Below are positions 1 through 64,000 of a stretch of DNA of 64,000 bases, piece after piece. The translations under genes were made by a program, and so were the position numbers. The DNA is taken from positions 1 to 64,000 of the forward strand of contig JAPPII010000118.1 of NCBI GenBank assembly GCA_028820845.1. The letters run 5' to 3'. The notes under the pieces were generated by a model. It did not search any database and was not told the DNA's origin. It saw only the letters and a program-made list of their open reading frames with translations. Position 1 is the stretch's first letter, and the number at the start of each line of letters is the position of its first letter. The stretch comes from Candidatus Poribacteria bacterium (GTDB taxonomy: Bacteria > Poribacteria > WGA-4E > WGA-3G).

Positions 1-48
1 CGCTCTTAGGCAACGCTTTTAGTAGTCGGACCACAACTTTGATAAATG

Positions 49-1179
49 TCAGTTAATATATTTCAAAGCAAAGAAAAGTGCCTTTTCGTACTTTTTGTCT
101 TCCAATGCCTTCTCTGCAAGGGAGGGCAATTGCCAGAATTCTTGCCGGAGTGCCAAATTAAAACCCCGCGTTTCGAGCCGGTGCTTTAGAAGGTCTTTAT
201 AATCTGAGAGAAGTTGACAACCTGGAACCGTCTCGGCTAACCCACAGTAATCTTGGACGATTGCACTATAGTCAACAATGTTGAGACCGTCATAAGTTTT
301 TCGCCAATAAAGGAAGACTGCAACGTCTGGATGCTTTTTGCAGAAGTATTGATAGTTTATCAGTTCGCTTTCGCGTGCTTGGACAAAGTTTCTTGAATGA
401 AACTGGTGGTAACTTATTGCGTCTCGACAGAGCTTATATTCGATTCCGTGTTTATAAAGGCGGTAACCCATTTCGTAATCTTCAATACCCCAGCCTATGA
501 AATTTTCATCGAATAAACCGAGTTCAAGTAAATGGCTTTTGCCTACAGAAACATTGCACGTAACAAAGAAAATCCAAGGAATAAAGAACCCTTTTAAATC
601 TTCTCCATATATCCTACTTATTCTTTCAAAATTGACATCCATCCCGTAGGAAAGGCGAGTCACTTGATTGAAATCAGAATTGATGTCTTCTGCTGCAATC
701 AAAGGATCTTCTGACCGTAGATCGGATAGGTTTTCTTGCTTTGGAAACGACTTTTGCAAATAGGAAAGAATCGCCCGTGGTCTCAGCGCGTCTGGGACAA
801 ATGAGAAAACATGTGCGTGGTAACCCCCAACAACCAGATTCCGATTTTGCTGGTGTGGCCTCAGATGGCTCTCAACGAACTGTGAAGGAACTATTTGGTC
901 GTCGTCGATAAAAATGATTGTCTCCCCTTTCGCCCTTAGGATTCCTGCATTTCTCGCGGCGGAACGTCCAGCGTTCTTCTGCTTGACATATACATGCTGA
1001 AAGGGAAAGCGTGTGGATGTAGAAAAAAGTTCATGAGTCCCGTCCGTCGAACCGTCATCAATGATAACTACTTCAAAGCTTTCATGTGGATACGTCTGAT
1101 GGATAAGGGATGTTAGTGTTAACTCCAGAAACTTTTTTTTATTATATGTTGGTATAATAAGGCTTGCATCTAATGTCAT
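49..1179 (-). CDS. GT2 family glycosyltransferase with GT7-like C-terminal motif
   Basis: Predicted cytoplasmic inverting glycosyltransferase of the GT-A fold. The N-terminus IIPTYNKKKFLE, the nucleotide-binding DDGSTDG (residues 41-47) and the metal-binding IDDD (about 91-94) are the GT2 hallmarks. GWGIEDYE (229-236) matches the acceptor-side motif of the GT7 C-terminal/GalT-like domain. At 376 residues it is a single catalytic domain without membrane segments. It is the last gene in the window of a minus-strand run (3790 to 49), 18 nt behind a clear paralogue at 1198-2250, so the pair arose by duplication. Donor and acceptor cannot be read from sequence; a surface polysaccharide or a glycosylated natural product are both possible. 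Confidence 0.9.
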   Translation of the reverse strand: MTLDASLIIPTYNKKKFLELTLTSLIHQTYPHESFEVVIIDDGSTDGTHELFSTSTRFPFQHVYVKQKNAGRSAARNAGILRAKGETIIFIDDDQIVPSQFVESHLRPHQQNRNLVVGGYHAHVFSFVPDALRPRAILSYLQKSFPKQENLSDLRSEDPLIAAEDINSDFNQVTRLSYGMDVNFERISRIYGEDLKGFFIPWIFFVTCNVSVGKSHLLELGLFDENFIGWGIEDYEMGYRLYKHGIEYKLCRDAISYHQFHSRNFVQARESELINYQYFCKKHPDVAVFLYWRKTYDGLNIVDYSAIVQDYCGLAETVPGCQLLSDYKDLLKHRLETRGFNLALRQEFWQLPSLAEKALEDKKYEKALFFALKYIN

Positions 1180-1197
1180 TGAAAGCTCCTTTATGTT

Positions 1198-2250
1198 TTA
1201 ACCATCGTTAGTTCTTCTGTACTCAATGTCCCAACCGTAAGATTCACACTCGTGTTTGACTAAGTTATAATAATCATCTGCTATGAACTTTGCGATCTCG
1301 AGCAATTCATAATATTGACAAACTAACGCATTGTAAGTCAATATATCCACTTGGGATGTACTTAAACGCCAATGGAGGTAGACTTCAACATCAGGATGCT
1401 TTTGGCAAAAGTGGGTATAATTCTTTACTTTGCTTACCACACGATCTTCCGTCACGTTATCCCAATGTATTAGTCGGTAAACAAAGGATGCTTTGTCAAG
1501 CACGAAATTGAGTCTTTGCTTATATAAGCGATATCCGAATTCAAAGTCTTCTAATCCCCACCCCTTAAAACTCTCATCGAATCCACCGATCTCTACGCAG
1601 TGGTGCTTGCTCACGGAGAAATTTGCTGTTGTCAATAACAACCATGGAAGGCGGAATCCATTCAGTTGAGGGGTGTGAATTTCATAAGTCCTTTCCCATC
1701 GATCTCTTTCACCGGCATAAGATAAGTGGGCGAGTTTGTCAAATCCATCAGAAAAGTCTTGAGGATGGATTAACATTGTGCCAACGGGAATGCTTCTTAA
1801 GTGACGCAAAGCCTCTTGGCGGCTTAACGTTTCTATCAAGAGCCCCTTACGAGGAGAGTCATCTGGGAGCATCTGAGAAAAAGTTAAATATTTGTATCCC
1901 AGAACGACAGAATTGTCCCCCTTTTGATGATTTTCCATGTGACTTTCTATGAAAGTTGGGGTCGGAATGCAGTCATCATCAATAAAGATAATCGTTTTGC
2001 CGGATGCCTTCTCTATGCCACGATTCCTCGCGCCCGAATACCCTTGGTTTTCCTGATGTGTATAGTTAATTTGATAAGGCACCTTGAGAGACGAAACAAG
2101 CGTCTCTGTCCCATCCGTTGAACCATCGTTGATAACAACAACCTCGTACTTTTCTAGAGGATAGGTTTGGAATCCGAGTGCTGTTAAAGTGATCTCAAGA
2201 AAATCTTTTTTATTATAGGTTGGAATTACAACACTTACATCAACAGCCAT
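1198..2250 (-). CDS. GT2 family glycosyltransferase, paralogue of the neighbour
   Basis: Second GT2 enzyme with the same architecture as 49-1179: VVIPTYNKKDF at the N-terminus, NDGSTDG, IDDDCIP and GWGLEDFEFGYRLYK. The first D of the DDGSTDG box is N here, a conservative change also seen in active GT2 enzymes. I start it at the ATG at 2250, which has GAGG 5 nt upstream; a GTG two codons earlier overlaps less sensibly with the preceding stop at 2258. The two paralogues share the whole length but differ enough to suggest different sugars or acceptors. It lies within the same tightly spaced minus-strand run as the nucleotidyltransferase-like gene upstream. Confidence 0.88.
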   Translation of the reverse strand: MAVDVSVVIPTYNKKDFLEITLTALGFQTYPLEKYEVVVINDGSTDGTETLVSSLKVPYQINYTHQENQGYSGARNRGIEKASGKTIIFIDDDCIPTPTFIESHMENHQKGDNSVVLGYKYLTFSQMLPDDSPRKGLLIETLSRQEALRHLRSIPVGTMLIHPQDFSDGFDKLAHLSYAGERDRWERTYEIHTPQLNGFRLPWLLLTTANFSVSKHHCVEIGGFDESFKGWGLEDFEFGYRLYKQRLNFVLDKASFVYRLIHWDNVTEDRVVSKVKNYTHFCQKHPDVEVYLHWRLSTSQVDILTYNALVCQYYELLEIAKFIADDYYNLVKHECESYGWDIEYRRTNDG

Positions 2251-2257
2251 ATCCACC

Positions 2258-3790
2258 TCACTTTATAGAAACACTGCCTATTGAATGAAATACTTCAACG
2301 CGTTTCGCTTGAATTGCCCCTGCTTGCTTCAATTGAGCAGTCACTTCACAAGCCACTCGTTGCATATCTTTTAATACCATTTCACCAATATCCCCATTGT
2401 AGGCACTTTGCGTATAAAAACCTTCGGGGGTCAGAATAAGTTCATCAGGATGACCGTTGTTCCAGACAATGGTCTCATCGCTGATGCGTTCTACTGAAAC
2501 TCCCGATTTTAAGGCAAATTGCTCGACTTCCGGAAGATGAATTTTCTCAAGATGCCAACACACTTCATCCGTCGTTGTCTCAATAGGAATAATAACCATG
2601 CGTCGATTGGAACGCAAGGACTGAATTTCGCGTGCATCCCATAGCCGATAAGGACGCCCGCTTTGGAATAGGAAATACAATCCAGAAATTGCCTCTCTGA
2701 GAGCCGTGAAGGGACCAACTCGGTCCCGATAATAATCGTACAAGAAAGAAGCCTGCAAAAAACGTCCAGCAATCAATTGCCGACCTCCATGAAAATCTGG
2801 ATTTTCTCTTCCCGTAGAAAATAACATCTTTGAGGTTAGACTCCCCAACCTTTTTGGTTTCAACCTTGATTGGACTCCACTGGGTAATTTGACCTCATAG
2901 TCCAGCTGCAGTTTTGCCAATAAACCACAGAAAATTGCTTGGAGTGAATTTTTTTTCAAAGAATGAAATAAGTAGCTCCAATCTAAGTTATCGCCAGCAT
3001 TTTCTAAACAAGCACTCATATCGTTTAAATCTTTCAATTTCGCGTAGCCGTGACGACTGATGTGTGAGCAGATGATAAGAAGGCAATCCTCTAGCGAAGG
3101 CATCAAGACTTCTCGACTACCAACCTTCAGAGAAAGTGCTCGCTTCCATATATCCAAATCAAGAAGTCCATCACCACATCCTGGAAATGCCCCTAGATGT
3201 AAATCAAAAGGATAAATTTTTAAATTTCCATCTAGTTCAAGCATCTCGGCGATTCCCAAGATGCCCTTTGGACGCGTTACTGAATACGGATAACTCTCCA
3301 AACGGATGCGCTTGGGACGATACCCAACCTGCTTAAAAGCATCAATGACTTCCCATACAACATCTCCGAGAACCACCAAATCTATATCAAACATAGGTCG
3401 AAAAGAACCCACCGGATACAAATCTTTAAAACACGCTCCTTTAACAACCATAAAACTGTCTGCGATCCCTTCAGCTGTCCCCGCAAATAACTCCAAATCT
3501 GCGAATAACTTCTTTTGATACTCTTTCATTTTTTCTAAGCCTGACCGCGCTTGGACAAGGAAAGCATTGAAACAAGAAATTTCAAATCCGCGAGTTTTAA
3601 GGATTTGGAGATTGTGATAAATTTGCGGAGTAACTCCATGAGTTCTAGCAACATTCAACAGATCCATGGCATCAAAATGTCTAACCCCCTGAAGGAGATT
3701 TTCCATCTGCTGTATATCCTTTTCCGAGAGAAACAATTTTCCAAGGCATCTTACAAGTTTACTCTGCAAGGTTTCAGAATCTAGTAACAT
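2258..3790 (-). CDS. Nucleotidyltransferase family protein (NTP_transf_5-like)
   Basis: About 510 residues. The central segment VVKGACFKDLYP followed by FRPMFDIDLVV fits the nucleotidyltransferase-fold family Pfam calls NTP_transf_5 (K-G near the start of the domain, then R-x-M-x-D-x-D). The C-terminal 100 residues are not recognised. Homologues of this family are often found in lasso-peptide and polysaccharide clusters, where their reaction is mostly unknown. The start is taken at the ATG at 3790, with GGAG 7 nt upstream; a TTG 45 nt earlier is the only longer option. It immediately precedes the two GT2 genes, so the three probably form one operon. Confidence 0.7.
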   Translation of the reverse strand: MLLDSETLQSKLVRCLGKLFLSEKDIQQMENLLQGVRHFDAMDLLNVARTHGVTPQIYHNLQILKTRGFEISCFNAFLVQARSGLEKMKEYQKKLFADLELFAGTAEGIADSFMVVKGACFKDLYPVGSFRPMFDIDLVVLGDVVWEVIDAFKQVGYRPKRIRLESYPYSVTRPKGILGIAEMLELDGNLKIYPFDLHLGAFPGCGDGLLDLDIWKRALSLKVGSREVLMPSLEDCLLIICSHISRHGYAKLKDLNDMSACLENAGDNLDWSYLFHSLKKNSLQAIFCGLLAKLQLDYEVKLPSGVQSRLKPKRLGSLTSKMLFSTGRENPDFHGGRQLIAGRFLQASFLYDYYRDRVGPFTALREAISGLYFLFQSGRPYRLWDAREIQSLRSNRRMVIIPIETTTDEVCWHLEKIHLPEVEQFALKSGVSVERISDETIVWNNGHPDELILTPEGFYTQSAYNGDIGEMVLKDMQRVACEVTAQLKQAGAIQAKRVEVFHSIGSVSIK

Positions 3791-3881
3791 AGATTTTCTC
3801 CAAACATCTTTCGTCCATGCCAGTATCGCCCCCAAGACGAACGACCGACAACCCCTGCTTTAAACCACTTGAATATTTACT

Positions 3882-4688
3882 TCAATCATTTACTCTGTTT
3901 GGCTCAAGACAGTCCACTATCTTGTCATAAGCAATAGGCAAGAGATCGTTGTTGAAGTCTAATAAATTTTTTAGGTTCCCTTCATCTAGTAATCTTTCAA
4001 CAACCTTACCAATAGCCACTTTACTGTGAATCCATTTTCGCAGCGCAGGTTTATACATTCTGATTAAATGTTCAACCAAAGTTCTGAGTTCTATGGATCT
4101 ATGCTTTACTTTCGCTTCGATTTCCATTTCATGATGGTGAACTTCTAAATTCCGGAAATGGTAGGTAACAGAGTCAATCGTTAGTTCAGCAAATACAAGA
4201 CCGTCTCCTTCATGTAAAATAATATGTCTAACTTTTCTGTCAATTGTACGGTTCTGAACTACTATTAAGTTTAGATTCTGCATCACAATTTGAGGGGAAG
4301 CAAGATCGAAATTGGAACTCTGGTACCGTATGTTTATGCCCCTGTCCATAAGCTCTTCAACACACCTAACTAAGGCATCGTGAGACCAGGGCAATTCAAC
4401 TTCAAATCGTTCTACGCCTCCCCAATCCGATGATTGTGCGCGATCTTTTAGCGTGAGAAAGAAGTTTGTATCAACCGTTCTAACCCTCAGAGCAAGCAAT
4501 TGATTCTCTAACAGCTGATCGGGGGTATCAAAGTAAAAATCATGAATAGTTTCAGAATTCCGAGGTACCAACCTATACCTTCCGATTGAACGCAAAAGAC
4601 TGATCTGATCTATAATTCCCCGCGGCGTCTCTGAACTAACAACTAAGGTCATCTCACGCTCTATTGAGTCCTGAAAGCCTGATGTCAT
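3882..4688 (-). CDS. CYTH-fold protein (triphosphate tunnel metalloenzyme-like)
   Basis: About 268 residues. The N-terminal IEREMTLVV sits where CYTH proteins have ExExK, and the following FYFDTPDQLLENQLLALRVR and FFLTLK are typical of the fold, as is the acidic/basic alternation of strands (MEIEAKVK) later on. CYTH enzymes hydrolyse or cyclise triphosphate substrates in a tunnel. The lysine of ExExK is replaced by threonine here, so the catalytic state is uncertain. The start is the ATG at 4688; a TTG directly before it is less likely. It lies between the nucleotidyltransferase-like gene and a thymidylate-kinase-like gene, so a linked role in handling nucleotides or polyphosphate is possible but unproven. 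Confidence 0.72.
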   Translation of the reverse strand: MTSGFQDSIEREMTLVVSSETPRGIIDQISLLRSIGRYRLVPRNSETIHDFYFDTPDQLLENQLLALRVRTVDTNFFLTLKDRAQSSDWGGVERFEVELPWSHDALVRCVEELMDRGINIRYQSSNFDLASPQIVMQNLNLIVVQNRTIDRKVRHIILHEGDGLVFAELTIDSVTYHFRNLEVHHHEMEIEAKVKHRSIELRTLVEHLIRMYKPALRKWIHSKVAIGKVVERLLDEGNLKNLLDFNNDLLPIAYDKIVDCLEPNRVND

Positions 4689-4833
4689 CAAGTTTAGTAA
4701 TATCCTCTAAAATATTCTGGACCAATTCCTTATGACTTTGACCCAGAAAACGTATTTAGTAAATCCTATGAGTAAATTCCAATAGGAGTAAACTGTTATT
4801 TATGAATTGTGTAATCCATTTTCAGATAACCGC

Positions 4834-5499
4834 TTAGGAATTCGGGTGCCTTGAAAGGATATACTCAAAAATCAAATGCGACATTTCATCTGCAGTCGTT
4901 CCATCTGTGTGATAGACTACGAACCATCTCCGTTCTTTGGCAAATTGTAAAAGCGTTTGACGGATTTGTGCTTGGTACTTGCAGTATGATTCAAAATCAT
5001 CACCGCTAAATCCATCCCATTTCCCCATTTCTATGTTTTTAAATTTTGATCTTCTTTTCCAAGCGAGCTGCGGATCTATATCAAGCATAACAACAAGGTC
5101 GGGCTCATCAGTGGCATCAAAAATTGAAAAGAGCCACTCCTTATCAAAACCTTTATTTATGAATTTTGCGACAAAACGGTAATACCAGCTGTCAAATAGA
5201 ATCAAGTTCCTCTGAGACCGATCACTTTTCAACCTAACACTCTGTATTGAAAACCAAGCTGCCATTAAAAACAGCCAATAATAATCCCCAAATACATTGT
5301 GCTTTTGTTCACCGAGGTTGGGGGGCCATAGAACTTCCCGTAATTTCGATACCTGATCTCGTATGTAAGGATGATCGAAGTCCGTAGAAGACTTTTCATG
5401 ATATTGAATCTGCGGAATTCTATATTTTAGTTTTTCGTAAACCATCCTTGATATTGTGGTTTTTCCTGACCCATCAATACCCTCAAATGTTAGTAACAT
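4834..5499 (-). CDS. Thymidylate kinase-like P-loop kinase
   Basis: 221 residues beginning LLTFEGIDGSGKTT, the Walker A loop and flanking strand of dTMP kinases. DSWYYRFVAKF stands where thymidylate kinases have the DR-Y motif, with DS instead of DR, and a lid-like region with arginines and lysines (AWKRRSKFKN) follows DLVVMLDIDP. The loss of the DR arginine and the location next to a CYTH protein and glycosyltransferases argue that this is a paralogue specialised for the cluster rather than the housekeeping tmk. The substrate is unknown. The start is the ATG at 5499, with GAG several bases upstream. Confidence 0.75.
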   Translation of the reverse strand: MLLTFEGIDGSGKTTISRMVYEKLKYRIPQIQYHEKSSTDFDHPYIRDQVSKLREVLWPPNLGEQKHNVFGDYYWLFLMAAWFSIQSVRLKSDRSQRNLILFDSWYYRFVAKFINKGFDKEWLFSIFDATDEPDLVVMLDIDPQLAWKRRSKFKNIEMGKWDGFSGDDFESYCKYQAQIRQTLLQFAKERRWFVVYHTDGTTADEMSHLIFEYILSRHPNS

Positions 5500-5680
5500 T
5501 TTTATTTCTCACTTTCATTGATTTAGTATAAGTCTTCATCAAACGCAACCTTGGATTAGTGTTTATACGGATCGATTCTTTGCTGGAAGTAGATAAAAAT
5601 CATCAGTTTCATCTCTCCCAACAAATTCCCACCAGAACTTCAATCTACATAAGGTCTTAGACTTAAAAAAGACGTGCTTC

Positions 5681-6766
5681 CTAATCTTTCAATCTATTGT
5701 GCAATGTCCGTACGCTAATCCCTAATATCCTCGCCGTTTTCGTCCGATTTCCGTTCTGCCACGCCAAAGTGTCGCGGATGAAGGCTTCTTCAACAACCTT
5801 GAGGCTTGTACCGAGGGGAATATGGGTGGCTTGTCGGCTTTCAGATGCAAGTGCTTCTTGTGGAACGTTCGCGGGTGGCTGTCCAAACGCCAAAATTTCT
5901 TCAGGCAGATGTCTGGGTAGGATAACCTCTTCGTCGCTCAGGAGCACTGCACTGATTAATGCGTTTTCCAATTCTCTGACATTTCCTGGCCAGGGATAGG
6001 TTTGCAGACGGTCGAGTGTCTCTGGTGCCATTTTACGCACCGGCCGGTTGTAAGTCTTGCAATGTTGTTTGACAAAGTATTCCGCTAACACGCGAATGTC
6101 TTCTCGCCGTTCGCGTAAGGAGGGTAAAGCAACAGAAACAGCCTTCAGGCGATAGTAAAGATCTTTGCGGAAAGTGCCATTTTCAACCGCTTTTGCAAGG
6201 TGACAGTGCGTCGCTGCAACAACGCGAACATTCACTGGAATAGGCTTCGTTCCGCCGAGACGTTCAATCTCGTTTGTTTCAATAACTCGTAACAACTTTG
6301 CTTGCAAAGCAAGCGGCATATCCCCAATTTCATCAAGGAAAAGTGTGCCGTTGTGCGCCCTTTGAAATCTGCCGATATGTTGTGTTTTCGCGTCGGTAAA
6401 CGCGCCTTTTTCATGTCCAAACAATTCACTCTCAAGCAGCATATCGGGAATCGCTGCGCAGTTGAGAGAAATCATCTTATTTCGCGCCCGCTCGCTGTTC
6501 TGATGTAAAGCACGTGCTATCAACTCTTTACCCGTCCCTGTTTCACCACAAATCAGTACTTTCGCTATTGTATCTGCGATTTTATCAACCTGTTTGAGAA
6601 CTTTGAGCATCTGTGGACTTCTTCCAATAATGCTCTCGTAATTGCCGCGTAATGTATTTTCTGGGAGTCGACGAGAAGGGGCAAATTGCGGGATTCTGGG
6701 TTTTGTAATTGAGTGCGGTCCGTCTACGTGCTGTTGCGATGTATCTCCTTTGGTTCTATGAAGCAT
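5681..6766 (-). CDS. Sigma-54-dependent transcriptional activator without receiver domain
   Basis: 361 residues. A short basic N-terminus (about 45 residues) precedes an AAA+ domain with Walker A GETGTGKE, Walker B GTLFLDEIG and the sigma-54 contact loop ELFGHEKGAFTDA, then a Fis-type helix-turn-helix at the C-terminus (NRTKTARILGISVRTLHNRL). The contact loop normally reads GAFTGA; here the second G is D. There is no response-regulator or sensory domain, so activity must be set by expression or a partner. AGGA lies 6 nt before the ATG at 6766. An ECF-type promoter (6993-7026, minus strand) lies about 230 nt upstream, with a 136-bp repeat between promoter and start. A sigma-54 promoter occurs elsewhere in the window, before glnA. 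Confidence 0.9.
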   Translation of the reverse strand: MLHRTKGDTSQQHVDGPHSITKPRIPQFAPSRRLPENTLRGNYESIIGRSPQMLKVLKQVDKIADTIAKVLICGETGTGKELIARALHQNSERARNKMISLNCAAIPDMLLESELFGHEKGAFTDAKTQHIGRFQRAHNGTLFLDEIGDMPLALQAKLLRVIETNEIERLGGTKPIPVNVRVVAATHCHLAKAVENGTFRKDLYYRLKAVSVALPSLRERREDIRVLAEYFVKQHCKTYNRPVRKMAPETLDRLQTYPWPGNVRELENALISAVLLSDEEVILPRHLPEEILAFGQPPANVPQEALASESRQATHIPLGTSLKVVEEAFIRDTLAWQNGNRTKTARILGISVRTLHNRLKD

Positions 6767-6812
6767 TACTTTTCCTATCTTTTTGAATTGAAATGTGGAC
6801 GCTATCTATCTT

Positions 6813-6948
6813 ATACCAATTCTAATTGATAATTCCTCTTAAAAGGTTGACTATTTTTCAGCGATGCTCGGTGCGGTTAGAAACCGCACCTACCGGGTGT
6901 GGTGTGAGTGGGTTCGGTTAATGCGAGATAAACTTTTAGAAATGGTAT
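6813..6948. repeat. 136-bp MITE-like element, copy 1
   Basis: Begins ATACCAATTCTAA and ends TTAGAAATGGTAT, giving 13-bp terminal inverted repeats with one mismatch. A TA sits at each end, as expected for elements of the Tc1/mariner-IS630 type; that affiliation is inference. The centre holds a perfect hairpin, GGTGCGGTT-AGA-AACCGCACC. It has no coding capacity. This copy lies in the predicted leader of the sigma-54 activator gene, between its ECF-type promoter and the start codon. Copy 5 belongs to the same subtype. Confidence 0.9.
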
Positions 6949-6992
6949 TACCTACCTTTTATACAATTTTCTACATCTTGTGGACCTCATAA

Positions 6993-7026
6993 TATAATAA
7001 CGCGGTTGAAGTGAAGTAAGGTTGCA
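6993..7026 (-). promoter_or_regulatory. ECF-type promoter, site 2 of 3
   Basis: On the minus strand it reads TGCAACC, then 15 nt, then CGCGTTATTATA. The same two blocks with identical spacing occur before the ECF-propeller gene (11937-11970) and before the small nuclease gene (31031-31064). A TGCA-TTT block just upstream of the -35 element is also shared. It resembles the TGAAAC-N16-CG layout of many ECF sigma-factor promoters. It points to the sigma-54 activator that starts at 6766. Confidence 0.7.
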
Positions 7027-7075
7027 TAAAATGCATTGGACTGGAAAAAAGTGCGCTAACCCATGAAAAACTGTG

Positions 7076-9034
7076 TTAATTTTCGGTTGGATAGTAAATT
7101 TCCCAGACTTTAACGAGTGCCTTCGTAAAGTTTTCTGTCGGATAAATAGGCAGAAACGCGCTGCTGGGTTCTCCGCGTAGAAACGGTGCCGTAGCGGTTT
7201 CTTTACCCGTCAGCATGAGATGGGTTGCGGCGTGAGATTTCAGAAACTCCAACGCTTCGCGTTCAGTCTCAGCGAAATTAACGTGCTGTCGGTAGAGTGC
7301 TATCCGATGAGGCATGTAGTGGTCCTGATCAACAATAGTTTTAACCCCAGCGAGTACATTGAGCTGATTCCCGTGGTTCCAGTCGGCAGCTACAACAGCA
7401 GTGGAAGGTAGATTGTGCTTCATCCAAGCGAACGCCTGAGCGAGGCTGCCTCTTCCGGGTGTTGCTCTGTGAGATTTGATGGCAGTGGACATGGTACGAT
7501 TTGCGTGCCCACCGACAGGTGCCCAGAACAGAATCAAGGTCAGCATTAGTGCGGGAATCGCTGTTTTTAAGAGAAGTTGGGGTAGGCGGTGTTTTACTTT
7601 AGCGGCATAAAAAGTGGTAAGGAAAAGGATAAGGTCCGCGGTAAAGAAGGCAATGGATACCCCAACAAAAAAGTTGAAGCGTTCTGCATCGCGTGTGAGT
7701 GCGATCCAGAAGAGCGACCATACGGCAAAGGTGATGTAGATGAGTTCATTCTCAACGGCAGCTTTTCGTTGCCATGCAAGCACAAGAAATCCGATGAGAC
7801 AGGTAGCAATTGCGATACTGAATAAGAAATTGCCAACGAATACCCCAAAAAAGGAATCAAGTACGCTCCGATAAAAGGTTGTTCCGGTGAAGAGTATCAG
7901 CGAAACCGCAAATACCACTCCTTTCATTCTCCAAAATCGGAAGACTAACATGATAACCCCAAGACTCCCCAACATAAAGACACTGCCGTAGTGGGTCATC
8001 CAATACATCAGAAAAGTGCTTTGCAGTTCCTCAATACTCTGCATCAGCGTGCTTTGACTGAAAGGAACGGTGGTATCGGCAAAAGTGCCGCGTTGTATAA
8101 GGATATAACCGAGGCCGAGGGCAACACTTGCGAGGGTTAATCCGAGTGCGAGGGTGCGAGCGTGTCGTCGGAGATTCGCGGCAAAGGGGGACCTTGTGAT
8201 GAGAAAATGCCGGAGGTAACGGATACCCAAAAGTGCAATCGGTGGTACGAGCATCAGGGCAGCGATGTGTGTCGAAAAGCCTTGCCCACTTCGATACGCC
8301 GCGGATGCAAGGTAGAGCAGTGGCACAAAGATACATACCCAGAGTAGATAGAATTCCAACCCATCTTCAGTTTCGGAGGTGAGAAATCGCCAGATTTCAA
8401 TACAAAGGACGATGCTGAGAAAAACACCAAAGCCTTCCCAACTGAGCCCTCCAAGGAATACAACAAAACCGCTGGCGATTGTCCATAAAAGACGTTTGCG
8501 TGGATGATGCGGCTGTAGCGAGGTAAGATAGGTTGTGACAGCAAGGATACCGAGCATCAGGCACCAACTGTCTCTATCTCCAAAGCCAGCCGTACTCCGG
8601 GCGATCGCACCTGGGAGGGTCGCCAGAAGCACACCAACAATGCTCGAAAAAAGGACCCCAAAGGTTCGGGAGAAAAAGAGGCAAAGCACCCCAAGCCCTA
8701 TGCAAAAGCAGACAACAGGCATATAAACGGTAACATGATACAGGGTGACGCTCGGAAATATCCACGCGACCGCTTTGTGAACGTAAGCGAGGGCATAACT
8801 GTAGAGATTGAGGGTTTGCCCTAAATCTCTACCGAGGGGCAGCCATCGACGCATATCCCGCTCTGGCAACTGCCCGTGTTCAGAGATGAGTTGCGCTTGC
8901 CGATAATAGAGATAACCATCCGAGCCAGTTAGCTGCCCCGATGGAACATTCGTGATGCCTTGGAAACGAATGAACGCGGCAAGGCATAAGATACTAACAA
9001 TCAGAAGGGTAATACTTAATTTTTTTATCTTCAT
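7076..9034 (-). CDS. STT3-type oligosaccharyltransferase
   Basis: 652 residues: a polytopic GT-C membrane protein followed by a soluble C-terminal domain. The first external loop has TGSDGYLYYRQA, with the catalytic-type Asp and the DxxY pattern of STT3/PglB/AglB, then GFGDRDSW, the second metal-binding motif. In the C-terminal domain AADWNHGNQL takes the place of the WWDYG sequon-reading motif. STT3 proteins move a lipid-linked glycan onto asparagine in the periplasm or outside. The variant WNHG suggests an altered sequon or a divergent clade. Genes for small exported proteins lie directly upstream (9722-11092) on the same strand and could encode substrates. Such enzymes are rare in bacteria outside Campylobacterota, Desulfobacterota and some candidate phyla. 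Confidence 0.82.
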   Translation of the reverse strand: MKIKKLSITLLIVSILCLAAFIRFQGITNVPSGQLTGSDGYLYYRQAQLISEHGQLPERDMRRWLPLGRDLGQTLNLYSYALAYVHKAVAWIFPSVTLYHVTVYMPVVCFCIGLGVLCLFFSRTFGVLFSSIVGVLLATLPGAIARSTAGFGDRDSWCLMLGILAVTTYLTSLQPHHPRKRLLWTIASGFVVFLGGLSWEGFGVFLSIVLCIEIWRFLTSETEDGLEFYLLWVCIFVPLLYLASAAYRSGQGFSTHIAALMLVPPIALLGIRYLRHFLITRSPFAANLRRHARTLALGLTLASVALGLGYILIQRGTFADTTVPFSQSTLMQSIEELQSTFLMYWMTHYGSVFMLGSLGVIMLVFRFWRMKGVVFAVSLILFTGTTFYRSVLDSFFGVFVGNFLFSIAIATCLIGFLVLAWQRKAAVENELIYITFAVWSLFWIALTRDAERFNFFVGVSIAFFTADLILFLTTFYAAKVKHRLPQLLLKTAIPALMLTLILFWAPVGGHANRTMSTAIKSHRATPGRGSLAQAFAWMKHNLPSTAVVAADWNHGNQLNVLAGVKTIVDQDHYMPHRIALYRQHVNFAETEREALEFLKSHAATHLMLTGKETATAPFLRGEPSSAFLPIYPTENFTKALVKVWEIYYPTEN

Positions 9035-9071
9035 AATATAGTAAAGCCGATAATTACTTATACGCTGTACA

Positions 9072-9103
9072 TCAGCGAGGTTAGGAAATCTCGCCTACCG
9101 TAG
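9072..9103. repeat. Diverged palindromic element related to the MITE core
   Basis: The stretch GCGAGGTTAGGAAATCTCGC followed by CTACCG resembles the GGTGCGGTTAGAAACCGCACC-CTACCGG core of the MITE family but with a different stem. It can form a hairpin with a GCGAG/CTCGC stem. It lies just upstream of the STT3 gene start and beside the tandem array. Confidence 0.5.
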
Positions 9104-9169
9104 GTCGGGAGTGCAAATTTATTTTTAGAATGCACTATAATACTGACAAGTTTGACAAATTAGCAACTT

Positions 9170-9305
9170 ATACCAATTCTAATTGATAATTCCTCTTAAA
9201 AGGTTGGCTATTTTTCAGCACTGCTCGGTGCGGTTAGAAACCGCACCTACTGGGTGTGACGTGAGTGGGTTCGGTTAATGCGAGATAAACTTTTAGAAAT
9301 GGTAT
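9170..9305. repeat. 136-bp MITE-like element, copy 2 (first unit of a tandem triplet)
   Basis: Same ends and length as copy 1. It shares diagnostic bases with copy 6 (GGTTGGCT, CACTGCTCGG, CTACTGGGTG). Its central hairpin has loop AGA. It is followed by a 25-bp spacer (9306-9330) that recurs after copies 3 and 4, so the tandem period is exactly 161 bp. Confidence 0.9.
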
Positions 9306-9330
9306 TACTTTACAGTGAAACCTGAAAATA

Positions 9331-9466
9331 ATACCAATTCTAATTGATAATTCCTCTTAAAAGGTTGACTATTTTTCAGCACTGCTCGGTGCGGTTTCTA
9401 ACCGCACCTACCGGGTGTGACGTGAGTGGGTTCGGTTAATGCGAGATAAACTTTTAGAAATGGTAT
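9331..9466. repeat. 136-bp MITE-like element, copy 3 (tandem triplet)
   Basis: Second unit of the 161-bp tandem array covering 9170-9652. The central hairpin is inverted relative to copy 2: the stem is the same but the loop reads TCT instead of AGA. Confidence 0.9.
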
Positions 9467-9491
9467 TACTTTACAGTGAAACCTGAAAATA

Positions 9492-9627
9492 ATACCAATT
9501 CTAATTGATAATTCCTCTTAAAAGGTTGACTATTTTTCAGCACTGCTCGGTGCGGTTTCTAACCGCACCTACCGGGTGTGACGTGAGTGGGTTCGGTTAA
9601 TGCGAGATAAACTTTTAGAAATGGTAT
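9492..9627. repeat. 136-bp MITE-like element, copy 4 (tandem triplet)
   Basis: Third unit of the array. I see no difference from copy 3, including the inverted TCT loop, and it is followed by the third copy of the 25-bp spacer (9628-9652). Copies 3 and 4 therefore represent the most recent duplication. Confidence 0.9.
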
Positions 9628-9690
9628 TACTTTACAGTGAAACCTGAAAATAAGTTGACACTTCACGATAGCGAACCCAGATCGCTCGCT

Positions 9691-9719
9691 CGTAGGGGCT
9701 GGGTAACCCAGCCCCTACG
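9691..9719. repeat. 29-bp perfect palindrome at the 3' end of a small gene
   Basis: Fourteen-base arms CGTAGGGGCTGGGT and ACCCAGCCCCTACG around one central A. It begins two bases beyond the stop of the 9722-9961 gene. No T-run follows on the minus strand, so it is not a standard intrinsic terminator. A related GGGGTAGG/CCTACCCC hairpin lies at 32923-32945 between convergent genes, so this looks like a dispersed intergenic palindrome that may stabilise or end transcripts. Confidence 0.8.
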
Positions 9720-9721
9720 GT

Positions 9722-9961
9722 TCACTGTGCAGCAGCCTTTTGGCGTTTACGTTTCTCCATAAACTCTCGGAACTTTGCGAGACGTTCCTTACAGCAGCTG
9801 CACCCTTTCTTTGTTTTGATAGCGGTGTTCCCAATAGGTGCTGTTGCTATTTGTCGGGGTGTATCAGTTGGCAGCGTGTCGGTTGCATAACCAACGAAAA
9901 CGGCGGAGATTGCAACGACAGTGAGTATGATAACAGTGAATAGAATATATGTATCTTTCAT
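9722..9961 (-). CDS. Small membrane-anchored protein with a CxCC motif
   Basis: 79 residues. One N-terminal hydrophobic segment (about residues 5-26) is followed by a short polar region, the cysteine cluster GCSCCKERL (around 53-61) and a lysine/arginine-rich tail. AGGAG stands upstream of the ATG. No family recognised. The next gene upstream (stop at 9977) also has an N-terminal hydrophobic anchor, and the two are only 15 nt apart, so they are probably co-transcribed. The Cys cluster could bind metal or form disulfides outside the membrane. Confidence 0.65.
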   Translation of the reverse strand: MKDTYILFTVIILTVVAISAVFVGYATDTLPTDTPRQIATAPIGNTAIKTKKGCSCCKERLAKFREFMEKRKRQKAAAQ

Positions 9962-9976
9962 TTTTGGTTAGTTCTC

Positions 9977-10756
9977 CTATCTTTTCTGGAAGAGATTTTT
10001 GACATAAGTTGCGATTCCTGGAATAGCAGGCTCCTTGAGCTCAGGGACGGCATTGACATCCTCCACATCTGTAACAATACGTACAGCATTTTTCCGAATC
10101 TCCTGTGCCCATTCCAAGTCGCCGACGTATCCGTTGAAATACCCACGCATCCAGACGCGATGTGCTTCATCTTCGGCTCGGAACTGTGCTATTACGTTGA
10201 GTGTTCCGCGGACACTTTCCGCATCCGTCGCCGTAGTAGAAAGTCCTGCCTCCAGAAAGAGTTCAGCAAGGCGTTTTCGCATTGCAGGTTCATAATCGGC
10301 ATAATCGCCAGTTGGAAAGTGCTCGCGGAACCTTTCTTCTTGCGCCATGCGTCCAGAACTCAGGCCTTTCGATTCAAGGAAGCTCCACCAGAGGTCGAGA
10401 TCTATTCCAATCCGTTCATCTTGCTTCTTTTGGTATTCCATATACTCTGGAGAGTTAACGGCTTCATGGAGTAATCTCCAATAGGTATTGTTTTCCGTGT
10501 CAACCCCCGTAAACTCCATCATTGCAAGGAAGGTCTCTTTTCCTTTAAGGGCGCGTTCTTCTGGGGTGAGTTCTTTTACTTGTTCTATGGGTGGATCTGT
10601 TTTCAAGACCTGGGTTATGTTATCTGCATTAGGAGTCGTCTCGGTGGACTTTTCCATGGGTGCAATCTGATCTAATTGAAGTACGAACCATACACCAATA
10701 CCGATTACAACCATTATTGCAAGTACACTGAGTGTATATATCATCTCGGTTTTCAT
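9977..10756 (-). CDS. Membrane-anchored protein of unknown function
   Basis: About 259 residues from the ATG at 10756, with AGGA 9 nt upstream; two earlier ATG/TTG options exist at 10765 and 10780. It has an N-terminal transmembrane anchor (IYTLSVLAIMVVIGIGVWFV), then a proline/threonine-rich linker and a helical, charged domain with many Glu, Arg and Trp residues. No catalytic motif and no cysteine pattern is evident. It lies between two genes for small exported proteins on the same strand, upstream of the STT3 gene. I do not recognise a family. Confidence 0.68.
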   Translation of the reverse strand: MKTEMIYTLSVLAIMVVIGIGVWFVLQLDQIAPMEKSTETTPNADNITQVLKTDPPIEQVKELTPEERALKGKETFLAMMEFTGVDTENNTYWRLLHEAVNSPEYMEYQKKQDERIGIDLDLWWSFLESKGLSSGRMAQEERFREHFPTGDYADYEPAMRKRLAELFLEAGLSTTATDAESVRGTLNVIAQFRAEDEAHRVWMRGYFNGYVGDLEWAQEIRKNAVRIVTDVEDVNAVPELKEPAIPGIATYVKNLFQKR

Positions 10757-10834
10757 TTTTCGCATTCCTAATATAGTCAATATATGAGAGGCTATAGCTG
10801 CTTCTTTGGTAAGCAGCTACAGCGACCAATTGTC

Positions 10835-11092
10835 TTAAAGGCACTTACTGCGATAATCGCTACAAGTTTGCATTGCTTCGGCTTGTGCGTTTTCACACCG
10901 TTCTACATTACCACTGGCACAAGCAGTAGATGCACTCTCTTGCGCATCACTACAATCATCTGCAAGTTGCTTACAATCATCACTATCACTCGCTTCTGCA
11001 TTCTGGACCACCACGTGAAATGTTCCGAAGCCAAATACGAGTGCAAAGAGTACGACGAGGGCTGGAATACTTGCGACTAAAGTAGATTTCAT
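10835..11092 (-). CDS. Secreted six-cysteine peptide with symmetric Cys spacing
   Basis: About 85 residues from the ATG at 11092, which has AGGAG close upstream; a longer frame to 11143 lacks a good start. A signal peptide (STLVASIPALVVLFALVFGF, possible cleavage after NAEA) precedes a mature part with six cysteines spaced 6-10-7-10-6, a mirror-symmetric pattern. That is what a helical hairpin with stacked disulfides (1-6, 2-5, 3-4) would show. The mature part is rich in Ala, Asp, Ser and Glu. No homologous family is recognised. It is the first gene of the small minus-strand run that leads to the STT3 gene. Confidence 0.68.
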   Translation of the reverse strand: MKSTLVASIPALVVLFALVFGFGTFHVVVQNAEASDSDDCKQLADDCSDAQESASTACASGNVERCENAQAEAMQTCSDYRSKCL

Positions 11093-11220
11093 TTTTAATT
11101 CTCTCCTTTTTTGCTCCTTGACAGAGCTGGACTTTACAAACACCCTAAGTGGGCAATTTTCTTAAATTTCTCACCCTCTCAGGGAAGTGGATTTTCAAAC
11201 ACGCTAAACATGTATATATC

Positions 11221-11340
11221 AGGACTTACGCAATCTTGACCGTCGGGTACCTTGTTAGATGGGGTTCTCTGAAGAACATAGACGTTTGAGTGGCACAACC
11301 TAACAGGTTATGCTACAAAAGAGCATCCTGCGTAAACCCT
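11221..11340. repeat. Short inverted-repeat element, second family, copy 1
   Basis: About 120 bp bounded by AGGACTTACGCA and TGCGTAAACCCT, which are imperfect terminal inverted repeats. Near the 3' end it carries ACCTAACAGGTTATGCTACA, identical in the second copy at 31084-31206; the middle is diverged. No coding capacity. Probably a MITE-type element. Confidence 0.75.
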
Positions 11341-11352
11341 ATCTATAAAGAA

Positions 11353-11468
11353 GCAATTTACGTGCCAATCGTAAGATCCCATACCGTTAGGGATTTCATC
11401 AAAATACAACTCTGCATATTTTACGCACTCGGCAAATTTTGCATACCTAACTCTGCGTATTTTGCATA
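11353..11468. repeat. Diverged ~116-bp repeat, third family, copy 1
   Basis: Aligns along its length with 30491-30607. Shared blocks include CGTGCCAAT, CAAAATA-CAACT, TCGGCAAATT and CTGCATACC (TTGCATACC here), then ACTCTGC and TTTTGCATA. Internally it contains about three imperfect 17-20-bp units of the type CTGCATATTTTACGCA. Both copies lie close to a second-family inverted-repeat element, so the two repeats may travel together. The short reading frames across it are not convincing genes. Confidence 0.6.
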
Positions 11469-11544
11469 AAGCCAATGGATAGTCTGAAACTGAACTCCAC
11501 TGACCGTGGCACAGGGTCATTCAGTTTTCCAATAATTTACGTCC

Positions 11545-11599
11545 GGAAGCCCGAACTTGTTCGGGAAAAGTGTGCTGCCCCGAATAAATTCGGGCTTCC
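11545..11599. repeat. Long imperfect inverted repeat
   Basis: Arms GGAAGCCCGAACTTGTTCGGG (11545-11565) and its reverse complement with two mismatches (11579-11599), separated by 13 bases. Each arm is itself palindromic (CCCGAA/TTCGGG). It lies in the gene-free stretch 11093-12009 between divergent genes. It may be a dispersed palindromic element or a transcription barrier. Confidence 0.7.
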
Positions 11600-11703
11600 A
11601 TCAAGAGAAATCCTTTACGTAGGTAAACTTATCTCTTAAAACTAAACAGCCCTGGACGGTGGAACTAAAGTCCTTGCAAAAAATGAGCGTCTTTAGTAAA
11701 CTA

Positions 11704-11839
11704 ATACCAATTCTAATTGATAATTCCTCTTAAAAGGTTGACTATTTTTCAGCGATGCTCGGTGCGGTTAGAAACCGCACCTACCGGGTGTGGTGTGAGT
11801 GGGTTCGGGTAATGCGAGATAAACTTTTAGAAATGGTAT
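11704..11839. repeat. 136-bp MITE-like element, copy 5
   Basis: Full-length copy of the family described at 6813-6948, same subtype as copy 1 (CGATGCTCGG and GTGTGGTGTG). It ends about 100 bp before the ECF-type promoter of the sigma-factor gene at 12010. The remaining bases from 11600 to 11936 show no gene. Confidence 0.9.
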
Positions 11840-11936
11840 AACAATGGTGCGGAAATAAGACTTTCATTATGTTTGCGGATAATAGATTTGGGAAATTGTC
11901 GAACTGTTGGGATATTTTTCGTAAAATCGCATTTTA

Positions 11937-11970
11937 TGCAACCTTTGGGTCTCACATACGCGTTATTATA
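11937..11970 (+). promoter_or_regulatory. ECF-type promoter, site 1 of 3 (candidate autoregulation)
   Basis: TGCAACC (11937-11943), 15 nt, CGCGTTATTATA (11959-11970). It lies about 40 bp before the ATG of the ECF-propeller sigma factor. The same blocks, spacing and flanking bases are found at 6993-7026 and 31031-31064 on the minus strand. Because ECF factors commonly activate their own genes, this is a good candidate for the site recognised by the protein at 12010-14949. Confidence 0.72.
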
Positions 11971-12009
11971 TAATAAAGCCTTTATCTTTATTTTTTGGAG
12001 CGAAGCGAG

Positions 12010-14949
12010 ATGCAAACCCATGATTATGACTTAATTCGGCGTGTTTTAGATGGAGATGAAAATGCCTTTACTGTGCTGGTCAAGAAACACCAGAAGTGGA
12101 TTCACACACTGGTGTGGCAGAAGATAGGCGACTTTCACATCGCCGAGGAGCTCACACAAGACGTTTTTTTAAAAGCATACAAAAAGTTGCCAATACTGAA
12201 ACCGCCGTATAATTTTGCAGGATGGCTTTATGTAATTGCGACGCGTCGATGCATCGCTTGGCTACGAAAGAAACAGCCTCGCACGACCTCTTTGGACGCA
12301 ATGCCAGCGGCTCAAATTGAGGAACTTTCTTATGTCGAATATGACGGGAGATGCGCTGAAGATGCGGACCTCGAATTCAAACGTGCCGCCGTTAAACGTC
12401 TCCTTGAGAAGCTGCCGGAGAGCGAACGCACCGTCGTAACAATGCATTATCTATCAGAAATGCCGTGTGAAAAGATTAGCGAATCCTTAGGTGTATCACC
12501 GAATACGGTTAAGAGTCGCCTCCATCGTGCGCGCAAGCGCTTAGCGGGTCAAGAGGCACTGCTTCATGATGCCTCGGGTGTTTTCCAAGTTCCGCCAACC
12601 CTGATTGCGAATATCATGCAAGAAGTGGCTCGTATCCAACCGACTCCGCCGCCTATGGGTAAACCTTGGTCCCCATGGGTTTTCTCCTTCGCATCAACGT
12701 TTCTTCTTATTCTGGTGACAGGTTTCGGTACCCGGGCGTTATTTCGTTTCCAGCAGCCCTACAGTTTAGATGCGACAGCAGAGATGACGATTGAATTGGT
12801 AGAGGCACCCGTTGTGCTTCCGCTGAAATTGAAACCCGATACGCGAACCCAACTCGGAAATGTTGATACCCTTGGTAAGAATAGTGGATCTGGTCAACAA
12901 CTCGGACTGAGTTCGGTTCCACCCTTGCTGCCGAAAGAGGCAAACGTTCCCGCGACAGAACTGCAATGGACTCAGGCGAAAGGTATAGGATCGGTCTCAG
13001 GTGCTGGGCTCTTTCTCGCCGCCGACCAATCACTCTACGCTGCTATGAAAGCCGGTCTCTATCGTCTCACAGCGGCAGCAGACGCTTGGAAACTCGTCAG
13101 TGCCAGCGGTCCCGCTCAGGAATTCGGTCGGATCATGGCAGCGCGCGGCGATACGTTTTATATGGTTACATCCGACGCGCTTTTAGCCTCAACAAATAAC
13201 GGTAAAACGTGGACGGATCTCGGCTCCCGCCCGGAAGGGCAGGCAGTTGCCTTGGTTATTACCGATGGATTTCAAGCACAGGGTCCACAGAACGCCGATA
13301 AGACCCTGTATCTGATCCTGAGAACAGAGGTGTTTCGTTCTCAGGACGGCGGTAAGGCATGGCAACCTATTGGGGAGGTTTTGCAATCCGATACTGCGCC
13401 GGATGTAGGCACTCTCAATTTCCGTATTTGGGACGCGCTTGCCGTTGATAACACCTTGTTTGTTGGAACAAGTCGAGGGCTCTTCCGGTTTGCTAATCAT
13501 TGGAAAAAATTGCCGGTCCCTACAGAACACAGTATTAGTTCGTTAGCAGTCTCCGAGGACAGAATCTACGTCGGGACAAACACAGATCTGCTGCATAGCC
13601 CCACGGCACAAGCCTTCTATTCGACCGACTTTGGTAATTTATGGACCGATATTACACCCAGTAACCAAGAATACCCGACTAAGATGACGGCCTCAATCAG
13701 GGTCGTTCCGGTCGGGAAGAGGCTTATATTGATGGGTTTTAGTGGAGTGTTACGCTCCGATGACGGTGGCGAGACGTGGATGGATCCTGGAAAGGACCCA
13801 AACGCCTTTGGACCGGTTCCCACTATAGCGTTGGATGAGAACAATTTTTATAGAGCTTATCATGGTGGAATAACACGCTCAACAGACGGCGGTCTCACCT
13901 GGCACCCTTTTATGACAGGAATCCCGAATTCCGATATCCGAGATATAAAAACTGTTAAAAACGTTCTCTACGCAGCCACCGCTGGAAACATTGCTAAATC
14001 AAAAGACGGTGGTGAATCTTGGGAGCCCGTTAACATGGTCGATGGATATAAACTTGGGGTTCCGAAGATCGAAGCAACCGCTACGACTCTTTATGTAAGC
14101 ACCACTCTCTATATAAGCCCCGGTTATGATCGTCGAACGCAACTTTTTCATCTCTTGGTTGGAGACGATACCCTCAGACATGTCCAAGATATGCCAGATT
14201 TTGAGGAAGACTACCTACAAACTGAATGGCAGAAAAGGGTCCAAAGCGCAAGGGAAACAAACGTCAAGGTTCATGAAACGGAACAGTTATGGTGGAAAAA
14301 TAGGTCTCTTGTCCTTCAAGAAGATGCTGCCAACGGTGGTTTCACGCTTGCCGGAGAAACGGTTTTTATGGAACATCGGCGGAAACTTTTCAGGTGGCAT
14401 CCCAGCGAGACAGAATGGTATTACACCGGTTTAGAAGATCAGGGAGAGCCTCTGCCTACGTACGGAAAAGGCTTCACGCTTGGTGTCTCGCGAAATGTTG
14501 TTTACGCGGGTAAGCGGGACGGACATCTCTTTCAGTCTTTAGATAATGGAAACACTTGGAGCGACATCACCGAAAACCTTGGGTTTCCGTTTACCTACTT
14601 TAAAGAGATTGTAGTCGTGGGTTCAACTGTCTATATTTCAACGGATGCGGGTGTGATGAATTCTTACGATGCTACAACCTGGCACGCTCTCGGTGATACT
14701 GATGGGCATATACTCACTATGAATCGGATTGCGACAGATGGTTCGAGACTTTACGGTGTGTGTGATACCGGTGTCTATCAGGTAAACAATCATACAAACA
14801 CGTGGCGGCAGATTACTTCAGAAGTCCCATCCACCACAGTCACCTCCCTTGCTGCGACTGGTGGCACCCTCTACATAGGCACAGAAGATAATGGGGTGTT
14901 CCGCCTCCAGCACATCTATCCAGAGCTCCGTGTATCAAATTTACCTTAA
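12010..14949 (+). CDS. Membrane-tethered ECF sigma factor fused to an Asp-box beta-propeller
   Basis: 979 residues from the ATG at 12010; GGAG lies 9 nt upstream, and an in-frame TTG at 11995 would put the ribosome site inside the gene. Residues 5-88 are sigma-70 region 2 (ELTQDVFLKAYKKL, GWLYVIATRRCIAWL) and 125-178 are region 4 (LPESERTVVTMHYL, ISESLGVSPNTVKSRLHRAR). A single transmembrane segment follows at about 221-245. The remaining 670 residues hold at least seven Asp-box/BNR repeats of the form S-x-DGG-x-TW (for example STDGGLTWHP, SDDGGETWMD), as in sialidase/Ycf48-type propellers. The DNA-binding part is thus joined to an exported propeller. No separate anti-sigma gene is adjacent. 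The 3' end overlaps the convergent gene by 4 nt. Confidence 0.92.
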   Translation: MQTHDYDLIRRVLDGDENAFTVLVKKHQKWIHTLVWQKIGDFHIAEELTQDVFLKAYKKLPILKPPYNFAGWLYVIATRRCIAWLRKKQPRTTSLDAMPAAQIEELSYVEYDGRCAEDADLEFKRAAVKRLLEKLPESERTVVTMHYLSEMPCEKISESLGVSPNTVKSRLHRARKRLAGQEALLHDASGVFQVPPTLIANIMQEVARIQPTPPPMGKPWSPWVFSFASTFLLILVTGFGTRALFRFQQPYSLDATAEMTIELVEAPVVLPLKLKPDTRTQLGNVDTLGKNSGSGQQLGLSSVPPLLPKEANVPATELQWTQAKGIGSVSGAGLFLAADQSLYAAMKAGLYRLTAAADAWKLVSASGPAQEFGRIMAARGDTFYMVTSDALLASTNNGKTWTDLGSRPEGQAVALVITDGFQAQGPQNADKTLYLILRTEVFRSQDGGKAWQPIGEVLQSDTAPDVGTLNFRIWDALAVDNTLFVGTSRGLFRFANHWKKLPVPTEHSISSLAVSEDRIYVGTNTDLLHSPTAQAFYSTDFGNLWTDITPSNQEYPTKMTASIRVVPVGKRLILMGFSGVLRSDDGGETWMDPGKDPNAFGPVPTIALDENNFYRAYHGGITRSTDGGLTWHPFMTGIPNSDIRDIKTVKNVLYAATAGNIAKSKDGGESWEPVNMVDGYKLGVPKIEATATTLYVSTTLYISPGYDRRTQLFHLLVGDDTLRHVQDMPDFEEDYLQTEWQKRVQSARETNVKVHETEQLWWKNRSLVLQEDAANGGFTLAGETVFMEHRRKLFRWHPSETEWYYTGLEDQGEPLPTYGKGFTLGVSRNVVYAGKRDGHLFQSLDNGNTWSDITENLGFPFTYFKEIVVVGSTVYISTDAGVMNSYDATTWHALGDTDGHILTMNRIATDGSRLYGVCDTGVYQVNNHTNTWRQITSEVPSTTVTSLAATGGTLYIGTEDNGVFRLQHIYPELRVSNLP

Positions 14950-15623
14950 AAAAGCTGTTGTGCTGCTTGTAGACGTTCAGGTGACCCGATATCTATCCAA
15001 CCGGCGTTGGCCTTAAGAACATAGAGGTTTTCTAATTTGGGAAGGACATCGTAGGAGAGAGAGAACACATCGTTCTCAGGAAATTTATGAACGATTGTAC
15101 TGTTGAAGAGGTAGACACCGGCATTGATGTATCCGCTTCGTAGCGCGGTGGGTTTTTCCAGAAATGCTGTAATTTGTCCTGCGTTTGAAGAGATAATTTC
15201 GCCGTAAGGGCGGGTATCATCTACCCAGACACCCAATAGTAACCCCTCCATGTTTTCTCGAAAGGTAGATACCATTTGCTTGAGGGAAAAATCACGCCAT
15301 AAGACATCTCCATTCAATACAAAGAACGGAGAATCGTGTATATGCTGCATTGCATTTTTGATGGCACCGCCGGTGTCGAGTTTTTTGTTTTCTTTGCAGT
15401 AACGAACAGGAATCCCTTCGTAAGCCTCGCCAATAGTGTCTCGGAGTACATCGTGGAGGTGTCCGGTAGCGAGGACGAGCTCCTGGACCCCAACCTCTTT
15501 TAGCAAATCGCACTGCCATTCAAGAATAGAACGGTTTTTGACTTTCAGGAGGAGTTTCGGGGTTCGTTTAGCGGTTGCTCCGAGACGTGTTGCACTCCCA
15601 CCACATAAAATAATTGCTTGCAT
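14946..15623 (-). CDS. Sugar-1-phosphate nucleotidylyltransferase
   Basis: 225 residues, GT-A-like nucleotidyltransferase fold (NTP_transferase family, HddC/RmlA type). The signature LCGGSATRLG with downstream TPKLLLKV forms the nucleotide-binding loop. LDTGGAIKNA and LNGDVLWRD supply the base- and metal-binding residues, and the later FLEKP and INAGVYLF are standard for mannose- or heptose-1-phosphate guanylyltransferases. The exact sugar cannot be assigned. It activates a sugar phosphate to an NDP-sugar for glycan assembly and so may feed the glycosyltransferases in the window. It is convergent with, and overlaps, the sigma-factor gene. Confidence 0.88.
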   Translation of the reverse strand: MQAIILCGGSATRLGATAKRTPKLLLKVKNRSILEWQCDLLKEVGVQELVLATGHLHDVLRDTIGEAYEGIPVRYCKENKKLDTGGAIKNAMQHIHDSPFFVLNGDVLWRDFSLKQMVSTFRENMEGLLLGVWVDDTRPYGEIISSNAGQITAFLEKPTALRSGYINAGVYLFNSTIVHKFPENDVFSLSYDVLPKLENLYVLKANAGWIDIGSPERLQAAQQLF

Positions 15624-15680
15624 ATTGTATCCTTCTCAATTCTTATCAGAACAAACGAAAAATCCAAGCGAATCAACTTC

Positions 15681-15707
15681 GTGTCAGAAGGATAATCCTT
15701 CTGACAC
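15681..15707 (-). terminator. Perfect 12-bp hairpin behind a small secreted-protein gene
   Basis: GTGTCAGAAGGA, loop TAA, TCCTTCTGACAC. It lies 14 bases beyond the stop of the 15722-15952 gene and about 60 bases upstream of the nucleotidylyltransferase start. The stem is perfect, but on the minus strand the T-run begins only about 17 nt later, so termination is likely but not certain. Confidence 0.55.
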
Positions 15708-15721
15708 GCCATTGCTCGTTT

Positions 15722-15952
15722 CTAAAGCGGCTTCGGTTTCGGGTTTTCTCCGGGATCAGGCATTGGCTTGGGTTCTGGGATTGGATCTGGCTGCACGATG
15801 CTGAGGTCTGGAATTTCGATGTCTCGCAGTCCGGAAACGTCATAGAGAGAAGTTCCCATCTCTTGGGATATTTGCCCTATCTTTGCCTTGGAAGGCGTTA
15901 CAATGAGGAAAAACAAACACCCTAAAGACAATGCGTAATGTAACCATTTCAT
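15722..15952 (-). CDS. Small exported proline-rich protein
   Basis: 76 residues. It has a clear signal peptide (WLHYALSLGCLFFLIVTPSKA), a short middle part and a C-terminal proline-rich stretch with the repeating pattern P-D-P-x-P-x-P-K-P. A perfect AGGAGGT stands before the ATG at 15952, so translation is probably strong. No family recognised. It is 37 nt downstream of the multidomain cytochrome gene on the same strand and ends in front of a perfect hairpin, so it may be the last gene of that operon. Confidence 0.65.
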   Translation of the reverse strand: MKWLHYALSLGCLFFLIVTPSKAKIGQISQEMGTSLYDVSGLRDIEIPDLSIVQPDPIPEPKPMPDPGENPKPKPL

Positions 15953-15989
15953 AATTTTACCTCCTTTCTAAAATGTCTGTTAGTGGACA

Positions 15990-17840
15990 TTACTGGCAGG
16001 GCGTGCCGCTTGCTCGTAACAGATGGTTTGCTCGAAATTGGTGGTTATCGACTAAAATGGTTGGAGAGGCTCTAATACCCAATTCAGCGGCACGCTTAAT
16101 GTTTTCTCGAAAGAGTTGTTCGGCTTCCGGGCTATCGAAAAGCGTCTGGATTTTCTCGACATCAATGTCAAGTTTCTGCGCGCACGCCTCCCAGCTTTGA
16201 TTCAGTTTTTTTCCACGGCATAGAATATAGTCCAGATACTTATCAGGGTATTCTTTCGCTATTAGCAACTGCCGAATATTCTCTGCGACTTCGGGGTATC
16301 CGTGTAAACTGGTGAAGGGTGTTATATCTTTCAGAGAAATGCTCTCCTTCTCTTGGGCAATAAATCGGAGTTTGAAGTCAATTGTGTCGCCAAATTTCTT
16401 GACAATCGGGATCAGTTTCTCCTCCGCCTGAACCCCGTAAGGGCAGTAACTCATGACAAACAGTTCCAACGTCGGTTTCCCCATGCGTGAGACACGAGAT
16501 GCTAACAATTCCTCAAGGTTCATCGGTTCTCGACTGTGGTCTACATCTTTGGTGTGCAGTGCGACAACCTCTGTGAATCCGGGAGAATGTTTTGTGTCAT
16601 GACATTTAAGACAAAGGGAAGTCTCAGCAGCGAGCCGAATATTCGTCTTTTTGGGATTACCGACGTGTTGTTTACCAGGACCGTGGCAAGTTTCACATTG
16701 GACTCCTTTGAACGCTGATTTTTCGTCGCCGATTTGGAACCCTGTTTGGTAACCGAAGCCAGTGGTATGGCATGAGACGCAATTTGGATCGAAGTAGCGC
16801 TCCTTTTTCAAAAGGGTTTCAAAGGCGAAAGCGTGCCGCGTAGCAGACCACTGAAGGTATTCTTGCTCATGGCAGTCCTGACACGCCGATGCCGACACAT
16901 ATCCGTTTTTTGTCTGCTGCTCCAGCAGTTGATCAGTGAAAAGTGGCTGATGTTCAGAAGATTCAGCGACTTCGCGGTAAAAGTCGGTTAACAACTGGCG
17001 CAGGGATTCATCTTCTGGAACATCGCCTGTCAGTGCAAGTTGCGTGGGGTGGTGTCGCGTGAGTTCACCTTCTGAATTCACCCAGAGTGCCAAAAATCCC
17101 AATGTTTTCCCTTCGGGGGTCGAACCTACGTAAAGTGTTCCGTCCGCTTGTTGTCCGAGTTCTGCTTCTTCAGGACTGATGACAACGTCAATCTCTCGTG
17201 GTTCTGCCGATGTCTGCTCTCCCAAGGCAATGAGAATATCAGCGTCTGGCAGTTCACCGTTGTTTGAAGCGTTTATAAGGGCAACAGTGGTCTTACCAAC
17301 AGTTTTTAGCACAAAGGGTCGCGTATGAATGTGGCCCTCGCCGAGAAATGGGAATGATGCAGCATCACGATGTTCACTGATATAAGTATCACCGTAAGCG
17401 AGGTCACTTTGACTCAATGCTACCGCGTCGTATCCCATCATAGACATCGCCTTGAGATTTATCTGACACCGTCGTGTGTCTATGGCCTCGGTGCCATCAA
17501 AAATATTCCCGGCATCAACCAAGAGCGCGGGGATTCCATATTTACGGATTTGCGAAACAAGGTGGGCGCGTCTCGGTAATCCACCTGACTGTTCCTGATA
17601 GCATCCACAAGGCTCCAAATGGCTTTTGGTGCCACCGGTGTACAGGATAATGACAGAAGGAAGCTCTTCGCCTTTAAGGATTGAAAGTGTAGTTTCAAGG
17701 GTTTCGCCTATCGGTTGACGCGCATGTTGCTTAATTTCTTGAATCTGTTGCTGTCTACGAGACTCCGCCCAATGCGTATACAGCGGCGGAACCCCTATGA
17801 CAAGCGTTAGTAGAATTAAAGTGACGATAGCAAGTTTCAT
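15990..17840 (-). CDS. Phosphoesterase-like / tetraheme cytochrome c / DsbA-like fusion
   Basis: 616 residues with three modules. After an N-terminal membrane anchor or signal (residues 3-20), residues 60-300 resemble the calcineurin-like 5'-nucleotidase family, with the LEPCGC-x5-GGLPRR motif of its cytochrome-linked branch; the usual DxH and NH metal ligands are not obvious. Four heme sites follow: CQDCH (320-324), CVSCH (354-358), CETCH (382-386), CLKCH (410-414), arranged as in cytochrome c554-like proteins. The C-terminus (from about 457) is thioredoxin-like, with SYCPYG (465-469) and a cis-proline region RASPTIL. CPYG has a single cysteine. A periplasmic redox enzyme is likely; the substrate is unknown. 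Confidence 0.85.
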   Translation of the reverse strand: MKLAIVTLILLTLVIGVPPLYTHWAESRRQQQIQEIKQHARQPIGETLETTLSILKGEELPSVIILYTGGTKSHLEPCGCYQEQSGGLPRRAHLVSQIRKYGIPALLVDAGNIFDGTEAIDTRRCQINLKAMSMMGYDAVALSQSDLAYGDTYISEHRDAASFPFLGEGHIHTRPFVLKTVGKTTVALINASNNGELPDADILIALGEQTSAEPREIDVVISPEEAELGQQADGTLYVGSTPEGKTLGFLALWVNSEGELTRHHPTQLALTGDVPEDESLRQLLTDFYREVAESSEHQPLFTDQLLEQQTKNGYVSASACQDCHEQEYLQWSATRHAFAFETLLKKERYFDPNCVSCHTTGFGYQTGFQIGDEKSAFKGVQCETCHGPGKQHVGNPKKTNIRLAAETSLCLKCHDTKHSPGFTEVVALHTKDVDHSREPMNLEELLASRVSRMGKPTLELFVMSYCPYGVQAEEKLIPIVKKFGDTIDFKLRFIAQEKESISLKDITPFTSLHGYPEVAENIRQLLIAKEYPDKYLDYILCRGKKLNQSWEACAQKLDIDVEKIQTLFDSPEAEQLFRENIKRAAELGIRASPTILVDNHQFRANHLLRASGTPCQ

Positions 17841-17842
17841 TA

Positions 17843-18991
17843 TTAAAAAAACCTATTTAAAAGGGAGATTATCCCGAGGTGAAAGGGGCCCTTACAAAGC
17901 ACCGTCAACAATCCCCCGAATACAATGACGGGTGCGAAACGAATGGCAGGCTGGATCCGAATTCTGTTGTCGAAGTGTGCAAAGGCATTCTGTTTGACTA
18001 AATTTTGTAATTTACGAATTGTTGCCGCGGAGAGTCCGACTGGGTCGGTCGTTATCAACTCAGTTCCTTGGCGTTCCTTTTTGTCTACTTGCTTATCATA
18101 ATGAACACTCCCGTCGGCCTGCTCCATTTTGAAGATGTATTCGCTGAGAATCATCCCGACCTGGAGGTTTGACACCTCGACTATCCGATCAAAAGCGATA
18201 CTTGCTAACTGAAGCACGAACTGTTTCGCTACTACAAAGATAAGCAAATAAAAGATGAAGAAAAAGGCGAGTCCACCGAGCAGCAGCCCGATGGAGGGTG
18301 CGTTTTTGAACATTAGCCAACCGCTGCCAAACAGTACAATGACGACAGATGTCGGTGTTTTCAAAAAGGGACCTAATACTTTCTGTACGCCGCCAAAAAT
18401 AGCCAACGCCAAGATAAGCTGCATCACCCGATCTAACTGCCATTCTATAATTTCAAAAAGATAGGTAAGTCCGGCACCAATAAGAATAAACTGGAGTAGT
18501 CCGAACAATTTCTCCAACACCGCATCTCGATTGAGAGATGCCTTGATGAGTTGGATGATCATCGTACCAGTTCCACGTACCCGGATTAACTGGACGATGA
18601 GATAGCCTATCGCTATGATCGTGTAAGGGATGATGATATTGAGTGCCAATGCTATAGGCGGGAATATCAACGTCTCTTGGATATGTCCAAACCACCATGG
18701 CGGTAGTATTAAACAGAGTCCCCAAAAGAACTTAGAGTCACCCGGCGAGAAGATACCAAACGTATAGAACGCGATGGCAATTGCACCACTCACCGCGAAT
18801 GTGATTGCAATATTCACGGGTGTGGTGAGCCCAAGGAACCAACCCATTAGTTGCCCGAGAGTGCCAGCATAAATGAGACACATCGAACAAAGATTGGGTA
18901 TCTTATGGGTTTTTATATCCGTATAGCAAGCATAACCACAAAAAGCAAATGCTATAGAGAGTAAGATGATTTCGTACGTAAATGTGTTCAC
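17843..18991 (-). CDS. Prepilin-peptidase-like (A24) polytopic membrane protein
   Basis: 382 residues, about eight hydrophobic segments. The N-terminal CYTDIKTHKIPN and the later SPGDSKFFWG contain the two aspartates of A24 aspartic peptidases (D-x3-HKIPN and GD-x-K). These enzymes cut type IV prepilin-like leaders at the inner membrane face; archaeal preflagellin peptidases have the same core. The protein is longer than a minimal A24 enzyme because of a C-terminal extension with further membrane segments and a soluble loop. No pilin genes are in view. The stop is 2 nt before the start of the cytochrome fusion gene, so the two are co-transcribed. Confidence 0.75.
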   Translation of the reverse strand: MNTFTYEIILLSIAFAFCGYACYTDIKTHKIPNLCSMCLIYAGTLGQLMGWFLGLTTPVNIAITFAVSGAIAIAFYTFGIFSPGDSKFFWGLCLILPPWWFGHIQETLIFPPIALALNIIIPYTIIAIGYLIVQLIRVRGTGTMIIQLIKASLNRDAVLEKLFGLLQFILIGAGLTYLFEIIEWQLDRVMQLILALAIFGGVQKVLGPFLKTPTSVVIVLFGSGWLMFKNAPSIGLLLGGLAFFFIFYLLIFVVAKQFVLQLASIAFDRIVEVSNLQVGMILSEYIFKMEQADGSVHYDKQVDKKERQGTELITTDPVGLSAATIRKLQNLVKQNAFAHFDNRIRIQPAIRFAPVIVFGGLLTVLCKGPFHLGIISLLNRFF

Positions 18992-19043
18992 AGAAACTCC
19001 CAGTAATAAATTTAAGTGAATTCTTTAGTCGTTTACTATTGTT

Positions 19044-19179
19044 ATACCAATTCTAATTGATAATTCCTCTTAAAAGGTTGGCTATTTTTCAGCACTGCTC
19101 GGTGCGGTTAGAAACCGCACCTACTGGGTGTGACGTGAGTGGGTTCGGTTAATGCGAGATAAACTTTTAGAAATGGTAT
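19044..19179. repeat. 136-bp MITE-like element, copy 6
   Basis: Full-length copy with the same ends, central AGA-loop hairpin and diagnostic bases as copy 2. It lies in the 346-bp gap between the prepilin-peptidase-like gene start (18991) and the end of the first leader peptide (19338). Apart from the hairpin at 19270-19303 the rest of the gap shows nothing. Confidence 0.9.
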
Positions 19180-19269
19180 TAGTTGGAAGTTGTCTACAAT
19201 TGATGAGGACAATACCCCAGATACTGTTAGCAGCCATTTCTATGCGTATATCCCTTAGGAAGGATTAAC

Positions 19270-19303
19270 CTTTGCATGGACTTATGATTAACTCCATGCA
19301 AAG
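19270..19303 (-). terminator. Hairpin behind leader peptide A
   Basis: Arms CTTTGCATGGA and TCCATGCAAAG with a 12-nt loop, about 35 bases beyond the stop of peptide A. The arm sequence resembles the longer TTTGCATAGG hairpin behind peptide C (26650-26681), so the structure seems to belong to the peptide cassette. No strong T-run follows, so it may be an attenuator or an mRNA-stabilising structure. Confidence 0.5.
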
Positions 19304-19337
19304 ATTAGATTAGGATATGGAGTAGGTAGCATTAAAC

Positions 19338-19604
19338 TTACTCACATCCCATACCCTCTACGCGACAGGTCCAGAATCCGTCGCCCCAATCAACCCACAC
19401 CCAATCAAGACACTTCCATACACACTGCTGGTCACCATCACAGTCAGCGTTGTTAACACATGCGTCTGCGTCAGGTGTGACAACGAACGCTTGTGCAAGC
19501 ATCAGCCCACCTGCGGCGACACCGAGGGCCAGAGGCGTTTTCACACCGACACGACCTTCTTCGGAATCGAGGAAGTCTCGGATTTTCGACTTGAGATTTT
19601 TCAT
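19338..19604 (-). CDS. Leader peptide family member A, Cys-rich C-terminus
   Basis: 88 residues. The first 39 residues (starting MKNLKSKIRDFLDSEEGRVG) are essentially identical in three genes here (19338, 25273, 26714), while the C-terminal part varies. A hydrophobic stretch PLALGVAAGGLMLAQAFVV ends in DADA, a possible cleavage site. The remainder has six cysteines in the pattern C5C5C3C14C6C with several Trp. An invariant leader with a variable core is the arrangement of RiPP precursors; a plain secreted disulfide peptide is the alternative. GGAGAACC lies before the ATG. Immediately upstream is a decayed end of a GT4 gene (19601-19828). Confidence 0.8.
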   Translation of the reverse strand: MKNLKSKIRDFLDSEEGRVGVKTPLALGVAAGGLMLAQAFVVTPDADACVNNADCDGDQQCVWKCLDWVWVDWGDGFWTCRVEGMGCE

Positions 19605-19828
19605 TGAGGTTCTCCTTTCTTTATACCGGGAAATCTCTTGTGCCCGGCGGGATTTGCTCGACCTTGAGAGGCGATCCCATTTTCAGATCGAAATGGTTCG
19701 CTCTGAAAATGCCTGAAAACAAATTCTACTTCAGCAGATATATGATGTTCGGACAATACCTCTGCTAAAGTGTTTTCAAGGTATTCAAATCGGTTTGTAT
19801 ATCTTAGATTCACATAGGTGGTGTTCAC
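19601..19828 (-). pseudogene. C-terminal remnant of a GT4 glycosyltransferase gene
   Basis: The frame encodes FEYLENTLAEVLSEHH and SAEVEFVFRHFQ, which aligns with the last 50 residues of the intact GT4 at 27059-28705 (FDSLENALAVILSKHH, PAEVASVFKHFQ). The nucleotide sequence is also related. No upstream catalytic part remains; a TolB-like gene abuts instead. The remnant sits in the same position relative to peptide A as the intact gene does relative to peptide C, showing that a GT-peptide unit was duplicated and then trimmed. Confidence 0.75.
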
Positions 19829-19837
19829 AGAAGTACG

Positions 19838-20785
19838 TTATTTCCTCTTGAGTTTCCCCCAAAGTGTTGTCAGAAGATTCGCTTGCGGCTGAACAGGCAA
19901 AGTTTTCGGATCAAACCAATCGCCCGCATAATTTCGACCTTCATGTGTGAGTTGTTTTGATGTACGACTCCACAAACGGGTTTTGAAAATGTGGGATTTT
20001 CCATGACCTCTATGTTCATAAAGAAGTTCGTCACCGTGGGGAGACCAAACCGGACCATCAGCCCAAAAGGCCCGAGCTGGTTTTACAATTCGCTTGAGTT
20101 GACTGCCATCAAGGTTCATTATGTAGACGGTCAGTAAGTGAAATATTTCAGGGTTGAACCAAGAGAAAGCGAGTTTTGAACTATCTGGTGCCCATGAGAG
20201 CGAACTAATCAATGGTCGTCGAGGATTTTCGAGAAACATTCTTCGTGTGCGTGTCCGGAGGTCAAAAATCCCGATTCCAAACTTTCCTCCTTCACCTGGT
20301 GGATCCAAAATGAATGCTATCCATTCTTCATTGGGCGACCAACGGGGATATATCCCTTTTGTAACTGATGCAACATTCTCGCCATCCCGGGTAGCAGTAT
20401 AAACAGTTCCGTTTTGTGAATAAGCGATTCTTTCTCCATCGGGAGCCCAAGATGGGTTGGACCTTCGTGCGAGATCCTTAAAGATTTTCTGCACATTTGT
20501 TCCATCCGCCTCCATAATGTACAGATCCCACGCGCCATCTCGGTTAGACGTAAAAAGGATGTGTGTGCCTGTAGGCGACCAGATAGGTCCAGCATCGCCT
20601 CCAGGGTGGCGGGTGAGGTTGACAGGCTCACTTCCGTCAGGATTCATTACATAAATGTCAAAATCTCCTTTGCGGTTTGATGAAAAGACGATTTTGGCGG
20701 TCTTTGGAACTTGGGCATAAACTAAAGAAATGCCAAAAAACAAAAATATGGAAACAAGAATAGCCAACATACATGTACGTTTCAT
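19838..20785 (-). CDS. Exported TolB-like (PD40) beta-propeller, subfamily A
   Basis: About 315 residues from the ATG at 20785 (MKRT start as in its paralogues; in-frame ATGs at 20791 and 20812 are possible). A signal peptide (MLAILVSIFLFFGISLVYA) precedes PD40/WD40-like repeats of the form SNRKGDFDIYVMNPDGSE-x-NLT and PIWSPTG, as in TolB. No Pal, TolQ or TolR gene is nearby, so this is not the Tol system. The C-terminus VQPQANLLTTLWGKLKRK is shared with all intact paralogues in this cluster. Probably a periplasmic or surface propeller for binding partners. Confidence 0.82.
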   Translation of the reverse strand: MKRTCMLAILVSIFLFFGISLVYAQVPKTAKIVFSSNRKGDFDIYVMNPDGSEPVNLTRHPGGDAGPIWSPTGTHILFTSNRDGAWDLYIMEADGTNVQKIFKDLARRSNPSWAPDGERIAYSQNGTVYTATRDGENVASVTKGIYPRWSPNEEWIAFILDPPGEGGKFGIGIFDLRTRTRRMFLENPRRPLISSLSWAPDSSKLAFSWFNPEIFHLLTVYIMNLDGSQLKRIVKPARAFWADGPVWSPHGDELLYEHRGHGKSHIFKTRLWSRTSKQLTHEGRNYAGDWFDPKTLPVQPQANLLTTLWGKLKRK

Positions 20786-20855
20786 TACCATTTTAGGATC
20801 GAACCTCCACATTTATTTAACTTTTAACTCAAGAAAATAGATTCATAAAAGCCTG

Positions 20856-21598
20856 TTACTTCTGTTTGAGTTTACCCCAGAGCGTTGTTAGCAACGCGGC
20901 ATTGGGCTGCACAGGAAAGGCCTTCCGTTCAGGGACCCAAGCAGGACCCACATGCATTGACAGTTCATCTGTTAATTGACGAAGCTCTCCGCTGACTACA
21001 TTCATGACATAGATAGCATTTGTCCATCGGCATCCATCACGTAGAGGAATTGTTCTCGGATACCGTCCTTATTACGCCAAAAAGAATTAAAAACGATCGA
21101 CTGACTATCGGGGGACCAGGCTGGACTTGTATTTTTTCCCGGGAGCCTGGTCAACCGTTGTAGGTTCTTACCATGCACATCCATCTTGTAGATTTCAAAC
21201 GCACCTGAACGATCTGAGCAAAAAGCAATCCACTGTCCATCTGGTGACCACGCAGCCATTACGTCACTTCCAGGATCTTTTGTCAATCTATGATTTTTTT
21301 TTGTTTCAACATTCATGACATAAATATCAGAATGCCCATTCGGATCCGAACTATAAGCGAAAGAGTATCCGTTAGGAGACCATGTCGCTATGATGTCTGA
21401 TGTCCTTCTTCGACTGGTAAGGTTATGGAGATTTTCACCATTTATATCAATAGTGTAAATGTCCCAGTTTCCATCTTGATTAGAGCTAAAGGAAATATAC
21501 GGAACTTCAGCTGGATAAGCCAAGGCACTCAGCAGAAGTAAAAACAGGCTTACCACAAAGACCGTTCTTAGATATAAGATCCACCTTTGATCATTCAT
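20856..21598 (-). pseudogene. Decayed TolB-like propeller, subfamily B
   Basis: The open frame (21002-21598, 198 residues) has a signal peptide and PD40 repeats like 21749-22720 but stops after YVMDADGQ. Downstream, another frame resumes with NAIYVMN and the conserved ELRQLTDELSM, ending LLTTLWGKLKQK at 20856. Compared with the intact paralogue, about 70 residues between YVMDADG and AIYVMN are missing and the frame is shifted. This looks like recombination between two similar repeat blocks (YVMDADG and YVMN). The gene is probably inactive. Confidence 0.8.
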
Positions 21599-21748
21599 TT
21601 ATTTTCCTCTACTAAAAATTTACTACCCACAGCGGAATGATTTAAAAAACATAGGTTTCCAAAAAACGTTTGAGGCAAGCGTGACAGTAAAAACTGCCAC
21701 TCAGTATGTCTATCTCAGATTTACAAGGACAGTATGCATCGAAGTATA

Positions 21749-22720
21749 TTACTTCTGCTTTAGTCTGCCCCATAGGGTCGTCAGCAACGTAGCACTTGGC
21801 TGAACAGATAAAGCACTTCGCACCGGCACCCAAGCGGGGGACCAATTCATCGAGAGTTCGTCTGTTAATTGACGAAGTTCTCCGCTGGTTGTATTCATGA
21901 TGTAGATACCACTTGTTGCATTCTGTCGAGGTTCCCGTGCCTCAAACGTAATCCACTGGCCGTCAGGTGACCATGCCGGTCCCATCACCCATTTAGGTTC
22001 ATTTGTCAACTGACGAAGATCCTCCCCACTCGGTCTTACGCCGAAGAGGTCAAAGGTCCCCTCTCCGTCCTCACCGTCTCGCGTCGTTGAAAAGAGGATC
22101 CTGTTTCCGTCTGGAGACCACGATGCTCCACTTGCTGCAGCTTTTATGAGCTGTCTTATATTTTCCCCATCGGCACTCATCACATAGAGGAAATATTGGC
22201 GGAAACCTTTCTCATTACGCCACAGAGAACGGAAAACGATCCATTGACTGTCAGGCGACCACGCCGGGCTTGTGTTACTTCCTGGGAGATTTGTCAACCG
22301 TTGCAGGTTCTTACCACGGATATCCATCTTGTAGATTTCATTGGCACCCGAACGGTTTGAGCAAAAAGCAATCCATTGTCCATCAGGCGACCACGCAGCC
22401 AGGAAGTCAATTCCAGGATCCTTTGTTAACCGGCGGCTTTCTTCCGTTTCGATATCTATGACAAAAATATCGGGATTTCCATTCGGATCGGAAGTATAGG
22501 CGAGAAATTGACCATCAGGGGACCAAGTTGCGTAAGCATCATTTGTCCGGTGCTGGTCAGTGAGATTGCGAAGATTTTCGCCATTCGTATCAATGATATA
22601 GACATCAGAGTTTCCTTCTCGGTTAGAAGAAAAGGAAATGTATCGAACGTCTTCAGCGTATCCGCAGACGTTTATTAGGATCAAGAGACTGTTTAGCAGA
22701 AATACTCCTTTAATAGACAT
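21749..22720 (-). CDS. Exported TolB-like (PD40) beta-propeller, subfamily B
   Basis: 323 residues. A signal peptide (up to about CGYA) is followed by at least five PD40 repeats: SNREGNSDVYIIDTNGENLR, WSPDGQFLAY, SNRSGANEIYKMD, and so on. The C-terminal segment ITFEAREPRQNATSGIYIMN, ELRQLTDELSMNWSPAWVP and LLTTLWGRLKQK is almost identical to 24155-25123. It belongs to the B branch, distinguished from the A branch by the start of the first repeat (YISFSSN against KIVFSSN). Confidence 0.83.
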   Translation of the reverse strand: MSIKGVFLLNSLLILINVCGYAEDVRYISFSSNREGNSDVYIIDTNGENLRNLTDQHRTNDAYATWSPDGQFLAYTSDPNGNPDIFVIDIETEESRRLTKDPGIDFLAAWSPDGQWIAFCSNRSGANEIYKMDIRGKNLQRLTNLPGSNTSPAWSPDSQWIVFRSLWRNEKGFRQYFLYVMSADGENIRQLIKAAASGASWSPDGNRILFSTTRDGEDGEGTFDLFGVRPSGEDLRQLTNEPKWVMGPAWSPDGQWITFEAREPRQNATSGIYIMNTTSGELRQLTDELSMNWSPAWVPVRSALSVQPSATLLTTLWGRLKQK

Positions 22721-22808
22721 AAGATGGGTTCTCCTTAATTTTTTGCTTGAAGTTTACCAGTGCAAAGGGATATTAGCAAAAGGTGAATTTCAATAGTGTT
22801 AAGGAATC

Positions 22809-23735
22809 TTATTTCTCTTTTAATTTACTCCACTGCGTTGTTAACAATTTTGGGTTGGGTTGAACTGGAAGAGTCGCTGGATCAAACCAATTAGGCTCAA
22901 TATTGATTGTCCCAGCTCCACCTGTGAGTTGTTTAGAGATGCGACTTTCCAAATTGAAAGTGAAAATTTGGCCTCGCTCTACATAAAGCAATTCATCGCC
23001 CCGTGGTCCCCAAGCGGGAAACGTTCCAGCAGTCAATTTTTCGGCTTTATTACTACCATCAAGGACGTAAATACCCTTTTTCAACCAACTAAATGCTATT
23101 TTTTTTCCATCCGGAGCCCAATCCGCATGAAATAATGAGGCAGGTTCATCAGGTTCAAAAAGCGTAGTTTCTGCTTTAGTATTGATGTTTACAACACGAA
23201 GAAAAGCGGTACCACGAGCGTGTTCAAACCTAAAAGTAAAGATAATCTCTGAACCGTCGGGAGACCAATCTGGAAAACCTGCCAGAGGTCCCGCGGATGC
23301 GATATGCTCTTCTCGCTGTTCCTCTATATGAGCAATATAGATTGCTCTTTCATCTCCATCCCAACGATAATAAGCCAGCATTTTTCCATCTGGGGACCAG
23401 GTTGGGAATTCTCTATAGACCAAGTCCTTAAATAACTTTTGGACGTTTTTTCCATCAGCATCCATAATGTAAATATCCCGCAGGCCGTGCCGATCAGAGT
23501 GAAAAGCAATGCCTTCACCTGTCTGGGACCAGACAGGTGCTCCATCCCGTGCGCTGTGCTGCGTCAAGTTCTTTTGTTCGCTTCCGTTCACATTCATAAT
23601 ATAAATCTCGCTATTACCATCGCGATTAGATGTAAACACGATTTTTGCGGTTTTAGGTGTTTGGGCAAGAGCTGAACAAACACCCTGACCTAACAATATG
23701 GAAATAAGGATAACCCACAAATGTGTGCGTTTCAT
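22809..23735 (-). CDS. Exported TolB-like (PD40) beta-propeller, subfamily A
   Basis: About 308 residues from the ATG at 23735, preceded by AGGAG; the frame extends to 23810 but then overlaps a truncated paralogue. Signal peptide LWVILISILLGQGVCSALA, then PD40 repeats (SNRDGNSEIYIMNVNGSEQ, WSQTGEGIAFHSDRHGLRD, WSPDGKMLAYYRWDGDERA). It ends NPKLLTTQWSKLKEK. It is the most diverged member of the A branch in its middle repeats, which may mark a different partner. Confidence 0.82.
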   Translation of the reverse strand: MKRTHLWVILISILLGQGVCSALAQTPKTAKIVFTSNRDGNSEIYIMNVNGSEQKNLTQHSARDGAPVWSQTGEGIAFHSDRHGLRDIYIMDADGKNVQKLFKDLVYREFPTWSPDGKMLAYYRWDGDERAIYIAHIEEQREEHIASAGPLAGFPDWSPDGSEIIFTFRFEHARGTAFLRVVNINTKAETTLFEPDEPASLFHADWAPDGKKIAFSWLKKGIYVLDGSNKAEKLTAGTFPAWGPRGDELLYVERGQIFTFNLESRISKQLTGGAGTINIEPNWFDPATLPVQPNPKLLTTQWSKLKEK

Positions 23736-23748
23736 GATTACATTTCTC

Positions 23749-23997
23749 CTAAATCTTAGATTGAAAAAGAATTTCTTCCCCTGTAGGTGACCATATTGGA
23801 GAAAAATCACCTGAAGGGTGCCGGGTTAAATTTATTTGTTGACTTCCATCGGGGTTCATCAAATAGATATCATCATTGCCATCACGATTAGATTGAAAAG
23901 CGATTTTTGCGGTTTTAGGTGTTTGAGCAAAAGCTAAATAAACACTTTGACCTAACAAGATAGCAGCAAGAATAATCCACAAACATGTGCGTTTCAT
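23749..23997 (-). pseudogene. Truncated TolB-like gene (signal peptide and first repeats only)
   Basis: 82 residues: an intact signal peptide and SNRDGNDDIYLMNPDGSQQ, then FSPIWSPTGEEILFQSKI and stop. This is nearly identical to the start of 25687-26622 and ends abruptly where that gene continues FQSNRDGKF. The next propeller starts only 13 nt beyond the stop. It is probably a recombination remnant, although the short product could still be exported. Confidence 0.78.
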
Positions 23998-24154
23998 GAG
24001 CCTATTTCTCCTAAACCTTTATTTTCTATAAGTTCATCAACAAACCTATATCGAAACGCTGAATATATGGTAGATTTTAGAATTACTTGGGTGCTGCGCA
24101 CCAGGGAGACTACAAACCCCACTACCAAGTAAGCGATATATTCATAAAGATTTG

Positions 24155-25123
24155 TTATTTCTGTTTGAGTTTACCCCAGAGCGTTGTTAGCATTGAGGCA
24201 TTTGGCTGAACAGGAAAAGTGCTTCGCATCGGTACCCAAGCGGGGGACCAATTCATCGACAATTCTTCTGTTAATTGACGAAGTTCTCCGTCAGCTGCGT
24301 TCATAACATAGATAGCACTTGTTTTGTTCTGCCGAGGCTCTCGTGCTTCAAATGTAATCCATTGACCATCGGAAGACCATTGTGGAGCCAATTCCCATTT
24401 AGGTTCCTGCGTCAACTGACGGACCCCTTGATCATTCAGATTTATAACAAAGAGGTCAAAGGTATCCTCTCCATCCTCATCGTTTCGCGTTGTTGAAAAG
24501 AGAATCTGATTTCCATCGGGAGACCAAGAGGGACCGCCAGAGGCAACTTTGATGAACTTTCTAAGATTTCTCCCATCAGCACGCATCACATAGAGGAAAC
24601 TTTCCCCGTGCCCTTTCTCATTACGTTGGGAAGAAGTAAAGATAATTTGTTGACTGTCAGGTGACCACGCCGGGCTTGTGTTATTTCCTGGAAGCCTTGT
24701 CAATCGCTGCAGGTTCTTACCGCTGGCATTGATTCTGTAGATTTCAAACGAACCTGAACGATTTGAGCAGAAGGCAATCCATCGTCCATCTGGAGACCAG
24801 GCGGCACACGCGTCAATTCCAGGATCTTGTATCAACCGGCGGTTTTTCCCTGTTTCGATATCCATTACATAAATCTCAAAGTTTCCATTTTGATCGGAGC
24901 TATACGTTAAAAAACGACCGTCTGGGGACCAGGTCGCGTCAGCCTCATTCGTCCGTCGATCAGTAATGTTACGAAGATTTTTGCCGTTTGTATCAATAGT
25001 ATAGATGTCGGCGTTTCCTGTTCGGTTAGAAGAAAAAGAGATAGACCGCACGTTTTCAGCGGCGTATGTCCAAACGCTTGTTATGATCAAGAAACTGATT
25101 GTCCAATACACTATCTTAAGCAT
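24155..25123 (-). CDS. Exported TolB-like (PD40) beta-propeller, subfamily B
   Basis: 322 residues. Signal peptide (IVYWTISFLIITSVWTYAAE), then PD40 repeats SNRTGNADIYTIDTNGKNLR, WSPDGRFLTYSSDQNGNFE, SNRSGSFEIYRINASGKNL. The last third and the C-terminus (SMLTTLWGKLKQK) match 21749-22720 closely. Its 5' flank carries the hairpin at 25227-25253, related to one before the decayed B copy (about 21680-21705), so the leader was duplicated with the gene. It directly follows peptide B on the minus strand. Confidence 0.83.
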   Translation of the reverse strand: MLKIVYWTISFLIITSVWTYAAENVRSISFSSNRTGNADIYTIDTNGKNLRNITDRRTNEADATWSPDGRFLTYSSDQNGNFEIYVMDIETGKNRRLIQDPGIDACAAWSPDGRWIAFCSNRSGSFEIYRINASGKNLQRLTRLPGNNTSPAWSPDSQQIIFTSSQRNEKGHGESFLYVMRADGRNLRKFIKVASGGPSWSPDGNQILFSTTRNDEDGEDTFDLFVINLNDQGVRQLTQEPKWELAPQWSSDGQWITFEAREPRQNKTSAIYVMNAADGELRQLTEELSMNWSPAWVPMRSTFPVQPNASMLTTLWGKLKQK

Positions 25124-25226
25124 AATATAGATTCTCCTTCATTCTTCTTGATTTCTTCCTTAGCGGTTTAACACCCATAGAGGAATATTGTTAGGAAAAA
25201 ACAAATTTCAAAAATGCCCTTGAGGT

Positions 25227-25253
25227 AGGTGTGACGGTAAAACCGCTACACCT
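25227..25253 (-). promoter_or_regulatory. Hairpin between leader peptide B and a TolB-like gene
   Basis: AGGTGTGACGGT and ACCGCTACACCT form a stem with two mismatches and a 3-nt loop. A homologous structure (GTGACAGT...ACTGCCAC, about 21680-21700) precedes the decayed B-type propeller gene. It could limit read-through from peptide B or protect the transcript. No T-run follows on the minus strand. Confidence 0.45.
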
Positions 25254-25272
25254 GAGTTAGCAATGAACTCCT

Positions 25273-25545
25273 TCAGATTTCAAGAAGATTCATTAACAAT
25301 TTATTGACATTCTTTCCAGCAGTGTTCACCCCATGGTTCGGGACGCATCTTTCAACACACTCCTGAGCCCCTGGGCAGTCGGCATTTACAGTGCATCCTT
25401 GTGCTGCAGCATCTGGGATAACCACCATGGCTTGTGCAAGCATCAACCCACCCGCAGCAACACCGAGTGCTAATGGCGTTTTCACACCGACACGACCTTC
25501 TTCGGAATCAAGGAAGTCTCGGATTTTCGACTTGAGATTTTTCAT
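25273..25545 (-). CDS. Leader peptide family member B, probably frameshifted
   Basis: 90 residues. The leader is the same as in peptides A and C; the variable part begins GCTVNADCPGAQECVERC, matching the C5C5C3C pattern. It then continues with an unrelated, Cys-free tail (VPNHGVNTAGKNVNKLLMN). In another frame the same DNA reads PEPWGEHCWKECQ and stop (TAA at 25301-25303), restoring a Trp and two cysteines as in A and C. A one- or two-base indel near 25338-25344 is the simplest explanation. The gene starts at ATG 25545, with GGAGAAACC upstream. Confidence 0.72.
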   Translation of the reverse strand: MKNLKSKIRDFLDSEEGRVGVKTPLALGVAAGGLMLAQAMVVIPDAAAQGCTVNADCPGAQECVERCVPNHGVNTAGKNVNKLLMNLLEI

Positions 25546-25609
25546 TCAGGTTTCTCCTTTCTTTATACCGGGTACCTCACACCCAGCGGAATTGACCCAA
25601 CCAGAACAG

Positions 25610-25668
25610 TTGAGCCTATTTCCAGAGCAAGAAAATTCACTTGTGCTGGAAACGCTTGAAAACTGTTT
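25610..25668 (-). pseudogene. Small remnant of a GT4 3' end
   Basis: About 60 bases that align with the 3' end of the GT4 gene at 27059-28705: shared blocks ATTTCCAG, GCTGGAAA and GCTTGAAAAC, encoding VFKRFQ on the minus strand. It is shorter than the remnant near peptide A and occupies the equivalent place between a TolB-like gene end and peptide B. It supports repeated duplication of a GT4-peptide-propeller unit. Confidence 0.6.
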
Positions 25669-25686
25669 CTATCTGAAAAAAGCAGA

Positions 25687-26622
25687 CTACTGCCGCTTCA
25701 GTTCTCCCCATCGTGTTGTCAGAAGATTTGCCTGCGGCTGAACCTGTAGACCAACAGGGTCAAACCAATGAGCATCAGAATTGAAGTTCCCCTCGTGGGT
25801 GAGTTGTTCTCCTCTACGATCCATCAAACCGATTTTGAAGATTTGAGACTGTCCATTTGCCCTTTGCACATAAAGGAGTTTATCGCCTCTGGGGGACCAG
25901 GTGACCGCTTCTACCCAAAAGGGTGCCTTAGGTTTTAGAACTCTTTTAACCATTGTTCCATTACGATTCAATGTGTAAATAGTCTGCTGCTGCCAGAAAG
26001 CTCTGTCAATTCCAGAGAAAGCAAGGTGATGACCATCCGGTGCCCATGAAACATCTTCTAACCTGCCCCCTAATTGGATTCTAAAGATCGGTTCTTGTTC
26101 TCCAGTTTCGGTGTTAAGTAACCGGATTTCGACAGGCGGCATAGGAATAAATGCTATCCATTCTCCAATCGGGGACCAGGCAGGTGCCCGACCCTGCACT
26201 ACTTTTTTAATATTTTTCCCATCTCGTGTCGAGATGTAGATGGATCCGTTACTTGCGTAAGCAATCTTTTTTCCGTCCGGCGACCAACTCGGACTGTTTC
26301 TGTTTCTCCTTTCTCGAAAGATTGCCCTTACATTTTTTCCATTGGCAGCCATAAGATATAAGTCAAATTTGCCATCACGATTAGATTGAAAAAGAATTTC
26401 TTCTCCTGTAGGCGACCATATTGGAGAAAAATCACCTGAAGGGTGCCGGGTTAAATTTATTTGTTGACTTCCATCGGGATTCATTAAATAGATTTCATCA
26501 TTGCCATCACGATTAGATTGAAAAGTGATTTTTGAGGTTTTTGGGACTCTGGCAGAAAGCGTACAAATTTGTTGACATAATAACACAAAGATCAAGGCGC
26601 ATAATCCATATATCCGTTTCAT
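25687..26622 (-). CDS. Exported TolB-like (PD40) beta-propeller, subfamily A
   Basis: About 311 residues from the ATG at 26622 (AAAGGA upstream); the frame runs 16 codons further without a better start. Signal peptide LCALIFVLLCQQICTLSA, then PD40 repeats (SNRDGNDEIYLMNPDGSQQ, SPTGEEILFQSNRDGKFDL, WSPDGKKIAYASNGSIYIS). It ends VQPQANLLTTRWGELKRQ. Its first 80 residues served as donor or sister of the truncated gene 23749-23997. It lies between peptides B and C on the minus strand. Confidence 0.83.
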   Translation of the reverse strand: MKRIYGLCALIFVLLCQQICTLSARVPKTSKITFQSNRDGNDEIYLMNPDGSQQINLTRHPSGDFSPIWSPTGEEILFQSNRDGKFDLYLMAANGKNVRAIFRERRNRNSPSWSPDGKKIAYASNGSIYISTRDGKNIKKVVQGRAPAWSPIGEWIAFIPMPPVEIRLLNTETGEQEPIFRIQLGGRLEDVSWAPDGHHLAFSGIDRAFWQQQTIYTLNRNGTMVKRVLKPKAPFWVEAVTWSPRGDKLLYVQRANGQSQIFKIGLMDRRGEQLTHEGNFNSDAHWFDPVGLQVQPQANLLTTRWGELKRQ

Positions 26623-26649
26623 GAGTGTATATCCTTTAGCTAACGGGGG

Positions 26650-26681
26650 TTTGCATAGGTTTGTAAACAAACCTATGCAAA
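26650..26681 (-). terminator. Perfect 15-bp hairpin behind leader peptide C
   Basis: Arms TTTGCATAGGTTTGT and ACAAACCTATGCAAA with a 2-nt loop. It lies 32 bases beyond the stop of peptide C and 28 bases before the start of the next TolB-like gene. No T-run, so it may act as an attenuator or 3' stabiliser that lets the peptide mRNA accumulate above the downstream propeller genes. Confidence 0.6.
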
Positions 26682-26713
26682 GCAGTTAAAGTTATGGGAT
26701 AGGGTCTACATCA

Positions 26714-26983
26714 TTAAACTTCCACACATCCCATGCCCCAAACGCGGCAAGTCCAATACTCTTCCTCTGCAACCCAGACCCAGTCAAGACATTTTTCCAT
26801 GCAAGTTTCATTTCCCGCACAGTCGTCTGCCTGGGTGCATGCATCAGCTTGAGGTGTGACAACAAATGCCTGTGCAAGCATCAGCCCACCCGCAGCAACA
26901 CCGAGTGCTAACGGCGTTTTCACACCGACACGACCTTCTTCGGAATCAAGGAAGTCTCGGATTTTCGACTTGAGATTTTTCAT
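26714..26983 (-). CDS. Leader peptide family member C, Cys-rich C-terminus
   Basis: 89 residues. Leader as in A and B, then CTQADDCAGNETCMEKC and LDWVWVAEEEYWTCRVWGM, ending GCVEV: six cysteines spaced C5C5C3C13C6C, close to peptide A. Acidic and tryptophan-rich between the fourth and fifth Cys. The start at 26983 has GGAGAAACC upstream, and the 5' flank holds a CCGGG/CCCGG hairpin found before all three peptides. It follows the intact GT4 gene (stop at 27059) by about 75 nt, so GT4-b, peptide C and the propellers are probably one operon. Confidence 0.8.
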   Translation of the reverse strand: MKNLKSKIRDFLDSEEGRVGVKTPLALGVAAGGLMLAQAFVVTPQADACTQADDCAGNETCMEKCLDWVWVAEEEYWTCRVWGMGCVEV

Positions 26984-27058
26984 TCAGGTTTCTCCTTTCT
27001 TTATACCGGGTATCTCAGCCCCGGCGGGATTAACTCAACTCAGTTTAGACTTGAAAAT

Positions 27059-28705
27059 CTAAACCTTACAGTTAAGTCCATTTCCAGCGAGAAATGAGTC
27101 GCGCTGGAAATGCTTGAAAACAGACGCCACTTCAGCAGGTGTATGATGTTTAGATAATATCACTGCTAAAGCGTTTTCAAGACTGTCAAAGCGTTTTGTT
27201 TCTTGATTATATGCTCTTGGATAAGTCCTGCCGGTTCGCGGATCGTAATACTGACAAAAAATTGGTGGAAGCAGGTTTGGCATTGTGGGTTGAGGGCGCG
27301 TCTTGGCACGCGCAGCACTCTGTTTAAATAATTGAACAATTTCCATTGCAGTACGATCCCATGTGTACTTTGCCGCAAAACTTCTTGCTATCTGTTCATA
27401 CTTCCCCCGCCGCTTTGTGTCTTTTAGGAGTTGATTTATCGTTTTTGACAACTGCCGCATCGGAATCTCCAAGTCGTGTTCCTTGCTAAAGGAGCATTGA
27501 ACAAGAATCCCCGCACCTTCAATTTCAGGCGGGAGTCCATATTGTGAGATAACAACTGCCGGGGTGCCATAAGCCATTGCCTCCAGAACCAACGACGGAG
27601 AAGTCCCCGAGATGGCTGGGAAACAGACGATATCCAACGCTTGGAAAAATATCGGTAACACTGATCGCGTATCTTCATCGTCCGCGCTGAAAAGCACGAC
27701 ATTTTTGGGTTTGTTGTTATAATGTTCCGCCAAAATCGAATCATAGACGAAAAAGGCAATATGTGGATTGGATGTCGCCAATTCTGAAATTACCCTCACT
27801 GCCATATTAGGTTCAAACCCAGAGATAATGCCGACTACGGGTTGTTGTGAAAATAATGGGTTTTCTGTAAGCGAGGCAGTATATTGCTTTGCCAATGCCT
27901 TTCCAATAGGTTCAACGACATTGATGCCTTCTGAAATTGTATACATTCCGGCAGGATTTACCCCGAATTCCGAAAACCAATCGGTGAGCCACGATGCTTT
28001 TGGTAAAATTAGATCCGTAGGTTTCTGAGCGGTAGAGTGTTCTAAGGTTTTGTCAAGTACCAGATCCCGTAGCCTCCGATCGCTCTCCGCGCAGTAAAGG
28101 ATAGGGACTTCTTGTGGATAACACAAAGTATCATACCATAGAACTTGACTCAGGAGGAGAATGCCATCGTAACCCTTTCCTACATACCACGGTAAGGGAA
28201 AACTTCTTTCATTTTCTTCTGGTTTCTTTATCGCTCGAACAGACACAAAATCAAGGATGTCAGGTGTTTCATCACCGGTCACATCAATAGTTTCCAATTC
28301 AGTATATTTCGAAAGTGCTTTCAGTAGGTGATACCGATTCTCGTTTGTGATAGTATCAAGTGTGTTTTTTTCTAAGGCGAATTGGAATGGAACAAGGAGC
28401 TTAAGTTTTGTCTCTGGATTTCGAGTATGCTCTTCAATTACTCTACTAATTGGGCTTAACAGACACCTACGCTGAGAAAGACTTTCTAACCGTTCGATCC
28501 CTTCAAAAATCTGCTCTGTTTTAAATTGGGATTTCAAACCCTCAACGGTTGCATAAATTGTTTCCGCGAGGTCCCGATTAAGAAGTTCCCACTCTACATC
28601 GTTTATTTTAACAATGACATCGAATTCCATATCAGCGGCGTACTTTTTTCCACCGTGCTCAAATTTGTGGTGTTTATGTACTCGGTATTTTGTTTGAACT
28701 TTCAT
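27059..28705 (-). CDS. GT4-like glycosyltransferase with peptide-maturase-type N-terminal domain (GT4-b)
   Basis: 548 residues. Residues 1-90 (VHKHHKFEHGGKKYAADMEF, then VKINDVEWELL and a helical part ending in SQRRCLL) resemble the N-terminal PqqD-like/leader-binding region of SPASM radical SAM peptide maturases (HxFxxxGKxYxxD). The rest is a GT-B fold of the GT4 type (ISGFEPNMAVRVISEL, DIVCFPAISGTSPSLVLEAM, YGTPAVV). The first Glu of the EX7E motif is replaced (GTSPSLVLE), so catalysis may be altered. A C-terminal extension with a conserved helical tail is duplicated as remnants near peptides A and B. It lies directly before peptide C, suggesting it acts on the peptide family. Confidence 0.75.
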   Translation of the reverse strand: MKVQTKYRVHKHHKFEHGGKKYAADMEFDVIVKINDVEWELLNRDLAETIYATVEGLKSQFKTEQIFEGIERLESLSQRRCLLSPISRVIEEHTRNPETKLKLLVPFQFALEKNTLDTITNENRYHLLKALSKYTELETIDVTGDETPDILDFVSVRAIKKPEENERSFPLPWYVGKGYDGILLLSQVLWYDTLCYPQEVPILYCAESDRRLRDLVLDKTLEHSTAQKPTDLILPKASWLTDWFSEFGVNPAGMYTISEGINVVEPIGKALAKQYTASLTENPLFSQQPVVGIISGFEPNMAVRVISELATSNPHIAFFVYDSILAEHYNNKPKNVVLFSADDEDTRSVLPIFFQALDIVCFPAISGTSPSLVLEAMAYGTPAVVISQYGLPPEIEGAGILVQCSFSKEHDLEIPMRQLSKTINQLLKDTKRRGKYEQIARSFAAKYTWDRTAMEIVQLFKQSAARAKTRPQPTMPNLLPPIFCQYYDPRTGRTYPRAYNQETKRFDSLENALAVILSKHHTPAEVASVFKHFQRDSFLAGNGLNCKV

Positions 28706-28714
28706 TATGAAACC

Positions 28715-30424
28715 TCATGCTGTAGCTTGAATGAAACCCTGACACCTTGCCAGTATAGTTTTGGCGGCATTCTCATCTTCCATAAGTTCCGTGAGAACCG
28801 CTTCCACTTCCCTGATAGTATGCGTTTTGAGGAGAGTGAGGACCAACCCATCTTCAACCTGTTGGTTGAAGACGTTGAGTGGATTCACCGGTTTCTCGTA
28901 TTGCGTGTTCAGATTCAAAAGGACAGACTTTTGCTCAATTTGTTTCCGATAGGCATTCCAATAGGGGGAGAAAAATGGGAGAAGGCGATTTTGAGAGACG
29001 AGTTTCTTTTTTCGATTCAGTTCCTCAAATAGTGAGAGGATCCGCTGCGCATTCTTTTCCCAAGTGAACGTTTGCGCACGAGACAACGCCTTTTTCGCAT
29101 AGGCATCCCGTAGTGAATTATCATTTAGCAATAGATTTATCTCTTGGGAGAAGTCTAACGGCGAGGCGTAACTAGTGATGGTAGCAATGTCTTGTTCAAA
29201 ATGCACGGCTGGAACGATTAAACCAGCGTCTCCGACAACAGAAGGAACACCATCGAAATCGGAGATAACGGGAGGCACCCCACATGCCATCGCCTCAAGG
29301 ACTGTCAATCCAAAAGTCTCTTCACCAGACACAGATGGGAAGCAATAAACATCAAAAGCATTGTAAATTAGTGGTAGTTTCTTACGCGGATGGAATCCAA
29401 CATAGACGAGATTGTCTGGCATTGTTCTGTGTGCATATCTGCCTTGATTCCAACCCGCCTGCAAAAAGAGTATGTGTGGATTGAGTTCCGCCAACTTTAG
29501 ATAGATAGAGGCTCCCTTTTCAGCTTGAAGGCGGGAGAGATAACCCACTGTGGGCATCGTTTTAATCCGCTCATCTCCGACGATTTCTGCAAGTTCATGC
29601 TTCGCTTGTTGTTTATCCATTGGGCAGAATAAGTTTAGATCCACACCGTTTGGTACGGTGTTGAAAACACTTTTATCCCAGACGAAGCGAGAATAGAAGT
29701 CCCCAACAGAATCCGAAGGAGTAGTAAAGGCATCGCAATCTCGCAACGCTGCATAATGAAGGAGTACAGAACGAATACCCGTGCCGCCATGCCCACGCAC
29801 AGCATGGATTTGCATCAGGATTGGCGGAAGCTCAGGACATCGGAAGAGAGAGAGAACCGATTCCTCATTCAGTTCCCAATGAAGTGTAAGAATACCGCTG
29901 TATTGCTCTGCCACCTTTTCAGGGGCGCGCAATATGTCGTGCAGATTCAAATCAATTTCGTAGAGATTCTCACTGAGTCTTCTGTTTTGTGTGCCAGCAA
30001 AGTAGAGAATAGCACACTCCTTCAGTGCCTGAATAGCATACGCGAGCGCGATGTTAGTTCCGGCACTGGTATTTTCTATGTCTGAAAGGGTGTCAGCGTT
30101 GAATCCTGGCAGGACCAATAATAGATGTGGTGAGTTGTCTTCTCTGGAAAAGGGGGTTGTAGGATTTTCTCCACGATTAAACAGCAAACCTTGTCGATCA
30201 TGTTCAGTTAATGCCTCGAATGCTTGTGCAATCTCAGCCGTATCATAGATAGTTTTCAGGGCATCTGTGATCGCCTCTGTAGGCTGTGTCTCCGCGAGTT
30301 TCAGGATATGAGCAACGACAGCAGAGATTTCGACAAGCTGTGCCTTATCAAGATCAGCGGCGTAAAGTTTACCCTCTTCTTCAAAGATATGGAGTTGATG
30401 TAGAGATTTCGGAAAATTAAGCAC
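28715..30424 (-). CDS. GT4 glycosyltransferase with peptide-maturase-type N-terminal domain (GT4-a)
   Basis: 569 residues, 9 nt upstream of GT4-b. The N-terminus LHIFEEEGKLYAADLDKAQL, then VEISAVVAHILKLAET, follows the same HxFxxxGKxYxxD pattern as GT4-b. The GT-B catalytic part is complete, with VGYLSRLQAEKGASIYLKL and EETFGLTVLEAMACG, an intact EX7E motif. As in GT4-b, a C-terminal helical extension (NQQVEDGLVLTLLKTHTIRE, then VEAVLTEL) follows. Two paired glycosyltransferases with a leader-binding-like domain beside a leader-peptide family suggest glycosylation of those peptides; this is inference. Confidence 0.78.
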   Translation of the reverse strand: MLNFPKSLHQLHIFEEEGKLYAADLDKAQLVEISAVVAHILKLAETQPTEAITDALKTIYDTAEIAQAFEALTEHDRQGLLFNRGENPTTPFSREDNSPHLLLVLPGFNADTLSDIENTSAGTNIALAYAIQALKECAILYFAGTQNRRLSENLYEIDLNLHDILRAPEKVAEQYSGILTLHWELNEESVLSLFRCPELPPILMQIHAVRGHGGTGIRSVLLHYAALRDCDAFTTPSDSVGDFYSRFVWDKSVFNTVPNGVDLNLFCPMDKQQAKHELAEIVGDERIKTMPTVGYLSRLQAEKGASIYLKLAELNPHILFLQAGWNQGRYAHRTMPDNLVYVGFHPRKKLPLIYNAFDVYCFPSVSGEETFGLTVLEAMACGVPPVISDFDGVPSVVGDAGLIVPAVHFEQDIATITSYASPLDFSQEINLLLNDNSLRDAYAKKALSRAQTFTWEKNAQRILSLFEELNRKKKLVSQNRLLPFFSPYWNAYRKQIEQKSVLLNLNTQYEKPVNPLNVFNQQVEDGLVLTLLKTHTIREVEAVLTELMEDENAAKTILARCQGFIQATA

Positions 30425-30490
30425 TTTTTCATCCTTGTAAGTGGTAGTATAACAAACCAGTTAAACATCGCTTGGCATATTTCATATAGT

Positions 30491-30607
30491 GCAATTCTCG
30501 TGCCAATTGGATAAACCTTATCATTAGCGGATTTTCGCAAAATATCAACTACGCAAATTTTTCGCAGTCGGCAAATTCTGCATACCTTACTCTGCAGATT
30601 TTGCATA
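30491..30607. repeat. Diverged ~116-bp repeat, third family, copy 2
   Basis: Counterpart of 11353-11468, aligned over its whole length with small gaps. It lies between the start of GT4-a (30424) and the end of the small nuclease (30676). Like the other copy it is within 500 bp of a second-family element (31084-31206). Short frames across it encode no recognisable product. Confidence 0.6.
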
Positions 30608-30675
30608 CTCCTAAAACAACAGCCTCAGCGCACGATACTTCGGAAACCCAACACCAACAGCCATAAGACGGTAAT

Positions 30676-30960
30676 TTACACCCAAGCAGCATGTCCACTA
30701 TCAACCATCCTTCGATTAACGTACAAGCCATCTGGATACCGCCACACATGGGAGACTGCGCGACCGTAAAGATCAATAGCTACGGGTTTGATCCTGACGC
30801 GTTTCTTTCCTATGAGGAGCTTCAGATAGACAGTTGCGCTTCGTCCTTGTGGTGTGCCGCTTTCGGGAGCATTTATATTTGCCAAGCGAATTATTTGAGT
30901 TGAAGCTGTAAAAGTATCACCATCAATCACAGACGTAACATGGGTTGAATATTCATTCAT
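30676..30960 (-). CDS. Staphylococcal-nuclease-like (thermonuclease) domain protein
   Basis: 94 residues, an almost bare SNase (OB-fold) domain: VIDGDTFTA, IRLANINAPESG and YGRAVSHVW supply the Asp, Arg, Glu and second Arg of the staphylococcal nuclease active site, and VNRRMVDSGHAAWV is the usual end. It has no signal peptide, unlike secreted thermonucleases, so it may act in the cytoplasm. An ECF-type promoter (31031-31064) lies about 70 bp upstream, placing it in the proposed regulon of the propeller sigma factor. Confidence 0.85.
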   Translation of the reverse strand: MNEYSTHVTSVIDGDTFTASTQIIRLANINAPESGTPQGRSATVYLKLLIGKKRVRIKPVAIDLYGRAVSHVWRYPDGLYVNRRMVDSGHAAWV

Positions 30961-31030
30961 CTCTTTACCCTTGCCTTAAGAATAGACTGTGCACCTTCAT
31001 GCCGTTTGGTGAAAGATAAAGGTCTTATAG

Positions 31031-31064
31031 TATAATAACGCGTGAGGAAAGGTAAAAGGTTGCA
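31031..31064 (-). promoter_or_regulatory. ECF-type promoter, site 3 of 3
   Basis: On the minus strand: TGCAACC, 15 nt, CGCGTTATTATA, identical in both blocks and spacing to the sites at 11937-11970 and 6993-7026. The flanking TGCA-TTT block upstream and the TAT block downstream of the -10 are also kept. It drives the SNase-like gene at 30676-30960. Confidence 0.7.
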
Positions 31065-31083
31065 GAAAGTGCAATTCTTAAAT

Positions 31084-31206
31084 AGGACTTACGCAATTTT
31101 GACCGTAAGGCATTCTATTAGATGGAAATGCTTGGACGCACACGGTTTCCTTTGGAACGCACAACCTAACAGGTTATGCTACAAAAGAGCATTCTGCGTA
31201 AGCCCT
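31084..31206. repeat. Short inverted-repeat element, second family, copy 2
   Basis: Bounded by TTAAATAGGACTTACGCA on the left and its reverse complement (one mismatch) on the right, if the flanking AT-rich bases are included. It shares CTTACGCAAT-TTGACCGT and ACCTAACAGGTTATGCTACA with copy 1 at 11221-11340. It occupies the gap between the SNase promoter and the cytochrome-like lipoprotein gene. Confidence 0.78.
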
Positions 31207-31211
31207 ATTTA

Positions 31212-31238
31212 AAAGAAAAGGCGCGTAAGGGACGCGCC
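31212..31238 (-). terminator. Intrinsic terminator of the lipoprotein gene
   Basis: On the minus strand GGCGCGT, a 5-nt loop, ACGCGCC, then TTTTCTTTT. It lies about 65 bases beyond the stop of the gene at 31302-31826. Stem, loop and T-run are those of a rho-independent terminator. Confidence 0.8.
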
Positions 31239-31301
31239 AATGGTTATGCGAATTTTAAATCTTGACAGAACGGAATAGAGGTGTTATGATACCGCTGAAA
31301 T

Positions 31302-31826
31302 TTAGTTGTTCTCGGCACCTTCGTCGATCCAGTCGATGAAGAGTTGGACCTGATCGGCATCAAGCGGGGGTGGGATCGGAGGCATACCACCGCCGTCAAT
31401 ACGTCTAACAACAAGGCTGCCTTTACCGTTGCCGGCGTTGAAGGCTGCGCCACCGTTTCCGCCTTTTTTGAAGGTGTCATATTGCGTGAGGTCAAGTCCA
31501 GCAACACCCGGTGCAGCGTGGCACCCTGGAATGGCGCATCGTTCAGCGAGGATTGGCTGAATATCGTCCTTAAAAGAGACACCTTGTTCTTCAACTACAG
31601 GTGGCACCTCAACTTCGGCGGGTTGTTCCGCGGGGACGGGTGTCTGAGTAGCAGGTGGTGTCGTCGTGGGTTGAAGTACATCGGTTGTCCCTGTGGTGTC
31701 TTCAGTGATGTCGCCTTCGTCGCCGCAGCTTGCAATAAAAATTGCAGCGAGAAAAATGCTGATAGCAAAGATAGGTATAGAAAAGACAGGAGACCGTCGG
31801 TTACGGACTAAAAATGAGTGAATCAC
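31302..31826 (-). CDS. Lipoprotein with c-type-cytochrome-like domain
   Basis: About 174 residues from a GTG at 31826 with AGGAG 9 nt upstream; a longer frame to 32000 would overlap the divergent gene and lacks a ribosome site. A lipoprotein signal (SIPIFAISIFLAAIFIASC) is followed by a Thr/Pro/Glu-rich linker. The C-terminal domain begins FKDDIQPILAERCAIPGCHA, a CX4CH variant of the heme site, and ends GGGMPPIPPPLDADQVQLF. The layout is that of planctomycete-type cytochrome c domains, where the Met of GGMPP is a candidate axial ligand. Whether heme binds at CX4CH is uncertain. Confidence 0.75.
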   Translation of the reverse strand: MIHSFLVRNRRSPVFSIPIFAISIFLAAIFIASCGDEGDITEDTTGTTDVLQPTTTPPATQTPVPAEQPAEVEVPPVVEEQGVSFKDDIQPILAERCAIPGCHAAPGVAGLDLTQYDTFKKGGNGGAAFNAGNGKGSLVVRRIDGGGMPPIPPPLDADQVQLFIDWIDEGAENN

Positions 31827-31955
31827 AATAGAATGCTCCTTTGTTGTAAAGAAATGTGTCTTTTGGGGTAGTTTGCAAGCTAAAACTTGCTGGTTAATGT
31901 ATAGGAATTTCGTTATTTTGTATATAGAATACCACGACAGAGAGGAGACTGTCAA

Positions 31956-32900
31956 ATGAAAATTTTGATTAATACCGACATTACAGCAGAACAACAACAT
32001 CAGATCGAATCGGTTTCCGACACGCTCTCGCTTGTCCGTCCACAGAATTCAGCAGAAGCACTGCAGGAAATCGCGGACACTGATATTGTATTCGGCGGAT
32101 TTAACCGTTCACTTTTTGAAAATGCGAAGCAGTTAAAATGGGTGCAAGTCCTTTCAGCAGGTGTCGATGGACTACTGTTCCCCGAATTTGTCAAGAGCAA
32201 TGTCATTTTGACAAGTGCGAAAGGATTCGTTGGACCGCATTTGGCAGACCAGACGTGGGCTTTACTGCTGGGTCTCCTGCGAGGTATCGGACGCTCCGTT
32301 CGCGAACGGACATGGGACAATCGGATGCCTATCCGTCTGGCGACATGGGAATTAAGCGAACGGACGCTGGGGATCGTTGGCCTCGGTGGCACCGGAATTG
32401 ATGTCGCGCGTCGGGCACAAGGGTTCGATATGCGCGTTATCGCTGTCGATCCAGAGGCAGTTGAAGCACCGTCGTTTGTTCATGAAGTCTGGAAGATGGA
32501 TCGATTCCACGACCTCCTCGCAGCATCCGATGTCGTTGCGATCTGCGCCCCGTTGACACCAGAGACCCACGGCATGTTTGACGACGCAGCCTTTGAACAG
32601 ATGAAATCGCATGCCTTGCTTATTAATGTCACACGTGGGAAGATTGTAGACGGACCGGCACTGCTCCGAGCACTGACTTCGGGGAGCATTGGTGGTGCGG
32701 GGTTGGATGTCACGCCTGAAGAACCATTACCACTTGACAGCCCACTATGGGATATGCCGAACGTGATAATTACGCCACACGTTGCTGGCGGCTCACCGAT
32801 TCGTTTAGACCGTTCAGTCGGGCTTTTCTGTGATAATCTGGAACGGATGCTCGTTGGCAAACCGCTCCTGAGCGTGATTGATAAGGAGAAGGGATATTAG
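31956..32900 (+). CDS. D-2-hydroxyacid dehydrogenase family protein
   Basis: 314 residues. The NAD-binding Rossmann motif GIVGLGGTGIDVARRAQGFD, then CAPLTPETHGMFD, NVTRGKIVD (catalytic Arg), a Glu in DVTPEEPLP and the final ITPHVAGGSP (catalytic His) are the complete D-2-hydroxyacid dehydrogenase set. It reduces or oxidises a 2-keto/2-hydroxy acid with NAD(P). The N-terminal substrate domain is short and the exact substrate is open; glyoxylate or hydroxypyruvate type is possible. GAGGAG lies before the ATG. Confidence 0.88.
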   Translation: MKILINTDITAEQQHQIESVSDTLSLVRPQNSAEALQEIADTDIVFGGFNRSLFENAKQLKWVQVLSAGVDGLLFPEFVKSNVILTSAKGFVGPHLADQTWALLLGLLRGIGRSVRERTWDNRMPIRLATWELSERTLGIVGLGGTGIDVARRAQGFDMRVIAVDPEAVEAPSFVHEVWKMDRFHDLLAASDVVAICAPLTPETHGMFDDAAFEQMKSHALLINVTRGKIVDGPALLRALTSGSIGGAGLDVTPEEPLPLDSPLWDMPNVIITPHVAGGSPIRLDRSVGLFCDNLERMLVGKPLLSVIDKEKGY

Positions 32901-32922
32901 TGGAATTGCGAAGTAAAAGTGC

Positions 32923-32945
32923 GGGGTAGGCACAAGACCTACCCC
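32923..32945. terminator. Hairpin between convergent genes
   Basis: GGGGTAGG, a 7-nt loop CACAAGA, CCTACCCC. It lies 22 bases past the stop of the hydroxyacid dehydrogenase and 38 bases beyond the stop of the convergent reductase. No T-run on either side. It resembles the GTAGGGG palindrome at 9691-9719, so it may be a dispersed element used as a bidirectional barrier. Confidence 0.5.
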
Positions 32946-32983
32946 TACAGATTCTACACAGATGTCGTTATAGATTACTATAA

Positions 32984-33997
32984 TCAAGAACTCGGGTCAG
33001 CGATCTTGACGAGTTGTTTTCCTATGTTTCCCCCTTTTAGCATGCTAATAAACGCTGCAGGGGCATTTTCAATGCCACCTTCCTCGATCGTTTCATGGTA
33101 TTTCAACTTGCCCTGCCGCAGCCATTCTGCCATCTCAACGAGTGCCTCTGCATGCTGGTCAGCGAATTCAGAGACGAGGAAGCCTTCGATGCGGGCGCGC
33201 TTGGTAATCATAAACCAGAGGAAACGGGGTCCCATCTCTGGTTTCTCTAAGTTATATTGCGAAATTTGTCCACAGATAACGACCCGTCCTTTGATTCTTA
33301 AATTCGGGAAGACGGCATCTGTAATGCTACCGCCAACATTGTCAAAATAGACATCAATACCATCAGGCAGCAGCCTCTGAAGTTCATCGTTATAATCGTC
33401 AATTTCTTTATAATTAAAAGCCTCATCAAAACCGAGTTCATCAACAATATACGCGACCTTTTCATCAGTTCCAGCGGAACCGACGACCCGGCAGCCTTTA
33501 ATCTTCGCAATTTGTCCGACGACAGAACCGACGGCACCGGCAGCACCAGAGACAAAGACGGTTTCACGCGCTTGAAGTTTCCCAACCTTCAGCAAGCCAA
33601 AATAGGCTGTTAAACCCGGCATACCGAGAATCCCTGCACCTGTAGAGATAGGGGCAATTGCCGGATCAATTTTTCGCAGTCCATCGCCAGCAGCGACACC
33701 GTGTTCCTGCCAACCGATACCGGCGTTGACGATATCACCAATCTCAAAATTCGGATGTTTTGTCTCAATCACTTCGGCGATGACGCTACCGACCATGACT
33801 TCATCAATCTCAACGTTAGCGGCATAAGACTTCGCAGCATTAATCCGTCCGCGCATATATGGGTCAACGGAGAGATAGATGGTTTTTACTAATACCTCTC
33901 CGTCTTTAGGTGTTGGAATTGGCACCTCAACCAAGTTGAAATCTGACGCTTTCGGATACCCTACGGGCCGAGAGGCGAGGGTAATTTGACGATTCAT
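32984..33997 (-). CDS. NADP-dependent medium-chain reductase (prostaglandin reductase/CurA type)
   Basis: 337 residues. It lacks the zinc-binding cysteines and has the quinone-oxidoreductase-type signature YLSVDPYMRGR near the N-terminus, AGAVGSVVGQIAKIKGCRV as the nucleotide-binding loop, and DVYFDNVGG followed by GRVVICGQIS. These mark the leukotriene B4 dehydrogenase/2-alkenal reductase family. It probably reduces alpha,beta-unsaturated carbonyl compounds with NADPH. It heads a minus-strand run with a dioxygenase, a zinc dehydrogenase and an acyl-CoA ligase, compatible with degradation of an unusual organic acid or alcohol. Confidence 0.88.
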   Translation of the reverse strand: MNRQITLASRPVGYPKASDFNLVEVPIPTPKDGEVLVKTIYLSVDPYMRGRINAAKSYAANVEIDEVMVGSVIAEVIETKHPNFEIGDIVNAGIGWQEHGVAAGDGLRKIDPAIAPISTGAGILGMPGLTAYFGLLKVGKLQARETVFVSGAAGAVGSVVGQIAKIKGCRVVGSAGTDEKVAYIVDELGFDEAFNYKEIDDYNDELQRLLPDGIDVYFDNVGGSITDAVFPNLRIKGRVVICGQISQYNLEKPEMGPRFLWFMITKRARIEGFLVSEFADQHAEALVEMAEWLRQGKLKYHETIEEGGIENAPAAFISMLKGGNIGKQLVKIADPSS

Positions 33998-34023
33998 TTA
34001 TCGTTTCTCCTTACGAATAATAA

Positions 34024-34749
34024 TTAAGACCTTTTATTGAACTGAACGGGGTCTTTGCCGTGAATGACGATGAGCTCATGTCGTGGTGCATCCCAATCAA
34101 AAACCTTAACGATAGGCAAAATAACGCGGACAGCCAAGCCGATACGCCGTTTGGCGGAGCGGTTCGCCTCTGAGTGATGTAGCGTCCGTTCATTGAAAAG
34201 GACGAACTCACCGGGTTGCATCTCTAAGTTGACAACATCGGTTGTATCAACGAAACCGAGGTCACCCATTTGTCCGAATGCCATGTCTGAAGTCGCTTTG
34301 ACGTGCGGTATCACTTTGCGATGTGAACCCGGAACGATCTGGAGGCAGCTATTTTCCAAGGTCGCCGAATCCACAGCAATCCACGCCGAAATAATAATCG
34401 GCGGTTCAAGGGGCCAGTAGTTGAAATCTTGATGCCACGGAATCTCCTTCGCCCCCGGCTCCTTAATGAAAAAGTTCGTCCGCCAGAGCAGGAGATCGGG
34501 ACCGTAGAGAGACACCATTCGTTTGACGATAGACGGATGCGTGGCAAGATTGTGAATTAGCGGGGAATCAAGGTGGCGGTTATGCCCAAACTGTTGGTGA
34601 TCCGGCGGCGCGGTCTCAAGGATCTTCTCGATTTCCGAGTGCATCTTGAACATCTCTTCCGAACTACAGAGTTTGTAAGGACCGAGATAACCGTGCCGCC
34701 AAAATTGTTCCCTTTCTTTGTTGCTTAACGTGTGGTTCCCATTTTGCAT
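34024..34749 (-). CDS. Phytanoyl-CoA dioxygenase family (PhyH) oxygenase
   Basis: 241 residues, Fe(II)/2-oxoglutarate-dependent double-stranded beta-helix. IPWHQDFNYWP gives the HxD iron ligands, ERTLHHSEANRS the distal His, and RRIGLAVRVI an arginine that usually binds 2-oxoglutarate. The family hydroxylates lipids, osmolytes or natural products. Its substrate is unknown. A second, clearly different PhyH protein lies at 42539-43264. It is 26 nt from the reductase gene and likely co-transcribed. Confidence 0.88.
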   Translation of the reverse strand: MQNGNHTLSNKEREQFWRHGYLGPYKLCSSEEMFKMHSEIEKILETAPPDHQQFGHNRHLDSPLIHNLATHPSIVKRMVSLYGPDLLLWRTNFFIKEPGAKEIPWHQDFNYWPLEPPIIISAWIAVDSATLENSCLQIVPGSHRKVIPHVKATSDMAFGQMGDLGFVDTTDVVNLEMQPGEFVLFNERTLHHSEANRSAKRRIGLAVRVILPIVKVFDWDAPRHELIVIHGKDPVQFNKRS

Positions 34750-34797
34750 TGTGTAAAAAATCCTTTTTTATCGCTGCCTGCTATTTCGCTGAGGACG

Positions 34798-35835
34798 CTA
34801 CTCCTGACAGACATGCACCTTAACGGCTCCAGATGTCTTATCAGCGGACACGCGAAACGCTTCGCTAATCTCCTCAAGCGGATAATAGTGCGTCACGAGT
34901 TTTGTGGCATCGACCCTGCCGGAATCTATCAACTCAATCGCCGCTTCAAAGTCGGTTTCCATACCGCTATAACCGTAGCAGTTAGAACCTGTGACGAAGG
35001 CTTCCGACCAGACGACACGGGAGAGATCTACCTCAAGGGGTTTGTAATATCCGGCGACAAGGACAACGGCACCCTGCTTCCGAACGATAGTCATAGCGGC
35101 ATTGAAGTTCTCCGCACCACCCACCGTTTCGATCACAGCATCAAAACCGATACCGTTCGTGACATCCTTGACGTATTCCGAGACATTGATGTCACTAATA
35201 TTGACGACATGATCCGCCCCAAGTTGCTTTGCCAATTCTGCCTGTTGTTCGTACTTAACAGTGATGAGTGTCTCCTTAACGCCCGCTGCAACGGCATCCG
35301 CCAAAGCGAATTGACCGATAGTACCACCGCCGATAATCGCCACTGTGTCTCTGAAATTGGCACCTGTCCGCGCCACAGCACGGTGTGAAACAGCCAACGG
35401 TTCGACGAGTGCTCCCTGCTCAAACGTCATGTCCTTCGGTAATTTGAATAACCCCGACTGGTGCGTCGAAGTGTATTCAGCGAATCCACCGTGCATACTC
35501 GGAGAGATGCCGCCCCTATTGAAACAGAGATTGTACTGCCCCGTCTCACAATACCTACACGTCCCACAGTGCGAGAAACATTCCACAGCCACCTTGTCCC
35601 CAATCTCAAACTTTGTTACACCTGCACCGAGAGCTGTGACAACACCACACGTCTCATGTCCTGCAGCGTATTCATGGGACTGTCCCCAATGCCCGAAATA
35701 ACTGTGCAGATCGCTTCCACAGATACCGGTCTGCTTCGTGTCAACGAGCACAAAGCCTGGAGGCGGTTCGTTTCGCTCAACCTCTCGAATCGCAATCTGT
35801 TCAATGCCTGTGTAGATAGCAGCTTTCATTTTCAT
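34798..35835 (-). CDS. Zinc-dependent medium-chain alcohol/polyol dehydrogenase
   Basis: 345 residues from the ATG at 35835 (AGGAG 7 nt upstream); the frame extends upstream into the preceding gene. Catalytic zinc ligands GICGSDLHSYFG and GHETCG, structural zinc cysteines (HCGTCRYCETGQYNLC), and Rossmann loop VAIIGGGTIGQFALADA are all present. It oxidises a secondary alcohol or polyol with NAD(P), threonine-dehydrogenase/sorbitol-dehydrogenase branch. Its start codon overlaps the stop of the acyl-CoA ligase gene by 4 nt, indicating translational coupling. Confidence 0.9.
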   Translation of the reverse strand: MKMKAAIYTGIEQIAIREVERNEPPPGFVLVDTKQTGICGSDLHSYFGHWGQSHEYAAGHETCGVVTALGAGVTKFEIGDKVAVECFSHCGTCRYCETGQYNLCFNRGGISPSMHGGFAEYTSTHQSGLFKLPKDMTFEQGALVEPLAVSHRAVARTGANFRDTVAIIGGGTIGQFALADAVAAGVKETLITVKYEQQAELAKQLGADHVVNISDINVSEYVKDVTNGIGFDAVIETVGGAENFNAAMTIVRKQGAVVLVAGYYKPLEVDLSRVVWSEAFVTGSNCYGYSGMETDFEAAIELIDSGRVDATKLVTHYYPLEEISEAFRVSADKTSGAVKVHVCQE

Positions 35836-37619
35836 GAGATGTCTCCTTTCGGTTCCGAGGTGTCGGAATCTTTGGCTACCCATTTACCATTGGATAGAAA
35901 CATTTCCCTTTCTTCAAGCAAGTTTTGGCTTGCAAGCCGCTCCAAAAGGGCACGTTTATCGGACTTTCCAACGCTTGTTTTCGGGATTTCATCAATAAAA
36001 ACAAATTGGTCAGGAATCCAGAACTTAGGGAATTCTGAGGTGAGATGTTGTATGAGGGCACCCGCGAGGTCCGTATCGGTGCGGTTAGAAACCGCACCTA
36101 CCGGTTTAAGGGTATCGGTGCGGTTAGAAACCACACCTACCGGTTTAAGGGTATCGGTGCGGTTAGAAACCGCACCTATCGGTGTGAGGACAACAACAGC
36201 GATTGGACGTTCCCCCCATTTTTCATCAGGAACACCAACTACCGCCGCCTCAAGTACCTGTGGATGTCGCAATAGCACTGTCTCTAAGGCAATACTCGAA
36301 ATAGACTCTCCACCGCTACGAATCAACGCCTTCGCGCGGTCCACAATTTGCATATACCCTTCAGGGTCAATCGTCGCAAGATCACCTGTCCGCAACCACC
36401 CATCGGCAGTGAAATATTCCCTTGTCGGTTCACTCTTATAGTAGCGACTCGCTGTCCACGGACTCCGTACCTGAACCTCCCCAACCGTCTCACCATCCCA
36501 AGGGAGTTCAGTGAAATGGGTAGGTGTTCCAGACGTGAGCCGAAGTTCAACGCCCGGTACGGGTCTTCCCTGTTTTGCCTTAACGCGCCACTTTTCAACG
36601 TCTGAAAGTCCTTGATGTGCGCTGCGCAATTTCGAGAACGTCCCAGTCGGAGACATTTCAGTCATTCCCCACGCATGGCACACCTCAACACCGAGATCGG
36701 CTTCATAAGCTTCAATGAGTGTAGGTGACATCGCTTCGCCACCGACTATCAATCGCCGAAACGACGAAAGTTCCTGTCGCCTTTTCCGTAATTCCGGGTA
36801 AGCCGCTGCCCAAACCGTCGGCACCCCTGCAGCGACAGTAACCCCGTTTTCAGCAATAACATCTGCAAGGCATGTAGGTTTCGGTCCCGGCAATACCATA
36901 TCAGCACCAGCGAACATACAAGCGTAAGGCAAACCCCATGCCATAGCATGGAACATCGGCACAAGCGGCAGCACGACATCCATCTCCGTTAATCCGAAGA
37001 CATCAGCTTGATTGACCGCCAAAGTGTGGAGAAACATAGAACGATGTGTGTAAAGAACACCACGAGGCTCTCCTTGCGTCCCACTGGTGTAGCAGAGCCC
37101 CATTGCCCAGTTCTCATCCCGGATGTCATAAGTATATGCCTCTTCAGCTTCACGGAGCAGCTTTTCATAAAGCGCGCCAGTATTCGTAGACATTAGATCG
37201 AAATGGACAACACGTTTACAAGTAATCCTATCCCGAAGTTCTTCAAATCGTTCAGCAAATGCCCCTTCGACAAAGATGAGTTTGTCCTCGGCTTCGTGAA
37301 CAATCTTGGCTAACTGTGCAGCGGAGAGGCGAAGGTTGAGTGGGTGGAGTACAGCACCGATACACGGAATGGCATAGTAGAGTTCCAGGTGTTGATAGGT
37401 ATTAGAAGCATAAGTCGCAACCCTATCGCCGCGCTGAACCCCTAATTCCGTGATGGCGTTTGCGAGCCGTTTCACACGTTCATATAGCGCAGTATAGGTA
37501 TAACGATGCACATCGGAATTAGGCAGCAACGTTTGGACACACTTATCACCATGAATTCGGTGCGCATGCTCTAAAATCTGCGCGAGCGTCAATGGATAGT
37601 TCATCATCAAGCCGTGCAT
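35832..37619 (-). CDS. Acyl-CoA synthetase (AMP-forming) with in-frame palindromic repeat insert
   Basis: 595 residues. AMP-binding motif YTSGTQGEPRGVLYTHRS, then AWGMTEMSPTG, GWLRTGDLATIDPEGYMQIV and the C-terminal PKTSVGKSDKRAL with the catalytic lysine: a complete fatty-acid or medium-chain acyl-CoA ligase. Between IAVVVLTP (about residue 475) and ALIQHL, roughly 39 extra residues appear as three near-identical 13-residue units with core VGAVSNRTDTLKP. They are encoded by the 39-bp tandem repeat at 36073-36189. The insert lies in the mobile C-terminal domain, on a surface loop between conserved strands, so activity may be retained. Confidence 0.9.
   Translation of the reverse strand: MHGLMMNYPLTLAQILEHAHRIHGDKCVQTLLPNSDVHRYTYTALYERVKRLANAITELGVQRGDRVATYASNTYQHLELYYAIPCIGAVLHPLNLRLSAAQLAKIVHEAEDKLIFVEGAFAERFEELRDRITCKRVVHFDLMSTNTGALYEKLLREAEEAYTYDIRDENWAMGLCYTSGTQGEPRGVLYTHRSMFLHTLAVNQADVFGLTEMDVVLPLVPMFHAMAWGLPYACMFAGADMVLPGPKPTCLADVIAENGVTVAAGVPTVWAAAYPELRKRRQELSSFRRLIVGGEAMSPTLIEAYEADLGVEVCHAWGMTEMSPTGTFSKLRSAHQGLSDVEKWRVKAKQGRPVPGVELRLTSGTPTHFTELPWDGETVGEVQVRSPWTASRYYKSEPTREYFTADGWLRTGDLATIDPEGYMQIVDRAKALIRSGGESISSIALETVLLRHPQVLEAAVVGVPDEKWGERPIAVVVLTPIGAVSNRTDTLKPVGVVSNRTDTLKPVGAVSNRTDTDLAGALIQHLTSEFPKFWIPDQFVFIDEIPKTSVGKSDKRALLERLASQNLLEEREMFLSNGKWVAKDSDTSEPKGDIS
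36073..36189. repeat. Three tandem 39-bp palindromic units inside a coding sequence
   Basis: Units at 36073-36111, 36112-36150 and 36151-36189. Each contains the perfect or near-perfect hairpin GGTGCGGTT-AGA-AACCGCACC and CTACCGG, the same core found in the 136-bp MITE-like elements. Units 1 and 2 differ at one base in the stem (CCGCACC against CCACACC); unit 3 differs near its end. Because 39 is divisible by three, the ligase frame stays open. Confidence 0.95.
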
Positions 37620-37911
37620 GCTTTACAACAACTCGGTTTTTTCGTTTTTGGCAGTGGAAAAAGTCATTCCGACGTATATCATCAACGGGTAACAATCAAA
37701 CGCTACTCAAAAATCATTACAGTTCCAATCATTTTAGCACAAAAGCAGACTTTGTGGTGAAAAAACTAAATATTCTATATCCAGTCATTTTAATTTGCAT
37801 TTTATAAAAAAAATAATAGATAATTAAAGTATATTGTAAGCCAAAACCTATTTGGAAACTTCATATTTCCGCACCATATTCTTTATACGACCAGATACAA
37901 AAAGGAACCTT
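37620..37911. other. AT-rich intergenic region without a gene
   Basis: Divergent spacer between the acyl-CoA ligase and the TonB-dependent receptor. It becomes strongly AT-rich from about 37740. It must hold promoters for both directions, but no single -10/-35 pair stands out. No repeat or RNA gene seen. Confidence 0.5.
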
Positions 37912-40707
37912 ATGTCAATTTCAGACAACAAACGGTATTTCTGGAGTCTCGTTGCCATTTTATTCGGCATCGTATCAGTAATACCAACAACCAGTGCCGA
38001 AACATTCGAGGTGCTCGTCCAAGATCAGAACGGAAATGCTATCCCTGAAGCAAAAATACAGATAGGCGATCAGGAACAGACCACTGACGAATCCGGAACT
38101 GCCGCGTTTAGTGACGTAATAAATGCCCAATCGCTAACCGTAATAGCGATTGGATTTTCGAGCAAACGGATTAATATCACTGCTGACCAAACCGAAGCTA
38201 CAGTAACACTTGCTCCCATCCAAACCATTGAATCCGTTGTGGTCGTAGGGACCCGCAGCATAGGGAGGAGAGCATTGCAAGCACCTGTTCCAATAGAGGT
38301 TGTCAACAGAGAGCAGCTCAGCCTTACAGGACAATCTGAAACGGGGCGCGTTCTGCAGATGCTGGTTCCTTCTTTCAACTTTCCAAGTTCAACAATCAGC
38401 GACGGGACTGACGCATTGAGACCTGCGACGCTGCGCGGTTTGGGACCCGATCAAGTGTTGGTATTAGTCAATGGCAAACGTCGGCACAAAAGTGCTTTGC
38501 TCCACGTAAATAGCTCCGTCGGTCGGGGGACCGCTGGAACCGACTTCAACGCTATTCCTGCTGCTGCTATTGAACGGATTGAAGTGCTTCGTGATGGTGC
38601 AGCTGCACAGTACGGATCCGATGCGATCGCCGGTGTTATCAACATTGTCTTAAAAGAGGATGTCAATACTGGGGACGCGAACATCTATTGGGGGGAAACC
38701 TACGAAGATGACGGGGACACGTGGATTGGAAATGGGAACTACGGCATGGAAGTCGGTGACTCCGGTTTTCTGAACCTAACAGTCGAATGGCGGGACCGGT
38801 ACCGCACAAACCGCGCCGGACTCACCGGAACGCGACAATACGATTGGATAGACGTAGATCAAGGCAGACCCCCCGACGCAACGCTTGAGGTAAAAGACGC
38901 AAATGGAAACGTAACTGGTGAAAAACCCGTCTGGTTTGATCCACGCGAATATCATTTTAATCGAAAAAATTTCCGGGTCGGGGATTCTGATGCCTCACAA
39001 AAAGTTGGGGTTTACAACTTTGGCTTACCGCTGACAGAAGGATTAGAATTATATGCATTTGGCAGCTATTCCACGCGCCAAAATAACAGTGCCGGGTTTT
39101 ATCGCAGAGCCAACCAAATAGAACGGACGGTGACCGAAATCTATCCCGACGGGTTTTTACCGGAAATTAACACCGATATTGGCGATACGTCGCTCGCTTT
39201 AGGGTTAGGATGGACCCATGAAGTGACAGATTTAAATGTCGATGTCAGCGTTAATCACGGGTTGAATACATTTGACTTTTTCGTTTCTAATTCTTTGAAC
39301 GCTTCCTATGGTGCCAGCAGCCCAACCGCCGCAGATGCTGGTGGATTCGGACTTACGCAAACAGCATTCAACCTGGACCTTACCTACCCGTTGCAGTACC
39401 AATCCTCTTTAGTTAACCTCGCCGGTGGGATCGAATTTCGTAGAGAAGGCTACAGTATCCACGCAGGTGAACCCCTTTCATGGATTAACGCAGGACTCGG
39501 CGCGCCGGGTGCCGCGGGTGGTATCCAGGTCTTCCCCGGATTTCGACCTGACAACGAAGTTGATGAAAGCAGAACTAACGTGGCTGGCTATGTAGATTTT
39601 GAATCCTATCTCAGTGGGCAACCCGGAACCGGACTGCTCGTTGGTGCAGCTGTGCGCGGTGAACAGTATAGTGATTTTGGTGCCACTGTCACAGGAAAAG
39701 CGACTGCTCGCTACGATCTGACGGAGCAGATTGCATTTCGTGCTGCTGGCAGTACAGGCTTTCGCGCACCTTTACTTCACCAACTCTATTTCAACAATAT
39801 CAGCACACAATTCAAGGCAGACAATAACAATGCCGATGGCGATGGGGACACAACGGAACTTCTACCTTTTGAGGTAGGGACATTTCGCAATGATAGTGAT
39901 GAGGCGCGTGCCCTCAATATTCCAGTGCTTAAAGAAGAAGCCTCAATCAATGTATCGGGTGGTATTGTCGCTAAACCAATTCGGAATCTATGGTTGACGC
40001 TTGATGCATTCCAGATTGATATTGACGACCGGATTGTTCTTAGCGGTAGTTTCACGGCTGATGCTGTTCCTGCCTTAGCACAAGCGGGAGCAAATCAAGC
40101 ACAAGTTTTCACGAACGTGGCACAAACCCGCACGCGCGGTGTTGATGTCGCTGCGGGCTACCTACACGCCTTTGACAACGAATCTCTCTTGAATCTCAAG
40201 GTCGCAGCGACTTGGACGGATACTGAAGTCATCGGTGATGTGCAAGCCCCTGGACCTATTCTAATCGGTTTTGAGGAGATTCTCTTTCCTGAACGTGAAC
40301 GTTCTATCATCGAGGAATGGCAACCGAACACACGCATCAATTTTACTGCGGATTATATCATCGGTGCTGTTAAGATTGGATCTGCTTTACGCTACTTCGG
40401 AAGCTACACCGTTCAAGAAGGCAGTGGAGAAAGTGCCCAGCGACAAACCTACAGCGGAAAATGGCTCACTGACATCCAAGGGGCATATCAACTCAATGAC
40501 GCTTTGGTGTTGACAGTGGGGATAAATAATTTCCTTAATCAGTTACCTGACCTGAACGAGGTTGGTCAAGCACGCGGCGGCACTTTAGTAGATAGTACAG
40601 GCACGGTCATTGCGGATTCGCCGGGGGTCTTCACGTATGATCGCAGGGCTGCGCCTTTTGGTTTCAATGGCGGATTTTACTATGCCAAGTTATCGTATAG
40701 TTTCTAA
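37912..40707 (+). CDS. TonB-dependent outer-membrane receptor
   Basis: 931 residues from the ATG at 37912 (AAGGAA upstream). Signal peptide LVAILFGIVSVIPTTSAE, then a carboxypeptidase-regulatory-like domain (FEVLVQDQNGNAIPEAKI), then the plug (VVVVGTRSIGRRALQAPVPI, LRGLGPDQVLVLVNGKRRH, IERIEVLRDGAAAQYGSDAI, AGVINIVLK) and a 22-strand-type barrel ending FYYAKLSYSF with the terminal Phe needed for outer-membrane insertion. It imports a ligand using TonB energy. It proves a diderm envelope. The substrate is unknown; a cytochrome and sugar-catabolic genes follow on the same strand. Confidence 0.93.
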   Translation: MSISDNKRYFWSLVAILFGIVSVIPTTSAETFEVLVQDQNGNAIPEAKIQIGDQEQTTDESGTAAFSDVINAQSLTVIAIGFSSKRINITADQTEATVTLAPIQTIESVVVVGTRSIGRRALQAPVPIEVVNREQLSLTGQSETGRVLQMLVPSFNFPSSTISDGTDALRPATLRGLGPDQVLVLVNGKRRHKSALLHVNSSVGRGTAGTDFNAIPAAAIERIEVLRDGAAAQYGSDAIAGVINIVLKEDVNTGDANIYWGETYEDDGDTWIGNGNYGMEVGDSGFLNLTVEWRDRYRTNRAGLTGTRQYDWIDVDQGRPPDATLEVKDANGNVTGEKPVWFDPREYHFNRKNFRVGDSDASQKVGVYNFGLPLTEGLELYAFGSYSTRQNNSAGFYRRANQIERTVTEIYPDGFLPEINTDIGDTSLALGLGWTHEVTDLNVDVSVNHGLNTFDFFVSNSLNASYGASSPTAADAGGFGLTQTAFNLDLTYPLQYQSSLVNLAGGIEFRREGYSIHAGEPLSWINAGLGAPGAAGGIQVFPGFRPDNEVDESRTNVAGYVDFESYLSGQPGTGLLVGAAVRGEQYSDFGATVTGKATARYDLTEQIAFRAAGSTGFRAPLLHQLYFNNISTQFKADNNNADGDGDTTELLPFEVGTFRNDSDEARALNIPVLKEEASINVSGGIVAKPIRNLWLTLDAFQIDIDDRIVLSGSFTADAVPALAQAGANQAQVFTNVAQTRTRGVDVAAGYLHAFDNESLLNLKVAATWTDTEVIGDVQAPGPILIGFEEILFPERERSIIEEWQPNTRINFTADYIIGAVKIGSALRYFGSYTVQEGSGESAQRQTYSGKWLTDIQGAYQLNDALVLTVGINNFLNQLPDLNEVGQARGGTLVDSTGTVIADSPGVFTYDRRAAPFGFNGGFYYAKLSYSF

Positions 40708-40756
40708 ACGCCAAAAACGCATGGCAATTTTCCAATCGCAGCTTCTCATATTTTTA

Positions 40757-40785
40757 TTGCAGCTACTTACAAGATGTGCTAAATT
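40757..40785 (+). promoter_or_regulatory. Possible sigma-70 promoter of the cytochrome c gene
   Basis: TTGCAG, 17 nt, TAAATT, about 45 bp before the ATG at 40832. The -10 is weak, so this is tentative. Confidence 0.35.
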
Positions 40786-40831
40786 GTAGCGAGATTTGCA
40801 CACAACTTGAACCTAAAGGAGAACTTATTGA

Positions 40832-41395
40832 ATGCCTCGAAATTTCTTAATCTTCTGCACAGCGGTGTTCCTTGTAGGTGCCGTTATTGCGCTGAACATC
40901 AACTCAGTCGAAAGCCAGAGTGATATGGTGCAGCGTGGAAAATATCTCGTGGATGGAGTGGGCGCGTGTGGACACTGCCACACACCCCGTGCGGGAGCCG
41001 AATATAATATGGATATGTATCTTGCCGGACACCCTGCGAATGCGCCTTATCCACGCTACAATTTCAGCATGATGCAACAAGGTATTTTTATCCTTACATC
41101 ACCTCAAATGAGCGCGTTCTCCGGTCCGTTCGGAACAAGTTTTGCCTCAAATCTGACACCTGACAACGAGACTGGATTGGGTGAATGGACAGAGGAAATG
41201 TTCATCGGAGCAATGCGGACAGGACACCATCAAGGCGATATGAACAATCGTCAGATCTTCCCACCGATGCCAACCAAACATTACGGTCAGATGAACGATG
41301 AGGATCTCAAGGCAATTTGGGCATATCTCAGGACTATTAAGTCTGTCAAAAACGAGGTGAGTCCTCCCTTGAACCAACGGGGTCGTCCGTATTAA
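40832..41395 (+). CDS. Secreted mono-heme cytochrome c
   Basis: 187 residues. Signal peptide (FLIFCTAVFLVGAVIALNI), one heme site CGHCH preceded by RGKYLVDGVGA, and a methionine ligand candidate in IFPPMPTKHY, ending in an amphipathic helix DLKAIWAYLRTIK: class I cytochrome c of the type found with alcohol and sugar dehydrogenases. AGGAG stands upstream of the ATG. Followed at 70 nt by the Gfo/Idh gene, so it may carry electrons for an oxidative catabolic step. Confidence 0.9.
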   Translation: MPRNFLIFCTAVFLVGAVIALNINSVESQSDMVQRGKYLVDGVGACGHCHTPRAGAEYNMDMYLAGHPANAPYPRYNFSMMQQGIFILTSPQMSAFSGPFGTSFASNLTPDNETGLGEWTEEMFIGAMRTGHHQGDMNNRQIFPPMPTKHYGQMNDEDLKAIWAYLRTIKSVKNEVSPPLNQRGRPY

Positions 41396-41464
41396 TTAGC
41401 CGTCAGCCCTCTTCGCGAACCGCGATACGCGATACGCGAACCGTTACATCAGGAGACACATTTT

Positions 41465-42535
41465 ATGACATCAGAAGAAAAATCAGTACGCATAGCAGTT
41501 GTCGGTATGGGTATCGGCAGACCCAATGGAGCTGCACTCGCCAGCAATCCGAGAGGCAACGTCGTCGCGCTCTGCGACCTCTTAGAAGATCGGATGAAAG
41601 ATTTCGCCAAAGACCTACCGGACAAAGTTAAATTCTACACAGATTATAAAGAGATGTGCCAAGATAGTGACATCGACGCGGTGTTTGTTGGAACACCGAA
41701 CCAGTGGCATGTCCCGATAGCATTAGAGGCAGTGCGGAATGGCAAACACGTCATGGTAACGAAACCTCTCGCTGATTCCGAAGAAGCAGCGCAACAACTG
41801 GTCACAGAAGCAGAGGCAGCAGGTGTCGTTAATATGATGTCGCTTTCCACGCGTTTTGGGAATGACAGCCAATATCTCGGCAACCTTGCACGCGACGACT
41901 ATTTTGGCGAACTCTATTACGCTCGGGCCCGGAGTGTTCGTCGTAATGGTATCCCGGCATGGAACCTTGGCTTCATTAAAAAGGGTGGCGGTGCGTTCCG
42001 GGATATGGGTGTCCACGTCCTTGACGCAGCGTGGTGGATTCTCGGACTGCCGAAACCGATCGCCGTACTCGGTGCTGCTGGTGCGAAGTTCGGGCCGCGC
42101 GGGCGAGGCTATTGGAACCGCAGTCAACCCCCAAAAGAGACCTACGAACAGTATGAGGCGGACGACTACGCCGGGGGTTTCATCACCTTTGAAAATGGAC
42201 TTGGCTTACAGGTTGAAAGTTTCTGGGCATCACACCAACCCGACGAGTTCCAAATTGAATTATTCGGAACGGATGCAGGCGCGACCCTAAAGCCATTGCG
42301 ACTTTTTCGGACAGACGCATCCGGCACATCTGAGGACATAAATGTTAGCCTACCACCCGGTAAATATCAGAAATCGTGGGATGCCATCGCAGATCACTTC
42401 ATTACGTGTATCTTAGACGACGTAAAGTGCAAGGCACCACTTCGCCACGGCTTGATTGTTCAGCAAATGATGGAAGGTTTGCTCAAAAGTGCTGAATCAG
42501 GACGTGAAGTTCAAATCGACGCATCTGAGGCTTAA
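41465..42535 (+). CDS. Gfo/Idh/MocA family oxidoreductase
   Basis: 356 residues. N-terminal Rossmann fold (AVVGMGIGRPNGAALASN), DAVFVGTPNQWHVPIALEA and KHVMVTKPLADS with the family lysine (usually EKP, here TKP), then GGGAFRDMGVHVLDAAWWIL, containing the catalytic-region Asp and His. These enzymes oxidise or epimerise sugars and inositols with NAD(P). It is 3 nt from the downstream PhyH gene, and together with the isomerase and RraA-like genes forms an operon that ends at 45002. Confidence 0.92.
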   Translation: MTSEEKSVRIAVVGMGIGRPNGAALASNPRGNVVALCDLLEDRMKDFAKDLPDKVKFYTDYKEMCQDSDIDAVFVGTPNQWHVPIALEAVRNGKHVMVTKPLADSEEAAQQLVTEAEAAGVVNMMSLSTRFGNDSQYLGNLARDDYFGELYYARARSVRRNGIPAWNLGFIKKGGGAFRDMGVHVLDAAWWILGLPKPIAVLGAAGAKFGPRGRGYWNRSQPPKETYEQYEADDYAGGFITFENGLGLQVESFWASHQPDEFQIELFGTDAGATLKPLRLFRTDASGTSEDINVSLPPGKYQKSWDAIADHFITCILDDVKCKAPLRHGLIVQQMMEGLLKSAESGREVQIDASEA

Positions 42536-42538
42536 AAA

Positions 42539-43264
42539 ATGACTTTTGACATAGCAACACTTCGCAACGATTTCGCAAGAGATGGTTTCGCTATCGCACC
42601 GAACCTGTTCACACGCAGCGAAGTCCAACGGCTTAAATTAGAATGCATCGACATTCTGGAATCCGTTAAAGCAGAAACAGGCACAGTCGCTGGACACGGC
42701 GTTTATGTCGGTCTGGCTGTGCGGAGTCCGGTCTTTCAAACAGCAGTTGGTGATGCGCGGCTACTCGATATTTTGGAAGGGATTCTCGCACCGGATATCG
42801 AATTTCTGAGCGACAAGGTAGTTTTCAAGAGCGAAGCAATGACCTTCGCAAGCCCTTGGCACCAAGATTGGCACTATTGGCACGGCGCACATAAAGTCTC
42901 AATCTGGGTGGCTCTTGACGATGCGACTGTTGAAAACGGATGTCTCAAACTCTTCCCGGGTTCGCACAAATCTGCTATTGTCCATGATGGCGATGCCAGC
43001 GATGGACATGGGTTCGGAAACCGACTCCGCCCCGGAGTCGTTGATGAAGACCTTGCCGTTACAGCGGAAATTGAAGCAGGTGGTGCCGTCTTTTTCCACG
43101 ACTTGACGCTGCATGCCAGTCATCCGAACCAATCTGGCGAAGAACGTTGGGTCTGGATACCTACATATCGCAACGCAAAAGCCGAGGACAATGACTATCC
43201 GTGGGCTGTTGCGGCGAAGGTTTTACGCGGCGAAAAATTAACTGAATGTAGCACAAACTGTTAG
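42539..43264 (+). CDS. Phytanoyl-CoA dioxygenase family (PhyH) oxygenase
   Basis: 241 residues. HQDWHYWHG gives the HxD pair, HDLTLHASHPNQS the distal His, and the following ERWVWIP region contains the Arg for 2-oxoglutarate. It is more like the ectoine-hydroxylase-type PhyH proteins in length than like the copy at 34024-34749. It starts 3 nt after the Gfo/Idh stop and is followed by a sugar isomerase at 44 nt, so it probably acts on a sugar- or polyol-derived compound. Confidence 0.88.
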   Translation: MTFDIATLRNDFARDGFAIAPNLFTRSEVQRLKLECIDILESVKAETGTVAGHGVYVGLAVRSPVFQTAVGDARLLDILEGILAPDIEFLSDKVVFKSEAMTFASPWHQDWHYWHGAHKVSIWVALDDATVENGCLKLFPGSHKSAIVHDGDASDGHGFGNRLRPGVVDEDLAVTAEIEAGGAVFFHDLTLHASHPNQSGEERWVWIPTYRNAKAEDNDYPWAVAAKVLRGEKLTECSTNC

Positions 43265-43307
43265 TTTGTGGCAAATGGAATCTACATAGGAAAAGGAAAA
43301 ATTATTT

Positions 43308-44162
43308 ATGTTTAAGAACCTGAGCACCGGTGCAATCGGCATCCGGGCAAACATGACAGAAGGCTTGGCATTAGCGAAAAATGCCGGTTTTGAAGGTCTC
43401 GACCTAAACATTGATGAAGCCAACCAACTCGCGCAAGAACATTCGGTTCAATACGTCAAAGACCTTTGGGCAGAAGCTGGTATTGCTATGGGTGGCTGGG
43501 GATTCGGGGTCAATTGGCGGGGTCCCGATGCTGACTATGATACCGGTTTAGCACAACTTCCCGAACGTGCAGCACTCGCCGCGGAACTCGGTTGTTATCG
43601 GACGACCACTGTCGTCGGACCCGCTTCAAATGACATGACCTTTCAGGAAAACTGGGATTTTTCTGTTAAACGCCTTCGACCTATCGCTGAGATTCTCAAA
43701 GAACACGGACACTCAATCGGGCTTGAGTTCATTGGACCGGCAACGAGCCGCGCAGGTTCCAAGTATCTTTTTGCTTATTCAATGGATGCGATGTTAGGAC
43801 TCGCCGCTGCTGTTGGCACAGGGAACGTCGGACTCCTATTTGATACATGGCACTGGTACACCTGTCGTTCGGCTATAGACGATGTGCGCAAACTCTCTGT
43901 ATCAGATGTCGTTTACGTCCACATCAATGACGCTCCAGCTGGCATTGACCCGTACGATCAGATCGACAACATCAGGTGCCTTCCCGCTGAAACTGGTGTA
44001 ATCCCACTGACTGAATTGATGCAAATTCTGACGGAAATCGGTTATGAAGGACCCGTGACCCCTGAACCGTTCAGTCAAAAGGTAAACAACATGGAACCCG
44101 CAGACGCAGCGAAAGCCACAGCGGAATCGTTGGATCAGGTCTGGAAAAACGCAGGGCTGTAG
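43308..44162 (+). CDS. Sugar phosphate isomerase/epimerase (xylose-isomerase-like TIM barrel)
   Basis: 284 residues of the AP-endonuclease-2/xylose-isomerase-like family. GFEGLDLNIDEA, SIGLEFIGP, VGLLFDTWHWY and YVHINDAP mark successive barrel strands with Glu, Asp, His and Asp metal ligands; TPEPFSQ closes the site with a final Glu. It probably interconverts keto sugars or dehydrates inositol-type substrates. Fourth gene of the catabolic operon. Confidence 0.9.
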   Translation: MFKNLSTGAIGIRANMTEGLALAKNAGFEGLDLNIDEANQLAQEHSVQYVKDLWAEAGIAMGGWGFGVNWRGPDADYDTGLAQLPERAALAAELGCYRTTTVVGPASNDMTFQENWDFSVKRLRPIAEILKEHGHSIGLEFIGPATSRAGSKYLFAYSMDAMLGLAAAVGTGNVGLLFDTWHWYTCRSAIDDVRKLSVSDVVYVHINDAPAGIDPYDQIDNIRCLPAETGVIPLTELMQILTEIGYEGPVTPEPFSQKVNNMEPADAAKATAESLDQVWKNAGL

Positions 44163-44195
44163 GTAAATACATCCTCTGTTAGAAAGAGACTCAAC

Positions 44196-45002
44196 ATGAG
44201 ACTTATTGATAAAGAGAGCATCCTCGCGATGACACACCTATGGGAAGGCGATCGGTTCCCTGATGGACGACCGCGCGTTCCCGATGATATTCTCCAACGC
44301 ATGAAAGCGATTAGCATCGAACAGGCGTGGGGTGTTCTGAATGGCAATAACTATAAATTCCAATTCGCTGGCGATTGGATGAATCTCCATCCAGACCGAA
44401 TTCTGGTGGGTAGAGCGGTGACGTGTGCTTTTGTGCCGATTCGACCTGACTTTAACGACGCTATCTCTGCACAAGGCGAAAAAGATGGATGCGTCGGTGG
44501 GCAAAACTCGTGGGTTATTGATACACTCGTCCGCGATGATGTCATTGTCGTTGACCTTTTTGGTAAGGTCAAGGACGGCACCTTTGCGGGTGACAACCTC
44601 GGCAATTCCATCTTTGCGAAAACAGGAACGGGGATGGTCATTGACGGCGGTATCCGCGACCTGGACGGCATTTATGAGTTACCTGATTTTGCGACGTTTG
44701 TGCGCGGTGTAGATCCGACAGGTATCGCAAACGTCACACTGACCGGTATTAATATCCCGATTCGTATTGCGGAGGCGACGGTTTTACCGGGTGACGTAGT
44801 TTTAGGGAGGCGCGGCGGGATTATTTTTATTCCGCCACATTTCGCGCAACAAGTCGTTGAACGCGGCGAAGAGGTGGCTCTCCGAGACCGGTTTGGACAT
44901 CAACGGTTGCGTGAAGGTGTCTATACCCCAGGTGAAATAGATCGGAAATGGTCTGAAGAGATTGAGGCAGATTTTGCGAAATGGCGTGAGGAGCAGGAAT
45001 GA
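44196..45002 (+). CDS. RraA/HMG-aldolase family protein
   Basis: 268 residues. AFVPIRPDFNDA, VDLFGKVKDGTFAGDNLGN and GMVIDGGIRDLDGI, with VLGRRGGIIFIPP, are the core of the RraA-like fold shared by the RNase E regulator RraA and class II HMG/CHA aldolases. The DG-x-RD motif is the metal- and pyruvate-binding site of the aldolases. Given the catabolic neighbours, an aldolase or decarboxylase role is more likely than RNase control. Last gene of the operon. Confidence 0.85.
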   Translation: MRLIDKESILAMTHLWEGDRFPDGRPRVPDDILQRMKAISIEQAWGVLNGNNYKFQFAGDWMNLHPDRILVGRAVTCAFVPIRPDFNDAISAQGEKDGCVGGQNSWVIDTLVRDDVIVVDLFGKVKDGTFAGDNLGNSIFAKTGTGMVIDGGIRDLDGIYELPDFATFVRGVDPTGIANVTLTGINIPIRIAEATVLPGDVVLGRRGGIIFIPPHFAQQVVERGEEVALRDRFGHQRLREGVYTPGEIDRKWSEEIEADFAKWREEQE

Positions 45003-45391
45003 GGTATGTCTGAATCAGTACTTGCAGGATTTTAGGATTTTCAGGATGAGAGGACGATTTGGATCGCTTCCGTGCCAAAAACCTGACACACCCATTCTTG
45101 ACTTTTCATTAGGAATATTGCATTCTATTGTTAATGTAGGGGGTGAGGGCTTGAACTTTAAGCACTCCTGTTCAAAGCCTCATCCCACCTATTTAAGTAG
45201 GCGTTCGGCAGCAGTTTCCATAAAGTTATCTGTAATTTTTCTCCATTGAACCGGTGTAAAGGTGTCATATTAGAAGTTTTTTGCAACTTAGTGAACTAAA
45301 AACGAGTATTCGGTTTAGTAAGAGACCTTAGCGCGATATGAAATCAATGTCCGAGACAAATCAGGATATTTCATGAAAAGGGTAGACGATA
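45003..45391. other. Gap with hairpin before the GHKL-HNH gene
   Basis: No gene. A long imperfect inverted repeat lies at 45141-45186 (GGGTGAGGGCTTGAAC against GTTCAAAGCCTCATCCC). A short direct repeat, GGATTTTAGGATTTTCAGGAT, at about 45028-45048 resembles low-complexity boundaries. The composition falls towards AT beyond 45190, consistent with the left edge of an acquired segment. No attachment site or tRNA was found. Confidence 0.5.
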
Positions 45392-48300
45392 ATGACGATT
45401 AATCAATTATCTGAAATGCGTAAAAATGGACTCCAAGCACTTATTGACAACGAATGGTTTGAAGGCTTCAAACGTTTGCTTACTGATTTGTACCCAGACA
45501 ATGCCCACTTTATTTATGAACTTCTCCAGAATGCTGAGGATGCGGGTGCATCAAAGGTTCACTTTGTTCTGAATACTGATAGACTGAAATTTGAACATAA
45601 TGGGAACGAACTGTTTGATATAGACGATGTGAAGTCTATAACCAGTATTGGTACGAGTACTAAGGCAGACGATCCTACTAACATCGGTAAATTTGGTATC
45701 GGCTTCAAGGCTGTATTTGCCTACACCAACACACCAGAGATTGAGTCCGGAGAATTCCATTTCCGCATTCGCGATATGGTTGTTCCCGATACGGAAGGCC
45801 TGTCCCCAGGAGCACTCGGTGCGCGAAGAACTCGCTTTGTCTTCCCTTTTGACAATCCCGAAAAACCACCCGAAAAAGCATCAGCTGAAATAGAAAAGAA
45901 TCTCCGAGAACTAAACGAAAATACATTACTGTTTCTGAACAACATCCATCAGATAAATTACAATTTATCTAATTCAAAGAAGGGATCTCTGAAGCGGAAA
46001 GAAAATGCTGATGATGGAAACCGAATTGAGATTTCTGTCAAGCATCCAGAAAGTAAATTACCCAAATCTACACACTATCTCCGATTTACGAAAAATGTTA
46101 ATGTTCAGGACGAAAACGATAAACCTAAATGCTGTCAAATTGCGATTGCTTTTGGTATGGATACATCTAAAAGTGGGAAATGGAAAATCCTACCACTAAA
46201 TCCTGGCCAAGTCTGTATCTATTTCCCGGCAGTAAAGGAACCTTGCAATCTACGATTTCACATACATGCCCCGTTTGCTTCGACCGTTGCGCGTGATAGT
46301 GTTCGAGAGTGTCTGGCTAACGACGAATTGCGAGATCGCATTGCAGATTTAGTTGCTGAATCAATGCATTCTATCCGCGACCAAGGATTGTTAGATGTGA
46401 GATTTTTGGCAACTTTGCCTAATGGCAAAGATAATCTATCTTCTCTTTGTGGTCCTATCCGTGAACGACTAATTGAAGAATTTAATCAGACGAAACTAAC
46501 CCCGATGAAACAGGGGGGACATGCTCCAGCGTCGGAGTGCTATCGGGGTCAAAAAAAATTATCTGATCTGATCGACCATAAAGATTTAGCGATCCTCCTA
46601 AGTAAATGTTGTTCTCAGCCGTTGTGGATCGCGAACCCGCAACAAAGGAACCAACAAGACGATAATTTTTTATCCAGGTTGGATATTTCCGAGTGGACTG
46701 TTAAAGATTTGGTAAAAGCACTGGAGACCTTTGAAGATATAACAAAGTGGTTAAACAACAAATCGAATGCGTGGCATCAAAAACTATATGCGTTCCTTGG
46801 CGATTTTCTATCATCTGCCCAGTCAGATTCGGGCGTTCAGGAACGCAAGTACCAATTATCCAAACTTTGCATTGTTCGTTGTAACAATAAAACCTACAGA
46901 GTTGGCAGTGAATGTCGCTTTTCCAACGATGATATGAATTTTGATCCGCCAAAAGACGGAACACAGAAAAACGGTTTCCACTTCGTTGCTAAAGGAGTCT
47001 ATTCCTATGGTAAGAATAAATCTCAACAGGAAAAGGCACGTATGTTCCTTGACAAGATTGGCGTTTCTGAATGGAATATTGTCGCTGAAGTTCTTGATTA
47101 TATTCTTCCAAAGTATCGCAATAGTACAAGCGCGATTCCAAGAGTAGAGTTCAACAGAGATTTTACCAAAATAGTGAAGGCTTATAGGACAGATGATTCC
47201 GAAAAGAAGAAACAACAGCTATCGGAAGAGTTGATGACAGTCCCGTTTATTCTTACAAAGGACTCACGTGCAAGCAATCTGATCTATCTCAAACCAGATC
47301 AACTCTGTTTTGGAGTCGGAGACACTTTCTGGAGTAAAAACCCTCTCGGAACTTATTCCGCTGTGGCTGTCACTAAAAAGGTTCGTGAGTTTTTGCAGAA
47401 GTTGAAAATTCCTCAATGGGATATTGTTGACGAAGTAATTGAAACTATACTTCCAAAATACGAAGGGAATCCACCGAGAGTTTCTATTAAGGAGCACATG
47501 AATGATTTCAAAAAAATTACCCGCGCGTATAACACCTGCAAACAATCTAGGAAAATACAACTTAAAACCAAATTAAAAGCAACGTATTTTATCCTTGTGG
47601 AGAATCCAAATGCAGACTTTCCAATTTATCTTAAACCGGGTCTACTCTATTTCGGAACCAAAGACTTACGCACGTATTTTGAACGGGACAGTTTAATGCT
47701 TTGGATTGGAATTTTCAAGGATCCTATTACTGATTTATGGGAGTATTTCGCCAAACCAGATACTGGTGCTTTTGTTGATCTTGATAAGTATCCAAGTGCT
47801 GCCCGTGCGTTGTTTATAGATTTGGGTATTGTGAGTGATGTTCGGGTTAAAAGAGCAGAAAAAAATTGGCAAGGCTATGTTGTTGTTGAGAGGTCTCATG
47901 GTAGGCACCAGAGAGGACTTGATGGTTTTGATCCTAACGTACAGGTTGATGGACTGGCCCCTGCACTCGACTCTCCTACACGTGAAAAAAGTGCTTTTAT
48001 ATGGAATCATATCGCTATTCGCAATGTTAACTATATTAAGGGGGTCGTAGAGAAATCAAGGAGGCAGGATTACACTAATCCTGACTTTAAGAAAGTACGA
48101 TCTCATTCTTTTGGCGATTTATTAGTTACCAAGGCATGGCTGCCTGACATTGATGGAAATATGCACAAGCCAAGTGAAATTACCCTTGCAGAACTCCCAG
48201 AATCATTTCAACGTGATGAACGATTGGCAGACCAACTCGGTATGAAAAAGGATGAGGTGGCTGAACTTGCAGAGAAAGCTGGTGTTCCAGCAAAGGTGAT

Positions 48301-49057
48301 AAGTAAAATCAGCCAATACCCCGAACTACGCGCAAAAGTTGAGGAGTGGATAGCTGAACAAGAAACCTATGAACAAAAAGAGAAGGAGACTCCAGAACAA
48401 CCTATTCAGGACGAGAATGCTCTTGATGATGAAACCCCAGTTGATACTTCCTCAATACCGTCTGAGCCTGTGACCGGTATTGGTGAAGATAACAGTAGTT
48501 TGACTACGAAGGATAGTGAAACACCCGAAGGCGATGGACATACTGATTCAGTAGGAAATAAATCAACACCTCACCCTTCTTCGCGCCCAAGTGTGAATGC
48601 TCCAAGTTCACGAGATAGTTCTCAAGAGGAGACATCTCACAAGAAAACTAGCGGTAGTAGCGGCAGGCCCGAAGGATACGGTAATGGAGTGGATACCTTG
48701 TTGCCGGAGGAAATTAGTGAAACCGAGGGTTTCTACGAAGGCGCGCGTAGACAAATTTCAGTAAATACTTATGAGCGCGATCAGACTGCTCGTGATAAGT
48801 GCTTGCAGCACTATGGCACACGTTGTGCAGTATGTCAAAAAGATATGTCAGAAATCTATGGTCCCGAAGCCGAGGGGCTGATTCATGTTCATCATCTTAA
48901 ACCGTTGAGCGAAATTAAAGAAAATTATCAGGTAAATCCGATTGCAGACTTACGACCTGTTTGCCCGAATTGCCATGCTGTTATTCACCGAGGTAGACCT
49001 GTATTTAAAATAGAAGAGGTAAAGGGCTTTTTGGAAAAGGTAAGACAGGATGGATAA
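45392..49057 (+). CDS. Sacsin-type GHKL ATPase fused to an HNH nuclease (defence candidate)
   Basis: 1221 residues. The N-terminus carries the GHKL ATP-binding fold in its sacsin-like form: YELLQNAEDAGASKV (N-box, Asn 47), EHNGNELFD (residues 68-76) and IGKFGIGFKAVF (G2 loop, about 98-109). The middle 900 residues are not assigned but contain two related stretches (KIGVSEWNIVAEVLDYILPK and KIPQWDIVDEVIETILPK). After an acidic, Ser/Pro-rich linker, the last 90 residues are an HNH domain of the McrA type: CAVC (1145-1148), HVHHLKPLSE (1165-1174), CPNCHAVIH (1191-1199). ATPase-nuclease fusions of this kind belong with restriction or defence systems. It is AT-richer than its neighbours and stands alone. 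Confidence 0.88.
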   Translation: MTINQLSEMRKNGLQALIDNEWFEGFKRLLTDLYPDNAHFIYELLQNAEDAGASKVHFVLNTDRLKFEHNGNELFDIDDVKSITSIGTSTKADDPTNIGKFGIGFKAVFAYTNTPEIESGEFHFRIRDMVVPDTEGLSPGALGARRTRFVFPFDNPEKPPEKASAEIEKNLRELNENTLLFLNNIHQINYNLSNSKKGSLKRKENADDGNRIEISVKHPESKLPKSTHYLRFTKNVNVQDENDKPKCCQIAIAFGMDTSKSGKWKILPLNPGQVCIYFPAVKEPCNLRFHIHAPFASTVARDSVRECLANDELRDRIADLVAESMHSIRDQGLLDVRFLATLPNGKDNLSSLCGPIRERLIEEFNQTKLTPMKQGGHAPASECYRGQKKLSDLIDHKDLAILLSKCCSQPLWIANPQQRNQQDDNFLSRLDISEWTVKDLVKALETFEDITKWLNNKSNAWHQKLYAFLGDFLSSAQSDSGVQERKYQLSKLCIVRCNNKTYRVGSECRFSNDDMNFDPPKDGTQKNGFHFVAKGVYSYGKNKSQQEKARMFLDKIGVSEWNIVAEVLDYILPKYRNSTSAIPRVEFNRDFTKIVKAYRTDDSEKKKQQLSEELMTVPFILTKDSRASNLIYLKPDQLCFGVGDTFWSKNPLGTYSAVAVTKKVREFLQKLKIPQWDIVDEVIETILPKYEGNPPRVSIKEHMNDFKKITRAYNTCKQSRKIQLKTKLKATYFILVENPNADFPIYLKPGLLYFGTKDLRTYFERDSLMLWIGIFKDPITDLWEYFAKPDTGAFVDLDKYPSAARALFIDLGIVSDVRVKRAEKNWQGYVVVERSHGRHQRGLDGFDPNVQVDGLAPALDSPTREKSAFIWNHIAIRNVNYIKGVVEKSRRQDYTNPDFKKVRSHSFGDLLVTKAWLPDIDGNMHKPSEITLAELPESFQRDERLADQLGMKKDEVAELAEKAGVPAKVISKISQYPELRAKVEEWIAEQETYEQKEKETPEQPIQDENALDDETPVDTSSIPSEPVTGIGEDNSSLTTKDSETPEGDGHTDSVGNKSTPHPSSRPSVNAPSSRDSSQEETSHKKTSGSSGRPEGYGNGVDTLLPEEISETEGFYEGARRQISVNTYERDQTARDKCLQHYGTRCAVCQKDMSEIYGPEAEGLIHVHHLKPLSEIKENYQVNPIADLRPVCPNCHAVIHRGRPVFKIEEVKGFLEKVRQDG

Positions 49058-49180
49058 GGCAGCAGTTTCAATAATTGTTAGTACCATACCAGCAGGTATA
49101 GTCTTTTATCGCTTGGATAGAACATCTACCGCGATGTTGTCGTAAAGCATCGGCTAAAAGTTAAACTCAGATTGAAGACA

Positions 49181-49236
49181 GCTATTTCAATAGTTGGAAA
49201 TAGCAGCGGGCTGGTAGACACCGCCAGTCCGTTTTT
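49181..49236 (+). terminator. Double hairpin with T-run after the GHKL-HNH gene
   Basis: First stem GCTATTTC/GAAATAGC (49181-49204), then CGGGCTGG...CCAGTCCG (49207-49231) followed by TTTTT. The second hairpin has the form of a rho-independent terminator; one G-T pair is present. Confidence 0.7.
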
Positions 49237-49285
49237 GTCGGTCAAGGTACACAGACAGCAGTGGGCTTCAGGGCAAAAACTCTGT

Positions 49286-49314
49286 TGATTTTCCCGACAA
49301 AACAGTGTATAATA
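49286..49314 (+). promoter_or_regulatory. Sigma-70 promoter for a leaderless gene
   Basis: TTGATT (49286-49291), 17 nt, TATAAT (49309-49314). Transcription should begin near 49321, right at the ATG at 49322, so the mRNA would have no 5' leader and no ribosome site. Confidence 0.7.
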
Positions 49315-49321
49315 CCCCTAT

Positions 49322-50428
49322 ATGGTAGACATCAAAGAAATCCTCACTTTTTTCAAGGACGCGCTCGGACAGTTCGCAGATAGGAGTGCCAAATGGCTGT
49401 TAGCCAACCCAGATAACCTTCGCGGGCTCCTCGAAATTATCGGTGAAGACCTCGTCGAGTCGCTCGACTTCAGCAGAATCCAGCACGTCAACACTACATT
49501 TATCGCTGACAACCTACGCGAACAAGAATCCGATCTGGTTTTCCTCTTGCCGTTTCGAGATACCGATGAAACAGAGGTGATGATCTACATCCTCATTGAA
49601 CATCAGTCCACAATAGACCCCGCAATGGGATTTCGGATGTTGGCTTATATGTATCACATCTGGGACCAGCAACGGCAGCAGTGGGTCGCCGAGGGTATCC
49701 CGAAAAGTCAGTGGCGATTTCGTCCGATCATTCCGGTTGTGTTTTATACCGGACAAGCAGAATGGCGATCTGTGATTTCAATGGAAACGTTGATGGATGT
49801 GCCGGAACCGTTGCTTAGGTTCGTTCCGAGATTCGAGACGTTATTTCTCGGCATCCAGACCGAACCCGATGCAAACTTACTGAAGACCGAAAGCCCGTTC
49901 GGATGGTTGATGACCGTCCTCAAGCGTGCAGACACACCCGATCCTACGGTATTCGTATCAGTGTTAGAGACGTTAGGTGATCATCTCAGTGGGCTCAGGG
50001 AGTCGGAGCGTGCCGCGTGGGTGCAAGTAGTCTGTTATCTTTACGCATTAGTTGTCCACAAACGTTCCGTTGACGAACGTGCCGATTTAGATCGGATCGT
50101 CTCCGAACACCAAACGACTTTGAATCTTTCTCAACAAGAGGTAAATCTCATGCAAACCATGGCTGAACACTATCTACAACAAGGCATCGCACAAGGGATC
50201 AAGCAAGGCAGAGAAGAAGGTAGAGAAGAAGGTAGAGAAGAAGGGGCGCGACAAATGAGCATTGAAAGCACACTCGCGACCCTCAACGCACGTTTCCCTA
50301 ACGCAGATGTCAACGCACTCAAGCCAATACTCGAAGCCATCCAAGACCTCAACCATCTCAAGCACCTCAATCTTACGGCTTCTATCGTTGAGACGTTCAT
50401 CGCATTCCGAGAACACTTAGAGGTATGA
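49322..50428 (+). CDS. Rpn/YhgA-like PD-(D/E)XK nuclease
   Basis: 368 residues of the Rpn/transposase-31 family. The core ESDLVFLLPFRD, then MIYILIEHQSTIDPAMGFRM and LAYMYHIW follow the PD-(D/E)XK pattern (D, then E-x-Q in place of E-x-K), followed by RPIIPVVFYTG. These proteins cut DNA and promote recombination. The C-terminus has a glycine/glutamate-rich repeat (QGREEGREEGREEG) typical of the group. It follows the GHKL-HNH gene in an island-like stretch and appears to be translated from a leaderless mRNA. Confidence 0.88.
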   Translation: MVDIKEILTFFKDALGQFADRSAKWLLANPDNLRGLLEIIGEDLVESLDFSRIQHVNTTFIADNLREQESDLVFLLPFRDTDETEVMIYILIEHQSTIDPAMGFRMLAYMYHIWDQQRQQWVAEGIPKSQWRFRPIIPVVFYTGQAEWRSVISMETLMDVPEPLLRFVPRFETLFLGIQTEPDANLLKTESPFGWLMTVLKRADTPDPTVFVSVLETLGDHLSGLRESERAAWVQVVCYLYALVVHKRSVDERADLDRIVSEHQTTLNLSQQEVNLMQTMAEHYLQQGIAQGIKQGREEGREEGREEGARQMSIESTLATLNARFPNADVNALKPILEAIQDLNHLKHLNLTASIVETFIAFREHLEV

Positions 50429-50444
50429 TAAACCTCCAGAACCA

Positions 50445-51221
50445 TCAGGACTTACGCGCCTTAACCGCATACATGGGCCAAGAAAAATAGAAATCATCAC
50501 CCGCTGGATGAACTGTGTAGTGTTCTTTCGCCTCGTCAGGAGAGAGATTGGCGAACGCATCACGGATTTCCTGCACGACCTCCGGCGGGTTTTCCTCTGG
50601 ACGCACCCACCACAGAAACGACATTTGGGCATTTCGGACGAGTGCTGTCTTTTCAAGGGACAATCCTGCATCCGCAATCATTGCATCCCACTCAGATGGC
50701 GGATACCCATACACATGAGAGTTGTCTCGGAGCCACTCCACCCGATTCTGCCATGCTATCAATTCCTTCGATTCAGGCACGACAGAATCCACCATGCAGA
50801 AGCGTCCATCCGGGCATAAAACCCGATGCACCTCGCTCAAAAAGGCAGGGACATCTTGGAAATGATGAGGGGCAATTCGGCAGGTTACTAAATCCAACGA
50901 AGCATCGGCAAAAGGCAAAGATTCCGCAGCAGCAAGAGAAAAAGAGATGTTTTTTATAGATTTTTCTTCCGCAAGTTCAGCTGCCTTCGTAAGCATCGCC
51001 GGTGTCAGGTCGGTGGCAATCACAGAAGCGACTTTTGGTGCGAGCTTAAACGCTGTGAATCCTGTTCCTGTCGCAATATCCAGCGTCCGTTCTGTGCCTT
51101 GCGGCTCGGCGAAATCGAGGATAATGTCTAAGGTATCCCCCTCAGCATGTGCGCTGCTCTGGGCATAATAGTTTGCATGCTGGCTAAACTGCTCTCGGAC
51201 TGCGTTATGTACCGATTTCAT
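50445..51221 (-). CDS. Class I SAM-dependent methyltransferase
   Basis: 258 residues. LDIATGTGFTAFKLAP is the SAM-binding motif I, VIATDLTPAML motif II, and VTCRIAPHHFQDVPAFLSEV, then LCPDGRFCMVDSV, complete a Methyltransf_11/UbiE-like fold. The acceptor is unknown. The last codons (VKARKS) are encoded by a sequence that matches the ends of the second repeat family (AGGACTTACGC), possibly by chance. Confidence 0.88.
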   Translation of the reverse strand: MKSVHNAVREQFSQHANYYAQSSAHAEGDTLDIILDFAEPQGTERTLDIATGTGFTAFKLAPKVASVIATDLTPAMLTKAAELAEEKSIKNISFSLAAAESLPFADASLDLVTCRIAPHHFQDVPAFLSEVHRVLCPDGRFCMVDSVVPESKELIAWQNRVEWLRDNSHVYGYPPSEWDAMIADAGLSLEKTALVRNAQMSFLWWVRPEENPPEVVQEIRDAFANLSPDEAKEHYTVHPAGDDFYFSWPMYAVKARKS

Positions 51222-51260
51222 AGTAATTGGCTGTCGGGGCGCTCTGCTAACCTATAACGG

Positions 51261-52364
51261 CTAATTAAAAAGAATAACACCACGCGCATTTTCACCCGCC
51301 TCCATGTCGGCGAACGCCTCATTAATCTGCTCAAGCCGATAGTGCCGCGTAATCAACTCATCTAACTTCAATTTGCCTTCCGTATAGAGATTAAGCAATT
51401 TCGGCATATCCACTTTCGGCTGACACGAACCATAAAACGAACCGATCAACCGTCTCTCCGTTGAGACGAGGTGTTGCGCCGGAATACTAACATCTGATTC
51501 ATGATGTGCCATCCCGACAATGACAGCAGTACCAGCCGCCCGGACCATATTGTAGGCTTGCAAGATAGTTTTCGGATTCCCAATCACTTCAAACGCATAG
51601 TCTACACCGAGACCCGCCGTCAATTCACGCACGGCTTCAACTGGATCGGACGTTGAGGCATCAACAACATCCGTCGCGCCAAAACTTTTCGCAAAATCGA
51701 GTTTCCTCTCGGCAATATCAACGGCGATAATTCGCTCTGCTCGTGCAAGCACGGCACCTTGAATGGCGTTCAGACCAACACCACCCGTCCCGATAACCGC
51801 CACAGAACTTCCGGGTTCCACCTTCGCAGTATTCAACACAGCGCCGACACCTGTCGTTACACCACACCCCACGAGTGCTGCCTGCTCCAATGAATAGCGA
51901 TCGTCAATCTTGACAAGGTTTTGCTGAGGGACAACCATGTATTCAGACATCGTCGCAATCCGCGCCATCTGTAGGATACCATCCCCCGAACTGTTCCAGA
52001 GGCGATAGGTGCCATCCAATTGAAAACCGCGCGGGACATCGTAACTCTCACAGAGACAGACTTTTTCCATCTGGCACATGCGACAACCGCCACAATAACT
52101 GACGAAAGATAAGATCACGTGGTCACCTGGACGAAACCCAGTGACATCGTCGCCAACGCGTTCAATAACACCTGCGCCTTCATGTCCAAGTGCCACAGCA
52201 GCATTGTAATAGATAGCCCCAGTGACGACCGACAAATCGGAATGGCAGACACCACTCGCCGCGGTCCGAACGAGTACCTCGTTCGCCTTCGGTTCATCTA
52301 ATTCAAGTTCCTCAACAATAACAGGTTGATTATGTTCATACATAACCGCAGCACGCGTTTTCAT
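51261..52364 (-). CDS. Zinc-dependent alcohol dehydrogenase (class III-like)
   Basis: 367 residues. Catalytic zinc site GVCHSDLSVVTG and GHEGAG, four structural cysteines CGGCRMCQMEKVCLC, Rossmann loop VIGTGGVGLNAIQGAVL, and IIAVDIAERKLDFAKSFGAT for NAD. This is the class III/arylalcohol-dehydrogenase type that accepts primary alcohols or formaldehyde adducts. Genes around it on the minus strand (methyltransferase, sugar isomerase) give no clear pathway. Confidence 0.9.
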   Translation of the reverse strand: MKTRAAVMYEHNQPVIVEELELDEPKANEVLVRTAASGVCHSDLSVVTGAIYYNAAVALGHEGAGVIERVGDDVTGFRPGDHVILSFVSYCGGCRMCQMEKVCLCESYDVPRGFQLDGTYRLWNSSGDGILQMARIATMSEYMVVPQQNLVKIDDRYSLEQAALVGCGVTTGVGAVLNTAKVEPGSSVAVIGTGGVGLNAIQGAVLARAERIIAVDIAERKLDFAKSFGATDVVDASTSDPVEAVRELTAGLGVDYAFEVIGNPKTILQAYNMVRAAGTAVIVGMAHHESDVSIPAQHLVSTERRLIGSFYGSCQPKVDMPKLLNLYTEGKLKLDELITRHYRLEQINEAFADMEAGENARGVILFN

Positions 52365-52392
52365 TTTTCCCTCGCTCTACGCCGTAATAGGG

Positions 52393-53193
52393 TTACAATA
52401 TAGACTCCATATAACTTCTCGCTTTTCGCATCGATTCAACCGGATCCGATTCACCTTCGTAGACAATAGATAGACATCCGTTATAGCCGACCCCGCGCAA
52501 AATGTCTAAAATACGCGGGTAATCTAACCACTCCTCCACGCCGCTATCAATCTGATAAAACTTCGTCCGGACATACACCGCATGCGGTGCCGTTTGTTCA
52601 ATACTCGCATAACAGTCGTAACCTGGGTGTGACGAACCGCGATGTCCACTCGCGCCCGGAGAACCCGCATACTGTCCGGTATCTAAAATATGTGTAAAAT
52701 AGGGATGGTCTGTCCCATTTAAAGCGCGTAAAACCGCCGCGCCGTCCCGCGTGACGTTGTTATGGTTGTGATTCTGTAACCCGACGAGGATCCCCGACTC
52801 ATGACCGTATTCAGCGACCTCCTTGAAGGCTTCAATCATCGGTGGCCACAACGTCTCTTCATCTTCACAATCGTCAGGAACATAAGCAGCAAAGACTCTA
52901 ACCAATGGGCAGCTCATAAAAGCCGCAACATCTATCCACTGCTTGATTAACGCGACTTGCTCGTGGTGCTCCTCAACAGGACGGCCGAAGTTATTGCTAA
53001 TACCGATGTAACCTAAGGGTAATCCTTTCCGCATGAGATCCATCTTCAACCCACGTAGATAGTCCGCATCGGTCGATTCAAACGCACTTGAATGCAACTC
53101 AATCACATCAAATCCGAGATCATATACCAATTGTGCGAAAGCAGTAGCCGTAGTATTTCTCACATTTAGGGACATCGTACCCAATTTCATCAT
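52393..53193 (-). CDS. Sugar phosphate isomerase/epimerase (TIM barrel)
   Basis: About 266 residues from the ATG at 53193 with AGGAG 8 nt upstream. DVIELHSSAF, GLPLGYIGISN, SGILVGLQNHNHNNV, YFTHILDTGQY and YVRTKFYQID correspond to the metal-binding strands of the AP-endonuclease-2/xylose-isomerase-like family; the usual Glu of the second ligand strand is Gln here. Similar in fold to 43308-44162 but with low identity. The substrate is unknown. Confidence 0.86.
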   Translation of the reverse strand: MMKLGTMSLNVRNTTATAFAQLVYDLGFDVIELHSSAFESTDADYLRGLKMDLMRKGLPLGYIGISNNFGRPVEEHHEQVALIKQWIDVAAFMSCPLVRVFAAYVPDDCEDEETLWPPMIEAFKEVAEYGHESGILVGLQNHNHNNVTRDGAAVLRALNGTDHPYFTHILDTGQYAGSPGASGHRGSSHPGYDCYASIEQTAPHAVYVRTKFYQIDSGVEEWLDYPRILDILRGVGYNGCLSIVYEGESDPVESMRKARSYMESIL

Positions 53194-53256
53194 ACCGAAC
53201 ACTCCTTTTCTCACCGGCATACAGGCAAAATCGCCTGTTAGCATTTTTCACAGGTA

Positions 53257-54111
53257 TTACTCATTCATTGCAATCTCGTCATTTTCCTGCAGCGATACTC
53301 TCGTCTGTTGGTTCAATGCTATGAGAAACTTTCGTAAAGTTTGCTGAAGATCCTGGAGCTGCTGCCGATCTGCTTCAAGATACTGAATTCGGGGGTCCAA
53401 ACCTTCTAAGCGGCTGATTCGGTTGAGAATCTCCTCAATGAGGTTATGTATCTCGCGGAACTGCTGCCGATCCTCCTCCAATTGCTGAACTTTGTTAATC
53501 ACCACCCCGAGACGTTCTTGGGTCTGATCCAATTCTTTTTGGAGTTTTTGGGTAAAAGCGATTAATTTCTCGAGCGTACTCGTCGTTCTATAAATCGGTT
53601 GGTTTGGATTCTCAACACTTTTCTGTTCGGGTAGGTGCTGATGCCCACCTTCGGCATACGGTGTTGTAATTTGAGAGCGTTCGCTATCAGAAGGGTTCGC
53701 CTCTGATTGTTCCGAAACATCTAATAACTTAATTTGATATGAAAAGCGGGCATACGGTTCTTTCCGTTCGGTATAGGTTATCTGCACCCGAAGTTCTTGG
53801 TTAACCCGCAGTGTGTTCAAACGGCTATGGATATTCCGAATAACAACCTCATTGTAGTTAAAAGCCTCATTTTTCTTTGGATTCAAACGCCGGAGATAGC
53901 GGTAAAGTTCCAAGCCATCGGCACTTTCCCGCTCTAATCCCTCTGTTGTCAAAACACCGACGACTTCCGGATTGTCAGGGTCAATGGTCACTTGATCGTC
54001 AGGTATGACAATATCCAGCGGCACCTCGCCCTGAATCGCCTTCATCCCAATAATCCAATGGGTTGCTGATGTCCTACTGCTGTACGCGATAAAATCGTAA
54101 TGGATCGCCAT
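53257..54111 (-). CDS. Unrecognised protein with C-terminal coiled coil
   Basis: 284 residues, not assigned to a family. The N-terminal half is mixed alpha/beta (HYDFIAYSSRTSATHWIIG, then EVPLDIVIPDDQVTIDPDNP). From about residue 180 the sequence is a long coiled coil (KLIAFTQKLQKELDQTQERL, IHNLIEEILNRISRLEGLD, YLEADRQQLQDLQQTLRKF). No signal peptide or membrane segment. It may be a structural or scaffold protein. It lies between a PfkB kinase and an isomerase on the same strand. Confidence 0.7.
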   Translation of the reverse strand: MAIHYDFIAYSSRTSATHWIIGMKAIQGEVPLDIVIPDDQVTIDPDNPEVVGVLTTEGLERESADGLELYRYLRRLNPKKNEAFNYNEVVIRNIHSRLNTLRVNQELRVQITYTERKEPYARFSYQIKLLDVSEQSEANPSDSERSQITTPYAEGGHQHLPEQKSVENPNQPIYRTTSTLEKLIAFTQKLQKELDQTQERLGVVINKVQQLEEDRQQFREIHNLIEEILNRISRLEGLDPRIQYLEADRQQLQDLQQTLRKFLIALNQQTRVSLQENDEIAMNE

Positions 54112-54147
54112 AAATCTCTCTTTTAATAGTTATCGGTTAACTATTTA

Positions 54148-54981
54148 CTATATCTTTAACCTCAACAGCACTTGGGCGAGTTTTGGAATACAAGATGTTC
54201 CAATACCTTCCACAGCAAAAGAAGCGACACAATGTGCGAAGTTCAGTGCCCTCTCGACAGTCCGATTTTGATAATAGTCAATCAAAAAGGAGGTTGCGAA
54301 AACATCACCAGCACCCGTAGGATCAATCTCGGTTACGGAATACGCTGTGGACTCAAGTTGCGCGCCGTTTTGAAACAGCGTTGCCCCCCTTGCACCTCGC
54401 GTCAGCACAACGATTGGAGCCAGCTGGATATATCTCTCCAATTCATTTGGATAAGCACGGATGTCCTCATCACTGAGGATTAAGACATCAATGTAGGGCA
54501 AGATTTGCTCAGCTGTCGCCCAACGTTTTGCTTCAACCCTTCCACTCGCATCCCACTGCCGGAGCCAACCCTGCGGTGTGGCACCTATCAATGTATCCTT
54601 GCTAAAACAGTGAACAAGTTCCGCGGAAACTTCATTGGCAATCGGACACAAGTAAACTATATTGCTTGTACGCCACTCAACAGGAACATCGGCTCCTTTT
54701 AGTTTCCTTGCCGAACCCAAGATAAACTGCTGCCTATGTCCTTTTTCGTCGTATTGGTTATCAAAAATCGTCGTTTCAGACGATTCACAATAAACAGTTT
54801 TTATGCCATCCAATAGCGGGTTTTGCCGGTCAAAATTCGCACCTACAGCCGTGATAGCACGGGCGTGATGCCCCAGATTTCGTGCAGTTAGTGTCGAATA
54901 CGAGGCGGATCCACCAAGAATATAGCCATTTGGCGAGACATCATAACAAAAATGACCCACTGATAGAAATGTTACCGCCAT
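54148..54981 (-). CDS. PfkB family carbohydrate/nucleoside kinase
   Basis: 277 residues. SPNGYILGGSASYSTLTARN is the first PfkB signature (sugar-binding Gly-rich region) and TEIDPTGAGDVFATSFLIDY the second, with the catalytic Asp. It phosphorylates a sugar or sugar derivative with ATP. The neighbouring mutarotase gene (55005-55337) suggests a deoxysugar or keto-sugar substrate. Confidence 0.88.
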   Translation of the reverse strand: MAVTFLSVGHFCYDVSPNGYILGGSASYSTLTARNLGHHARAITAVGANFDRQNPLLDGIKTVYCESSETTIFDNQYDEKGHRQQFILGSARKLKGADVPVEWRTSNIVYLCPIANEVSAELVHCFSKDTLIGATPQGWLRQWDASGRVEAKRWATAEQILPYIDVLILSDEDIRAYPNELERYIQLAPIVVLTRGARGATLFQNGAQLESTAYSVTEIDPTGAGDVFATSFLIDYYQNRTVERALNFAHCVASFAVEGIGTSCIPKLAQVLLRLKI

Positions 54982-55004
54982 CGAAGAAATATATCCCTTT
55001 CGCG

Positions 55005-55337
55005 TTACAATTCAAAGACAGGTTCCATGCACGCCCACCATTCGTCTGGCTGTGCTTCCGCCACAGGTTCCTGGAAAGTTCGCATCAATTCATCCCACGC
55101 TTTGCATCTCGGATTCTCTTCAAGATAACGTGGAAAATCCCGTTCTATATCAAAGTTATCAACCGTTTCCATCGCCATAAATAGACGGCAACCTAAAAGA
55201 TAGATATTCATCTTCGTTATACCGACTGCCTTCAGAGCCTCAACTACTTCTGGCCACGCATCCCGGTGATATTTTTTATATGCTTCAATCACATCTGGAT
55301 TGTTTTTTAGGTTCAAAGTTAAACCATAATGTTTCAT
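55005..55337 (-). CDS. L-rhamnose mutarotase family protein
   Basis: 110 residues. KHYGLTLNLKNNPDVIEAY, YHRDAWPEVVEALKAVGIT and NIYLLGCRLFMAMET, with the C-terminal DEWWACMEPVF, give the His and Tyr residues of the RhaM family, which interconverts anomers of rhamnose or fucose. Its start overlaps the stop of the NUDIX gene by 4 nt (ATGA). Confidence 0.9.
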   Translation of the reverse strand: MKHYGLTLNLKNNPDVIEAYKKYHRDAWPEVVEALKAVGITKMNIYLLGCRLFMAMETVDNFDIERDFPRYLEENPRCKAWDELMRTFQEPVAEAQPDEWWACMEPVFEL

Positions 55338-55756
55338 TTAGTTGTTTCCAATGCCTTTTGGATTATTTCTGCGTGATCAAATGCAAGTGCCGGTAAATTA
55401 GTAGTTGAAAACCACGCCACTTCGGCTGCATCGGAACCAGCTTCAACTTTTAACAACCGTTTCTCAAGGACAGCAACGTAGGCGATGGTAATTACACGCC
55501 CGCGCGGATCGCGAGCGGGGTCCCCAAAAGCACCTATCTCGGTTAAGGTCACATCCGAAACATCGGTTTCCTCTTCTAACTCGCGCCGTGCGGCTTCCTC
55601 AAGCGATTCATCCATCTCAACAAAACCGCCCGGCAATGCCCAATACCCTTCAAAGGGAAGATGCTTACGTCTAATCAACAGCAGCTCTGGATCCTCACCG
55701 GCGAAGATTACAATATCAACGGTAACGGCAGGCCGTGGGTAATCGTAACAAAACAT
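55334..55756 (-). CDS. NUDIX hydrolase (ADP-ribose pyrophosphatase type)
   Basis: About 140 residues from the ATG at 55756; the frame runs 16 codons further with another ATG at 55804. GGFVEMDESLEEAARRELEE, then ET, is the complete NUDIX box; the P-x-G-x-W-x2-P-G-G opening (EGYWALPGG) is that of ADP-ribose/NADH pyrophosphatases. It removes toxic or signalling nucleoside diphosphates. Translationally coupled to the mutarotase gene. Confidence 0.88.
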   Translation of the reverse strand: MFCYDYPRPAVTVDIVIFAGEDPELLLIRRKHLPFEGYWALPGGFVEMDESLEEAARRELEEETDVSDVTLTEIGAFGDPARDPRGRVITIAYVAVLEKRLLKVEAGSDAAEVAWFSTTNLPALAFDHAEIIQKALETTK

Positions 55757-55944
55757 CTTATATTCCAAAAAACCCGCTTCAATTGATAATTTGCCACAAG
55801 ACACATAAGCAAACCGACGTTATCACACCGACTGTAAGAGAGCAAGTGAAACGTTGTACGCTCTGATTCCACATAGGTTCTATCTTATAGCATACCAAAT
55901 TTTAACATTTTCGTCAACTTTTTTCTAAATAATGCGTTCTCTGC

Positions 55945-55974
55945 TTGTAATAACCACAGAGATAATGCTATAAT
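55945..55974 (+). promoter_or_regulatory. Sigma-70-type promoter before the VWA gene
   Basis: TTGTAA (55945-55950), 18 nt, TATAAT (55969-55974), about 65 bp before the ATG at 56038. Confidence 0.55.
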
Positions 55975-56037
55975 AATTTCCGTTACCATGGGCTTTGCAA
56001 AAACTGAAGCATAATTGCATGACCGCACGGAACAAAA

Positions 56038-57120
56038 ATGAAAGTCGTAATTAGCAAAAATATCCCAAAAGCCCTCGTTATTTCCATTGGGCTTCATATT
56101 TTATTGTTTCTGACGCTTGGAGCCTTGTACCGACAAAGACCGGATCGGTACATTGAGACAGGCACTGCGTTTGACATCGCCAAAATCCACTTGAGGACAC
56201 CGCGCCTCCCGATGAAAAGAATCCATCAGATGCCGCTGAAACCGATGGTGACGCCCGAAAGTATGCAACAAACACAAGTTTTAGAAGTCAAAACGCCATC
56301 GCTTCAACCGCCGGTAACATCTGTATCCCATCAAGATGTTCCTCTCGAATTGGAAACACCAGAACCCTTTTCAGCAACCCACTCAACGGCATACAGCCAC
56401 GGTAAAGGTCTGCAAGCCAAACCTGTATCTGGTAGTAGTAGCGGAACAGGCATTGGATTAGGTTCAGGGACCTTTGGTAGCGGCAGCAAACCGAGTAGAC
56501 ACACCGGTGGATTCATAGCAGAAACCAACGGGCAGGCTACCTCGGATCTTGGTGGACTCACACTTCCTGACCTTGCGCTAAACAGGATCGCCAAGCATAT
56601 TATCGCCAGCAGGCGTACAAATCTTGTCGATATCGTCTTCATTATTGACGGTAGTGGAAGTATGAAAAACGATGTTGACGCAGTGCGTGAACATCTCAAT
56701 AGTATGACCGACCAATTTGCGAGTGCCGGGATCGATTTCACTATCGGTATCGTCGCCTTTCGCGCAGGAACTGGCTATAGTCTCCTTGGATTGGACTTTG
56801 AAGTGATTCCGCAAACCCGCTCAACCGAGCAGGTGAAAAAAGTCCTCAGTCAACTCAAATTTCGAGGAGATGAGAGGGGTTTGGACGCACTTATCCGCGC
56901 CGCCGATGAGGTAACATTTCGAAGAGACGCTGAAGTCCATTTCATTTTTGTAACGGATGAGTATGTAAGCGGTGCCTACTCTTCAATAGATGTAATGATG
57001 AAGATGAAGACTGCAAGAATTAAGGTAGATGTTATCGGACGAGACGAGCCTTTCCAGAAATTTATTGCCAAAACTACCGGCGGCTTATGGCTGCCTATTT
57101 CAAGCCTCGCAATTCAGTAA
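56038..57120 (+). CDS. Membrane-anchored von Willebrand factor A domain protein
   Basis: 360 residues. A single N-terminal membrane segment (ALVISIGLHILLFLTLGALY), a Pro/Thr-rich and Gly/Ser-rich linker, then a VWA domain from about residue 190: DIVFIIDGSGSMKND carries the DxSxS metal-ion-dependent adhesion motif, and the later VTFRRDAEVHFIFVTDEYVS the distal Asp. The TonB-like layout (short inside, one helix, proline-rich periplasmic stretch) suggests the VWA domain acts in the periplasm. Partner unknown. Confidence 0.85.
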   Translation: MKVVISKNIPKALVISIGLHILLFLTLGALYRQRPDRYIETGTAFDIAKIHLRTPRLPMKRIHQMPLKPMVTPESMQQTQVLEVKTPSLQPPVTSVSHQDVPLELETPEPFSATHSTAYSHGKGLQAKPVSGSSSGTGIGLGSGTFGSGSKPSRHTGGFIAETNGQATSDLGGLTLPDLALNRIAKHIIASRRTNLVDIVFIIDGSGSMKNDVDAVREHLNSMTDQFASAGIDFTIGIVAFRAGTGYSLLGLDFEVIPQTRSTEQVKKVLSQLKFRGDERGLDALIRAADEVTFRRDAEVHFIFVTDEYVSGAYSSIDVMMKMKTARIKVDVIGRDEPFQKFIAKTTGGLWLPISSLAIQ

Positions 57121-57158
57121 GAGCATAGAGGTGCCTCGATTCAAAGATCGCGGCTGTA

Positions 57159-58700
57159 ATGATGCGTAAAAAGGAAACACACTACGCACTCGGTTTAGCG
57201 TTCCTTTTCCTTGCAATAGGTGCTTATACAACAAGCCACCATGAGATGTGGCGTGACGAGATTCAGGCATGGCTCCTTGCCCGGGACAGTGCCTCGGTCT
57301 TTGAACTTTTCGCGCACCTCAAATATGAAGGACATCCGGGGATATGGCACCTCTGTCTCATGCCACTCACCCGTATCACACATTCCCCTGTCATCATGCA
57401 GGTGTTTCATCTTCTGATTGCAACTGGCACGGTCTATCTATTTGTTCGTTACGCACCCTTCAATCGCTTCCAAAAATTTCTCTTCTGTTTTGGCTATTTT
57501 GTGCTTTATGAATACGCTGTTCTTGCGCGAAACTACGCGCTTGGGTTGCTACTGATAATTGTTTTCTGTATTCTTTTCAGTGAACGTTACAGACGTTTTA
57601 TTTGGATCGGTTGTGTATTATTTTTCCTTTCGCATACGAGTGTACACGCGTTAATTCTTACCATAACGATAGGATTCGCGCTTTGCTGTGAATACCTCTA
57701 TCGCAATTGGCTCTCTAAGCCACTCGCTGAGGAGATTGAGGCGATAGGCGATAAAAAATCAATCTGGATCGGATTCGCCCTTATCGGCATCGGTATCATT
57801 ACAGCAGTTTTGCAACTGAATCCTCCAGCAGATACTGGTTTTGCTGTTGAATGGCGTTTCGCTTATGATTCAACAGAATTCAGCAACGTTATTAAACTTA
57901 TTTCCCGCGCGCTTCTACCTATCCCAGAATTCTCGCTTAATTTCTGGAACAAACACCAATTAGAGACGTATAACCTCTTCCAGGCCATCCAAATCCCGCT
58001 CTGTTGCCTTCTTATCCTTTGCAGCATCTTCTTACTCCTCAAACGCCCTACTGCCCTGCTTATATACCTCATGGCGACATTTGGACTTTTAGTGTTTTTC
58101 TACATAAAGTATTACGGTAGTATGCGCCACCACGGATTTCTGTTTATTACATTTCTTATGATCGCTTGGATTTATAGAGACTGTCCTGAGATAACCCTCC
58201 CATTCAAAAGCCTTAGTGCGTTGTCACAACGCCTATTTTCTTCGTTTGTCACTTTCATCTTCGTCTGTCAGTTCATTGGAGGGATAACAACGGTCATACT
58301 CGAGGACCGCTATGTCTTCTCTTATGGAAAACAGGTGGCTGAATATATCAAAGCAGAAGATATGCAAGACATGACGATAGTAGGGGAAGTCGATTATGCT
58401 GCGAGCACGATTGTCGGGTATCTCGAAAAAGATGAAATTTATTATGTACACGGCAGCCGGTTTGGCTCTTTCGTTAGATGGGACGATGTCCGCATGCCCG
58501 ATGTCGATATCCCAGACGATCAGGTCCTTAAGGAGGCAAGTATCCTAAGAACACAGACAGCCCAAGACCTTTTAATTATCATGAACCGCTCTTTAGACCC
58601 TGAATTGCGTGCACAGCATAACCTCACTTTCCTAACCCAATTTACCGGTTCAATTGTTGATGACGAAGGCTTCTATCTGTATCTAATGCCGATACCTTGA
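57159..58700 (+). CDS. Polytopic GT-C-type membrane protein
   Basis: 513 residues with about ten transmembrane segments. The first external loop HHEMWRDEIQAWLLARDSAS contains the Asp-Glu pair found in GT-C glycosyltransferases (ArnT/PMT superfamily), and the second loop contains EGHPGIWH. A C-terminal soluble part of about 120 residues follows the last helix. It probably uses a lipid-linked sugar to glycosylate a lipid or protein outside. Starts 38 nt after the VWA stop, so they may be co-expressed. Confidence 0.75.
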   Translation: MMRKKETHYALGLAFLFLAIGAYTTSHHEMWRDEIQAWLLARDSASVFELFAHLKYEGHPGIWHLCLMPLTRITHSPVIMQVFHLLIATGTVYLFVRYAPFNRFQKFLFCFGYFVLYEYAVLARNYALGLLLIIVFCILFSERYRRFIWIGCVLFFLSHTSVHALILTITIGFALCCEYLYRNWLSKPLAEEIEAIGDKKSIWIGFALIGIGIITAVLQLNPPADTGFAVEWRFAYDSTEFSNVIKLISRALLPIPEFSLNFWNKHQLETYNLFQAIQIPLCCLLILCSIFLLLKRPTALLIYLMATFGLLVFFYIKYYGSMRHHGFLFITFLMIAWIYRDCPEITLPFKSLSALSQRLFSSFVTFIFVCQFIGGITTVILEDRYVFSYGKQVAEYIKAEDMQDMTIVGEVDYAASTIVGYLEKDEIYYVHGSRFGSFVRWDDVRMPDVDIPDDQVLKEASILRTQTAQDLLIIMNRSLDPELRAQHNLTFLTQFTGSIVDDEGFYLYLMPIP

Positions 58701-58714
58701 GAAAAACTTTTTGC

Positions 58715-58743
58715 TTGACAGAATCTTCAATAAGTGATAACCT
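58715..58743 (+). promoter_or_regulatory. Sigma-70 promoter of the deformylase gene
   Basis: TTGACA (58715-58720), 17 nt, TAACCT (58738-58743), about 55 bp before the ATG at 58798. The -35 is perfect. Confidence 0.55.
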
Positions 58744-58797
58744 ATTAAAAGTTGTTTTTGTCTAAAGATATGTTGCAAATGGAGAACGTCCTGATAC

Positions 58798-59397
58798 ATG
58801 CCAAAACGTAGAAGAAAGCCTAAGAATACAGCCACCTCGGATATAGGTGGAGAAGATAGTGTGGTGCTGCGTGAAACAGCCCCTTTGCAACTACGCTATT
58901 ACGGCGATCCGGTCCTTCGCAGAAAAGCAGAACCGGTGGCAGAGATCGCCGATGCAGAGCGTCAATTCGCTGACGAGATGTTGATGACGCTGGAGGCTAC
59001 AGGCAACGGTATTGGACTCGCCGCGACACAGGTCGGTGTTCTGAAACGGCTCATCATTGTCAATATCGGCGAAGAGGACGATGAGGAATACGAGCCTTTG
59101 GTTTTGTTTAACCCCGAAATTCTGAGTTCCGACGGAGAAATTGTTGCCGAGGAAGGATGCCTTAGTATCCCAGATGTGACTGCCGATGTGAAACGTCCAG
59201 AGAACATTGTTGTTGAAGGACTCAATGCATACGGCGAATCTGTCCATATTGAAGCCGACGGTTTATTGGCGCGTGTTCTGCAACATGAAATAGATCATCT
59301 CAACGGCATACTTTTTATTGACCGAATCAGCGGATTAAAACGACGGTTGCTCAGTGACGAATTGCAGAAACTGCAACGCGCCGAACGTCCCGTTTAA
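58798..59397 (+). CDS. def: Peptide deformylase
   Basis: 199 residues. The three PDF motifs are intact: GNGIGLAATQVG, EEGCLSIPD and QHEIDHLNGILF, giving Gln, Cys and two His around the metal. It removes the N-formyl group from new proteins. The first 28 residues (basic, then acidic) are an extension before the usual start at LQLRYYGDPVLR. Probably essential and expressed from the promoter at 58715-58743. Confidence 0.95.
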   Translation: MPKRRRKPKNTATSDIGGEDSVVLRETAPLQLRYYGDPVLRRKAEPVAEIADAERQFADEMLMTLEATGNGIGLAATQVGVLKRLIIVNIGEEDDEEYEPLVLFNPEILSSDGEIVAEEGCLSIPDVTADVKRPENIVVEGLNAYGESVHIEADGLLARVLQHEIDHLNGILFIDRISGLKRRLLSDELQKLQRAERPV

Positions 59398-59469
59398 CCT
59401 CCTATACCTGTCCGAAGGATGGCAGCTACTTTGGTGTAACGTGTTCACCGAAACTTGCTACTCAAAAAT

Positions 59470-60318
59470 ATGTCAAATCAAAAACTTGAGCCTATCCTAC
59501 AAAGGAAACTCGAAGAACTCTATGGATGCTTGCACGCTTATGAGAAGGTCATTGTCGCCTTTTCCGGTGGTGTTGACAGTACATTTCTCGCAGAGGCGGC
59601 ACAACACGCATTGGGTGAGAACGCCCTCGCTGTTACAGCTATCTCTGATTCCTATCCCATCCGGGAAATGAAAGCAGCACAGGAAATTGCTAAGCAGATT
59701 GGAATTCGCTTTGAAACAGTCAATACACACGAATTAGACCTCGAAGGGTACGCAAGCAACCCTACCAATCGGTGCTTCTTCTGCAAAACAGAACTGTTCG
59801 ATAAACTCCGTCCGATCGCTGAAAAGTACGATGTCGGCACAATCGTTTACGGTGCCATCCCAGATGATGTGGGTGACCACCGTCCCGGAATGGATGCAGC
59901 GAAAAAAATGGGTATCCAAGCTCCTTTGATTGATGTTAACTTGACAAAGGCGGAGATTCGTGAGATCTCAAAAGTGTGGGATCTCCCAACGTGGGATAAA
60001 CCGGCGTTCGCTTGCCTCTCCTCACGATTCCCTTACGGTATGCGGATTACCCGTGAATTGCTAAGACAGGTGGATGCGGCTGAACAATTCCTCTACGATT
60101 TAGGGATTCGTCAGTTTCGAGTCCGACATCACGGTGAACTTGCTCGAATTGAGTTAGATGCGGAAGAAATCTCGCGGATGCACTCAAAAGCCGTGCGGCG
60201 TGATATTAACGAACATTTTAAAACGCTTGGATATGCCCATGTTACGCTTGACTTGCAGGGGTATCGTTCCGGCAGCCTTAACGAGGGGGTTACGAATGCA
60301 CAAACTCAAATGCATTAA
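59470..60318 (+). CDS. larE: ATP-dependent sacrificial sulfur transferase LarE
   Basis: 282 residues from the ATG at 59470; the frame extends to a TTG at 59455. PP-loop motif AFSGGVDSTFLAEAA, Cys in NRCFFCKTELFDKL and the conserved ACLSSRFPYG identify LarE, which gives up a cysteine sulfur to build the nickel-pincer cofactor of lactate racemase. The Cys in RCFFC stands at the sacrificial position. No larA, larB or larC is in the window, so the cofactor pathway must be elsewhere or the enzyme has another acceptor. Confidence 0.88.
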   Translation: MSNQKLEPILQRKLEELYGCLHAYEKVIVAFSGGVDSTFLAEAAQHALGENALAVTAISDSYPIREMKAAQEIAKQIGIRFETVNTHELDLEGYASNPTNRCFFCKTELFDKLRPIAEKYDVGTIVYGAIPDDVGDHRPGMDAAKKMGIQAPLIDVNLTKAEIREISKVWDLPTWDKPAFACLSSRFPYGMRITRELLRQVDAAEQFLYDLGIRQFRVRHHGELARIELDAEEISRMHSKAVRRDINEHFKTLGYAHVTLDLQGYRSGSLNEGVTNAQTQMH

Positions 60319-60769
60319 CCTAAAGCCATACCGATCCACCAAAGAAATGCAACGGAGGAAAAGGCGATTAGTTTCAAGGGCATCCTCTCGGAAAAAGACG
60401 TTCACACAAGACCAAAAGGAATTGTTAGGAGAAAAAATTGAGGGCACCCGTACCCGAAACCTTAAGGACAGCTTTGCAGGTAAAGCAAATCCGGTCCATC
60501 TAACGTTAACTGCGATTGGCTTGATTGTTTTATTTTTTCTTTACATTGTCTGGATGCTTTCTGACCCGCCGATGAGTCCTGTGATTTCTAAAATCTTGGA
60601 CATACCCCTCCTCCTCCTTGCCGGTATTCTTGCGTTTGCATGTTTGGGGCTGCTCGGTGCCGGCATCATCGGCAGCTTCTTCCTATTCACACGCTTGTTA
60701 AAGAGATCTCCAAATCTGCGTGTTTTCCGTGCGGGGTCACCCGACACATCGGTAAAAAACAAGGAATAA
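60296..60769 (+). CDS. Small two-helix membrane protein of unknown function
   Basis: 157 residues from the ATG at 60296, 8 nt behind a GAGGGGG ribosome site; the gene overlaps the larE end by 23 nt in another frame. The N-terminal 65 residues are strongly basic (RRKRRLVSRASSRKK), followed by two transmembrane segments (TLTAIGLIVLFFLYIVWML and ILAFACLGLLGAGIIGSFFL). No family recognised. Its placement suggests coupling with larE translation. Confidence 0.65.
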   Translation: MHKLKCINLKPYRSTKEMQRRKRRLVSRASSRKKTFTQDQKELLGEKIEGTRTRNLKDSFAGKANPVHLTLTAIGLIVLFFLYIVWMLSDPPMSPVISKILDIPLLLLAGILAFACLGLLGAGIIGSFFLFTRLLKRSPNLRVFRAGSPDTSVKNKE

Positions 60770-60794
60770 ATAATCAAACATCGTAAAATTTGAT

Positions 60795-62159
60795 ATGTCC
60801 AATCAACACACACAACAACTTATCGGTGTAGACACCTTCAGCTGGAAAAAGTGGGATGCCTGTACACACTGTGGACTCTGCCTACCTACTTGTCCAACCT
60901 ATCGGGAATTAGGTTTAGAAACGGATTCACCAAGAGGTAGACTTTACCTTATGGGGAGTGCCTTCAAAGACGAAGACGCTATTCCACTCAACGAGGAATG
61001 GTCGGAATACATTTATCGGTGTTTAGATTGTCGCGCATGCGAAACGGCGTGTCCTTCTGGTGTTCATTTCGGGGAACTCCTTGAAGAGGCACGCGCTATA
61101 TATGAACAGAACGCGCCGCGTTCAGCAGCTTACCGATTTTGGACGAACTTGGTCTTCAAGCATATTTTGCCGAATAAAGAACGATTGGACTTAATCTTTG
61201 AATTAATGTGGCTCTATCAACGACTTGGTATCCGGAGGCTCGTCCAGAAGACAGGCATTCTGAAACTGATGGGTCAATTCGGGCAGATGGAATCCCTGCT
61301 TCCGACAATTCCATCACCCCAATTGAAATATACGATACGAGACGTTACACCCGCCGAAGGTGAAACCCGATACCGCGTCGGATTCATACCGGGATGCGTC
61401 ATGAACCAAGTCTTTACGGAGACGAATGTTGCAACGATTCGGGTTTTATCAAAAAATGGATGCGAAGTTGTTACGCCTCGGCAGCAGACCTGTTGTGGTG
61501 CCTTGCATCTGCACAACGGCATACGAGATGTCGCTTCTGATCTTGCCAAACAGAATATTGATGCTTTTGAAGAAGAAAATTTAGATGCGATTATCATCAA
61601 TTCCGCGGGTTGTGGGGCGACCCTGAAGGAATACGAGGCACTCTTAGAAAACGATGGAACCTACGCTGAAAAAGCGGAAGGCTTCAGTCATAAGATGCGC
61701 GATATTAGCGAGTTTTTAGCCGAAATTGAGATGGTACCACCGACAGGAAAAATTGAGAAACGGGTCACTTATGATGAACCGTGTCATCTCCTTCACGGAC
61801 AAAGCGTTCAAACGCAACCCCGTAAGGTCCTCCAAGCGATACCCGGACTTGAATTGATTGAATTAACCGAGTCGGAATGGTGCTGTGGTAGCGCGGGCAT
61901 TTATAACATCACACAACCTGAACTCTCACAAGAAATCCTGGAACGCAAAATGGCGCACATCGCAGAAACCGACGCAGATATCGTCGCAACCGGAAATCCT
62001 GGATGCCTGCTTCAGATTCAACTCGGTATCCAAAAACACAAGTTACCGATGCAAGCGATGCATCCTGTTAATCTCTTAGACTATGCCTACCGCGGCATCG
62101 CGCCGGAGAATTTTTTACCTGAGCAGCAACGCGGTTCAAACCCTACCGATGCTCGGTGA
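60795..62159 (+). CDS. glcF: Glycolate oxidase iron-sulfur subunit (GlcF-like)
   Basis: 454 residues. Two [4Fe-4S] motifs, CTHCGLCLPTCPTYRELG and CLDCRACETACPSGV, are followed by two cysteine-rich CCG domains (PGCVMNQVF with CCGALHLHNG, and CHLLHG with CCGSAGIYN). This is the GlcF arrangement, the electron-transfer subunit of glycolate oxidase; the related LldE and HdrD families share the CCG domains. GlcD and GlcE subunits are not in the window. The symbol is therefore provisional. Confidence 0.85.
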   Translation: MSNQHTQQLIGVDTFSWKKWDACTHCGLCLPTCPTYRELGLETDSPRGRLYLMGSAFKDEDAIPLNEEWSEYIYRCLDCRACETACPSGVHFGELLEEARAIYEQNAPRSAAYRFWTNLVFKHILPNKERLDLIFELMWLYQRLGIRRLVQKTGILKLMGQFGQMESLLPTIPSPQLKYTIRDVTPAEGETRYRVGFIPGCVMNQVFTETNVATIRVLSKNGCEVVTPRQQTCCGALHLHNGIRDVASDLAKQNIDAFEEENLDAIIINSAGCGATLKEYEALLENDGTYAEKAEGFSHKMRDISEFLAEIEMVPPTGKIEKRVTYDEPCHLLHGQSVQTQPRKVLQAIPGLELIELTESEWCCGSAGIYNITQPELSQEILERKMAHIAETDADIVATGNPGCLLQIQLGIQKHKLPMQAMHPVNLLDYAYRGIAPENFLPEQQRGSNPTDAR

Positions 62160-62196
62160 GGTCCTTTGTAAAATCACAAAGTTTTAAAAATAAAAA

Positions 62197-62775
62197 ATGT
62201 TTTTATCAGATACAGACATTCTCAAATATATAGACAAAGGGAAAATCAAAATCAATCCCGCACCTGATTTGAAAACGCAACTCGGGAGCTGCTCTATTGA
62301 TTTCAAACTCAGCAACACTTTTCGCGTTTTTGAACATAGCAAACATCCGTACATCGACCTGCGGGCTGGAATTGATACCACTGACTTAATGCGAAGAGTC
62401 GATGTCTCCGATGGCGATGCCTTCACGATACAACCCGGAGAACTCGTCCTTGCAGCGACTCAAGAGGAACTTGTATTAGCGGACGATGTCATGGCACGGC
62501 TTGAAGGCAGAAGCAGTTTAGCGCGACTTGGCATTATCGTCCATAGCACTGCCGGTCTCTTCGACCCGGGCTGGATAGGGACACCTACATTGGAGTTGGG
62601 GAACCTTGGGCGGATGCCAGTGAAATTATATCCCGGTATGCGGATCTGCGCTTTCACCTTCGCGCAGCTCTCTTCACCAGCACGTGTCCCGTATCAACTC
62701 AAGCCAGCAAACAAATACGCAGGACAGGAGGGACCTGAGACGAGTCGATTTGACAAAGATGTCGAATTCGCTTAG
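62197..62775 (+). CDS. dcd: dCTP deaminase
   Basis: 192 residues, the usual length. IKINPAPDLKTQLGSCSIDF starts the trimeric dUTPase-like fold, and EGRSSLARLGIIVHSTAG contains the catalytic Glu and the Arg/Ser/Ala residues typical of Dcd. It converts dCTP to dUTP for thymidylate synthesis. Bifunctional Dcd-Dut proteins have the same core, so an added dUTPase activity cannot be excluded. Confidence 0.92.
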   Translation: MFLSDTDILKYIDKGKIKINPAPDLKTQLGSCSIDFKLSNTFRVFEHSKHPYIDLRAGIDTTDLMRRVDVSDGDAFTIQPGELVLAATQEELVLADDVMARLEGRSSLARLGIIVHSTAGLFDPGWIGTPTLELGNLGRMPVKLYPGMRICAFTFAQLSSPARVPYQLKPANKYAGQEGPETSRFDKDVEFA

Positions 62776-63242
62776 CATTGAACCTATCTGATGGGCTGGG
62801 ATATTCTGCGCTGTCCCTTGCCCAACCACGCGCAAAAAACGGGCAATGTTTTGCCTAATAATTTAGCAACGTCCCACACCTTTTTACATGGAATGTGGAC
62901 AAAATATTGGTACAGCGGGTGGTTCACAGCAAAAAATCCGCTGTAATTCGCAATTTTAAAAGGAAATTAACCTGTTTCTTCAATTAAGGTCGTAACTTTT
63001 ACAATCACCGTCGATTGGCATAAATTTTGCTTACCTCTTTATTAAGACACTCGTCAAGTGGTATGCGTTACGCGTTTAATTGACGAATCTAAGGACATTT
63101 TCTGAACTATCGAAACCAACATGAGTAGAATCAAGGCACCGCGCCTCGGTTTGTCTATGCGGTTTCGTAAAATTACCGCCTCTATCTGTTAGATTGAGGT
63201 AGTTTCGACAGCAAGTTACGCCGAAATAGGAGGATATATTGA
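62776..63242. other. Long intergenic leader before glnA
   Basis: 467 bp without a gene. An inverted repeat ACAGCGG/CCGCTGT (62912-62918 and 62938-62944) lies about 70 bp upstream of the sigma-54 promoter, a position open to activator binding or to termination of dcd. Downstream of the promoter, an untranslated leader of about 200 nt can form hairpins GCGGT/ACCGC and CCTC/GAGG in 63159-63203. No known riboswitch pattern is recognised. Confidence 0.5.
63015..63031 (+). promoter_or_regulatory. Sigma-54 promoter of glnA
   Basis: TTGGCATAAATTTTGCT: the -24 GG (63017-63018) and -12 GC (63029-63030) are exactly 10 bases apart, and every fixed base of the TGGCAYRN4TTGCW consensus is met. Transcription should begin near 63042, about 200 nt before the glnA start. 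A sigma-54 activator is encoded at 5681-6766, but any link is inference. Confidence 0.8.
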
Positions 63243-64000
63243 ATGACACCAAGTGAGGTGGTTGCACTTGCAAAAGAAAACAACGTCAAGATAATTGACC
63301 TCAAATTCATGGACCTGCCGGGGATGTGGCAACACTTTTCCCTTATGGCAGATGAGTTGACCGAAGAACTTTTTGAAGAAGGTAGCGGTTTCGACGGTTC
63401 GAGTATCCGTGGTTTTCAGGCAATTAATGAGAGTGACATGTTGCTCTTCCCGGATCCATCGACTGCGATCATCGACCCCGTCTGTAAGGTACCAACGCTG
63501 AGTATCACGTGTAACATTAAAGACCCAATCACATTGGAGAATTACACGCGCGATGTGCGGCATATTGCACAGAAGGCTGAAGCGTACCTCGAATCCACCG
63601 GGATCGCTGATATAAGTTACTGGGGACCAGAAGCAGAATTCTACCTCCTCAACGACATCCGCTACGGACAGAACCAACATTCCGGTTTCTATGCCGTTGA
63701 CTCTGTTGAGGGAAGTTGGAATTCAGGGCGCGAAGAGAATCCAAACCTCGGTTACAAACCGCGCTACAAAGAGGGATATTTCCCGGTACCGCCCTCCGAT
63801 ACACTTCAAGACCTCCGCTCCGAGATCTGCCTGAAGTTGATGGAAGCCGGTATTGATGTGGAAGTTCATCACCACGAAGTCGGAACCGCAGGACAAGGTG
63901 AGATTGATATCCGTTATGGTGAACTCACAAAAACAGGCGACAACATTGCTTTGTATAAGTACATTATCAAAAATGTAGCGCGTGCCAACAATCTTGTTGC
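63243..64000 (+). CDS. glnA: Glutamine synthetase type I, N-terminal part (cut by window end)
   Basis: The first 252 residues are present; the gene runs out of the window. Start ATG at 63243 behind AGGAGG. DLKFMDLPGMWQHFS, SGFDGSSIRGFQ, then DMLLFPDPSTA, and YWGPEAEFYLLND, with the metal-binding Glu residues, are those of type I GlnA; HHHEVGTAGQGEIDIRYGEL follows. It makes glutamine from glutamate and ammonia. The adenylylation site and C-terminus are not in view. Controlled by the sigma-54 promoter at 63015-63031. Confidence 0.95.
   Translation, partial: MTPSEVVALAKENNVKIIDLKFMDLPGMWQHFSLMADELTEELFEEGSGFDGSSIRGFQAINESDMLLFPDPSTAIIDPVCKVPTLSITCNIKDPITLENYTRDVRHIAQKAEAYLESTGIADISYWGPEAEFYLLNDIRYGQNQHSGFYAVDSVEGSWNSGREENPNLGYKPRYKEGYFPVPPSDTLQDLRSEICLKLMEAGIDVEVHHHEVGTAGQGEIDIRYGELTKTGDNIALYKYIIKNVARANNLV

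Follow-up and report, generated by a model that had tools for sequence, protein, structure and literature searches.

A gene cassette in this DNA window, the whole 64,000-nucleotide stretch that was analysed, is probably the source of a new class of glycosylated peptides, because it combines secreted peptides carrying a constant tag with a pair of glycosyltransferases (GTs) bearing tag-binding domains (Table 1). By sequence, it is one of many paralogous cassettes per genome in Candidatus Poribacteria, which are known chiefly from marine sponges. Our best explanation, and a likely one, is an RRE-guided, glycosyltransferase-type RiPP pathway that runs from leader docking through cytoplasmic glycosylation and Sec export to trimming. 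Specifically, homology suggests that the constant leader would be bound by the N-terminal RREs of the two enzymes, GT-A and GT-B. Within the cytoplasm, GT-A, helped by the pseudoenzyme GT-B, would then move a sugar from a nucleotide sugar onto the bound peptide. The leader's hydrophobic segment, which is followed by AxA sites, would act as the export signal for the Sec route, and the leader would be cut off by signal peptidase I, by a dedicated A24 peptidase acting after an invariant E-x-G, or by both. Finally, the mature peptide may act extracellularly with a secreted beta-propeller, a partnership suggested by the observed gene order.

Table 1. Features of the cassette, in positions of the window
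Feature	Position	Strand	Evidence
Sugar-1-phosphate nucleotidyltransferase	14946..15623	-	PF00483, E=3e-31
UshA-like / cytochrome c554 / DsbA-like fusion	15990..17840	-	NF041198 (below its cut-off), PF13435, PF01323
A24 (prepilin/type IV leader peptidase family) membrane protein, candidate leader peptidase	17843..18991	-	PF01478, 26.9 bits (cut-off 26.5)
Precursor peptide 3	19338..19604	-	Leader identical to precursors 1 and 2; 6-Cys core
GT-B 3' end remnant before precursor 3	19601..19828	-	GT-B profile, 36 bits
TolB-type propeller	19838..20812	-	Profile, 350 bits
TolB-type propeller	21749..22720	-	Profile, 468 bits
TolB-type propeller	22809..23810	-	Profile, 452 bits
Secreted TolB-type beta-propeller adjoining precursor 2	24155..25123	-	Pfam PD40, E=1e-49
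Precursor peptide 2	25273..25545	-	Leader identical to precursor 1; core may be degenerate
Secreted TolB-type beta-propeller adjoining precursor 1	25687..26670	-	Pfam PD40
Precursor peptide 1	26714..26983	-	39-residue constant leader and 6-Cys core
GT-B: RRE and degenerate GT4 domain	27059..28705	-	Pfam Glycos_transf_1, E=1.6e-9
RRE domain of GT-B	28430..28699	-	Belongs to profile matching CteB
GT-A: RRE, intact GT4 catalytic domain (EX7E, R298, K303), conserved C-terminal segment	28715..30424	-	Pfam Glycos_transf_1, E=4e-22
RRE (PqqD-like) domain of GT-A, residues 1-90	30155..30424	-	CteB profile match, AF2 model, VIA, Foldseek

An earlier note on this DNA described three short genes with a nearly invariant 39-residue N-terminus, and residues 1-39 prove to be identical in all three. 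In the three pairwise DNA comparisons, 4, 9, and 9 of these codons differ, none of them nonsynonymously, and both the upstream DNA (33-56% identity) and the core sequences diverge. Thus, the leader is under purifying selection. Chance and recent duplication are ruled out as sources of the constant N-terminus, given that synonymous changes have accumulated and nonsynonymous ones have not. The C-terminal parts, described as rich in Cys and Trp, are Cys-rich in all three peptides and Trp-rich in two. In precursor 2, the pattern is gone beyond the fourth Cys, and this copy may be degenerate. The GT-B remnant preceding precursor 3 is, from its sequence, a duplication scar.

The leader family has 15 members in the source genome. 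An alignment of 83 distinct precursors from that genome and its relatives yields the motif F-[LI]-x-S-E-x-G-x-V, then a hydrophobic stretch. E16 and G18 are invariant, F12 is present in 94%, and the strongest conservation lies in the polar part preceding the hydrophobic stretch. These consensus positions correspond to E15, G17, and F11 of the window precursors. AxA signal-peptidase sites follow the stretch in 79 of 83 precursors versus 54 in shuffles. The leader appears to combine the roles of RiPP leader and export signal, and this encoded family of constant leaders and variable cores beside a modifying enzyme has the composition of a RiPP pathway. The mature peptide appears to be mostly disulfide-rich.

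The two upstream, same-strand GT4 proteins begin, as first observed, with HxFxxxGKxYxxD segments, and sequence and modelling together indicate that both N-termini are true RRE (PqqD-like, leader-binding type) domains. A profile of 40 GT N-termini finds the CteB RRE (residues 4-83) at E=1.2e-13, the sole convincing PDB match, and a GT-B-only profile finds CteB residues 5-91 at E=1.9e-10. N-termini of ScfB-like maturases are matched by 36 of the 40 and those of SCIFF maturases by 29 of the 40, and the GT-only profile also reaches, on a different contig, a CcpM-like radical SAM maturase, matching its N-terminus. The AlphaFold2 model of the GT-A RRE (pLDDT 92.9) has the order strand-strand-strand-helix-helix-helix, with the three-stranded sheet and then three helices matching solved RREs. 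Its top nine Foldseek matches are CteB, TbiB1, and lasso B1, most of them solved leader-bound, and VIA gives Z 10.9 against 5wgg. The proposed likeness to the leader-binding region of maturases is therefore borne out in fold and in sequence homology to an RRE of proven structure. PF05402, the Pfam model for PqqD, lists none of the source-genome GTs, except for a weak 13.7-bit match in one copy (C31). Leader types co-vary with GT types; given the catalytic domain, the RRE–leader partial correlation is 0.15, which does not exceed that for the hydrophobic region. Covariation was rejected as a proof of docking: because the RRE co-varies no more than the catalytic domain, it does not discriminate and gives no demonstration of docking specificity.

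GT-A is apparently an active GT4 enzyme, in that the catalytic EX7E and the donor-binding R and K are invariant in 29 of 29 GT-As. In most or all GT-B sequences (n=24), EX7E lacks its first Glu, and the donor-binding R and K are missing too. With these catalytic residues lost, GT-B is probably a non-catalytic, pseudoenzyme partner of GT-A. The full-length GT-A structure model, built from 5 sequences, is too poor for use (pLDDT 49). GtfA/GtfB of the accessory Sec system are likewise a GT4 pair, one catalytic and one degenerate, that modifies serine-rich adhesins in the cytoplasm. The Poribacterial pair, which presumably also acts on an export-bound cytoplasmic substrate, differs in having an RRE as its substrate-binding domain and peptides of ~90 residues instead of serine-rich adhesins. 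Against the GtfA model TIGR02918, it scores 16.7 bits, under the cut-off of 574.6.

Leaders and GT-A occur together. Across 78 genomes, leaders are present in 30 of 30 with GT-A versus 3 of 48 without it (p=1.6e-18), and the association persists inside the genus alone (p=1.9e-7). These counts rule out leader homologues being widespread without such GTs, an outcome that the earlier note had named as refuting its reading. When the three leader-only genomes (G002, G028, and G043) were searched again at a loose threshold, they gave only partial GT matches with the N-terminal domain missing. Leaders usually lie within 10 kb of GTs: in a one-contig genome (G010), 15 of the 17 listed leaders are at most 10.3 kb from a GT, and the remaining 2 share a locus that contains the remnant of a GT-A RRE. 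The A24 peptidase follows GT-A nearly as well as leaders do (28/30 genomes versus 2/48), and an orphan A24 gene in another genome (G029) likewise lies in a locus holding such a remnant. Among 76 loci examined around non-Poribacterial GT4 matches, there was no convincing case of a nearby RRE domain or leader. The wider scan of genome contigs used two catalytic-site patterns and covers the matches listed; distribution beyond Poribacteria is possible.

The earlier note reported no peptidase in the window, a claim that the A24 protein overturns. This membrane protein has the two catalytic Asp in D..K.xN and GD motifs, both of which are invariant in 12 homologues. The sugar-nucleotide gene was also overlooked. 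It matches a mannose-1-P guanylyltransferase model at 128 bits, under the model cut-off, and its product possibly supplies an NDP-sugar; several cassettes contain NDP-sugar genes. The three-part fusion next to the A24 gene is found again in other cassettes.

The A24 protein leads to the foremost alternative, which we nonetheless judge unlikely: the leader would be mainly a prepilin-like (class III) signal, cut by the A24 enzyme after the invariant Gly, its hydrophobic segment would anchor or assemble pilus-like or membrane-bound peptides, and the GTs would decorate pilin-like subunits. The presence of a dedicated A24 peptidase with both Asp motifs in nearly all cassette genomes agrees with this idea, as does one homologue (C79) that weakly matches an archaeal A24 C-terminal domain. 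In addition, the polar E-x-G just ahead of the hydrophobic stretch recalls Flp prepilins cleaved by the A24 enzyme TadV (PMC3244431). However, Flp and type IV prepilins are defined by E/D at +5 and Y at +6 past the cleaved Gly (PMC3244431), and both are missing here, +5 being K or R (96% by weight). The peptides have no Flp pilin Pfam match and have instead AxA sites past the hydrophobic stretch, a Cys-rich C-terminus, and accompanying RRE-GTs. A non-systematic inspection of cassette neighbours turned up no pilus ATPase or platform gene. A literature search found no paper describing prepilin-peptidase cleavage of a RiPP leader.

GT-mediated glycosylation of the cores is the best inference; the modification itself, its acceptor residue, and its biological role are what we infer. 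Counting against it, there is no obvious acceptor residue, and Cys-free cores occur. Two cores lack both Ser and Thr, ruling these out as a universal acceptor, and 22 lack Asn. The leader could be bound by the RRE while the peptide is not the sugar acceptor. In this improbable second alternative, the RREs hold the leader, the sugar goes to a beta-propeller or a GT-built glycan, and the peptide is a regulator or carrier. Some RiPP enzymes can carry vestigial RREs (PMC7470986), and the absence of a universal acceptor residue fits as well. So does the company that leaders keep: TolB-type propellers lie among the precursors and GTs of the window, and a secreted beta-propeller is usually encoded directly downstream of the precursor (after 64 leaders, 34 TolB-type genes, 8 Kelch, and 6 of a third propeller-like group). 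Yet known RRE-fused enzymes modify the leader-bearing peptide (PMC12710340). Moreover, the propellers have no leader and are apparently Sec-exported.

The account offered at the outset as the alternative has these as ordinary exported disulfide peptides with a long signal sequence, which would make the GTs unrelated neighbours. It is very improbable: it is partly true because the leader bears a hydrophobic stretch and AxA sites, and TIGR04201 and NF041328, which model Cys-rich repeats in secreted proteins, give weak matches to some precursors, but the leader is also RiPP-like, its co-occurrence with RRE-GTs is near-perfect, the GT N-termini have the RRE fold, the leader motif is unchanged in Cys-free cores, and conservation peaks in a polar pre-hydrophobic part that signal peptides have no need to conserve.

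The favored RRE-guided pathway has partial parallels. In the CteB/SCIFF and CcpM systems (ranthipeptides, sactipeptides), precursors are likewise small and Cys-rich with a constant leader, and the N-terminal domain of CteB is homologous to the GT RREs (E=1e-13; Z 10.9). There, the RRE is on a radical SAM enzyme, of which none was seen within the cassettes, whereas here it is on a GT4 glycosyltransferase. In glycocins of the sublancin type, too, a dedicated GT accompanies small Cys-rich peptides, but it is a SunS-like GT2 enzyme rather than a GT4 with an RRE. In the 83-precursor alignment, the core is not preceded by a GG cleavage motif, and no ABC exporter-peptidase was noticed in the cassettes when gene neighbours were looked over by eye. 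HxsA3, the precursor of the His-Xaa-Ser radical SAM RiPP system, weakly resembles the first ~27 leader residues in 10 of 15 tested (best E=0.002; 13 versus 65 bits, far under the cut-off), but His-Xaa-Ser repeats are missing here.

Most RiPP pathways have RRE domains in common, and RRE-GT fusions have been listed orphans since 2020. RRE-Finder lists fusions of the same architecture (PMC7470986 Fig. S7), and a 2025 paper reports GT2-type (PF00535) ones, in contrast to the GT4 type here (PMC12710340); in PMC12710340 and the sections of PMC7470986 considered here, these fusions come with no characterised system, precursor family, or partner genes. The cassette adds a family of more than 80 precursors, a catalytic/pseudoenzyme pair, a peptidase, and genome-scale co-occurrence. 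Thus, leader-guided peptide glycosylation is now directly testable.

Overall, the earlier reading of the locus is partly supported. We tentatively extend it, at somewhat less than even confidence, to a new RiPP class, Poribacteria-only so far, in which an RRE-GT4 and an RRE-pseudo-GT4 would jointly glycosylate tagged mini-proteins, a prepilin-type peptidase would release the product, a cognate beta-propeller would receive it, and paralogous cassettes would generate varied peptide/propeller pairs. Leader-guided GTs, if true, would be useful for glycosylating chosen peptides. For Poribacteria themselves, the paired arrays of peptides and propellers hint at an unfamiliar surface or secretion biology.

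The N-termini of the paired glycosyltransferases GT-A and GT-B are RREs (PqqD-like leader-binding domains) by fold and by homology. Specifically, a profile of 40 such N-termini, compared with PDB sequences, matches CteB (5wgg/5why; residues 4-83) with E=1.2e-13, and the next matches are short, repetitive, or weak and unrelated. The N-termini also align with the beginning of radical SAM maturase models (SCIFF/ScfB-like, QhpD, and CcpM), and a glycosyltransferase-only profile picks out the N-terminal part of a CcpM-like maturase encoded at another site in this genome. The predicted fold of GT-A residues 1-90 (pLDDT 92.9) places three strands before three helices, the RRE order. Structures of CteB, TbiB1, and lasso B1 supply the first nine Foldseek matches; VIA-align Z is 10.9 and 10.5 for CteB, 7.9 for lasso B1, and 7.1 for PqqD, values below 8 alone being non-decisive. 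Leader-RRE covariation was not specific. A second peptide-modification locus in this genome (L048:2385-11312; contig C79:18385-27312) encodes a QhpE-like subtilase with a TIGR04066 part, a CcpM-like radical SAM maturase that itself carries an RRE, and two GT4s, in neither of which an RRE was detected.

The leader is real and under selection. Residues 1-39 are identical in precursors 1, 2, and 3, with 4, 9, and 9 codon differences between pairs, all synonymous; unlike the leader codons, the cores and upstream DNA diverge. Fifteen leader homologues lie on four contigs of the genome. Across 83 distinct precursors, E16 and G18 never vary, and F12, S15, and V20 reach 94%, 88%, and 85% by weight; positions follow the consensus, and subtracting one gives the numbering of the window precursors. 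Beyond residue 48, Cys makes up 14.6% of residues, counts of 4 or 6 being commonest. Five precursors keep the leader motif with Cys-free cores; thus, the leader, not a disulfide scaffold, defines the family. Short Cys-free cores follow the motif at L028:846-1336 and L219:18384-18898, several ending in -IVAI-like tails, and in their cassettes lectin-like partners (3-keto-disaccharide hydrolase family) replace TolB propellers.

The window's contig belongs to a 5.7-Mb draft genome (125 contigs, 3% estimated contamination). The same cassettes are present in relatives G005, G010, and G018, each assembled in one to three contigs.

Cassette genes of the window in minus-strand order
Feature	Position	Strand	Placement
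GT-A	28715-30424	-	first
GT-B	27059-28705	-	second, after GT-A
Precursor 1	26714-26983	-	after GT-B; then TolB-type propeller
Precursor 2	25273-25545	-	after first TolB-type propeller; further propellers next
GT-B 3' remnant	19601-19828	-	after further propellers, ahead of precursor 3
Precursor 3	19338-19604	-	after GT-B remnant
A24 (prepilin peptidase) family protein	17843-18991	-	after precursor 3
UshA-like/cytochrome c554/DsbA-like fusion	15990-17840	-	after A24 protein
Sugar nucleotidyltransferase	14946-15623	-	last listed

Of the genes directly 3' of 64 leaders, 34 encode TolB-type propellers, 8 Kelch proteins, and 6 members of a further propeller-like family. Within the cassette, TolB-type propeller genes that are broken or truncated (20856-21598, 23749-23997) suggest turnover through duplication and decay. 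GT-B 3' ends precede extra precursors in the window, at L025:15786-15971, and at L208:5518-5781; precursors seem to spread via duplications starting inside GT-B. The fusion protein belongs to the UshA-like (seleno)protein family, but its motif reads PCGC, not the PCGU that the family name would suggest. At 11995-14949, a 984-aa protein joins an ECF sigma factor to a BNR-type propeller, and similar large sigma-factor proteins, which may regulate the cassettes, adjoin those in C27, C38, G057, and G005.

Leaders and GT-A occur together. Across 78 genomes, leaders are present in 30/30 with GT-A versus 3/48 without (p=1.6e-18), and within the genus in 25/25 versus 2/12 (p=1.9e-7). The genomes are related, so these p-values overstate independence, but presence within the genus is patchy. 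The A24 protein tracks GT-A likewise (28/30 versus 2/48). In G010, assembled as one contig, 17 leaders are listed, of which 15 have a glycosyltransferase no more than 10.3 kb away; the other two share a locus in which the GT-A RRE is truncated. G029 has an A24 gene and a GT-A remnant, with no leader and no glycosyltransferase. In decayed cassettes of G010 and G029 (L215:15709-15906, L216:6550-7110), GT-A RRE fragments remain and the rest of the gene is lost.

The catalytic parts resemble GT4 structures, 3c48 among them, and glycogen-synthase-like enzymes. All 29 GT-As keep both EX7E glutamates together with R298 and K303. Of 24 GT-Bs, 23 have Pro or Ser in place of the first Glu of EX7E and 22 have Gly at position 298; Lys is outside the five commonest residues at 303. 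This loss points to GT-B as a likely non-catalytic, leader-binding partner of GT-A, by analogy with GtfA/GtfB, a pair of one catalytic and one degenerate GT4 protein; the comparison with the GtfA model, however, falls below its cut-off.

We infer the following route. The leader would dock on the RREs, as in CteB, where it extends the RRE sheet (PMC6231123), and GT-A, assisted by GT-B, would glycosylate the core before export and trimming. Several cassettes also carry a phosphohexomutase, sugar nucleotidyltransferase, and methyltransferase, which fits local nucleotide-sugar supply. The leader's polar motif, hydrophobic stretch, and AxA sites (79/83 precursors versus 54 in shuffles) make Sec export with signal peptidase I cleavage likely. 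Alternatively, the A24 protein may cleave behind the invariant Gly, in the manner of TadV on Flp prepilins (PMC3244431), but the residues that Flp pilins have at +5/+6 are absent here. Another A24 protein, at C10 of this genome, matches the family model better; therefore, the cassette enzymes are extra copies. Following Sec export, disulfides would form outside the cell, possibly helped by the DsbA-like domain of the fusion protein.

The tests made rejected identity with glycocins, the accessory-Sec GtfA/GtfB pair, and Flp pilins. RRE-glycosyltransferase fusions were reported by RRE-Finder in 2020 (PMC7470986) and again in 2025 for GT2, PF00535 (PMC12710340), with no worked-out system in the available text of either. 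Among the open papers searched, we found none that describes the poribacterial system. GT-A is present in 33/85 genomes of the phylum, and among the matches listed for the named collection, its full-length relatives are only Candidatus Poribacteria records. The cassette would best be classed as a RiPP pathway that is RRE-guided and whose only evident modifying enzymes are glycosyltransferases.
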